A stretch of 34,605 nucleotides of DNA. Origin: Oscillospiraceae bacterium. Its GTDB lineage: Bacteria > Bacillota > Clostridia > Oscillospirales > Oscillospiraceae. Shown here one piece after another: positions 1 through 34,605 of this stretch. The position numbers and the translations under genes were made by a program. The stretch covers positions 1-34,605 of the forward strand of contig JAFVCD010000013.1 in NCBI GenBank assembly GCA_017479425.1, read 5' to 3'. The first letter of the stretch is position 1; the number at the start of each line of letters is the position of its first letter. The notes below the pieces were generated by a model, which searched no databases, was not told where the DNA came from, and saw nothing but the letters and a program-made list of their open reading frames with translations.

Positions 1-1
1 T

Positions 2-55
2 CAGACTGTAGACAAAATGGAAAAAGCGTTGGATAAAGAAGGCGGGGATCTGTGA
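2..55 (+). CDS. C-terminal end of an upstream gene (partial)
   Basis: An open frame enters from the left edge and ends at the TGA at 53-55, giving the last 17 residues QTVDKMEKALDKEGGDL. The stop codon lies inside the left arm of a strong hairpin (52-81) that looks like the gene's 3' structure. Too little protein remains to assign a family. The frame is accepted because the charged helical composition is protein-like and it ends exactly at the hairpin. Confidence 0.45.
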   Translation, partial: QTVDKMEKALDKEGGDL

Positions 56-189
56 AGGGGCCGGCCAAGAGGCCCCTTCACGTCGCAAACAGGCCCGCAG
101 GCGTCATATTTTGCGCTCAGAGAGCGCAAAATATGTTCGATGCGGAGACTTTGTCGACGCATTGAGGGCGCGGGAATAACCCGCGCCCT
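52..189. repeat. Chain of four consecutive hairpins
   Basis: Four inverted repeats almost fill this gap. The first has 11-bp perfect arms (52-62 / 71-81). The second has 14-bp perfect arms with a 3-nt loop (105-118 / 122-135). The third has 8-bp arms with one G-T pair (137-144 / 158-165). The fourth has 10-bp perfect arms (165-174 / 180-189). The first probably ends the upstream plus-strand transcript. The fourth begins just past the stop of the minus-strand redox gene and probably ends that one. None has a good T-tract. The two middle palindromes are not explained by termination and may be a dispersed palindromic repeat. Confidence 0.7.
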
Positions 190-192
190 ATG

Positions 193-579
193 TTATCCCA
201 TTACCTCACCGTAGGCGAGAACGGCGCTGCGCACACACTCATCACACGGGCAGATGATCTTCCCGGTTTCTACGCCCTTCAGCTCCTTGCACAGAAGCGC
301 TCCGCATTTTGCGCGGAACCGCTCTGTCAGCGCGCGCGTGTATCGCACAGTCCCCTGCCCGCCGACCTTCAATCCGGCGATCATACCCGCGCCGATGAGC
401 GCTCCGCAGGTGTTTTCCATCGTTCCCATGCCTACGCAGAAGCCGGAGGCGACCGCCTTTGCCTGCTCCTCAGTAAGATCAGTTTCGTCAATGAGCGCCA
501 TTACCACAGCCTGGCAGCAGTTGTATTTGCCCGTTCGCTTCCACTCGGCCGCTCTCTCCGCGCGTTCTTCTATGTTCAT
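193..579 (-). CDS. C_GCAxxG_C_C family redox protein
   Basis: A 128-residue small cysteine-rich cytosolic protein of the C_GCAxxG_C_C (putative redox-active) family. The family core is visible: Cys48-V-G-M-G, then Cys58-G-A-L-I-G-A-G. It is preceded by Cys21-Cys22 and followed by Cys92, Cys97, Cys110, Cys112 and Cys115. Such proteins are thought to use the cysteines for thiol-disulfide or metal/electron chemistry; no substrate is established. The start at 579 is chosen over an upstream in-frame ATG at 633 because GGGAGG lies just before it. A promoter (TTGAGT, 17 bp, TATACT at 605-633 on the minus strand) abuts the tRNA-Ser promoter. Family assignment is confident, function is not. Confidence 0.8.
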   Translation of the reverse strand: MNIEERAERAAEWKRTGKYNCCQAVVMALIDETDLTEEQAKAVASGFCVGMGTMENTCGALIGAGMIAGLKVGGQGTVRYTRALTERFRAKCGALLCKELKGVETGKIICPCDECVRSAVLAYGEVMG

Positions 580-604
580 CAATGTCCTCCCAAGTTTTTT
601 CTCC

Positions 605-633
605 AGTATACTAAAAAAGTCTTGACAACTCAA
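605..633 (-). promoter_or_regulatory. Sigma-A-type promoter of the redox gene
   Basis: On the minus strand: TTGAGT (628-633), 17-bp spacer, TATACT (605-610). It sits upstream of the start at 579. Its -35 box touches the -35 box of the oppositely directed tRNA promoter. Confidence 0.6.
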
Positions 634-650
634 GTATCTTTTATTATAAT
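622..650 (+). promoter_or_regulatory. Perfect consensus promoter of tRNA-Ser
   Basis: TTGACA (622-627), 17-bp spacer, TATAAT (645-650): both hexamers and the spacing match the sigma-A consensus exactly. It is 40 bp upstream of the tRNA, as expected for a strong stable-RNA promoter. Confidence 0.85.
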
Positions 651-690
651 AATTAAGCTTTCTGAATAAGCTTCAGTTCAACCAACGAAT

Positions 691-782
691 GGAGAAGTCG
701 CGTAGTTGGTCGAGCGCGCACGATTGGAAATCGTGTAACGGTCAAAAGCCGTTCGAGAGTTCGAATCTCTCCTTCTCCGCCA
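691..782 (+). tRNA. tRNA-Ser (anticodon GGA)
   Basis: A class II tRNA with a long variable arm. The acceptor arms GGAGAAG (691-697) and CTTCTCC (772-778) pair, followed by discriminator G and an encoded CCA (780-782). The anticodon loop TTGGAAA sits on the stem CACGA/TCGTG, giving anticodon GGA, which reads serine UCC/UCU codons. The T-loop GTTCGAA is intact. The gene has a consensus promoter and a downstream terminator hairpin, so it is a single-gene unit. Confidence 0.95.
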
Positions 783-783
783 T

Positions 784-820
784 AAACCCTTGAAATCATT
801 AGGTTTCAAGGGTTTTCTTT
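784..820 (+). terminator. Intrinsic terminator of tRNA-Ser
   Basis: Perfect 12-bp arms AAACCCTTGAAA (784-795) and TTTCAAGGGTTT (804-815) with an 8-nt loop, followed by a T-rich run, two bases after the tRNA CCA end. Confidence 0.85.
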
Positions 821-880
821 TTTGATTTCCCTTAATTTTCCCTTATTTATGCACTTTTGTGCGAAGTGACGGTTTTTTTA

Positions 881-948
881 ATATCTCCATATTTGCTGAC
901 CAGTCCGAAGACTGGGCAAAGCCGGATGCACGCGAATCTCTCCTTCTC
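881..948 (+). repeat. tRNA-associated element with a copy of the tRNA-Ser 3' end
   Basis: Begins with a 17-base motif (881-897, ATATCTCCATATTTGCT). It then has a small hairpin (CCAGTC-CGAA-GACTGG) and GCAAAGCCGGATGCAC (916-931), and ends in a 16-base exact copy (933-948) of the tRNA-Ser 3' region (762-777). The first motif and the GCAAAGC motif recur, nearly identical, downstream of tRNA-Arg at 13682-13752. The role is unknown; an old attachment-site duplication or a tRNA-linked repeat is possible. Confidence 0.6.
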
Positions 949-963
949 TTTTCCGCAAAAATG

Positions 964-972
964 TGCTATACT
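964..972 (+). promoter_or_regulatory. Extended -10 element of the flavin oxidoreductase gene
   Basis: TGCTATACT, an extended -10 (TGnTATAAT-like), lies 22 bases before the start codon. No good -35 is visible, as is usual for extended -10 promoters. The predicted leader would be very short, only just including the GGAGG. Confidence 0.35.
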
Positions 973-993
973 CTTCAAAACGGAGGTGCGAAT

Positions 994-1548
994 ATGACTC
1001 TTTTTATTAACGCCTGCACGCGCGCCGAGTCGCGCACGAAGCGGCTCGCAGACACATATCTGTCAACTTTGACTGACACAATCGAGGAAGTCCGGCTCGA
1101 TAAAATATCATTTACCGTTGCGGACGCTGAGTTTTTAGCCAAGCGTGACGCTCTCATCGCCGCGCGCAATTTTGACGATCCGGCTTTCATTCTTGCGAGA
1201 CAGTTTGCCTCAGCCAACGAAATCGTTATCGCCGCGCCGTTCTGGGATCTTTCCTTTCCCGCCTCGCTGAAGCAGTATTTCGAGCAGATAAATGTTCTCG
1301 GCGTGACCTTTGTCTACACTCCCGAGGGTATCCCCCAAGGGCTGTGCCGTGCAAAAAAGCTCACCTACATCACCACCGCAGGAGGCTACTACTTCCCCGA
1401 GGAGTTCGGCTTCGGTTATGTCAAGGCACTCGCTCAGGGCTACTACGGGATACCCGAGGTAAACCTCATTAAGGCGCTCGGACTTGACATCGACGGCGCC
1501 GACCCGGAGGCGATACTCAAAGCTGCGCAACAAGCCATAAGCGAATAA
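994..1548 (+). CDS. FMN-dependent NAD(P)H oxidoreductase, AzoR-like
   Basis: A 184-residue flavodoxin-fold protein resembling FMN-dependent NADH:quinone reductase/azoreductase (AzoR/AcpD). Residues 3-20 (INACTRAESRTKRLA) correspond to the FMN phosphate loop. Residues around 75-105 carry APFWDLSFPASLKQYFEQI followed by GVTFVYTPEGIPQGL, matching the conserved AzoR flavin-binding region, and then TTAGGYY. Length is close to the family's ~200. The start at 994 has GGAGG seven bases upstream; a longer in-frame ATG at 859 has no such site and would run through the tRNA-associated repeat. It is cytosolic and monocistronic, ending at a bidirectional terminator. It probably reduces quinones or azo/nitro compounds with NAD(P)H; the substrate is unknown. 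Confidence 0.8.
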   Translation: MTLFINACTRAESRTKRLADTYLSTLTDTIEEVRLDKISFTVADAEFLAKRDALIAARNFDDPAFILARQFASANEIVIAAPFWDLSFPASLKQYFEQINVLGVTFVYTPEGIPQGLCRAKKLTYITTAGGYYFPEEFGFGYVKALAQGYYGIPEVNLIKALGLDIDGADPEAILKAAQQAISE

Positions 1549-1586
1549 AAAAGAGCTGTGAGTTCAAAACTCACAGCTCAATTTTT
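1547..1586. terminator. Bidirectional terminator between the flavin oxidoreductase gene and glgA
   Basis: Ten-bp perfect arms GAGCTGTGAG (1553-1562) and CTCACAGCTC (1570-1579) with a 7-nt loop. There is a T-run on the right and an A-run on the left, so it can end transcription from both converging units. Confidence 0.9.
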
Positions 1587-1587
1587 A

Positions 1588-3216
1588 TCATTTTTCCTCT
1601 TTAGGCTCGGACTTTTTCTTTGTCGCGGGCTTTTTTGCCGCAGGTTTCTTCTCAGCTGCGGACTTTTTCGGCGCGGCAGGCTTCTTTTCGGCTGCCGGCT
1701 TCTTTGCAGGAGCCTTCTCCGGCTTCTCCTCGGTCTTTACGGGCTCGGGGTCGCCGGGTTCTACATCGGGCTGAAGTCCGACGTAAATATTTACATACTC
1801 CTTCGCGGCCTTCGACCAGCTGAAATCCGCCGACATCGCCTGCTCCTGAAGCTTTTTCCAGGTTTCCTTGTCGTTCTGGAAGAGATCAGCGGCGTGCTGA
1901 ACGGTGTAAAGCATCTCGTGAGCGTTGTAGTTTGCAAACGAGAAGCCGGTACCCTCGCCGGTGTACTGGTTGTACGGCATGACAGAATCCTTCAGGCCGC
2001 CGGTCTCGCGCACAACGGGCAGAGTGCCGTAGCGCATGGCGATCATCTGGCTCAAACCGCAGGGCTCGAAGAGCGAGGGCATGAGCAGCATATCCGCGCC
2101 GGCATACATACGGTGGCTGAGAGAGTTGTCGAAGGTGACGCAGGCGCTCATTCGACCGGGGAACTTCCACGCATAGTAGCGCAGCATATCCTCGTACTTC
2201 GCGTCGCCGGTGCCGAGCACTGCGAGCTGCACGGGCTTATAGAGCATCTCCTCGATCACGCGGGCAACAAGGTCAAGACCCTTCTGCTCAGTGAGGCGGC
2301 CGATCATGACGACAAGCGGGATATTCTCGTCAACGTCAAGGCCGAGCTCCTCCTGAAGCGCCTTCTTCTGTTCCGCCTTGCCCTTAAGATCAGCCTTAGA
2401 GAAGTGGTTTGTGAGGAACGGATCAGTGGACGGATCCCACTCGACATAGTCGATTCCGTTCATAACGCCGTAGAGCACGTTGGAGCGGCGGCGGAAAATG
2501 CCGTCGAGATGCTCGCCGAAGAACGGGCGCTGAACCTCCTCAGTATAGGTTGGCGAAACCGTCGTCAGAACATCGGAATAGCAGAGCGCGCCCTTCATGA
2601 AGTCAATGCTGTCCTTATCCATTCTGAGCTGATCAGCGGCAGCCGGGATCCCGGCAAGCCCGAGCACGTCGGAGAGGACGTAATCGGACATCTGACCCTG
2701 GAATTTAAGGTTGTGGACTGTGAAAACAGTCTTGATGCGGTCATAGGCCTCAATGCCGCGGTAGAACTCGCGGAGGAATACGGGGCTGAGCGCTGTGTGC
2801 CAGTCATTGGCATGGAGAATATCCACCGGGAAGTCCGGCAGATACTGTATCGCCTCAACGACTGCCTTTGAGAAAAAGGCGATGCGCTCGCCATCATCAA
2901 AGTAGCCGTAGGCGGAGCCGCGGTTGAAGTAATACTCGTTATCGACAAAGTAATAGGTCACGCCGCGCCTTGTAAGTGTCTCGATGCCGCAGTAGAGGTT
3001 GCGCCACGCAAGGGGGACGTAGAAATCGCAGAGATGCACCATCTCGTCCTGATACTCCTGTGGAATGCCGGAGAATTTGGGCATTATCACTCTTGCATCG
3101 CAGCCTGCGCCGTTCAGCGCCTCAGGCAGAGAGCCTGCGACGTCGCCGAGGCCTCCGGTCTTCATAAACGGGACAGCCTCAAAGGCGGCAAAAAGAACGT
3201 TCATTCTTCTTTTCAT
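1588..3216 (-). CDS. glgA: Glycogen synthase GlgA with Lys/Ala/Pro-rich tail
   Basis: ADP-glucose:glycogen glucosyltransferase (GT5, GT-B fold), which extends alpha-1,4-glucan chains; last gene of the glycogen operon. The ADP-glucose motif K19-T-G-G-L is at the N-terminus. The C-terminal half carries the GT1-type region with PSLFEPCGLSQMIAMRYG and a following TGGLKDS. The enzyme proper ends near residue 480, the family's usual length. A ~60-residue tail follows (483-542) made of repeating AEKKPAA/KKPA units, very like histone H1 or other Lys-Ala-Pro DNA/polyanion-binding tails. This tail is not a standard GlgA part. AGAGGTG precedes the start. It is separated from glgD by a strong hairpin (3251-3280). 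Identification of the enzyme is firm; the tail's role is unknown. Confidence 0.97.
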   Translation of the reverse strand: MKRRMNVLFAAFEAVPFMKTGGLGDVAGSLPEALNGAGCDARVIMPKFSGIPQEYQDEMVHLCDFYVPLAWRNLYCGIETLTRRGVTYYFVDNEYYFNRGSAYGYFDDGERIAFFSKAVVEAIQYLPDFPVDILHANDWHTALSPVFLREFYRGIEAYDRIKTVFTVHNLKFQGQMSDYVLSDVLGLAGIPAAADQLRMDKDSIDFMKGALCYSDVLTTVSPTYTEEVQRPFFGEHLDGIFRRRSNVLYGVMNGIDYVEWDPSTDPFLTNHFSKADLKGKAEQKKALQEELGLDVDENIPLVVMIGRLTEQKGLDLVARVIEEMLYKPVQLAVLGTGDAKYEDMLRYYAWKFPGRMSACVTFDNSLSHRMYAGADMLLMPSLFEPCGLSQMIAMRYGTLPVVRETGGLKDSVMPYNQYTGEGTGFSFANYNAHEMLYTVQHAADLFQNDKETWKKLQEQAMSADFSWSKAAKEYVNIYVGLQPDVEPGDPEPVKTEEKPEKAPAKKPAAEKKPAAPKKSAAEKKPAAKKPATKKKSEPKEEK

Positions 3217-3250
3217 TGTACTTTCACCTCTTGAAAGAAGGGAATATTCT

Positions 3251-3280
3251 CATAAGGGAGGGGATTATCCCCTCCCTATG
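3251..3280 (-). other. Intercistronic hairpin between glgD and glgA
   Basis: Arms AGGGAGGGG (3255-3263) and CCCCTCCCT (3269-3277) with a 5-nt loop, extended by CAT/ATG past a bulged A. There is no T-tract on the minus strand, so it looks like an mRNA stability or processing element rather than a terminator. Confidence 0.55.
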
Positions 3281-3292
3281 AAATGCGGTGAT

Positions 3293-4396
3293 TCAGTTGC
3301 CGAGCTCGTTCTTTTCCTTGATGAGGATATTCTCGGGTGTTCCCTTGAGAACAGAGCCGGCCTCGATCTTGTTGGAGCGGTCGATGATAGCATTCTCAAC
3401 GACAGCGCCGTCGCCGATCTTGCAGGACTGCATTACGATGGCGTTGCGGACAACTGCGCCCTTGCCGACGGTTACGCCGCGGAAGAGGATGGAGTTTTCA
3501 ACGGTGCCCTCGATGATGCAGCCGGCGGGGATAAGGCTGTTCTTTACAACGCACTCGGCGCCGTACTTGGTGGGAGGCGCGTCGGTGATCTTTGTCGCGA
3601 TGGGACGATCGCGGCGGAAAAGCTCCTCGGAAACCTCGGGTCTGAGAAGATCCATAGAGTTGCGGAAGTAGTTTCCGGCGGAATAGATGCTTCTGAGGTA
3701 GCCCTCGACCTTGAAGAGACGGATGTCCATCTTATCGAAGTCGGCGGCGAGAGCCTCGAAGAGATCGAGGTAGTCGATGGCAGCGTACCAGTCGAGGACC
3801 TTGAGAAGGAGCTCGTAGCTGATGACGAAGGAGTCGACAAACGCCTTGTCGCCCTTCTTTACGCCGCGGAGGATGTCCTTGACCTTGCCGCTTTCGTCGG
3901 TGACGATGGTGGAGATGTCGTTATCATCGCGGACGCCATCAACGTAGGCGAGGGTGATATCTGCGCCGGACTTCTCATGCTGGTCGATCATCTTGTTGTA
4001 ATCGAGGTTGGCGACGATATTCGCAGTGGTGACTACGACGTACTTCGCGCTGGCGCGGCTGAGGAAGACCATGTTGCGGCGGAAGTCGCGGAGAAGGAAG
4101 CGGCTGCCCTTGGTGGAGATACCGAAGACGGAGCCGGGCAGGACGAAAAGTCCGCCGATCTTGCGATCGAGGTTCCACTCGCTGCCTGCGCCGAAGTGGT
4201 CGATAAGACTGCGGTACTTGTACGGGGTGATGATACCGACTGTTGTGATGTCTGCGTTCTCCATGTTGGAGAGGGAGAAGTCGATCATGCGATAGCGTCC
4301 GCCATAGGGGACGGAAGCGGCGGTACGGCCGTTTATGAGCTCCTTGAGATCGGGAGTTTCGTAGTTAGTAGTGATTATACCGATTGCTCTATCCAT
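3293..4396 (-). CDS. glgD: ADP-glucose pyrophosphorylase regulatory subunit GlgD
   Basis: A 367-residue non-catalytic partner of GlgC, as in Firmicutes glycogen operons. It has the nucleotidyltransferase fold followed by a left-handed beta-helix domain (from about residue 280: hexapeptide-type I/V-G-x-G-A-V-V repeats). The glucose-1-P thymidylyltransferase-like core GGRYRMIDFSLSN is kept. The N-terminal GGxGxRL pyrophosphorylase loop of GlgC is replaced by ITTNYETPDLKEL, which marks it as GlgD. Its ATG overlaps the glgC stop by one base (TAATG), suggesting translational coupling and matched subunit synthesis. Known work on Firmicutes enzymes shows GlgD raises GlgC activity; this is assumed here. 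Confidence 0.95.
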   Translation of the reverse strand: MDRAIGIITTNYETPDLKELINGRTAASVPYGGRYRMIDFSLSNMENADITTVGIITPYKYRSLIDHFGAGSEWNLDRKIGGLFVLPGSVFGISTKGSRFLLRDFRRNMVFLSRASAKYVVVTTANIVANLDYNKMIDQHEKSGADITLAYVDGVRDDNDISTIVTDESGKVKDILRGVKKGDKAFVDSFVISYELLLKVLDWYAAIDYLDLFEALAADFDKMDIRLFKVEGYLRSIYSAGNYFRNSMDLLRPEVSEELFRRDRPIATKITDAPPTKYGAECVVKNSLIPAGCIIEGTVENSILFRGVTVGKGAVVRNAIVMQSCKIGDGAVVENAIIDRSNKIEAGSVLKGTPENILIKEKNELGN

Positions 4397-5550
4397 TACT
4401 CGTTACCTCCCACGCCGTAAACGGCTTCATTTCCGAGAACTGCGATAGCTACGGACTCATCCTCGGAGCCGAAAACGCTGTTCTCCTTTACGATCGCACC
4501 GTCGCCGAGGATGGCGCGGACGACCTTTGCGCCTGCCTCAACGCGGGCGCCGGGCAGAATGACGGAATCCTTGACAAAAGCGCCCTCGCCGACAAAGGCG
4601 TCAGCTCCGAGAACGGAATGCTCGACGGTGCCGAAGATGCGGGTGCCGTTAGCGGCGATGGACTGTCTGATGCAGCCGTTGGCGCCGATGTACTGAGGCG
4701 GCTGAGAGTTGGTGTTGGAGAGGATCGGGTTCTCCTGATCGTAGAGGTCGAACTCGGGATTCTCGTCGAGAAGCTCCATGCTGGTCTGATGGTAGCTTCC
4801 GAAGGTTCCGACGTCCTTCCAGTAGCCGGCAAACTCATAGGTAAAGAGGTGCTTGCCCTCAGCGAGGAGCTTTGGAATGATGTTGTTGCCGAAGTCGTGC
4901 TCGGAGTTGGGATCGACGGCGTCCTCCATAAGAGCCTTCTTGAGAACGCTCTTTGTGAAGATGTAGATACCCATGGAGGCAAGGTTGGAATCGGGGTTCT
5001 TCGGCTTCTCGGTGAACTTTACGATCTCGCCGGTCTCCTTTGCGGTCATGATACCGAAGCGGGAAGCGTCCTCCCAGGGTACCTGCATGACGGCGACGGA
5101 GAGGTCTGCGTTGTGCTTCTTGTGAGTTGCGAGCATATCCTGATAGTCCATGCGGTAGATCTGATCCGCGGAGAGGATGATGACATACTCAGGATCGTAG
5201 AGATCGATAAAGTCGAGGTTCTGGTAGATAGCGTCGGCGGTACCCTTGTACCACTCGGCGCCGGACTCGGTCGCGTAGGGCGGGAGGATGAATACGCCGC
5301 CGTCGCGGCCGTTCATATCCCACGCGTGACCCGTGCCGAGATACGCGTTAAGACGCAGGGGACGATACTGTGTGAGCACGCCCACCGTGTCGATATGGGA
5401 ATTGGCGCAGTTTGAAAGGGGGAAGTCGATGATTCTGTACTTGCCGCCGAATGAAACGGCGGGCTTTGCGACGCTCTTTGTCAGCGCACCGAGACGCGAT
5501 CCCTGACCACCGGCAAGGAGCATCGCGATGAACTCTTTTTTCTTTGCCAT
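4396..5550 (-). CDS. glgC: Glucose-1-phosphate adenylyltransferase GlgC
   Basis: Catalytic ADP-glucose pyrophosphorylase, 384 residues: ATP + glucose-1-phosphate to ADP-glucose + PPi, the committed step of glycogen synthesis. The N-terminal [14 protein letters not shown] loop, [32 protein letters not shown] and [11 protein letters not shown] are the expected substrate-binding and catalytic motifs. A C-terminal beta-helix begins near residue 295. AGAAGGTG lies before the start. It is the third gene of the operon and overlaps glgD by one base. About 90 bp separate it from glgP. Confidence 0.97.
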
Positions 5551-5638
5551 TTTCGCGCACCTTCTTTCAGAATAGTTGGGTTATGTTAATATTTTGAACA
5601 CGATTTCAGTTCGCCCCGCGGGCGGGTTTTTCGGAGCC

Positions 5639-8056
5639 TTACAGACCCCAGATCTCCTCGGCGTACTGCCTGATGGTACGGTCAGAGGAGAAGAAGCCGG
5701 ATTTTGCGATGTTAGTGAGGCTTATCTCGTTCCAGCGCTTCTTGTCGGTGGCGTAGAGTCCTTCAAGCTTCTGCCAGCCGTCGACATAGGAGTGGAAGTC
5801 GGGAAGAACGAAGAAGAAGTCATTGGCGCGGAGAAGCTCATCGTAGATGCCGTTGAAGCCGCCGGAGAGTCCGGAATAGGTGCCGTCAACAAGCTGATCT
5901 ACAACGCGCTTTATGCGGCCGTCAGCATTGTAGAGATCCCACGCAAAGTAGCTGTGCTCGCGCTTCATGCGGTCGACCTCCTCGGTTCTGAGGCCGAAGA
6001 TCTCGATGTTCTCATCGCCTACAACGTTTGCAATCTCGACGTTTGCGCCGTCGAGAGTGCCGAGGGTGATTGCGCCGTTCATCATGAACTTCATGTTGCC
6101 GGTGCCGCTCGCCTCCATGCCGGCGGTGGAGATCTGCTCGGAGATGTCGGAGGCCGGATAGATGTACTGAGCATTGGAAACGGAGAAGTTCGGAACGAAC
6201 GCGACCTTTATTCTGCCCCTTACGCGCTTATCGTTGTTGACAACATCCGCAACGGAGTTGACAAGGCGGATAACGTCCTTCGCAAACTCATAGCCCTGAG
6301 CCGCCTTGCCGGCGAAGACAAAGGTGGTCGGGTGCATATCGAAGCTCGGATCGGTGAGGAGGCGGTTATAGAGGTCCATTATCTTGAGAACGTTCAGAAG
6401 CTGACGCTTATAGGCGTGGAAACGCTTTACCTGAACGTCGAAGATGCTGTTTGTATCGACGGCGACGCCGGTAGTCTCGTAAATGTAGTTTGCGAGGCGA
6501 ACCTTGTTCTCCTTCTTGGACTTCTCCATCTCGAGCATAAATCCTCTGTCGCCCTTGAACTGGAGAAGCTTCTCAAGCTCGTCGCAGTCGGTGTACCACT
6601 TATCGCCGATGGAGTCGGTGATGAGCTTTGCAAGGCTCGGGTTCGCCTGAGCAAGGAAGCGGCGGTGGGTGATGCCGTTAGTCTTGTTGTTGAACTTTTC
6701 GGGAGTGAGCTGATAGAACTCCTTGAGAACATTCGCCTTGAGTATCTCGGTGTGGAGCGCCGCAACGCCGTTTACGGCGTGGCCGCAGATGACGGAGAGA
6801 TTTGCGGTGCGGACCTGACCGTCCCAGAGGATAGCTGTGGCGCGGAGAAGCTCCTGCCAGTTCTCCTTGTCACGCGGGAAGGACTCGCGATAGCGGCGGT
6901 CGATCTCCTCGACGATATCGTAGATACGCGGGAGAAGGGCGCGGAACATATCGATAGGCCACTTCTCGAGCGCCTCGGGGAGGATCGTGTGGTTAGTGTA
7001 GCTTACGGTGTGGGTGACGATCTCCCATGCCTCAGCCCAGGAGAGATTCTTCTCATCCATGAACACGCGCATGAGCTCAGCTCCGCAGAGCGAGGGATGC
7101 GTATCGTTGGTCTGGATGGCGACGTGGTCTGCGAGGTGCTTCCAGTCAGGGCCGTACTCCTTTTCATAGGAGCGGAGAATGTTATTGATTCCGGCGCAGA
7201 CGAACATATACTCCTGCTTTAAGCGGAGCTTTTTGCCCGGATCCGCGTTGTCGGAGGGATAGAGGACGGCGGTGATCGCGTGAACATCAGAGCGGAACTT
7301 GAAGGCTCCGGAGTAGTCGCCGCGGTTGTAGGCGTCCATATCGAAATCCTGCTTATAGGGCTCCGCCTGCCAGAGGCGAAGTGTGTTGACGGTCTTTCCG
7401 CCGTAACCGACTACGGGGACGTCATACGGAACGGCAAGAATAGGCTCTCCGCCGACCCATCTATACTTATATTCACCGTTCTCCATACGGCACTCCACAG
7501 AGCCGCCGAAGCGAACGACTACGGAATTTTCGGGCTTTTTCTGCTCCCACGCGTAGCCATCCTCAAGCCAGTTATCCGGAAGCTCTACCTGACGGCCATC
7601 CTTGATCTCCTGATGGAAAAGACCATAGCGATAGCGGATGCCGTTGCCGTGACCGGCATAGCCGAGGGATGCGAGGGAGTCGATGAAGCAAGCGGCAAGT
7701 CTGCCGAGGCCGCCGTTTCCGAGGCCGGGATCCGGCTCGTACTTCAGAAGGTCGTCGAGGTTCTCGCCGAGGTCGCCAAGACCCTCGCGAACGGTGTCAA
7801 TGACGCCGAAATTCATAAGATAGTTCTCAAGCAATTTGCCGATGAGGAACTCCATTGAGAAGTAGTAAACCTGCTTCTTGTGCTTCTCAGTGACTTCCTT
7901 CATGCTCTCGGAGCGCTGAACTCTCGCCTTGGCGGCGATGAAGCGGATAAGCATCTGAGCGCGCTCATTCTTATCGCAGTCCTCAAAATCTCTGCCGAGG
8001 GCGGTTCTGCACAGCTCCTTGTACTGTGAAATAAATTCCTGCTTGTCTTTGAACAT
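5639..8056 (-). CDS. glgP: Glycogen phosphorylase GlgP
   Basis: An 805-residue GT35 glycogen/maltodextrin phosphorylase that releases glucose-1-phosphate from alpha-1,4-glucan ends using inorganic phosphate. The pyridoxal-phosphate site is clear: EASGTGNMKFMMNGAI with Lys656 as the Schiff-base lysine, followed by TLDGANVEI. The N-terminal region shows GNGGLGRLAACFIDS. Length matches bacterial GlgP. AGGAG precedes the ATG. It lies between glgB and glgC, so breakdown and synthesis genes share a transcript. In B. subtilis glgP is the last gene, so the order here differs. Confidence 0.97.
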   Translation of the reverse strand: MFKDKQEFISQYKELCRTALGRDFEDCDKNERAQMLIRFIAAKARVQRSESMKEVTEKHKKQVYYFSMEFLIGKLLENYLMNFGVIDTVREGLGDLGENLDDLLKYEPDPGLGNGGLGRLAACFIDSLASLGYAGHGNGIRYRYGLFHQEIKDGRQVELPDNWLEDGYAWEQKKPENSVVVRFGGSVECRMENGEYKYRWVGGEPILAVPYDVPVVGYGGKTVNTLRLWQAEPYKQDFDMDAYNRGDYSGAFKFRSDVHAITAVLYPSDNADPGKKLRLKQEYMFVCAGINNILRSYEKEYGPDWKHLADHVAIQTNDTHPSLCGAELMRVFMDEKNLSWAEAWEIVTHTVSYTNHTILPEALEKWPIDMFRALLPRIYDIVEEIDRRYRESFPRDKENWQELLRATAILWDGQVRTANLSVICGHAVNGVAALHTEILKANVLKEFYQLTPEKFNNKTNGITHRRFLAQANPSLAKLITDSIGDKWYTDCDELEKLLQFKGDRGFMLEMEKSKKENKVRLANYIYETTGVAVDTNSIFDVQVKRFHAYKRQLLNVLKIMDLYNRLLTDPSFDMHPTTFVFAGKAAQGYEFAKDVIRLVNSVADVVNNDKRVRGRIKVAFVPNFSVSNAQYIYPASDISEQISTAGMEASGTGNMKFMMNGAITLGTLDGANVEIANVVGDENIEIFGLRTEEVDRMKREHSYFAWDLYNADGRIKRVVDQLVDGTYSGLSGGFNGIYDELLRANDFFFVLPDFHSYVDGWQKLEGLYATDKKRWNEISLTNIAKSGFFSSDRTIRQYAEEIWGL

Positions 8057-8083
8057 TGGGTTTCTCCTAACTGTTTGTTTATA

Positions 8084-8105
8084 AAAAGGGCTTGACCCCT
8101 TATTT
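8084..8105 (-). other. Weak hairpin between glgB and glgP
   Basis: Arms AAGGG and CCCTT with a T-run on the minus strand lie in the 54-bp gap. With only five pairs it is at best a partial terminator lowering expression of the genes after glgB. Confidence 0.3.
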
Positions 8106-8110
8106 TCCTG

Positions 8111-10021
8111 TTATTTCTCCTTTTTTACGGGGCTTGTTCTCTTGAACATAACGCCGCCGATGGGAGGCACTGAAATTGCGATGGACTGCTTCTGTCCGTG
8201 GAAGGGTATCTTCTCACTCTTGAGGGGAATCGGGTTCATATCCGTTCCGCTGCCGCCGAACTCAGGGGCGTTAGAGTTGAAGATTTCCTTATATGTGCCG
8301 GGTCTCGGAACTCCGAGGCGGAAGCCCTGATATGTCTCCGGGCAGAAGTTTATAAGGACTACGATCTCATCCTTAGTCTGCTTGCCGCGGCGGATGAAGC
8401 TTATCATGGACTGCTTGGAGTTGTCGGCGTCGAGCCACTCGAAGCCGTCCCAGCTGTATCCCTGCTCATAGAGCGCCTTCTCGGTCTTGTAGAGGTTGTT
8501 GAGCGCCTTTATATAAGCCTGGTGCTTTCTGTGCGCCTCGTGCTCTCGCGGGAGGAACCACTCAAGACCCTCATAGTAGCGCCACTCGATAAATTCCGCG
8601 ATCTCAGCGCCCATGAAGTTCAGCTTTGCGCCGGGGTGGGCGATCTGATAGAACGCGAGCGCTCTCATACCGGCAAACTGGCGCCAGTAGTCGCCCGGCA
8701 TTCTCCCGATAAGGCTGCACTTGCCGTGAACGACCTCGTCGTGGCTGAGGGCGAGGATGAAGTTCTCGTTGAAGGTATACATCATCGAGAAGGTCAGAAG
8801 ATGGTGCGCGCCGGGGCGGTACGGGAAGTCGGCCTGCATATAGTGGAGAGTATCGTGCATCCACCCCATATCCCACTTATAGTTGAAGCCGAGACCGCCG
8901 TCCTCAGGCGGATATGTCACGAGAGGCCACGCCGTGGACTCCTCGGCGATCATCATAACGTCGGGGTGGTGAGCGCCGATCTCCTTATTGAGGACCTGAA
9001 TGAACTTGACGTTGTCAAGATCCTCCTCGGTGCCCTTTTCATTGAACTTCTTGAGGCGGTCGTCGTCGACGCCGAAGTTCAGATATAGCATACTCGTAAC
9101 GCCGTCGACGCGGATGCCGTCGGCGTGGTAGCGCTCGATCCAGTAGAATGCGTTGGACTTCATGAAGGAGCGAACCTCTCCCCTTCTGAAGTCGAATTTA
9201 TAGGTGCCCCACTGGGGGTGCTGCTCCTTCTCATAGAGCTTCTCGCCGTTGAAGGCGACAAGTCCGTGAGCGTCGGGGCAGAAGTGGCCCGGTACCCAGT
9301 CGAGTATGACTCCGAGGCCGGCCTTGTGCGCCATATCCACGAAGTACATAAGATCCTTCGGCGTGCCGTAGCGGCTCGTGGGAGCATAGTAGCCGGTTAT
9401 CTGATATCCCCAGCTTCCGTCAAACGGGTGCTCCATAAGTGGCATGATCTCGATGTGGGTGTAGCCCATATCGACAGCGTAGGGCACAAGAGAATCGGCA
9501 AGGTCGCGGTAGGAATAGAAATTACCGTCGTCATAGCGCTTCCAGGAGCCGAAGTTGACCTCGTAGATGTTGAGAGGTCTCTCCATGTGATTGCCCTTTG
9601 CGCGCTTGTCCATCCACGCCTTATCGTGCCACTCATAGCCGTCGATATCGTAGAGCTTCGAGGCAGTCTCGGGCGGGGTCGCGGCGTGGAATGCGATGGG
9701 GTCGCACTTGAGCTTCGTCTCGCCGGTCTTATCGGTAACGGCAAACTTGTAGTTGTCATACTCCTTCGCGCCGGGGATAAAGAGCTCCCAGATCTCGCCG
9801 TCAACGCTCGTCATGGGATGAGCCTTCTCGTCCCAGTTGTTGAAATCTCCTACGACGGAAACTGCTTTCACCTTCGGAGCCCATACGCCGAAGGAATAGC
9901 CATCCTGACCGTTAACGGAGGCAGGATGCGCGCCGAGCTTCTCATACAGCCCTGCCCATGTTCCCTCGTGGAAAAGGTAAGCGTCGTCCTTTGTCATGTA
10001 AAGATTGTTAAGATTTGTCAT
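8111..10021 (-). CDS. glgB: 1,4-alpha-glucan branching enzyme GlgB
   Basis: A 636-residue GH13 branching enzyme that makes alpha-1,6 branches in glycogen; first gene of the operon. An N-terminal CBM48 beta-domain (residues ~40-130, GVWAPKVKAVSVVGDFNNW) precedes the (beta/alpha)8 barrel. The catalytic nucleophile is Asp306 in HADGIRVDGV, the acid/base Glu360 in MIAEES, and the third acid is in ALSHDEVVHGK. The C-terminal all-beta domain ends in PIGGVMFKR. An AAGGAAG site precedes the start, with a promoter and a cre-like site directly upstream. Length is typical of forms lacking the extra N1 domain. Confidence 0.97.
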   Translation of the reverse strand: MTNLNNLYMTKDDAYLFHEGTWAGLYEKLGAHPASVNGQDGYSFGVWAPKVKAVSVVGDFNNWDEKAHPMTSVDGEIWELFIPGAKEYDNYKFAVTDKTGETKLKCDPIAFHAATPPETASKLYDIDGYEWHDKAWMDKRAKGNHMERPLNIYEVNFGSWKRYDDGNFYSYRDLADSLVPYAVDMGYTHIEIMPLMEHPFDGSWGYQITGYYAPTSRYGTPKDLMYFVDMAHKAGLGVILDWVPGHFCPDAHGLVAFNGEKLYEKEQHPQWGTYKFDFRRGEVRSFMKSNAFYWIERYHADGIRVDGVTSMLYLNFGVDDDRLKKFNEKGTEEDLDNVKFIQVLNKEIGAHHPDVMMIAEESTAWPLVTYPPEDGGLGFNYKWDMGWMHDTLHYMQADFPYRPGAHHLLTFSMMYTFNENFILALSHDEVVHGKCSLIGRMPGDYWRQFAGMRALAFYQIAHPGAKLNFMGAEIAEFIEWRYYEGLEWFLPREHEAHRKHQAYIKALNNLYKTEKALYEQGYSWDGFEWLDADNSKQSMISFIRRGKQTKDEIVVLINFCPETYQGFRLGVPRPGTYKEIFNSNAPEFGGSGTDMNPIPLKSEKIPFHGQKQSIAISVPPIGGVMFKRTSPVKKEK

Positions 10022-10051
10022 AAGATTCTACTTCCTTATGATAAATTTTTA

Positions 10052-10065
10052 TGATTCCGCTTTTA
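10052..10065 (-). promoter_or_regulatory. cre-like CcpA site at the glgB promoter
   Basis: The minus strand reads TAAAAGCGGAATCA, one mismatch from the catabolite-responsive consensus TGNAARCGNWWNCA. It lies just downstream of the -10 box, over the expected start of transcription, where CcpA binding normally represses. This is inference from a short match. Confidence 0.35.
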
Positions 10066-10067
10066 TC

Positions 10068-10096
10068 AGTTTACCATATAAAAACGGTTTTGTCTA
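10068..10096 (-). promoter_or_regulatory. Promoter of the glycogen operon
   Basis: Minus strand TAGACA (10091-10096), 17-bp spacer, TAAACT (10068-10073), about 47 bp before the glgB start. Its -35 box is only four bases past the stop of the upstream membrane-protein gene. Confidence 0.6.
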
Positions 10097-10100
10097 CTTA

Positions 10101-10847
10101 TTAAACAGTTTTTTCAGTCTCTTTCCAAAGGCTGAGCTCAAAAAATAAAAGTGCGGCGCAGGTGATTGCCATTCTCCACGCTTCTCCCCCCTCAAAGAGG
10201 AGCACGGTGAGGGCAAAAGCGGCGCTCATCGGAAAAAAAGTCGTCTGACGGCGCGAGCCGCGGTCAAAGGCATAGCCCGCAAACGCCATAAAGCTGAGCG
10301 CGGCGAGTCCGAATGCCGAAACCGCCCAGCAGTATCTGAGAACGCTGGGACTGCCGGCGTAATCGTGATATGTCAGCGCCATAAGGAATGCAAACAGAAC
10401 GCCTGGAATCAGCGAGGCGGACATGGTGATAAGCACGTCCTTGCCTCTCCTGGCGGAGTAGCACATGATTGCGATTGCAAGTCCCGTAAGCGCGCAGAGC
10501 GCAACGGTGATGAAATCAGTCAGCTCCTTGTCGCTGAAGAGGAAAATCCATGCTCCGGCAGAGACAAACGACAGCCCGATTGCGAGGTCGATTATGAAAA
10601 AGCCGGTCTGCGACGGGTACTTATGCGAATAGTCGACCCCCGTCTCGATTCCGCCCTTTTCGCGCAGGGCAAAAAGCGCAAAGAGCGCTATCGACAGCAC
10701 GGCAAGCGATATCGTCACAGCGGTGAGAGGCGTTGAGTTCTGCAAAACGCCGTCCGCAAAAACCGCCTGCATCTCGAACATATGTATTGCGCCGGTGAGT
10801 ATTCCGAGGGTGATCGGCGCGATCACGCGAATGATTTTTTTCTGCAT
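10101..10847 (-). CDS. Polytopic membrane protein, unknown function
   Basis: A 248-residue protein with about eight hydrophobic segments (roughly residues 6-25, 38-58, 75-98, 106-125, 136-160, 168-192, 200-220, 225-243) and short loops. I recognise no family motif. The start at 10847 is preferred to an in-frame ATG at 10907 because GGAAG stands before it and the longer form would place polar residues ahead of the first membrane segment. A promoter (10923-10951) lies upstream, divergent from spoIID. No terminator separates it from glgB, so read-through into the glycogen operon is possible. Confidence 0.65.
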   Translation of the reverse strand: MQKKIIRVIAPITLGILTGAIHMFEMQAVFADGVLQNSTPLTAVTISLAVLSIALFALFALREKGGIETGVDYSHKYPSQTGFFIIDLAIGLSFVSAGAWIFLFSDKELTDFITVALCALTGLAIAIMCYSARRGKDVLITMSASLIPGVLFAFLMALTYHDYAGSPSVLRYCWAVSAFGLAALSFMAFAGYAFDRGSRRQTTFFPMSAAFALTVLLFEGGEAWRMAITCAALLFFELSLWKETEKTV

Positions 10848-10922
10848 AAAACACTTCCGAATCTGCATAGATTGCTGTATGGAAAAGCACTTCTTTTCCG
10901 TAAGCATAGATTGGACTATATC

Positions 10923-10951
10923 ATATTACTATTTTTTGTGCCATTAGTCAA
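10923..10951 (-). promoter_or_regulatory. Promoter of the 8-TM protein gene
   Basis: Minus strand TTGACT (10946-10951), 17-bp spacer, TAATAT (10923-10928). It overlaps the upstream region of the divergent spoIID. Confidence 0.45.
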
Positions 10952-10965
10952 GAAAGGATTGCATT

Positions 10966-11910
10966 TTGAAGAAAATAATCGTCATTTCGCTGATTGTTTC
11001 GGCAATTACGCTGCTTTTTCCTGCCTCTTTTGCCCTTCGCGAGCCCGAAACCGGAGCGCTCTGGTACTCTCCGAGTCCGCTCGTCACCCTGCTCGACGGT
11101 GAAAAATCGCAGTCCATGACGCTCGAAGAATATCTCGTCGGAGCGGTCGCGGCGGAGATGCCCGCTTCCTTCGAGCTTGAGGCGCTGAAGGCTCAGGCTG
11201 TGGCGCTCAGAACGTATGCGATGCGCAAAAAGTACGTCGAGCCCTCGGTAAATCACCCCGAAACAGTCTGCTCCGACATCGCCTGCTGCGCCGCGTGGAT
11301 GAGTGAGAGCGCGCTCAGAGAGCGATGGGGCGAGGATTTTGACAGATACTACGCAAAAATCACAGCCGCCGTGAACGACACGCGCGGGGTCTATCTCAGC
11401 TATGAAAATGAAATGGCGCTCGCGGTATTTCACTCCTCCTCTCCCGGCCGCACAGAGGCGAGCGAGAACGTATGGACAAGAGCGGTACCGTATCTTGTGA
11501 GCGTGGAAACTCCGGAGAGCGCCGACACCGTGCCGAATTTTGTTACGAGCGTCACGCTCTCGCGCGATGAATTTCAGGAGGTTTTCAAAAAGCAGCACCC
11601 ATCCGCTGACTTCTCCGGTGCAGAGGCCGATTGGATAAAGGGCGCTGAGTACCTGCCCTCCGGCAGGCTCGCTTCCGTGGAGATCGGAGGCGAGAGGGTC
11701 ACGGGACGCGAGGTGCGAGAGATTTTCGGTATGCGCTCGGCTGACCTCAGCTTTGAATTCAGCGAGGAAGGGATCACGCTCACCTCAGTCGGCTACGGTC
11801 ACGGGGTCGGCATGAGCCAGTACGGGGCAAACGTAATGGCGTCCGCCGGAGCGGACTACCGCGAGATTCTCTCGACCTATTACCCCGGAACAGAGCTTTT
11901 GGAGATATAA
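10966..11910 (+). CDS. spoIID: Stage II sporulation protein D (SpoIID) homologue
   Basis: A 314-residue membrane-anchored peptidoglycan lytic transglycosylase of the SpoIID/LytB family, which acts during engulfment in endospore formation. An N-terminal signal anchor (residues 3-23) is followed by EEYLVGAVAAEMPASF with the catalytic Glu64, then LKAQAVALRTYA. A cysteine cluster at Cys102, Cys107 and Cys108 sits where clostridial SpoIID binds zinc. The C-terminal signature GYGHGVGMSQYGA followed by YYPG is complete. Translation starts at TTG with AAAGGA upstream. It is monocistronic with its own terminator. Its presence argues for a spore former, though SpoIID-like proteins also occur outside sporulation. 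Confidence 0.9.
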   Translation: MKKIIVISLIVSAITLLFPASFALREPETGALWYSPSPLVTLLDGEKSQSMTLEEYLVGAVAAEMPASFELEALKAQAVALRTYAMRKKYVEPSVNHPETVCSDIACCAAWMSESALRERWGEDFDRYYAKITAAVNDTRGVYLSYENEMALAVFHSSSPGRTEASENVWTRAVPYLVSVETPESADTVPNFVTSVTLSRDEFQEVFKKQHPSADFSGAEADWIKGAEYLPSGRLASVEIGGERVTGREVREIFGMRSADLSFEFSEEGITLTSVGYGHGVGMSQYGANVMASAGADYREILSTYYPGTELLEI

Positions 11911-11935
11911 AAAGGCGCCGGACGGCGCCTTTTTA
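11909..11935. terminator. Bidirectional terminator between spoIID and the HD-GYP gene
   Basis: Nine-bp arms AAAGGCGCC (11911-11919) and GGCGCCTTT (11924-11932) around a 4-nt loop, with A-run and T-run flanks. It serves both converging genes. Confidence 0.9.
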
Positions 11936-11936
11936 T

Positions 11937-13304
11937 TTATGTACCTGCGGGTATCTGACCCTCGCGAATAAGGCGGAGCATAACCTCCGCGACCTCGGGA
12001 TCGAACTGCTTGCCCTTGTTTTCCTCGATCTCGCTGATAATCTTTTCGCGCGGGAGCTTTTTGCGGTAAACGCGGTTGGAATTCATCGCGTCAAAGGAAT
12101 CCGCGACGCAGATCATACGGGCGATAAAGGGTATCTCCTCACCCTTGAGACCTTCGGGATATCCCCTGCCGTCGTAGCGCTCATGGTGGTAGTGTGCGCC
12201 GGCCTCAACGTCCTTGAGCGATTTGAAGCTCGAGAGGATCTCAGCGCCGCGCGCGGAGTGGGATTTGAGGATCTCATACTCCTCGTCCGTGAGCTTTCCG
12301 GGCTTTGTGAGGATATTATCCGGCACGCCGATCTTTCCGCAGTCATGCAGAAGCGCGATGTAATAGACTCTGTCAAGCTCCTCGCCCTCGTAGCCGAATT
12401 CCCTGGCTATGCGCTTTGTGTAGATGGCAACGCGCTTTGAGTGACCGTTTGTGTACGGATCCTTCGCGTCGATGAAGCCGGTAAAGGTCTCGATCGACTC
12501 GTTGATAATCTCGTTGTCTCTCTCGTGGCGCTCCTGATACTTTGCGATCGAGGCGTTGATGATGAGCAGGATAACGAGCGTCATAAACCAGACCGCGAGC
12601 AGTCCGATCGAGATCCAGAAGAGCGGATCGCTTGTGATGAGTCTGTTGAAGGTGTACTCGAGAGTGAGAGTCGAATCCTTGATGCTCTCTCCGATGGCAA
12701 CGTAGAGGATTATTCCCGGCGTTGTCGCCTCCTCAGGCTCTATCGGCACCTCGAGCGCGTTGAGCGAAGAGCTCGGCTTGTAGACGAGGTAGTCGCCCTC
12801 GTTCATCGCGATCAGCGACTCGCCGTCAAAGGTGACGTATCTCAGAATGTGCGCCTCGGGATTGTACTCTCTGAGGTCGGGAACCGTGTCGACGACCTCG
12901 TCAGAGCCGTTCTTCTGATGAATCTCAAGCGCGCCGTTCCACGCGCTCATGAGGTATACCTCGCGGCTGAAGGTAAGCACAAACGTAAAATCCTTCACCT
13001 CATCGGGAGTTTTGTTCTCAATGGTGAAGTCATAGGTGTACGCCTGAAAGTTATGCTCGGTAATGCCCTCGTTGTCGAAGTCAAAAGCCTTAGTCCATGT
13101 GCTTCCTCTCGGAACGGCGACGATGGAAACGCCGTGCTCCTTTGTCTTCTCCGGCGAGAAGAGCTCCGCGCCGGCTATCTCATCCACATGGCGGACGCTG
13201 TTGTAGGCTCTGGTATTTATAACGCTTGCCGCGAGCATAGCCAATATTGCGAGAAACGTTACGATGAAAACTATTATCGCTCTTTTTCCTTTTTCGTTTT
13301 TCAA
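11937..13304 (-). CDS. Membrane-anchored HD-GYP domain phosphohydrolase
   Basis: A 455-residue predicted cyclic-di-GMP phosphodiesterase. One membrane segment (about residues 8-28) and a second near 225-250 enclose an extracytoplasmic sensor-like domain of ~200 residues with no family I recognise. The cytosolic C-terminal half is HD-GYP: H320-D-C-G-K-I-G and, near residue 375, HHERYDGRGYP with the GYP signature, then IARMICVADSFDAM. Metal ligands and the GYP motif are intact, so it should be catalytic. Translation probably starts at TTG (13302-13304) with AGGAG upstream. The longer frame to 13376 would begin inside the tRNA-Arg terminator. The specific signal is unknown. Confidence 0.88.
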   Translation of the reverse strand: MKNEKGKRAIIVFIVTFLAILAMLAASVINTRAYNSVRHVDEIAGAELFSPEKTKEHGVSIVAVPRGSTWTKAFDFDNEGITEHNFQAYTYDFTIENKTPDEVKDFTFVLTFSREVYLMSAWNGALEIHQKNGSDEVVDTVPDLREYNPEAHILRYVTFDGESLIAMNEGDYLVYKPSSSLNALEVPIEPEEATTPGIILYVAIGESIKDSTLTLEYTFNRLITSDPLFWISIGLLAVWFMTLVILLIINASIAKYQERHERDNEIINESIETFTGFIDAKDPYTNGHSKRVAIYTKRIAREFGYEGEELDRVYYIALLHDCGKIGVPDNILTKPGKLTDEEYEILKSHSARGAEILSSFKSLKDVEAGAHYHHERYDGRGYPEGLKGEEIPFIARMICVADSFDAMNSNRVYRKKLPREKIISEIEENKGKQFDPEVAEVMLRLIREGQIPAGT

Positions 13305-13344
13305 TGCTATCTCTCCTGATGCGTTATACGGACTGGCACTTGCT

Positions 13345-13376
13345 AAAAAGTGCCGAAAATCATGGATTTCCGGCAC
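13345..13376 (-). terminator. Terminator of tRNA-Arg(CCT)
   Basis: Minus-strand arms AGTGCCGGAAATC / ATTTTCGGCACT around CATG, followed by TTTTT (13345-13349), eight bases past the tRNA CCA end. Confidence 0.8.
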
Positions 13377-13383
13377 TATTGTC

Positions 13384-13460
13384 TGGCACCCTCGACGCGA
13401 TTCGAACGCGTGGCCTTTCGCTTAGGAGGCGAACGCTCTATCCTGCTGAGCTACGAGGGC
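13384..13460 (-). tRNA. tRNA-Arg (anticodon CCT)
   Basis: A 77-nt tRNA on the minus strand. GCCCTCG pairs with CGAGGGT, followed by discriminator G and encoded CCA (13384-13386). D-loop TAGCTCAGCAGGATAGAGC, anticodon loop CTCCTAA on stem TTCGC/GCGAA, and T-loop GTTCGAA are all standard. Anticodon CCT reads arginine AGG. It has its own promoter and terminator. Confidence 0.95.
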
Positions 13461-13475
13461 ATGAACATTATCGTT

Positions 13476-13504
13476 AGTTTAACTCAAAGAGCATAAAGTG
13501 TCAA
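13476..13504 (-). promoter_or_regulatory. Promoter of tRNA-Arg(CCT)
   Basis: Minus strand TTGACA (13499-13504), 17-bp spacer, TAAACT (13476-13481), about 16 bp before the tRNA. Confidence 0.75.
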
Positions 13505-13536
13505 CGAAAAAAATTATAAAAAATAAAAAATAATGC

Positions 13537-13580
13537 TTGCATTTTTGAAAGTATAGTGTTATTATACTTAAGCTTTCTGA
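13537..13580 (+). promoter_or_regulatory. Promoter and leader of tRNA-Arg(ACG)
   Basis: TTGCAT (13537-13542), 17-bp spacer, TATTAT (13560-13565). Two bases later begins TTAAGCTTTCTGA (13568-13580), identical in sequence and in distance from the -10 box to 653-665 in the tRNA-Ser promoter. Confidence 0.65.
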
Positions 13581-13583
13581 TAC

Positions 13584-13660
13584 GCGCCTGTAGCTCAGCC
13601 GGATAGAGTGCGCGGCTACGAACCGCGAGACCGGGGGTTCGAGTCCCTCCAGGCGTGCCA
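13584..13660 (+). tRNA. tRNA-Arg (anticodon ACG)
   Basis: A 77-nt tRNA. GCGCCTG pairs with CAGGCGT (one G-T pair), followed by G and encoded CCA (13658-13660). Anticodon loop CTACGAA lies on stem CGCGG/CCGCG, giving anticodon ACG (inosine-34 after deamination), which reads CGU/CGC/CGA. It diverges from tRNA-Arg(CCT) across a ~120-bp promoter region. Confidence 0.95.
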
Positions 13661-13699
13661 AATACGGAGATACCCAATCGGGTATCTCCGTATTTGCTT
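13661..13699 (+). terminator. Terminator of tRNA-Arg(ACG)
   Basis: Long arms AAATACGGAGATACC / GGTATCTCCGTATTT around a short loop directly after the CCA end, with a short T-containing tail. The right arm is also the motif shared with the region behind tRNA-Ser. Confidence 0.75.
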
Positions 13700-13770
13700 T
13701 CTAGGGAAGGGACTCTAATTCAAAATCGCAATATGCCGCAAAGCGGATGCACCGAGTCCCGGAAGGCGCG
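13682..13770 (+). repeat. tRNA-associated element with degenerate copies of the tRNA-Arg 3' end
   Basis: Contains GTATCTCCGTATTTGCT (13682-13698), an inverted partial copy of the tRNA T-arm (GGGACTC, near 13709), a CCGC-AAA-GCGG mini-hairpin, GCAAAGCGGATGCAC (13738-13752), and a direct degenerate copy of the tRNA 3' region (CCGAGTCCCGGAAGGCG). It is the counterpart of the element at 881-948. Confidence 0.55.
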
Positions 13771-13773
13771 CAT

Positions 13774-13814
13774 AATTATCCCCCTCGATTGTCAGTCGAG
13801 GGGGATTATTTTAT
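13774..13814 (-). terminator. Hairpin at the end of the glycoside operon
   Basis: Arms ATCCCCCTCGA (13778-13788) and TCGAGGGGGAT (13796-13806), extended by A/T pairs with one mismatch. It directly follows the GH78 stop on the minus strand. The T-tract is poor, so termination may be incomplete. Confidence 0.55.
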
Positions 13815-16300
13815 ATCGTCGTGAATTCATATTCTCCTGCGGCGACGGTTTTTATCTTTCCGCCGAGCTTTATATCTGCCGTACAGTTCGACGGAACTGA
13901 TACGCGGAAGATTACGGCGCCTTTTTTCTTCTCCCACGCGCTCTTAACCGTTCCGTAAGGGCTGAGATAGCTCGCCTCGGCGTGCGTTAGCGTTCCTCCC
14001 GGAACGGGCGAGATAGTGAAATGCCGCTCGCCGTCCGCACGGATTCCGCAGACGGTGTCGAACAGCCATCCGACCACGGCGCCGGGCGAGTAGTGATTCT
14101 GGCTGAGATTGCCTTCCCAGTTCTCCCAGATCGTCGTTGCGCCGTCGAGGACTTCGCCGAGCCAGCCCGGCTTTTCGGTATTCTCGAGCATTTTGTATGC
14201 GGTCTCGCTCTCCCCCGCCTCGGTCAGCACGCCGAGGATAAAGGGCGTTGACAAAAATCCCGTTCCGACGCGGAAGCGGTAATTCTCAACCGCGGATTTG
14301 AGCCGCTTCTCGGTGGCTTTTTTCTCCTCGCCGTCCAGCAGTCCGAGAGCGAGCGGACGGACGAGCTTTGCCTGCCGGTCGGTATCAAGAGAGGCGTAGG
14401 TCGGATATACCGATTTCGCGTTCTCCGCAATTTTCCGCAGCTCTATCGCATAGCCCGGCTCGACCTCGTCAGCGATTTCCGCCATAATACGCATCGAATA
14501 AAAGAGATACGCCGTGCACTCCTCCGGGTGCTTTGCCTGAGCGCCGTATACCGTGTCGCGGAACTCCTCCGGCTCAAGCCACTCTCCGAGGTGGACTCCC
14601 TTTTCGTAGTGGCCGTCCTTCTCGATGTTCTTTTTGAGGTACTCTGCGTATGCCTTTATCATCGGCCAGTATGCATCGAGGACGGCTCTGTCGCCGTAGC
14701 GCTTCCAATATCTGTACGGAATGAGGTATATTGCGTCCGCCCAGCCGACAGACGAGCCGGTGGCGGTGTACATCATATCCACGCCCTCGTAGGGCAGCAC
14801 CGCAGGAATGAGCCCGTTTTTGAGCTGTGCGTCCTGCATATCTCTGAGCCACTTTTTGAAGAACGCCGCCGTGTCCATCAGATACGCGCCGGTGTCGAAG
14901 AAAATCTGCGCGTCGCCAGTCCAGCCGAGGCGCTCTCGCGTCGGGCAGTCGGTGGGAATGTCGAGGAAGTTCGATTTCATACTCCAGTGCGTGTTCTCAA
15001 CGAGCTTATTCACAAGCTCATTTGAGCAATTAAACCGCCCGGTTTCCTCCATATCGGAGTAGACTGCAATCGCCTCCGCCTCGATATTTGCCTCGCCCTC
15101 GATCTCAGCGTAACGGAAGCCGAAAATCGAAAACGAGGTCTTGTAAATATCCTCGCCGCCGGAGCAGGTTATCACAATCTCCTGCCTCGGAGTGAAGTCC
15201 ACCTCGCCCTTTACCGGCATACCGAGGAGCTTTTTGATAAGCGAGACCTGATTCCAGCCTCCCGCGGGACGGGCCTCGCGTATTCCGCTGAGGTCGACCT
15301 TGCCGTTTTTAACGACCTCTCCCAGCGTGAGCTTTACGCGCGTGCCGCGCTCTCCGCGAACTCTGAGCGCAACATAGCCCGCGATATTCTGCCCGAAATC
15401 GAGAATATTGCCTTTTCTCGTCGCCTTGAAATGCTCGTGCTCGGTGACCGGGACATTGTCTGAGGCGACGACGGCGCTTTTCGGAGCTTCAACCTCGCGC
15501 GCTCTGCCGGAGAACGTCGGCGTCATACGAAAATCAACGATTTCGCCGTCCTTGAGGTCGGCAAAGCGTATTTCTCCGTCACTGCACCACGCCCACGATG
15601 AGTCCGTGCAGACGGTTTGCGTTTTTCCGTCGTCTGTCGTTATTTCGAGCTGTGCCATCGCGCTCGTTGTATCGCCGTAGACGTTAGTTACGCCGTAGGC
15701 GGCGCTGGAGCCGCGATACCAGCCGTCTGCAAGGCGCAGAGTGACGCTGTTTTCAGTTTTTATTAGCGACGTGACATCATAGACCTGGTACTGTATTCTC
15801 CTGCGGTAATCAGTTATGCCCGGCGCGAGGATAAAGCTCTCGAGGCGCGTGCCGTTTATGGTGACATCGTATACTCCGCGCGCGGTGGCGTAGAGACGCG
15901 CGGATACGATATTCCCGTGAGCCGCGAACTCTTTTCTGAAGAGGTCGACGGGATACCTGCGCCCCTTTTCGGGCTTGTACGCGCCGGATATCCACCTTGC
16001 CGCCCAGTCGGACGGGTCGAGAAGTCCCATCTCAAAGCTCGCTTCCGACCACTCGCCGGGCTTGCCGTGCTCGTCCCAGAGCCGCACCCTCCAATTCACT
16101 CTCTCGCGCGAGGAGAGCTTTCCGCCGTAAAGCGCGCACATCTCCGCACTATCGATCTTGCCGCTCTGCCACTTATCTGCGGCTATCTCATACGCCGTCT
16201 GCTCTCTGCCGCCCTCGCAGTTCCACATAAGGCGCACTTTTTCGGCGCCGAGACCTATCGGCGCGTAAAGATATTCAGTTCTCAGTCTTGCTGCCCTCAT
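13811..16300 (-). CDS. Alpha-L-rhamnosidase, GH78
   Basis: An 829-residue enzyme releasing terminal alpha-L-rhamnose from glycosides. It has N-terminal beta-sandwich domains (to about residue 430: FRKEFAAHGNIVSARLYATARGVYDVTING, typical of GH78) and an (alpha/alpha)6 barrel. The signature DIPTDCPTRERLGWTGDAQIF starts near residue 447. Its Asp/Glu/Asp spacing (D-x4-E-x6-D) matches the rhamnose-binding and acid residues known in Bacillus GH78. A C-terminal beta domain follows (GGTLTHAEASYLSPYGTVKSAW). There is no signal peptide, so it is cytosolic and must act on imported substrate. GAGAGG precedes the start. Only three bases separate it from the Gfo-VOC gene stop; it is the last gene of the operon. 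Confidence 0.92.
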   Translation of the reverse strand: MRAARLRTEYLYAPIGLGAEKVRLMWNCEGGREQTAYEIAADKWQSGKIDSAEMCALYGGKLSSRERVNWRVRLWDEHGKPGEWSEASFEMGLLDPSDWAARWISGAYKPEKGRRYPVDLFRKEFAAHGNIVSARLYATARGVYDVTINGTRLESFILAPGITDYRRRIQYQVYDVTSLIKTENSVTLRLADGWYRGSSAAYGVTNVYGDTTSAMAQLEITTDDGKTQTVCTDSSWAWCSDGEIRFADLKDGEIVDFRMTPTFSGRAREVEAPKSAVVASDNVPVTEHEHFKATRKGNILDFGQNIAGYVALRVRGERGTRVKLTLGEVVKNGKVDLSGIREARPAGGWNQVSLIKKLLGMPVKGEVDFTPRQEIVITCSGGEDIYKTSFSIFGFRYAEIEGEANIEAEAIAVYSDMEETGRFNCSNELVNKLVENTHWSMKSNFLDIPTDCPTRERLGWTGDAQIFFDTGAYLMDTAAFFKKWLRDMQDAQLKNGLIPAVLPYEGVDMMYTATGSSVGWADAIYLIPYRYWKRYGDRAVLDAYWPMIKAYAEYLKKNIEKDGHYEKGVHLGEWLEPEEFRDTVYGAQAKHPEECTAYLFYSMRIMAEIADEVEPGYAIELRKIAENAKSVYPTYASLDTDRQAKLVRPLALGLLDGEEKKATEKRLKSAVENYRFRVGTGFLSTPFILGVLTEAGESETAYKMLENTEKPGWLGEVLDGATTIWENWEGNLSQNHYSPGAVVGWLFDTVCGIRADGERHFTISPVPGGTLTHAEASYLSPYGTVKSAWEKKKGAVIFRVSVPSNCTADIKLGGKIKTVAAGEYEFTTI

Positions 16301-16303
16301 AGA

Positions 16304-17794
16304 TTATCCTCTCCCGTAGAGCTGATACGATCTGTCTGTGTACTCCATAAGCTCGAAGCGGTTGCCCTCCGGATCGTGGATCCAGAGCTGGAGCGTGCCG
16401 TCGATGCCCTCGGCTATCTCGCCCTCGATGTACTCCGCGCCGCCGCGGTCGATTATTGCCTGCCGGAAGTCGCGGATATTCTCAACCTCGAGAGAGAAAT
16501 GCGTGTAGTTGAGGCTGTGGTTGCCCGGAACGGATGGAATTATAGCGCCAATCTGGTCAAAAAGCTCGATAAAGCACACGTCCGCCCACTTCAGGTAGAC
16601 GTTCCAGACCCGCTCGCCCTGCTTTTCGAGAAAAGCGGCATAGCCTGGAACCGGCTCGCCGTTCGCCTCCGCCTTCCGGCGGATATCAGCCGCCATATCG
16701 CGGTAGGTAAGCTCAAACTGAACGGCGCAGCCCATGATCTTTGTATAGAAATCCCGCACCTTTTTCATATCCCTGCAGTTGAAGCCGACGTGACTGATCG
16801 CCTTTATGCGCGTGTTTAGGTCAGGCTTCTCCTCGCCCGGATAGACCACGCCCATCTGCCTGCGGCAATCGTCCATTATCGCCATAATATCGCGCGTAGC
16901 CCTGTGCGGAACGAGGTCAGACTCGGTTTTTCCCGCGAGAATATCGGCGGCTGTGTCGTCAAACTCGTTTCTGTACGCCGCAGTCAAACCGCCCTGCACG
17001 GAAAACCGCTCGGTTTTGTCGGTTTTAAGCTGCGCCTTCTCCGCCATGTGGAAAAACGGCACCGTGATTTTGCCCTTCGTGCCGGTAATCGTCATGCTTT
17101 CGCCCTTGAAGCCCTTGAAGGAAACATACAGTTTCGCCTCAAAGGAGGGGTATTTCATCGTAATATGCTCGTCTACGTCAACTCCGTTGTAGATAGCGCC
17201 CTTTGCCTCGGTCTTTTCCGGCAGTCCGAAGAGCTCATAGACGTATCGGACGGGATAGATGCCGATGTCGACAAGCGCGCCGCCGCCGAGAGCGCGGTTT
17301 ACAAGGCGGCTCGTGGTGTCGCCGCGGCGGAGCATAGGAAAGGCGTAGTTTGCCTCGACGGCTCTGACCTCTCCGATCCTCCCGCTCTCTATCCACTCGC
17401 GCACCTTGAGCGAGACGGGGTTGTGCCACGTCCACATCGCCTCCGCGGCGTAAACTCCCATCTTCTCGGCGAGAGCGAGAATTTCTTCCGTTTCCTCTGA
17501 GTTCATCGCAAAAGGCTTTTCGCACAGCACCGGCTTTCCCGCGAGGATCGCCATGCGCGAGTATTTCGCGTGCGTATCGTTCGGCGTTGCGATATACACC
17601 GCCTGAACGCGCTCGTCGGCAATCGCCTCATCGGCGGTTCTGTACGCAGTTCCGCCGAACTCTGAGGTGAACTTTTCCGCCTTTTCAAAGCTTCTGTTGA
17701 ACGCCGCAACGATTTTATTATCCGTATCCTTCAGCTGCTTCGCTACAGAAACGGCGATTCCCCCGCAGCCGATAAACGCCCAGTTAAAGCTCAT
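16304..17794 (-). CDS. Gfo/Idh/MocA oxidoreductase fused to a VOC (glyoxalase-like) domain
   Basis: A 496-residue two-domain protein. Residues 1-~325 are an NAD(P)-dependent Gfo/Idh/MocA dehydrogenase: Rossmann motif GCGGIA, IATPNDTHAKY, the catalytic-lysine motif LCEKPFAMN, and the C-terminal alpha/beta substrate domain. Residues ~331-490 are a VOC/glyoxalase domain (ISHVGFNCRDMKKVRDFY at its start, NYTHFSLEVENI and IHDPEGNRFELMEY later) with candidate His and Glu metal ligands. The two are normally separate proteins. The start at 17794 has GAGGTAG and an ATGA overlap with the GH2 stop; an upstream in-frame start at 17851 lies within GH2. It may oxidise a sugar or glycoside hydroxyl, with the VOC domain acting on the keto product. 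This is inference. Confidence 0.88.
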   Translation of the reverse strand: MSFNWAFIGCGGIAVSVAKQLKDTDNKIVAAFNRSFEKAEKFTSEFGGTAYRTADEAIADERVQAVYIATPNDTHAKYSRMAILAGKPVLCEKPFAMNSEETEEILALAEKMGVYAAEAMWTWHNPVSLKVREWIESGRIGEVRAVEANYAFPMLRRGDTTSRLVNRALGGGALVDIGIYPVRYVYELFGLPEKTEAKGAIYNGVDVDEHITMKYPSFEAKLYVSFKGFKGESMTITGTKGKITVPFFHMAEKAQLKTDKTERFSVQGGLTAAYRNEFDDTAADILAGKTESDLVPHRATRDIMAIMDDCRRQMGVVYPGEEKPDLNTRIKAISHVGFNCRDMKKVRDFYTKIMGCAVQFELTYRDMAADIRRKAEANGEPVPGYAAFLEKQGERVWNVYLKWADVCFIELFDQIGAIIPSVPGNHSLNYTHFSLEVENIRDFRQAIIDRGGAEYIEGEIAEGIDGTLQLWIHDPEGNRFELMEYTDRSYQLYGRG

Positions 17795-20055
17795 TTTACT
17801 ACCTCGATTTCGCATTCTTTTCCGTTTGCCGTGACCTTCATCGTTCCGCACTCTCCCGCTCTCACAACCGCGAGGGCGCGTCCGTAGTATGTGGCGTACT
17901 CTCCCCTGTCGAAGCGCTCCTCAGTGCGCGGATTTGCGCTTCCGAAGCCCAAAAGCTCGCCGCCCTCGACAAAAACTCTCACCTTTTCATCGGCGTTGGC
18001 CTCGACCGTGCCGCTCTCATCCGCGATGAGAATGGGAATATAGACTATTTCGCCGCTCTTTACAGTGTTTTTCTCGGGCTTTATCGTAATTTCAGCACCT
18101 TTTGCGCTCGAAAGCTCACATCTTGCAATCTCTCTGCCGCCGAGGTCGAAGCAAACCGCTTCGAGCCTGCCGGGGTCGTATTTTACCTTGAAGGTCGCGC
18201 GGCAATCCTTCGCTCTTGCTTTGCCGACGAGCTTTCCGTTGAGATAAAGCTCGACTCTCGCGCCCTCGGTGTAGACCTCGACTGTCGCCTCTTTCCCCTC
18301 GCAGCCGCGCCAAGACCAGCTCGGAATGGCGTTAGTGCCGCGCCACACGCCCTTTATGGGCTTCTCAGAGTGGTTAATCGGCTGCACGGCGATGGAGCTT
18401 CCCTTGCTCCAGACCGCGCTCGCCCAGAGTGCCTCGCCATTCGGGTCACCGAGAATATCGAAGGCGCCGGTATCGCCGAGGAGCCACGGATAGGGCTTTG
18501 AAAAGCCCTTGCCGTCCGGCGTGAACGCCCACGCCCCGATGCCCGCTTCGCCCATATAATCCCACGCCGTCCACATAAAGTCGCCGATGAGATACGGGTA
18601 CTTCTTCACCATTGCCCAGTTCTTCGCAAGCGTCTGCGGGAAGGTCTCGGAGCCGACTATCACGCGCTCGGGGTGCGCCTTTCCGTCGATTGCGTACCTG
18701 CCGGAGGCGTAGTTGTAGCCGCAGATGTCGAGATGCTTGAGGCTCGGGCTCGTCACCGCGTCGGCGCCCTTGGAGTTTGCCGAGCTGTTCATTCCGGTGC
18801 CGACAAACGAGGTTATGAGGTTGAACATCGTCGAGCTCATGCCGGAGAGCTTCTTCTCTCCATCGGCGCTTGGCTCCTCCTTCGAGGTATCGAACATCTC
18901 CCTGCCCTTTGCGGCGTTGGAAATGATCATCAGATTGAAGCCGCCGGTCACTGCGCGCGCCGGGTCGATGGCGTGGATATGCTCCGCCATCTCGCGCGTC
19001 TTTTCAATTCCCTCGGACTTCGCGGGCTCAGATACCTCGTTGCCTATGGAGTACATAATTACCGACGGGTGATTATAGTCGCGGCTCACGAGAGCGTCGA
19101 TATCGGCTATGTAATTATCGTGCCACTGCGATGCGTAGTCGAATTTTGTCTTTGCGTGGTACCACATATCCCACGTTTCGTCCATAACATACACTCCGAG
19201 CTCATCGCAGGCGTCGAGAAGTGCGCGCGAGGCAGGGTTATGCGCGCTTCTGATGGCGTTGAAGCCGGCGTTTTTAAGTATCCTCACGCGGCGGTGCTCC
19301 GCCTCGTCGTAAGTCGCGGCGCCGAGAACGCCGCTGTCGTGGTGAATGCATCCGCCGCGCAGGAGGGTTTCACGGCCGTTAATAAACAGTCCCTTCGGGC
19401 TCCACTCGATCTTGCGGATTCCGAAGCGCACCTCCGCCTCATCGTCGGCGGTTCTGACCTTCGCCGTGTAGAGATACGGGTCATTCTCGCTCCAGAGGCG
19501 GGCACTCGGAATTGTGAGCTCGAAGCTCTCGCCCTCGCCGGTAACCCCGTCCACCGATGCGGTAACCTTTTTCGCGCTTTTTACGCGGATTATCACAGGA
19601 TCTGTCGAAACCGTGTCGATTTTAACGCTCTCCGGCTCGATAACATCGCCGTTTCCGGTATAGAGCCACACCGGGCGGTAGATACCCGCTCCGGAGTACC
19701 AGCGGCTCTGCGGCTCCTCAACGGCGCACTCTACTCTGACTGTGTTCTCGCCGTCGGAGAGGTACTCGTCGAGCTGAACGAAAAACGGAATGTAGCCGTA
19801 AGCCGCGCCGCCCGCGAGAGTACCGTTTACATAGACCCGCGCGTTTTTATAAACGCCCTCGAAGTGGAGTATGGAGTGCTCAGCCCCGGGCTTCTGAAAT
19901 TTTTTCTCATAGACCCACTCGCCGCCCGCGAAGAACGCTCCGGCGCTTCCGGAGGGCGCGTCGGGTCGGCGCTCGGTGTGCAGCATAGCGTCGTGCGGGA
20001 GCGTTACCGCCTCGCCGTTACAAGTCCAGCTATCATTCCATGATACTCTTTTCAT
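17791..20055 (-). CDS. Beta-galactosidase-like glycoside hydrolase, GH2
   Basis: A 754-residue GH2 enzyme: N-terminal jelly-roll domain (FEGVYKNARVYVNGTLAGGAAYGY), an immunoglobulin-like domain, the catalytic barrel (~250-560) and C-terminal beta domains. The acid/base is Glu340 in YSIGNEVSE and the nucleophile Glu470 in IVGSETFP. RGGCIHHDSGVLGAATYDEA fits the beta-galactosidase branch, but beta-glucuronidase-like or other GH2 activity cannot be excluded. There is no signal peptide, so it is cytosolic. AAAGGAG precedes the ATG, which overlaps the GH1 stop by four bases. Its own stop overlaps the start of the Gfo-VOC gene in the same way. Confidence 0.92.
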   Translation of the reverse strand: MKRVSWNDSWTCNGEAVTLPHDAMLHTERRPDAPSGSAGAFFAGGEWVYEKKFQKPGAEHSILHFEGVYKNARVYVNGTLAGGAAYGYIPFFVQLDEYLSDGENTVRVECAVEEPQSRWYSGAGIYRPVWLYTGNGDVIEPESVKIDTVSTDPVIIRVKSAKKVTASVDGVTGEGESFELTIPSARLWSENDPYLYTAKVRTADDEAEVRFGIRKIEWSPKGLFINGRETLLRGGCIHHDSGVLGAATYDEAEHRRVRILKNAGFNAIRSAHNPASRALLDACDELGVYVMDETWDMWYHAKTKFDYASQWHDNYIADIDALVSRDYNHPSVIMYSIGNEVSEPAKSEGIEKTREMAEHIHAIDPARAVTGGFNLMIISNAAKGREMFDTSKEEPSADGEKKLSGMSSTMFNLITSFVGTGMNSSANSKGADAVTSPSLKHLDICGYNYASGRYAIDGKAHPERVIVGSETFPQTLAKNWAMVKKYPYLIGDFMWTAWDYMGEAGIGAWAFTPDGKGFSKPYPWLLGDTGAFDILGDPNGEALWASAVWSKGSSIAVQPINHSEKPIKGVWRGTNAIPSWSWRGCEGKEATVEVYTEGARVELYLNGKLVGKARAKDCRATFKVKYDPGRLEAVCFDLGGREIARCELSSAKGAEITIKPEKNTVKSGEIVYIPILIADESGTVEANADEKVRVFVEGGELLGFGSANPRTEERFDRGEYATYYGRALAVVRAGECGTMKVTANGKECEIEVVK

Positions 20056-21320
20056 TTTGCCGTCTCCTTTAAGCTTCCGAGAACTCGAAGGCTCTCCTTG
20101 GTTTTTCTTTCCATCGTTTCTCTGTCCACAGCTATAAGACCGAAGGTCTTAGCGTAGCCCGCCTGCCACTCAAAGTTATCGAGGAGCGACCAGTGGAGAT
20201 ACCCCGTGACCGGCGCTCCCGCGCTCTTCGCCGCCATTACGGAGTCAAACGCCTCGCGGATAAATTCGCATCTGCGATTATCGTCGTCTGTTGCGATGCC
20301 GTTTTCCGTAACGATAAGCTCGCCCTTGTAGCTTCGCGAGACCCTTGCGAGCACGTTTCCTATGCTCGCTGGATAGTCCTCATAGCCCATCTGCGTGACC
20401 CTCGCCTCTCTCGCAGGAGAGCGCGCGCCGCTCTCGTCAACGATTTTGCGCGAATAATTCTGAACTCCGAGAAAATCGTCGTCCTTGATATACGGAAGAT
20501 ACCAGCCGAAATCCTCGTGCCAGAGCTTCGCCGCCGCGCTCTTGCCTCTCTCAGTCGGTTGATAATCGAAAAGCGAGAGCGTAAGCCCGACCTTAGTGTC
20601 TGGCGATGCCTCTTTTATCGCTCTTTTCGCGGCGAGGTGCGCCTCCATGACGCATCTTTCGCTCTTTTCATCGCGCGGCTTAAGAAATGAGTTTATCGCA
20701 AGAGGGTTAGTCTTAAACGCTATCCCCTGCTCGACCATTCCGATGAGAATAGATTTCAGGTCAAGCCCGCTGTTCTGCCCGACCTGCACTCCGCCCTCTT
20801 TGCGCGCGCCTGCATTCATCATGTCCGCAATGACCTTGTGGAGCTGAATGCCCATGTTCGCCTCGTTTATCGTGCAGATATACGGGAGCTTTTCGCCGAG
20901 AGCCCTTGCCACATATCCCGCGTAACGCGCAAAATACGCCGCGACAGCATTTTTCGCCCAGCCGCCCTTTTTTATGAGCCACGCAGGGGAAGAAAAGTGC
21001 ATAAGCGTGACGATGGGCGTAACTCCATTATCATAGCAGCAGTCGATAACGCGGCGGTAGTGCTCTATCTCCGCCTTGTCGAACGCTCCCTCCTCCGGCT
21101 CAATGCGCGCCCATTCGATTCCGAAGCGGTAGGCGTTGCCGCCGGCTTCCGCGAGGAGACGTATATCCTCCTCATAGCGGTTATAGTGGTCGCAGGCGAC
21201 GCCAGAGGGCTCAGTGAAATCCGAGTGCTTCACATTCTCCATCACCCAATAGTCGGAGTGGATGTTATTGCCCTCGACCTGATGTGCAGCAGTCGCCGCG
21301 CCGATAAAAAACTCATGCAT
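20052..21320 (-). CDS. Beta-glucosidase-type glycoside hydrolase, GH1
   Basis: A 422-residue GH1 (beta/alpha)8 enzyme. It opens with FFIGAATAAHQVEGNN, the usual GH1 start. The acid/base Glu153 is in TINEANM and the nucleophile Glu339 in IVTENGIA; LHWSLLDNFEWQAGY near residue 380 is the aglycone-side signature. It lacks the phosphate-binding features that would mark a 6-phospho-beta-glucosidase, fitting uptake by a symporter rather than a PTS. It is slightly shorter than the usual ~450 residues. It is cytosolic. Its GGAG site lies in the last codons of the GH43 gene, six bases upstream. Confidence 0.92.
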   Translation of the reverse strand: MHEFFIGAATAAHQVEGNNIHSDYWVMENVKHSDFTEPSGVACDHYNRYEEDIRLLAEAGGNAYRFGIEWARIEPEEGAFDKAEIEHYRRVIDCCYDNGVTPIVTLMHFSSPAWLIKKGGWAKNAVAAYFARYAGYVARALGEKLPYICTINEANMGIQLHKVIADMMNAGARKEGGVQVGQNSGLDLKSILIGMVEQGIAFKTNPLAINSFLKPRDEKSERCVMEAHLAAKRAIKEASPDTKVGLTLSLFDYQPTERGKSAAAKLWHEDFGWYLPYIKDDDFLGVQNYSRKIVDESGARSPAREARVTQMGYEDYPASIGNVLARVSRSYKGELIVTENGIATDDDNRRCEFIREAFDSVMAAKSAGAPVTGYLHWSLLDNFEWQAGYAKTFGLIAVDRETMERKTKESLRVLGSLKETAK

Positions 21321-21326
21321 GGCTTT

Positions 21327-22766
21327 TTACTCCAATGTGAATTTCAGAAAATCGAACCTTCCCGCGCCCTCGTATTCAAAGCACAGCGCGCTTACGCCGT
21401 CGCGTATATTGAGCGCGCTGGAGTAGGTCGTCCACGTTTTTGACGGAGCGATATTCACAGCGCTTATCGCCGCGCCCTCGGGCGAAGCCTTGACAAGCAG
21501 TCTGCCGCCCGCGCTTCCGCGGACGGTCACGGAAACGCTCTTCGCATTTTCAAAGCGGAAATATTTATATACCGCCGTCATCCCGTCCCTGCAGTTAGCT
21601 ATATACTGCTCCGGCGCCTCGCCGCCCATCTCGGGCGACCAGTCCTCACCGCTCTGCGTGATGTACGGATGGCGCATACCCATCGCAAGCGGGTGCGAAA
21701 TGGTCGGCGTCTGCTTTCCGTAGAGGTTGCACGCTATGGAGGCTGGGTATGTGCCGATTCCCGAGAGAGCGCCGCCGTTAAGTCCGCAGCTTGTGATATG
21801 CACCTGCGGAATGGAGCCGTCCGGGAGAATTTCTATCCTCTCGGCGCAGCCCTGGCGCGAGAACATCGTGCGGTTTGTCTGGCGATGGTAGAAGATGTAA
21901 TACCGCCCGTCTACGCACTCTATTCCGCCGTGGTCGTTGCCGTAGGTGCAGAGCGGCGCGCCGCCCTCGCCCGGGAACAGATCGCAGTTTGATACGATAA
22001 CTCCGCCGTAACGGTAATCTCCGTCCGGCCTGTCGCTCACGGCGTAGCACAGCTCGTGGAGCGTAACCGACGAATAGACGAGGTAATACTTGCCGCGGAT
22101 CCTTCTTATCGAGCTTGCCTCGAAGAATTCATGCCCCTCAAAGCCCGTTCCCTCCGCCTCGCCGAGAGTCGGAAGCAGCTTTTTCGGCTCGGTTTTAAGC
22201 GTCAGCATATCGTCCTCAAGGGTCATAACGGTGCTCGCCTTCGGCTCCTTGCCGATGGCGCTTCTTGTGCGCGGACCGTTGCCGGAGTAGAGATAAATTT
22301 CGCCGTCATCGTCGATGAAAACTCCGGGGTCGAAGGGTATCGTATCGCCCTCGCGCTCGCCGATTATACCGCCCTCGCTGTCGCGCACAACGCCGTGGAA
22401 CATATACCTTCCCGCCGGCGTATCGCACACCGCGACGCCGATAGATTTCACAGCGTCATCCGGGCAGTAGAAGAGATAATACCTGCCGTCCTTGCCTCTT
22501 ACCACGTCCGGCGCCCACATCTCATGCTGTCCGCGAGGCATACGCGGATCCTGAGTTTTCTTGTAAATCACGCCCTCATAGCGCCAGTCGGTGAGATTGC
22601 TCACCGGCGCAGACCACGCGACGTAATCATTCATACAGAACTTTTTGCCGCCGAAGCGGTCGTGACTGCCGTAAATATACAGTCTGTCGCCGAAAACGTG
22701 CGGTTCGCCGTCCGGGATGTATTCCCACGTCGGCAGATAAGGATTGTAAACCTGCATTTTATCCAC
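21327..22766 (-). CDS. Glycoside hydrolase GH43 with a CBM6-like C-terminus
   Basis: A 479-residue protein with a five-bladed beta-propeller (residues ~5-320) and a C-terminal beta-sandwich (~345-479) resembling CBM6. Candidate catalytic acids follow the GH43 pattern: Asp in IPDGEPHVF near the N-terminus, Asp in MWAPDVVRG, and Glu in GHEFFEASSIRR. Members act on alpha-L-arabinofuranosides or beta-D-xylosides; the choice cannot be made here. There is no signal peptide. Start choice: GTG at 22766, with GGAGG six bases upstream and an 8-base overlap with GH3. An ATG three codons later is the alternative. Confidence 0.88.
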   Translation of the reverse strand: MDKMQVYNPYLPTWEYIPDGEPHVFGDRLYIYGSHDRFGGKKFCMNDYVAWSAPVSNLTDWRYEGVIYKKTQDPRMPRGQHEMWAPDVVRGKDGRYYLFYCPDDAVKSIGVAVCDTPAGRYMFHGVVRDSEGGIIGEREGDTIPFDPGVFIDDDGEIYLYSGNGPRTRSAIGKEPKASTVMTLEDDMLTLKTEPKKLLPTLGEAEGTGFEGHEFFEASSIRRIRGKYYLVYSSVTLHELCYAVSDRPDGDYRYGGVIVSNCDLFPGEGGAPLCTYGNDHGGIECVDGRYYIFYHRQTNRTMFSRQGCAERIEILPDGSIPQVHITSCGLNGGALSGIGTYPASIACNLYGKQTPTISHPLAMGMRHPYITQSGEDWSPEMGGEAPEQYIANCRDGMTAVYKYFRFENAKSVSVTVRGSAGGRLLVKASPEGAAISAVNIAPSKTWTTYSSALNIRDGVSALCFEYEGAGRFDFLKFTLE

Positions 22767-25149
22767 GCTTCTCCTCCGTCAGCTTCTTTGCCATATGGTA
22801 AACTCTTGTAGCGTTCTCCTCCAGCTGCCGCCTTGTGAGAGAGCCGTCCTTCAGCGCCTTCATCACGTTGTCGAAGTCGCCCTTGCCGCCCGGCATAAAC
22901 AGATCTCCGCCCGCTGCCTCCACACAATGTGAAAGTGCGTTCCGGTAACGAGGATTCTGCACCTGCGTTATCGCCGCAACCACCCAGTCGGTCATGACTA
23001 TGCCCTCGTAGCCCCACTCAGCGCGAAGAACGTCAGTAATGAGGTCTCTGCGCTCTGAGGTGTGGGTGCCGTTCAGGAGGTTATACGAGGTCATAACGGC
23101 GTGCGGCTGGCTCTCGCGCACGCAGATTTCAAAGCCCTTGAGGTATATTTCGCGCATCGCTCGCTCGGAAACCTGACTGTTTACTCCGATGCGGTTAAAC
23201 TCCTGATTGTTGACGGTGAAGTGCTTAATCGTTGTACCGCAGCCGGCGTGTCGCTGAACTCCCCTTGTGATCGCGGCGGCAAACGCGCCGGAGATAACGG
23301 GATCCTCCGAGTAATATTCAAAGTTTCTTCCGCAGCGTATATCGCGGTGGATATTGAGCGCCGGCGCGAGCCACAGATGCACGCCGAAGCGCTCCATCTC
23401 ATCGCCGACTATGTCGCCGAGAGTCTCGGCAAGCTCGGTATTCCAGCTCTGCGCGATGGCGGTGCCGATGGGTATTGCGGTGCAGTACTGGTGCTTTGTT
23501 TCGCCTGCGTTCTTCTTCGGGCGATTGAGAAACGCCATGAATTTGCGCTGAATGGGGCTCATAAGCTCCATTATGCTCTCCGGCATCGTATCGCCGAGAG
23601 GGTGAACGCCCTTCTCGTCCTCATAGTAGTCGCGGCTGATGCGCAGACCGGCGGGGCCGTCCGCCATAACGAGGTGCGGGAAATTGTGTATATGCGCCGT
23701 TTCGCCCGCCGCGCCCGCGACGCTCATGGCAGCGTTGCCTATCATGCTCGCAAGTCCCGCTTTGGGGTCGAATGCGCCGATGGTGAGATAGCTGAGCTCC
23801 TCATCCGTGAGGTCGTCCATTATTGGATCGATCTCGGCGGGAGCGTCGTAGACCGCGGCTTTGGTCTTGAAGGATTTGGCGGAAATATCTATTATTTTTT
23901 CAGCCTTCGGCGCGGTCTGCGTATTCTCCGGTCTCCAGTCGGTGAAGTCCGGCGTGCCGAGGGAATTTCGGAGCTGAGTGAGAACGGCGGTATCGCCGAG
24001 CCTCAGCGTAACCGCCGGCTCATTACCTATGAGGACGGTGTAGTCTCCCCCTTCGAGCACCCACGCGGCGCTCGAGGTATCATAGGAGGCGGCGCTTTTA
24101 ATATCAAAGGGAATTGTCAGCACTTCGCTCCCGCCGGGAGCTATTTCGCCCGTCTTTTTGAATGCGGCGAGCGCGCGGTATGGCTTGTCGAGCGCACCCT
24201 GCGGCGGCGCGATATAGAGCTGCACAGTCTCTTTTCCGGCGTGTGCGCCGGTGTTTTTTACGGTCACTGTGACCGATTTATCGTCTGTGGAGGTGATTTT
24301 CGTCTCAAAATCCGTGTAGCCGAGCCCGAAGCCGAAGGGGAAAAGCGGCCTTCTGCCGACCGCGTCGAAGTAGCGGTAGCCGACGTAAACACCCTCGCGG
24401 TATCTCGCCTCATCCTGGTCGCCGAACTCGCCTATCTTCGGATAGTCCTCCCACGAGGTCCACGTTGTGGTGAGCTTGCCGGAGGGATAGCTCTTGCCGA
24501 GCAGTATATCTGCGAGGGTATTGCCGGTCTCAGCGCCGAGCTGTGAGAGAACGAGGATGTTTTTCACGTCCCTGACCGGAGTGAGATCGACGGGACCGCC
24601 GACGTTCAGCACGAGCATAAACCGCTTATAGCGCTCGTTCAGTATGAGAATATCGCGCTTTTCGGAGTCAGAAAGGAGGATATCGCCCTTGACCGGCGTG
24701 CGGTCAGAGCCCTCGCCCGAGATGCGCGAGAGGACGTAGATCGCGGTATCGCCGTCGCCGTAGAGGCGGAAATTATATTCCGGCTCCGGCATAACGGCGC
24801 CCATGCCCTCCATTATCGCAATGGTGTGCTTAGCCTTTGCGCGCGCCTTGATCTCAAGCGCAAACGCCTTTTTCGCGGAAGATAGGGTATTGTCGTAGGC
24901 GTCAAGCCACGGCTTTGTGGTGATCGTAAAGCCAGCGTTCTCGAGTCCCTGCTCGATGGTGACAAAATAGCGCGAGTTTACCTCGCCGGAGCCGGTGCCG
25001 CCCTTAACAGTGTGTCTTGCGCCGGAGCCGTAGAGCGCTATTTTGCCCGGTGCCGTGAGAGGAAACGCGCCGTCTCGTTTGAGCAGAACTGTGCACTCCG
25101 CGGCGAGAGTGCGAACCGACTGAGCGTGTTTTACTTCGTAATCGTTCAT
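22759..25149 (-). CDS. Circularly permuted GH3 beta-glycosidase
   Basis: A 796-residue GH3 enzyme whose domains are in reverse of the usual order. The alpha/beta sandwich comes first (residues ~15-260, LVLNVGGPVDLTPV), then a fibronectin III-like domain (~280-350, VTVTVKNTGAHAGKETVQLY), then the (beta/alpha)8 barrel (~450-796) with TTIKHFTVNN and nucleophile Asp721 in GIVMTDW. This permuted arrangement is known from some ruminococcal beta-glucosidases. There is no signal peptide. The start at 25149 has AGGAG upstream; a longer in-frame start at 25218 would run into the transporter's 3' end. The activity is probably beta-glucosidase or beta-xylosidase. Confidence 0.92.
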   Translation of the reverse strand: MNDYEVKHAQSVRTLAAECTVLLKRDGAFPLTAPGKIALYGSGARHTVKGGTGSGEVNSRYFVTIEQGLENAGFTITTKPWLDAYDNTLSSAKKAFALEIKARAKAKHTIAIMEGMGAVMPEPEYNFRLYGDGDTAIYVLSRISGEGSDRTPVKGDILLSDSEKRDILILNERYKRFMLVLNVGGPVDLTPVRDVKNILVLSQLGAETGNTLADILLGKSYPSGKLTTTWTSWEDYPKIGEFGDQDEARYREGVYVGYRYFDAVGRRPLFPFGFGLGYTDFETKITSTDDKSVTVTVKNTGAHAGKETVQLYIAPPQGALDKPYRALAAFKKTGEIAPGGSEVLTIPFDIKSAASYDTSSAAWVLEGGDYTVLIGNEPAVTLRLGDTAVLTQLRNSLGTPDFTDWRPENTQTAPKAEKIIDISAKSFKTKAAVYDAPAEIDPIMDDLTDEELSYLTIGAFDPKAGLASMIGNAAMSVAGAAGETAHIHNFPHLVMADGPAGLRISRDYYEDEKGVHPLGDTMPESIMELMSPIQRKFMAFLNRPKKNAGETKHQYCTAIPIGTAIAQSWNTELAETLGDIVGDEMERFGVHLWLAPALNIHRDIRCGRNFEYYSEDPVISGAFAAAITRGVQRHAGCGTTIKHFTVNNQEFNRIGVNSQVSERAMREIYLKGFEICVRESQPHAVMTSYNLLNGTHTSERRDLITDVLRAEWGYEGIVMTDWVVAAITQVQNPRYRNALSHCVEAAGGDLFMPGGKGDFDNVMKALKDGSLTRRQLEENATRVYHMAKKLTEEKRG

Positions 25150-25187
25150 TTCTGTACTCTCCTGTCTTATTCCGCAAATGCGGCTGC

Positions 25188-25209
25188 GGGCGGCTTTTTT
25201 CTGCCGCCC
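25188..25209 (-). other. Intercistronic hairpin between transporter and GH3 genes
   Basis: Arms GGGCGGC (25188-25194) and GCCGCCC (25203-25209), loop of 8. There is no T-tract after it on the minus strand, so mRNA processing or stabilisation of the transporter message is likelier than termination. Confidence 0.45.
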
Positions 25210-25221
25210 TTCAGTCATTGT

Positions 25222-26916
25222 TTATTTCTTATGCTTTGCTTTTTTTGCCTCTTCCTTCGCCTTTTTCTCTGCGAGGGCTGCCTGATACTTTGCCTCCTCG
25301 GCGGCAAAGTCGAGACCCTTCTTCGCGCATTTCTCCCTGAGCTCCTTTATGCGGTTCTCCTCTGCAATACGGTCAAACTCCTCCTGCTCAAGGCGAGCCT
25401 TCTCCTCGGGGGAGACGTACACCTCGCCTCTCGCCTCTGCCTCAGCCTTGTGGCGGGCTGTGATGTCGGCGGATATCTGCGGCATTTTCTCCTCAACGTC
25501 GAAGCGGAGCATAAGCAGCGAGCCGATGGCATAGCCTATCATCGGAACACCGACGAAGCACCAGTTGAAGAAGGTCTTGACCGCGTCGGTCTGGTTGATG
25601 ACCTCAAGGTTGTCGACCGGCGCGCGGTAGCCGAAGGCGGAGATGCCTGCCAGCAGTATAGTCTGACCGATACCGGCGGCGACGGTGATGATAATGCTGT
25701 TGACGGAGGCGGAGAAGCCGTCCGCGCGGAAGCCGTTTTTCCACTCGATGTGGTCGAGCGCCTCAGCGAGCTGCGCCGCCATAACATATGTAGGAAGCGC
25801 GCCGATGGACTTGATGACAAGTCCGCCGAGAACAATGCCCATGTTGCCCGGGAAGAGCAGTACGATAAGGCTGCCGACAGCGCCGATTCCGAGGCCGATC
25901 ATCATCACCATGCGCTTGCCGAAGCGCTTGACAAGCGGCCAGAGGACTACAAGTCCTATGCCGAGCGGCGCCTGCCCGATGGCGTTGACAAGTATCTGAT
26001 TGCCGACGCCGGAATCGACCGAGTTGCCGAGCACCCAGTTACAATAGTATATCATGGAATTCGTGGAAAGGAAATTAAATATCTGATAGGTGATGTTGAA
26101 GCCCATAACTATCATCCAGTACGGATCCTTGACGCACGCCTTCATCTGATCCACGAAGCTGACGGTGGCGGCGCCGGACTCGTCGGAGACTTGCGCGTCC
26201 TCGGTGACGCGCTCCTTCGTGAAGTAGTACTCAACGAGCGTCGCAGGGAGCGCGAGAACGGAGAGAAGTCCCATTACGAAGATCCACGTTCCCTGTGCCT
26301 CGGGGCCGACTCCGATGGCGTTGATGACGGCGGGGAGAATGATAGTGACGAGCAGTCCCGGGATCATCGAGGTGCCGGTGGAGGTAAGGAGTGCGAGACC
26401 GTCGCGCTGGCGGGTATTGCGGGTGGAGAGCGGCACCATGAGCGAGTGGCTCATGTTATAAATTGTGAACGCAAAGGCAAAGAACAGGTTGTAGCTGACT
26501 ACGATCCAGATAATTCTGAGCGCGTCGGCGCTGCCGTCGGGATTGGTAGAGCCGGGAACGGTGTACATAAGCACACCGCAGATAGCCATGAACACGCCGG
26601 AGAGCAGCACCCACGGGCGCGCCTTGCCCTGACGGGTGCGGGTGGAGTCAATGATGCGCCCCATTATTATGTTCGTGATCGCGTCGATTATCTTGGAGAT
26701 GACCGGCATGGCGATTATAAAGCCGCCGGCAAGTCCGAGAACGTCGGTGTAGAACTGAGTGAGATACGTTCCGGCGATGGCGTAGTACATCATGTACACC
26801 ATCATCGGGCCGACGAAGTAGCCGAGGATTCCCTCAGCCTTCTGCGTGTTCGCGCTCTTAATGCGCGAATCGAGCCTGGGCGATGCGAAGAGCTTTGACT
26901 TTGAAAGTGCTGCCAT
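25222..26916 (-). CDS. GPH-family glycoside/sugar:cation symporter
   Basis: A 564-residue transporter of the glycoside-pentoside-hexuronide:cation symporter family (MelB/XynB-like). About 12 membrane segments span residues ~30-465. The family region following the second segment, GRIIDSTRTRQGKARPWVLLSG, is clear. A hydrophilic charged tail (~475-564) rich in Glu, Lys and Ala probably forms a coiled coil ending in a Lys-rich stretch; GPH proteins usually end soon after the last helix. It is the first gene of the glycoside operon, with GGGAGG before its ATG and an extended -10 promoter upstream, so it is presumably the importer for the substrate of the five glycosidases. Confidence 0.92.
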   Translation of the reverse strand: MAALSKSKLFASPRLDSRIKSANTQKAEGILGYFVGPMMVYMMYYAIAGTYLTQFYTDVLGLAGGFIIAMPVISKIIDAITNIIMGRIIDSTRTRQGKARPWVLLSGVFMAICGVLMYTVPGSTNPDGSADALRIIWIVVSYNLFFAFAFTIYNMSHSLMVPLSTRNTRQRDGLALLTSTGTSMIPGLLVTIILPAVINAIGVGPEAQGTWIFVMGLLSVLALPATLVEYYFTKERVTEDAQVSDESGAATVSFVDQMKACVKDPYWMIVMGFNITYQIFNFLSTNSMIYYCNWVLGNSVDSGVGNQILVNAIGQAPLGIGLVVLWPLVKRFGKRMVMMIGLGIGAVGSLIVLLFPGNMGIVLGGLVIKSIGALPTYVMAAQLAEALDHIEWKNGFRADGFSASVNSIIITVAAGIGQTILLAGISAFGYRAPVDNLEVINQTDAVKTFFNWCFVGVPMIGYAIGSLLMLRFDVEEKMPQISADITARHKAEAEARGEVYVSPEEKARLEQEEFDRIAEENRIKELREKCAKKGLDFAAEEAKYQAALAEKKAKEEAKKAKHKK

Positions 26917-26947
26917 ATCGGATTCCTCCCTGTTTTTTTATGACAGC

Positions 26948-26956
26948 ATTATAGCA
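26948..26956 (-). promoter_or_regulatory. Extended -10 promoter of the glycoside operon
   Basis: Minus strand TGCTATAAT, a perfect extended -10, 32 bases before the symporter start. No good -35 is present at the normal distance, which is common in activator-dependent promoters and fits control by the adjacent AraC-type protein. Confidence 0.55.
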
Positions 26957-27037
26957 TTCAGGAAAATTTGCAGTTACAATTTATTCGCTATTATTATAAT
27001 TTTTTTGTTGTGAATTGAATATATAACAATTTTATTG

Positions 27038-27056
27038 CATAAATAGCTGATTTATG
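27038..27056. promoter_or_regulatory. Candidate operator in the divergent regulator/operon gap
   Basis: A perfect inverted repeat, CATAAAT-agctg-ATTTATG, in the AT-rich 168-bp gap between the symporter gene and the regulator pair. It may be a binding site for the neighbouring AraC-family protein or another dimeric regulator. This is a positional inference only. Confidence 0.4.
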
Positions 27057-27084
27057 ATATCGTATTATTGAAGGAGTTGATTCT

Positions 27085-27306
27085 TTGAAGCTTAAAGATA
27101 AGGCTTTATCCGCGGAGTTCCTCTCCGCAGTGCAGAAATGCGCGGGCGAAGTCTATTTTGACACCTCCGCAGGAGATCATCTGAATCTTAAAAGCGAGCT
27201 CAGCGAGCTTGTGTTCGCAGTCATCGTCAACAAGCTCGATACGCTTGACTACGGCATTACATTCGACGCGCGGGACAGCGATATAATAGGCAAATATCTT
27301 ATTTAA
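27085..27306 (+). CDS. Small conserved-looking protein, unknown function
   Basis: A 73-residue soluble protein starting at TTG with AAGGAG eight bases upstream. It has a beta-alpha-beta feel: a helix with a conserved-looking Cys (AVQKCAGEVYF), then GDHLNLKSELSELVF, then a final strand-helix. The GDxLNLKSxLS segment resembles a group of ~70-residue unnamed clostridial proteins with a possible HPr-like shape; I recall that similarity and did not compute it. It is encoded 13 bases ahead of the AraC-family regulator, on the same strand, so it may modulate the regulator or sense sugar status. No catalytic residues are evident. Confidence 0.7.
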   Translation: MKLKDKALSAEFLSAVQKCAGEVYFDTSAGDHLNLKSELSELVFAVIVNKLDTLDYGITFDARDSDIIGKYLI

Positions 27307-27319
27307 GGCGGGATATATC

Positions 27320-28519
27320 ATGACTCTTCACGAGAAGCTCGAGCTGTACGGAAACATGATTCTATCCTGCCACAAGCTCTATCTGTGGACATACGGAGCT
27401 GATATGCAGCTCATCTCTACTAACTGTCCCGACTCTGCGCTCATAGGCGCGCTCTTCACCCTTGAGAACAAGTGCGATGAGCTGCGTTATTACTCAGAAG
27501 GGCACAAGAAGCCGATCATCATGGCAAACAGCTTCGGGCTTATGTGGATCGCCGTTCCGGAGCGCAATGCGCAGAACCTGTCGCGAATATATCTGCTCGG
27601 TCCCTTTTTTGTGGATTCCGTCAGAACCGAGGCGATACAGCAGAGCGTTTCGCGCCTCGATATGAGCGGAGAGGTCAAGCTGAAGGTGATGCAGTTTCTG
27701 CGCGAGCTGCCGGTCGTAGGACTGGGTCACGCATTTGAGTATGCGATAATGCTCTATCATTGTATTTACGGCGAGACCATAGGCGTGAGCGATATGCACT
27801 ATCTCGAGTCCGAGCCGATTCCGGAGGCAAAGAATGACGAGGCTCGCACGCGGGTTCACGGCACCTACGAGCTTGAGCGAGAGGTTCTGCGGATGGTCAA
27901 GGACGGCGATCTGAACTATAAGGAGAAGCTGAGCCGCCTCGCCATGACCGGAACTATGGGTCAGATGTCTAACGGCGACCCGTCCCGTCAGATGAAGAAC
28001 GCGGTTATTGTCTGCGCGATTCTCTTTTCGCGCGCGGCAATCGACGGAGGTCTGTCGCCGGAGGTCGCGCTCACGCTGACGGACAAGTATTTTCAGTCCA
28101 TCGAGGCCTCCCGAACGATGTCTGAGCTGAGTGAAGTCGCGTTTACTATGCAGGAGGATTTCGTGCGGAGAGTGCACCGGATCCGATCGCGCTCGCTCTC
28201 CTCCCCCATCAGCGAGTGCTGCGACTATATTGATTTCCACATTGAGGAGAATATTACCCTCGAGCAGCTATCCGAAAAGGTCAGATATTCCGGCTTTTAC
28301 CTCAGCCGCAAGTTCAAGGAGGAGACGGGAAAAAGCATAAAGGAGTATATACGACTCAAGAAGTTAGAGCGCGCAAAGGATATGCTGCGCGATAATACAC
28401 TGACAGTCAAGGAGATCGGAGAGCGGCTCGGCTTCTGCTCACAGAGCTATTTGACAGAGCAGTTCAAGCGCGAATACGGCGCAACGCCTTCTCAGTGGCG
28501 AGAGATAGAATATATTTAA
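27320..28519 (+). CDS. AraC-family transcriptional regulator
   Basis: A 399-residue regulator. Residues ~298-396 form the two helix-turn-helix AraC DNA-binding domain: ITLEQLSEKVRYSGFYLSRKFKEETG, then IGERLGFCSQSYLTEQFKREYG and P-S-Q-W-R. The ~280-residue N-terminal part is presumably the ligand-sensing domain; its family is not recognised. It diverges from the glycoside operon across a 168-bp AT-rich region (two genes including the 73-aa ORF), so it is the likely activator of the operon. The ribosome binding site is weak (AAGGCGGG). An inverted-repeat element follows the stop. Confidence 0.92.
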   Translation: MTLHEKLELYGNMILSCHKLYLWTYGADMQLISTNCPDSALIGALFTLENKCDELRYYSEGHKKPIIMANSFGLMWIAVPERNAQNLSRIYLLGPFFVDSVRTEAIQQSVSRLDMSGEVKLKVMQFLRELPVVGLGHAFEYAIMLYHCIYGETIGVSDMHYLESEPIPEAKNDEARTRVHGTYELEREVLRMVKDGDLNYKEKLSRLAMTGTMGQMSNGDPSRQMKNAVIVCAILFSRAAIDGGLSPEVALTLTDKYFQSIEASRTMSELSEVAFTMQEDFVRRVHRIRSRSLSSPISECCDYIDFHIEENITLEQLSEKVRYSGFYLSRKFKEETGKSIKEYIRLKKLERAKDMLRDNTLTVKEIGERLGFCSQSYLTEQFKREYGATPSQWREIEYI

Positions 28520-28540
28520 GTAATAGAAATACACTGCTTC

Positions 28541-28652
28541 AAAAAGCACCCTTAGAAGGTATACAAGGTATAGAAGGTATAAATAATAATAATAATATAA
28601 GAGATAGATAATATAGGGAGTATACCTTGTATAGGGTGTATAGGGTGTTTTT
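28541..28652. repeat. Long inverted-repeat element with nonamer repeats
   Basis: Outer arms AAAAAGCACCC (28541-28551) and GGGTGTTTTT (28643-28652) enclose three tandem nonamers (AAGGTATAC, AAGGTATAG, AAGGTATAA at 28556-28582), an AT-rich centre with repeated ATA, and three opposed nonamers (GTATACCTT, GTATAGGGT twice, 28620-28646). ATACAAGGTATA (28561-28572) pairs perfectly with TATACCTTGTAT (28621-28632). A T5 run lies at each end on the respective strand, so the fold could stop transcription from either side, including from the AraC gene. Confidence 0.7.
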
Positions 28653-28816
28653 ACACTCTTACAGACAGTCTTGCAGGGGACTGACCCCTCGACGTCCCAT
28701 TGTTCACCGGCGGTAAACCTTACCTGATAACAATGCCCCGCAGACTGACAGGCTCGCTTGCATCCGGCTGATGATCGAGGCGGGCGTGCCACTAGCAAAA
28801 GGGACTACATAACGCA
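28653..28816. other. Gene-free structured stretch
   Basis: No credible gene here. Several inverted repeats occur: AGGGG/CCCCT near 28676-28689, and nested arms CATTGTT (28698-28704) / AACAATG (28729-28735) enclosing GGTAA-ACC-TTACC (28712-28724). The composition differs from the AT-rich element before it. It could encode a structured RNA or be relict mobile DNA. A minus-strand open frame of 119 codons crosses it but has low-complexity Tyr/Leu content and overlaps the regulator's 3' end, so it is not called. Confidence 0.35.
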
Positions 28817-28842
28817 CAGCGGCGGGATCGCTCCCGCCGCTG
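28817..28842 (-). terminator. Hairpin after the repeat-protein gene
   Basis: Perfect 11-bp arms CAGCGGCGGGA / TCCCGCCGCTG with a 4-nt loop, 14 bases past the minus-strand stop at 28856. A T-tract is lacking. Confidence 0.55.
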
Positions 28843-28855
28843 ATCTGATTTTCAC

Positions 28856-30484
28856 TTATTTTTTCTTTCCCGTAAAAGTCCCGGATTCCTGCGGCTCCGA
28901 CTGTTCTTTATACACGTTTTGAGACTCCCACGAAATTGTGACGCCGCCATTGCCGTCAAAGACGATCGTGTAGACCGTGGAGATGTACTGAACATCGTTC
29001 ATATAACTCTTTTCCAGATAAGTGGCGGTTCTCGTTGCGGGATCAAAGCTTGCGTTCTCGGCGGTGAGCCGATCGTCATAGTACGATTTGAAGAAGCCCT
29101 CTACGCCGTCCTCTTTGATTCGGTTCTTAACATCATCGGGATTCTTCGCCTGCACCAGATAATAGCAGCCGTTGTACTCAAACACGTAATAGCTGCGCTC
29201 ACCCTGCTTCTGTTTGCCGCCGTCCCAGTACGCCGTGTAGTCATACGTACCGTAGTAGCCGCCGGTATAGCCGGTGTCGGCGGCAGGTTCCTCGGGCTTG
29301 GAGTCGTCGGACTTATCGTCCGCTTTGCCGGTGTCTTTGGCAGGGTCATAGCCCTCGACCCATTCGCCGTCCTTCTTGATCTGCTCACCGTTCTTGAACA
29401 CATTACCCTTGCCATCCGATTTGTATTCAGTGCCGTCAGGCAGGGTAAAGGTGGTGGTTCCGTCGGGATTTTGAACCATCTTTGCGCCGTCGGAATAGGT
29501 GACGTCCGCCGAAGTGACGTTTCCGTTCCCGTCGTAGGTGACGTTCCAACTATTTTTACCGTCTTTATATTCTGTCACATTGCCGTTTGGATCGGTAATC
29601 AGCTTGTTGCCGTTCTTATCACTGTATTGAACGGCTTTGGAATTGTTATCCATCCAAAGGGTGGAGCCGTCGGCGCCTGTCCACTGAACCACATTATTCT
29701 TGCTCGACCTCGGATTGCCGTCAGAATCGTAGGTTATGTTCGTGTTGGAATCCCAGCGGTTTCCGTCACTGTCAGTTATCGTATAATCGGTATTTTCGGT
29801 TTTTTCATCGCCGTTCCATGTGACGCTCGTTTCCGCTTCGGCGTGTGAGCCGTCCTTCCGGTCGATTGTCGTTGTTTGCTTGTTTCCGAGATCGGTATGA
29901 TTGTACGAGGTGCCTTCCGAGTTGACGAATTGCAACCCATCGTCCGTTATAGTCAGCTTTGCGCCGTTCGGACCGGTGATCTCACCGCTCTTATAGCAAC
30001 CGTTTTCATCCGTTTCAATGCGTTCGTCACTTCCGGTGATACCTATACCGGTCAGTCCGCCGTCTGCATTATAATCAAGAGTCAGTCCCACACCGTAACT
30101 TTCGGAGAAAGAGCCGTCCGTATTGACCGTTGTTGTTTTGCCGTTCGGTTCGGTAAGAGATTGCCGTCCGTCCTTGTATTCCGTAGCGACATAACCGTCG
30201 GTTGTGCGTACCGTGGAGTTTCCGTCTTTATCTTCGGAATACTGATTGCCCTTGTAATCCACGGCAGTCACGGAGCCGTCCGTATTCTTTGTGCTGACGC
30301 TGCCGTTATCAAACACGCGGGTCACCGAACCGTCCTCGCCCTCGAACTCCGTGTAATTGCCGTCAAAGGCGTCGTCGGGCGTGCTGCCGGCTTCCGTCTC
30401 ATTCGCGGCTGAAACGGGAGATATCGCCGCGAGCGCGGAAAACGCCATAAGGAAAGCGAGAAATACCGCGAGATGCCTTTTCAT
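28856..30484 (-). CDS. Secreted protein of nine-residue (D/N)G repeats
   Basis: A 542-residue exported protein. A classical signal peptide (residues 1-26, cleavage after ...SPVSA) is followed by a long polar region built of nonapeptides that begin with Asp/Asn/Lys-Gly. Residues 51-131 hold nine in exact register (for example DGSVTRVFD, NGSVSTKNT, DGSVTAVDY), and more occur between ~255 and 375. Such turn-strand periodicity suggests a beta-solenoid or stacked hairpins. An acidic linker (~375-400) leads to a C-terminal Tyr-rich domain (~400-542). It lacks the GGxGxD pattern of RTX repeats and the YD motif of RHS repeats. No anchor is visible. It overlaps the upstream zinc-ribbon gene by four bases (ATGA). 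Function unknown. Confidence 0.85.
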   Translation of the reverse strand: MKRHLAVFLAFLMAFSALAAISPVSAANETEAGSTPDDAFDGNYTEFEGEDGSVTRVFDNGSVSTKNTDGSVTAVDYKGNQYSEDKDGNSTVRTTDGYVATEYKDGRQSLTEPNGKTTTVNTDGSFSESYGVGLTLDYNADGGLTGIGITGSDERIETDENGCYKSGEITGPNGAKLTITDDGLQFVNSEGTSYNHTDLGNKQTTTIDRKDGSHAEAETSVTWNGDEKTENTDYTITDSDGNRWDSNTNITYDSDGNPRSSKNNVVQWTGADGSTLWMDNNSKAVQYSDKNGNKLITDPNGNVTEYKDGKNSWNVTYDGNGNVTSADVTYSDGAKMVQNPDGTTTFTLPDGTEYKSDGKGNVFKNGEQIKKDGEWVEGYDPAKDTGKADDKSDDSKPEEPAADTGYTGGYYGTYDYTAYWDGGKQKQGERSYYVFEYNGCYYLVQAKNPDDVKNRIKEDGVEGFFKSYYDDRLTAENASFDPATRTATYLEKSYMNDVQYISTVYTIVFDGNGGVTISWESQNVYKEQSEPQESGTFTGKKK

Positions 30485-31026
30485 TTTCCGTCGCCTCCTT
30501 TCAGATGATCGAATATCTCTTCGATCTGTTCAATCTCATCAGCGGATTTTAAAGCAGGCAACTCCTCATGCGCCTTTTTAATCAGTTCAGCGCCGCCGCC
30601 CCGTGCAATCAGCTCGTAAACCGCCGCAGCGGCTTCGCTGTTGCCTGCCTTTTCAAGCTGTTCGGCGTAGTCGAGAAGCGACCGCAGGCTTTGCGCGTCA
30701 TATGTTTCACTGTCGCTCCGGTTTTCGGAACGCTTTTCGATGAACCCGCGCAAAAATCCGCCGTCCCGCAGGCCGAAAAAGCCGATTGCGGCGATCAGCA
30801 TGAGCACAAAAAACACGGCGACCCCCTTGCGTTTCTTTTTCTTCTTGGGTTCCACTCTCGTTTGCTGGTACGCGAACTGCTGTGACTGGGGTTGCTGCTG
30901 GACAGACTGTGTCGGCTGGGCCAGCCGGACCTGCGGCGCCGACTGCGCGACGCTCGCGCCGCAGGAGGTGCAGAAGTTTGCCCCCTCCGGTAGCGGCGAT
31001 CCGCAGTTCTGACAGAATTTTGCCAT
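30481..31026 (-). CDS. Zinc-ribbon single-pass membrane protein
   Basis: A 181-residue protein. An N-terminal zinc ribbon (Cys5-x2-Cys8 ... Cys19-x2-Cys22) is followed by a Gln/Ser-rich linker, a basic run KKKKKRK, a membrane helix (~68-88), and a ~90-residue helical C-terminal domain (LRSLLDYAEQLEKAGNSEAAAAVYE, TPR-like). By the positive-inside rule the ribbon is cytosolic and the helical domain outside. The start at 31026 has AGGGGG upstream; the frame extends to 31134 but that part has no ribosome site. The stop overlaps the repeat-protein start, so the two are translationally coupled and likely work together. A TATAAT (31112-31117) upstream may give a separate promoter. Confidence 0.82.
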   Translation of the reverse strand: MAKFCQNCGSPLPEGANFCTSCGASVAQSAPQVRLAQPTQSVQQQPQSQQFAYQQTRVEPKKKKKRKGVAVFFVLMLIAAIGFFGLRDGGFLRGFIEKRSENRSDSETYDAQSLRSLLDYAEQLEKAGNSEAAAAVYELIARGGGAELIKKAHEELPALKSADEIEQIEEIFDHLKGGDGK

Positions 31027-31081
31027 GACGATATCCCCCTTTTTTCTAATGCGCGCTGTCTGTTTTGTTCCCTTTGTATCC

Positions 31082-31117
31082 GGGGGTATAAAACCCCCAA
31101 TCTTACCAATAATTATA
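31082..31117 (-). promoter_or_regulatory. Possible internal promoter and leader hairpin
   Basis: Minus-strand TATAAT (31112-31117) without a clear -35, followed by a GGGGGT-TTTAT-ACCCCC hairpin (31083-31099 region) in the leader of the zinc-ribbon gene. The 141-bp gap here is the largest in the cassette. Confidence 0.35.
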
Positions 31118-31167
31118 ACAAGCGTCAGGCGCAAAAATCGATGTTGTTTTTCTTTATTAAAAAGTTT

Positions 31168-32943
31168 TTATTTATTCCGTGTTAACACAAAAGTGCCCTT
31201 TGAAGTAATCTCTAAACTATCTTTACTTATCAGGCGTAGTTTCATATCGTTATGCCACTTGCTGTTTGAAATAACCAATACATTCCCGTCAAAAGCATAT
31301 TCACAGGTAAATGTAACCGGATCGGATGTTGTTCCGTCTGCTTTTGAAGCAGTCATAACAACAGTGACGGTATCATTTGCCTGGCTGAACGTATAATTTT
31401 CCGTTATGCCTTCACTTGAATAAGACCATGATCCCATAATATCATCAATCGTCACGCCTGTCGCACCTGTACCGCCTTGCTGCTCGGTGTTGCTGTTTGA
31501 TGAATTATTTTTTCCCGTATTGCTGTTTTCGGAAGGGCTTTTATCAGGCTCATTTTTGCTGTTTCCGGAATTTTCCTCTTCGTATCCCATCTCGGCAATT
31601 TCATAAAGAACCTTCTGCAGGAGGGCCAGATAAGCGTCAAGGTCAAAATCGTCCCGCATGATCGGTGCGGTACTGTCGATGATTTTTTGGCTGACCTCGG
31701 GGGTCATCGTATCCGTGCTCATTTTTACCGGCGCCGGGTCTGTTTCGCCGGATTTTTCCAGCGCCGAGTTGATCCTCTCTTCGGAAACGCCTGCGTTCTT
31801 TAATACGTCCGTGACATTCTTCTGCTGATCGGGTTCGGTACCCGTGAGCGTGTTTATCAGCGTGAACTTGATGCCGTCGTCACCCTTTGTGAAGGTTCCG
31901 CTCATAATCGAGCCGCCGTTCACATAGTCATTGATCGCTCCTGCGCCGTACGAGATTACGCCGAAGGAATTCATAGCAAGTTCCTCTTTCGTTTTTGCGT
32001 CAAGCGAGTTATAACCGTTTTTCCATATATCTTTGCCCGCGCCTGCCAGATCCTTGATGTTTGCGCCAACGCCTGCGATGGCGAAAATCTGGCCGATCGG
32101 CGCAAGCTGTGCTTCCGTTTTGTCGCAGGCCATACTGAATTCGTTATCTTCGCCGTTTGTATAGAGGATAGAAGCGGTTGAGCCGATTTCAAGCACTGTG
32201 TTGACACCGCTCATTGTAATACCGCCCGTGCTGACCGCCGTCGCCAATGCGCCGCTTGCGGGTGCGGTTGCAACGGCGATCACCAGGCCCGCCGCTGTGC
32301 CCGCTGTTTTGAGAACGGTTGCGGTTTTCATGGCGGTATTTGCCTTATCGGCGATCTGCGTGTATTCGGCGCCCATCAAAATATCCTGCGCCATCTTCAT
32401 CTGTGCATATGCGTGCTTTGCATCCGTGCCGAGCTGTGAAGCGAGGTGCCTGATTGCATAGCCCGGCTTCGCCTTCGCATACTCGTCCATAATGGACTGT
32501 GCCCATTCCTTTGAACCCATTTCAGCGGCATACGCCGTGATACCGAGAGATGCTGCGGCGCTGAGCTGCTGAGCCTTCGGCCCCTCTCCGTTTTCTTCTT
32601 GTTCAAAAACGTCAAGCGCTTCGTTCAGAACGGCATTCATTTTATCTGCATTCTCAAACGCCCTCACTGCGTTGTCAACAAGTGCGGTGTATTGGGCATA
32701 ATTATCTTCTGTTAAACCTGAAACATCGTAGTTAATGAACGCATCAAGATAGGCTCTTCCGGCGAGATAGTAGTTTACAGCCAAGCCGGAAGCGGCGTCA
32801 ACAACAGCCTCTGCGTCTGTCGGAACAGGGTAATTCACCTGTGCCTTTTCCGTTTTGCGGTTTTTATCCCCGCACCCGGCAAGGAGGGACAAAGTCATAA
32901 CGGCAACGAGCAGAAGTGATACAAGCCGTTTTGCTTTTTTCAT
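31168..32943 (-). CDS. Large lipoprotein with Gly/Ala-rich hydrophobic core, unknown function
   Basis: A 591-residue exported lipoprotein. The signal peptide ends in lipobox LLAGC with Cys24 as the lipidation site. Residues ~25-200 are helical. Residues ~206-250 are a hydrophobic Gly/Ala/Val-rich stretch (AGTAAGLVIAVATAPASGAL...), a glycine-zipper-like segment that could insert in a membrane. A helical region, an Asn/Ser-rich linker (~458-490) and a C-terminal beta domain follow (~493-591: MGSWSYSSEG..., lipocalin-like small barrel). I recognise no named family. The start at 32943 is preferred over ATG two codons earlier for better spacing from AAAGGA. It is 19 bases after the two-TM protein gene. 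Confidence 0.82.
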   Translation of the reverse strand: MKKAKRLVSLLLVAVMTLSLLAGCGDKNRKTEKAQVNYPVPTDAEAVVDAASGLAVNYYLAGRAYLDAFINYDVSGLTEDNYAQYTALVDNAVRAFENADKMNAVLNEALDVFEQEENGEGPKAQQLSAAASLGITAYAAEMGSKEWAQSIMDEYAKAKPGYAIRHLASQLGTDAKHAYAQMKMAQDILMGAEYTQIADKANTAMKTATVLKTAGTAAGLVIAVATAPASGALATAVSTGGITMSGVNTVLEIGSTASILYTNGEDNEFSMACDKTEAQLAPIGQIFAIAGVGANIKDLAGAGKDIWKNGYNSLDAKTKEELAMNSFGVISYGAGAINDYVNGGSIMSGTFTKGDDGIKFTLINTLTGTEPDQQKNVTDVLKNAGVSEERINSALEKSGETDPAPVKMSTDTMTPEVSQKIIDSTAPIMRDDFDLDAYLALLQKVLYEIAEMGYEEENSGNSKNEPDKSPSENSNTGKNNSSNSNTEQQGGTGATGVTIDDIMGSWSYSSEGITENYTFSQANDTVTVVMTASKADGTTSDPVTFTCEYAFDGNVLVISNSKWHNDMKLRLISKDSLEITSKGTFVLTRNK

Positions 32944-32962
32944 AATCATTTTCCTTTATCAA

Positions 32963-33580
32963 CTATTGTTTTATGTTGATACAACGGGAAGCAATGTAGT
33001 TCTTGACAAACTCAAAGTCCTCTTTTGCCGCATAAACCTGATTATGTTCGAGGCGTTCGTTCACCTTGATAAGATTACGTCGGGGATACGCTTTAATTTT
33101 TCGGACTTTTGAAAAATCGGAATACATCTCCGTGCGTTGGGCGTTCATTCCGGCGCCGACCGTTCCGATCCTGCCCGACGCCGCACCCGCAATCATCGTG
33201 GCACGAGCGAGCTTTTTCGCTTTTTTCGCCTGGAACGCGGTTTGATTGTGAAGGACGCCTTTTTCATCCATTTCAAACTCGACGATGTATTTCCCGCCCA
33301 TTATTGCGGCGTATAAAAGATACCCCAAACCTACAACGGCGGTCATTCCCAAAAAGAAATATCCCAGAAACGGCAGGTTCTCCGCCGCTTTGTCCGCGCC
33401 CCATTTGGCCGCGTCGGAGATCAGCACGACGGCAGACACGCCGAGAAACAGGAAGAAAAAGATCTTCCAGACCAGAACAAAGAATCTGAGGTCTTTGAAC
33501 AGGTTGATCTCATAGACCCAGCGGTATTTTCCATCGTCGCCGAGCGTCACGCGGGTGTTCTGGGTTTCGCTTTCTTTCAT
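32963..33580 (-). CDS. Two-TM membrane protein, unknown function
   Basis: A 205-residue protein with membrane segments near residues 34-56 and 75-95. A soluble part follows (EFEMDEKGVLHNQTAFQAKKAKKLARATMIAG...YPRRNLIKVNERLEHNQVY), resembling the PH-like cytosolic domains of small Firmicutes membrane proteins; that resemblance is my inference. The start at 33580 has GAGGGTGAGG upstream; the longer frame to 33625 overlaps the preceding gene with a basic, unlikely N-terminus. Only 11 bases separate it from the zinc-ribbon gene before it. Confidence 0.78.
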   Translation of the reverse strand: MKESETQNTRVTLGDDGKYRWVYEINLFKDLRFFVLVWKIFFFLFLGVSAVVLISDAAKWGADKAAENLPFLGYFFLGMTAVVGLGYLLYAAIMGGKYIVEFEMDEKGVLHNQTAFQAKKAKKLARATMIAGAASGRIGTVGAGMNAQRTEMYSDFSKVRKIKAYPRRNLIKVNERLEHNQVYAAKEDFEFVKNYIASRCINIKQ

Positions 33581-33591
33581 ACGCCTCACCC

Positions 33592-34338
33592 TCACTTTAA
33601 CAGCGGCAGACCGCATTTTTGGCATCGGTCGGATTCTATGGAATTTTTTGTACCGCAGCTTACGCAGGCGATATACGGCGCTTTGGATTTATCGTATAAT
33701 TCATACGGGAAATGAAACTGCGGATGATATTTGAAGCGGTCGCCCACTTGCAGATAGTCCCACGCCACGATCCGGGAGCCTTCCCGCTCGACAATTCTTT
33801 TTTTCTTGCCGTCTGCGGTTCTGACAACGGTGATGTATTCGGTATAGTAACTGTTGTCGTCGGAGTTATTATGGCGATAGTTATGGCGTGATTTTTTGTC
33901 GATTACCGTTGCCTCATAAGTGTTCTTGGCGCGTTCTTTTACAAAACCGTAAATTGCGAATAATAAAAATATCCCAGAGATGACGGCACCGTATTTCAGT
34001 GCGTCCGTAGTCTCCATTTTATCACTCACGATACTGTAAATGACAAAGCCTAATAGCGGCAACGGTACGAAAAACAACGAAAAGATACCCGCCGCCTTGC
34101 GGGTTTTCTTGACCGCCGCAAGAATTTCGGGATGGTTTACCCTGTCGGAAAAGCCCGGCGCGGGTATACCCTGCCGCACCTCGCCGTTTCCAGAGTAGGT
34201 GGGTACTCCATATACAGGTGCGGTATATTGCGCTGTATTCTGCTGTGCCTGTGCGGGTGCGGCGTTTTGTGCCGCTCCGCAGTTAGGACAGAATTTGGCG
34301 TTGTTTTCTATCTGCGCGCCGCAGTTTGAACAGAACAT
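33592..34338 (-). CDS. Membrane protein with terminal zinc ribbons
   Basis: A 248-residue protein with a zinc ribbon at each end: Cys3-x2-Cys6 ... Cys17-x2-Cys20 at the N-terminus, and CVSCGTKNSIESDRCQKCG (CxxC-x11-CxxC) in the last 25 residues. Between them are an Ala/Gln-rich linker, two membrane helices (~80-103 and ~117-137) and a beta-rich domain (YEATVIDKKSRHNYRHN...TEYITVVRTADGKKKRIVEREGSR). Both ribbons should be cytosolic. AAGGAGG precedes the start at 34338. First gene of the cassette, with a promoter at 34379-34408. Function unknown. Confidence 0.82.
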   Translation of the reverse strand: MFCSNCGAQIENNAKFCPNCGAAQNAAPAQAQQNTAQYTAPVYGVPTYSGNGEVRQGIPAPGFSDRVNHPEILAAVKKTRKAAGIFSLFFVPLPLLGFVIYSIVSDKMETTDALKYGAVISGIFLLFAIYGFVKERAKNTYEATVIDKKSRHNYRHNNSDDNSYYTEYITVVRTADGKKKRIVEREGSRIVAWDYLQVGDRFKYHPQFHFPYELYDKSKAPYIACVSCGTKNSIESDRCQKCGLPLLK

Positions 34339-34378
34339 AAAGATGCCTCCTTGCGAATCTAACTTTATTACAGAGTAC

Positions 34379-34408
34379 ATTATACTACAATAATAAGGAT
34401 CGCCTCAA
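34379..34408 (-). promoter_or_regulatory. Promoter of the zinc-ribbon/lipoprotein cassette
   Basis: Minus strand TTGAGG (34403-34408), 18-bp spacer, TATAAT (34379-34384), 41 bases before the first start. Confidence 0.6.
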
Positions 34409-34411
34409 GAG

Positions 34412-34448
34412 TTGACAGCAAGTTGTCATTGACAATTATCTTGATCAA
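34412..34448. promoter_or_regulatory. Cluster of TTGACA/TTGTCA half-sites, candidate operator
   Basis: Within 37 bases: TTGACA (34412), TTGTCA-t-TGACAA (34423-34435, a near-continuous palindrome) and TTGATCAA (34441-34448). It lies between the divergent promoters of the cassette and the helix-turn-helix gene, so it is a likely binding region for that regulator. Some copies resemble -35 boxes, but none has a matching -10. Confidence 0.45.
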
Positions 34449-34452
34449 CTTA

Positions 34453-34481
34453 TTGATTTCCGGCCTGCTTTATGCTAAAAT
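34453..34481 (+). promoter_or_regulatory. Promoter of the helix-turn-helix gene
   Basis: TTGATT (34453-34458), 17-bp spacer, TAAAAT (34476-34481) preceded by TGC (extended -10), 31 bases before the ATG. Confidence 0.6.
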
Positions 34482-34511
34482 GATTATGAAATCATAGCAG
34501 GAGACAAGCCT

Positions 34512-34605
34512 ATGTTCAGCGAAAGACTAAATAGAATACTCACTTTGCTCGATGTAACTTCGGGGGATTTTGCGCGCTTTACCGGATGCGATAAATCCTA
34601 TATCA
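34512..34605 (+). CDS. Helix-turn-helix regulator (partial, runs off the window)
   Basis: The first 31 residues of a protein starting at ATG 34512 with AGGAGA upstream. MFSERLNRILTLLDVTSGDF followed by ARFTGCDKSYIS has the layout of an XRE/Cro-type helix-turn-helix domain (helix, then A-x3-G-x-D-x-S-x-I-S recognition helix). The rest lies outside. It is divergent from the zinc-ribbon cassette, with a half-site cluster between, suggesting control of the cassette and/or itself. Confidence 0.7.
   Translation, partial: MFSERLNRILTLLDVTSGDFARFTGCDKSYI

Follow-up and report, generated by a model that had tools for sequence, protein, structure and literature searches.

A Gfo/Idh/MocA dehydrogenase joined to a VOC domain in a glycosidase operon: a candidate oxidise-then-enolise sugar enzyme

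What might a sugar dehydrogenase gain from carrying a glyoxalase-type domain on the same chain? The question is raised by a gene in a 34,605-nucleotide stretch of DNA from an Oscillospiraceae bacterium (contig JAFVCD010000013.1 of assembly GCA_017479425.1), referred to here as the window. The gene and its two halves are as follows.

16304..17794, minus strand: Gfo-VOC fusion gene, 496 aa plus stop, a single unbroken ORF
16829..17794, minus strand: Gfo/Idh/MocA dehydrogenase half, residues 1-322, its C-terminal limit being roughly that of stand-alone homologues and of the structure 2o48
16307..16822, minus strand: VOC (glyoxalase-type) half, residues 325-496

The frame runs from an ATG at 17794 to a stop at 16304-16306; an alternative GTG start at 17851 would give a 515-aa product. 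By Pfam, a complete Gfo/Idh/MocA dehydrogenase is followed by a VOC domain. The matches to GFO_IDH_MocA (PF01408; residues 3-115, 6.8e-25, 88.5 bits) and GFO_IDH_MocA_C3 (PF22725; residues 129-243, 6.5e-19, 68.6 bits) lie above the Pfam cut-offs, as does a modest match to Glyoxalase/VOC (residues 333-482, 3.1e-05, 24.8 bits versus a cut-off of 20.6). The protein is a new combination of two known domain families. Its genomic neighbours comprise:

13811..16300, minus strand: GH78 alpha-L-rhamnosidase, the operon gene downstream of the fusion (Pfam)
17791..20055, minus strand: GH2 glycosidase, upstream of the fusion and overlapping its start (Pfam)
20052..21320, minus strand: GH1 glycosidase (Pfam)
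21327..22766, minus strand: GH43 glycosidase (Pfam)
22759..25218, minus strand: GH3 glycosidase with inverted domain order (Pfam)
25222..26916, minus strand: MFS_2 / GPH-type sugar symporter (Pfam, NCBIfam)
27320..28519, plus strand: AraC-type regulator, divergent (Pfam)

On the minus strand the order is therefore symporter-GH3-GH43-GH1-GH2-fusion-GH78, a gene set for the degradation of plant-type sugars. The fusion looks operonic, since its ATG and the stop of the GH2 gene upstream share the sequence ATGA and the GH78 start lies 3 nt past its own stop. No signal peptide was obvious when the GH2 and GH78 translations were inspected by eye, which fits the breakdown of imported glycosides inside the cell. 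The preliminary description of this locus had placed a dehydrogenase-VOC fusion within a glycosidase operon; Pfam and five further genomes confirm this, and its coordinates were right.

Elsewhere in the window and its genome, several features bear separate mention. In the GH3 protein (22759-25218, minus strand), GH3_C and Fn3 stand ahead of GH3_N, an order repeated at 12996-15713 in locus L004 and at 1557-4493 in L121, a locus of the window's genome; inverted-order GH3 enzymes are already known. Behind the L121 GH3 gene, at 4517-5413 (plus strand), sits an AP_endonuc_2 gene whose protein is 50% identical to the L004 counterpart, in the arrangement found in L004. The genome has three AP_endonuc_2 matches, all on another contig than the window, and the window operon has no gene for such a TIM-barrel eliminase beside the fusion. 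Two minus-strand ORFs of 542 and 593 aa (28856-30484 and 31168-32949) are without a Pfam match at E 0.001, as is a nearby 220-aa ORF; a zinc-ribbon protein is encoded close by. At 1588-10021 (minus strand) lies an ordinary glycogen cluster by Pfam, with starch-synthase-type, two nucleotidyltransferase-type (GlgC/GlgD-like), phosphorylase and branching-enzyme-type genes.

Five further fusions were found (L002, L003, L004, L035 and G370), making six with that of the window. A genome scan, driven by six short patterns and hence incomplete in its counts, returned 37 loci. Full-length fusions make up four of them (L002, L003, L004 and L035); 30 match in the Gfo half alone (L005-L034) and three, by the scan's own match, in the VOC half alone (L036-L038). 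The G370 fusion came from a family-level search. In the 30 Gfo-only loci, tblastn gave no match to the VOC half. In all six genomes the halves meet at one and the same point, behind a YP.E motif, and an assembly or frameshift artefact was ruled out as the source of the fusion; the recurrence of the architecture in five further genomes, with 44-51% identity, argues that it is not an assembly accident. Among the Gfo-only loci, L008 (Alkalibacterium sp. 20) has a different, weak VOC gene at 1196-1690 (plus strand), just upstream of its stand-alone Gfo gene, and the stand-alone Gfo gene of Jeotgalibaca caeni (L034, 7488-8444, plus strand) has an in-frame stop within its last quarter.

The fusion is rare. 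Record titles identify its carriers as Lachnospiraceae, Faecalibacterium-labelled and Erysipelotrichaceae MAGs, with goat jejunum and water-buffalo abomasum as the sources of two. In overlapping samples to which E-value limits were applied, an intact fusion occurred in 2 of 400 family genomes (the window's and G370), and in 1 of 295 order, 1 of 391 class and 1 of 398 phylum genomes, each time the window's. In a plasmid collection, 1375 records matched the fusion query; identity was below 60% in every one, and in no record did a single place cover 80% of the query. In the 20 of these listed, the matches took in 64-72% of the query, which is the Gfo half, with two reaching slightly beyond. No Gfo-VOC fusion was described in the titles and abstracts searched (open-licence PMC papers), which is not proof of absence.

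The gene contexts of these relatives vary. L002 places the fusion in an operon with GH43, GH2 (by BLAST and NCBIfam), symporter, GH3 and GH106 genes. L004 has xylulokinase, xylose isomerase, symporter, GH3, AP_endonuc_2 and GH78 genes; the symporters of both loci and the L004 GH78 were assigned by BLAST. The L035 fusion adjoins an aldo/keto reductase gene, with no glycosidase recognised in the part compared; that of L003 lies close to the end of its contig and has a solute-binding protein gene downstream of it; that of G370 adjoins a second Gfo gene, and ABC-transporter genes are present at its locus. The preliminary description had asked whether the same fusion recurs and in what operons. It does, five more times, and three of the six lie in clear glycosidase operons, the other three having been scanned for part of their neighbours. 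Xylose isomerase and xylulokinase genes occur near L004, L024 and L033 (in L024 by BLAST alone).

To which known enzymes is each half closest? In the dehydrogenase half, three putative catalytic residues can be placed.

17516..17518, minus strand: K93 of the EKP motif, in a column invariant in alignment A3 (26 Gfo-containing rows, 2 VOC-only rows)
17267..17269, minus strand: D176, aligned with D176 of the dimeric dihydrodiol dehydrogenase 2o48
17255..17257, minus strand: Y180, aligned with Y180 of 2o48

All three are invariant in the six aligned fusions, and D176 and Y180 are at least 90% conserved in A3; the EKP lysine and the second catalytic motif are both present. In the alignment, R34 and K38 occupy the positions of R37 and R41 in 2o48, which presumably have a role in NADP use, and the half probably uses NADP.

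Against the PDB, a profile of the six fusions matched 2o48 best, over the full Gfo length (E 1.6e-46, 162 bits), followed by 3e9m and 3evn, named just 'oxidoreductase'. The next named activity was 'sugar 3-ketoreductase' 3rbv (113 bits), with 1,5-anhydrofructose reductase (89 bits) and glucose-fructose oxidoreductase (80 bits) lower. With the window protein alone, 3e9m scored 109 bits, 2o48 103 and DgpA, 7xr9, 65. By NCBIfam, D-xylose 1-dehydrogenase Gfo6 (NF041392) ranked first at 97.5 bits, below its cut-off of 350, and inositol 2-dehydrogenase second at 71 bits; glycoside 3-dehydrogenase BT_2158 reached 51.2 bits of a cut-off of 750, and disaccharide 3-dehydrogenase BT_2159 34.4 of 650. Xylose dehydrogenase did not rank first for the L024 Gfo protein or the second G370 one. 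By score ranks, on which the choice between C1 and C3 oxidation is based here, the Gfo half is nearest, among characterised enzymes, to dimeric dihydrodiol/NADP D-xylose 1-dehydrogenase and not to the C3-oxidising DgpA or BT2158 types. Excerpts of PMC2228372 equate the dimeric dihydrodiol dehydrogenase of pig liver with NADP D-xylose dehydrogenase.

In the VOC half we located four putative metal ligands.

16790..16792, minus strand: H335, putative metal ligand 1, aligned with E. coli glyoxalase I H5
16565..16567, minus strand: E410, putative metal ligand 2, in an FIELF motif, invariant in the fusion alignment
16499..16501, minus strand: H432, putative metal ligand 3, aligned with glyoxalase I H74
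16352..16354, minus strand: E481, putative metal ligand 4, aligned with glyoxalase I E122

We take the metal ligands of E. coli glyoxalase I to be H5, H74 and E122 with E56 as the fourth, and E410 to be the counterpart of E56, a position outside the computed alignment. This H-E-H-E set is invariant in all six fusions and is kept in the split VOC protein of G265 and the stand-alone ones of L041, L036 and L037; K391, W397, Y400, S489 and Q491 are among the other VOC residues invariant in the six. The preliminary description would have fallen had the VOC domain lacked its ligands, and on this point it holds. The VOC half as a dead domain was ruled out by the same conservation. No glyoxalase I equivalog scored above the NCBIfam cut-off, SMU1112c_YaeR alone being listed (24.4 of 140 bits).

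Were the halves joined once? Trees of the two disagree. In the midpoint-rooted Gfo tree the six fusions do not group and are scattered among stand-alone Gfo proteins: G370 groups with stand-alone G437 and G265 (100/98), L002 with L035 (100/100), and L003 and L004 with L024 and L031 (100/99), while a long branch separates the window row from the others. The fused domains of all six form one clade (100/98) in the VOC tree, with G370 beside L003 and L004 (100/99); the group with G265 added is weakly supported (74/26). The Gfo half of G370 shares 66% identity with stand-alone G437 and 34-40% with the remaining five fusions, whereas its VOC half is 74% identical to that of L003 and 66% to that of L004. 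This conflict indicates repeated joining of VOC and Gfo, or an exchange of domains, at the same place.

Split and reduced forms also occur. G265 is a two-gene version, in which the VOC ATG lies 1 nt past the Gfo stop; an upstream TTG start would give a 20-nt overlap. L024 (9992-10993, plus strand) encodes a whole stand-alone Gfo protein followed directly by about 15 residues that match the VOC end. The Gfo tree places it beside the L004 fusion (98/84), with which it shares its operon type, the two xylose isomerases being 92% identical, and it is an apparent remnant of VOC-domain loss. As an L004-type operon without most of the VOC domain, it indicates that the Gfo half can persist alone. In G1289, a 47-aa ORF (L128, 1471-1614, plus strand; also L129) joins a Gfo-like start to a VOC end, with neither half kept whole, and appears to be the remnant of a Gfo-VOC gene. 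The GH2 and GH78 proteins of its operon are 56% and 62% identical to the window's, and the ORF is flanked by an AP_endonuc_2 gene on one side and a GH43 gene on the other. Both remnants come from multi-contig assemblies, in which an assembly error is possible. As they stand, they show that the VOC domain can be lost, which counts against a strict dependence of the halves.

Stand-alone VOC genes provide a further comparison. The count covers 41 such places in 37 genomes; at 5 of them a Gfo gene lies no more than about 1.5 kb away (G265, G647, G494, G1169 and G1223, the last with another gene in between), versus 0.75 expected (P ~0.001); without G265 the count is 4 versus 0.74 (P ~0.007). These Poisson P values are rough: the expected number derives from PF01408 counts with rounded genome sizes, and Gfo genes may cluster in sugar loci. 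The remaining 36 places are without a nearby Gfo gene. The partners were confirmed by Pfam in G494 and G1223 and by Gfo-type NCBIfam matches in G647, G1169 and G265. Excluded before counting were L036-L038 (no genome count), L008 (with its different VOC gene) and L125-L127 (found later); among these, L037 has a Gfo gene one gene away and none was seen at L125-L127. Gfo and VOC genes that both favour sugar loci may give such adjacency without a shared intermediate.

Together, the further fusions, the two-gene G265, the apparent deletion remnants, the conflict between the G370 halves and the adjacency counts argue for a functional coupling of the two halves. We propose that the fusion is a bifunctional, intracellular, oxidise-then-enolise sugar enzyme, a reading based on sequence comparison to which we give a probability of roughly 55%. 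Its Gfo half, judged by family and intact catalytic residues, would oxidise a small sugar or glycoside, released or taken up by the products of the operon, to a ketone or lactone adjacent to a hydroxyl. The metal of the VOC half, given the intact H-E-H-E site, would then bind the vicinal hydroxy-carbonyl and support a glyoxalase-I-like proton transfer via an enediolate; the outcome would be isomerisation or epimerisation, or, given a suitably placed leaving group, elimination. The symporter and glycosidases of the window, the related L002 and G1289 operons, and the xylose isomerase and xylulokinase genes near L004 count in its favour. The two active sites may not face each other. The interpretation in the preliminary description is partly supported: the idea that the VOC domain performs an enolisation or elimination after oxidation survives in this form, through the kept H-E-H-E site and the genetic linkage of the halves; its attachment to C3 oxidation and cleavage of intact glycosides is not supported.

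Should the halves share an intermediate, VOC proteins would gain a role in keto-sugar chemistry, of a kind so far known, to our knowledge, from TIM barrels and cupins, and bacteria including animal-gut species (by record titles) would have a new kind of sugar-converting enzyme. The two-gene G265, L024 with its apparent VOC loss and the shuffled G370 are natural controls.

One specific form of the oxidise-then-enolise reading, to which we give a low probability, is a self-contained sugar isomerase or epimerase that is redox-neutral overall: after oxidation by the Gfo half, the VOC half would shift the carbonyl or invert the neighbouring carbon via a metal enediolate, and the Gfo half would in turn use its bound NADPH to reduce the product. 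Such an enzyme would explain two observations in the window genome, which is 84% complete: no PF01408 protein other than the fusion was found, and a search via ILVD_EDD revealed no dedicated sugar-acid dehydratase. The ILVD_EDD search was also how an aldonate pathway was looked for; its sole gene, near a threonine ammonia-lyase gene, scores above the ilvD cut-off and not above those of the sugar-acid dehydratase models, and is ilvD.

It is doubtful that the protein is an aldose 1-dehydrogenase, whose Gfo half would make an aldonolactone and whose VOC half would be a lactonase, a lactone C2 isomerase or a mutarotase-like anomer helper. The top-ranking families, Gfo6 (NCBIfam, below cut-off) and dimeric dihydrodiol dehydrogenase, favour that assignment, as do the xylose isomerase and xylulokinase genes near L004, L024 and L033 and the D-xylose activity of the pig-liver enzyme in the excerpts of PMC2228372. 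That no dedicated sugar-acid dehydratase was seen in the 84% complete genome counts against it, as does the want of a xylose isomerase match in the window genome, from a search without a positive control. We also know of no VOC lactonase.

The preliminary description had favoured oxidation of intact O- or C-glycosides at C3 followed by VOC-catalysed beta-elimination of the aglycone, and this we consider unlikely. The glycosidase operon and the predicted intact VOC metal site suit it, as do 3rbv, the next named activity in the PDB profile list, and the AP_endonuc_2 genes (the eliminase fold) that occur within the L004 operon and next to the remnant in G1289. Excerpts of PMC10628242 describe the eliminases AtOGE and PuCGE as using Mn2+ for such chemistry, but these are TIM barrels. 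The Gfo half, moreover, ranks nearer xylose 1- and dihydrodiol dehydrogenases than glycoside 3-dehydrogenases (BT_2158_fam, 51 bits versus 750), and the xylose isomerase and xylulokinase genes near three relatives further weaken the proposal. Five hydrolytic glycosidases are already in the operon, and with a single PF01408 protein found in the 84% complete genome, no other was seen that could reduce a 3-keto sugar.

It is quite improbable that the VOC half serves in dimerisation or sugar binding without catalysis: its loss from L024 while the Gfo half stays would suit such a role, but the four ligand positions and K391, W397, Y400, S489, Q491 and others would hardly be invariant in six of six fusions. 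Least probable is a clean-up of reactive sugars, with the Gfo half reducing and the VOC half isomerising alpha-dicarbonyl sugars such as deoxyosones, which draws on the glyoxalase-I-like ligand pattern, the ability of dihydrodiol dehydrogenase to reduce dicarbonyls and an aldo/keto reductase gene (best NCBIfam match DkgA, below cut-off) that overlaps a VOC relative at L109, but as a housekeeping role leaves the sporadic spread (2 of 400 family genomes) and the specialised glycosidase setting unexplained.

How does the proposed oxidise-then-enolise enzyme compare with known systems? The dimeric dihydrodiol/NADP D-xylose 1-dehydrogenases (2o48, the pig enzyme, Hypocrea XYD1) resemble its first half: the fusion profile covers residues 4-322 on residues 3-333 of the 2o48 chain, with K97, D176 and Y180 corresponding to K93, D176 and Y180. 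Unlike the fusion, 2o48 is without a VOC domain, and its R127 corresponds to W123. Glyoxalase I (E. coli GloA, 1f9z) shares the VOC family and the correspondence of H5, H74 and E122 with H335, H432 and E481, but its similarity is weak (E 0.0024), it has 135 residues versus 172, and the fusion's VOC domain is joined to a dehydrogenase. DgpA with CGE, and OGE, share the proposed logic of a Gfo-type oxidation (by DgpA) and a metal-assisted second step; their eliminases differ in being separate, Mn2+-using TIM-barrel proteins (excerpts of PMC10628242), and with the window protein DgpA 7xr9 reaches 65 bits where 2o48 reaches 103.

Oxidation followed by cleavage within one polypeptide, of which the preliminary description knew no example, is already described for GH4, GH109 and GH188, with no VOC domain mentioned in the excerpts of PMC10755693; what is new here is the separate VOC domain. 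In these families and in YjhC, according to excerpts of PMC7315737 and PMC10755693, one chain oxidises, eliminates, hydrates and re-reduces a sugar at what is proposed to be a single active site, again with the VOC domain unmentioned. YjhC is a Gfo member for which a redox-neutral version has been proposed (PMC7315737, excerpts), and GH188 resembles a Gfo-type structure (PMC10755693, excerpts). Pfam and NCBIfam searches reported no GH109- or GH188-type match for the fusion protein. Finally, inositol dehydrogenase IolG and inosose isomerase IolI, the latter a TIM barrel and a separate protein, oxidise their substrate, isomerise the ketone and re-reduce it. Their logic is that of the redox-neutral reading of the fusion, there divided between two proteins and here, on that reading, contained in one chain, with a VOC domain replacing the TIM barrel.
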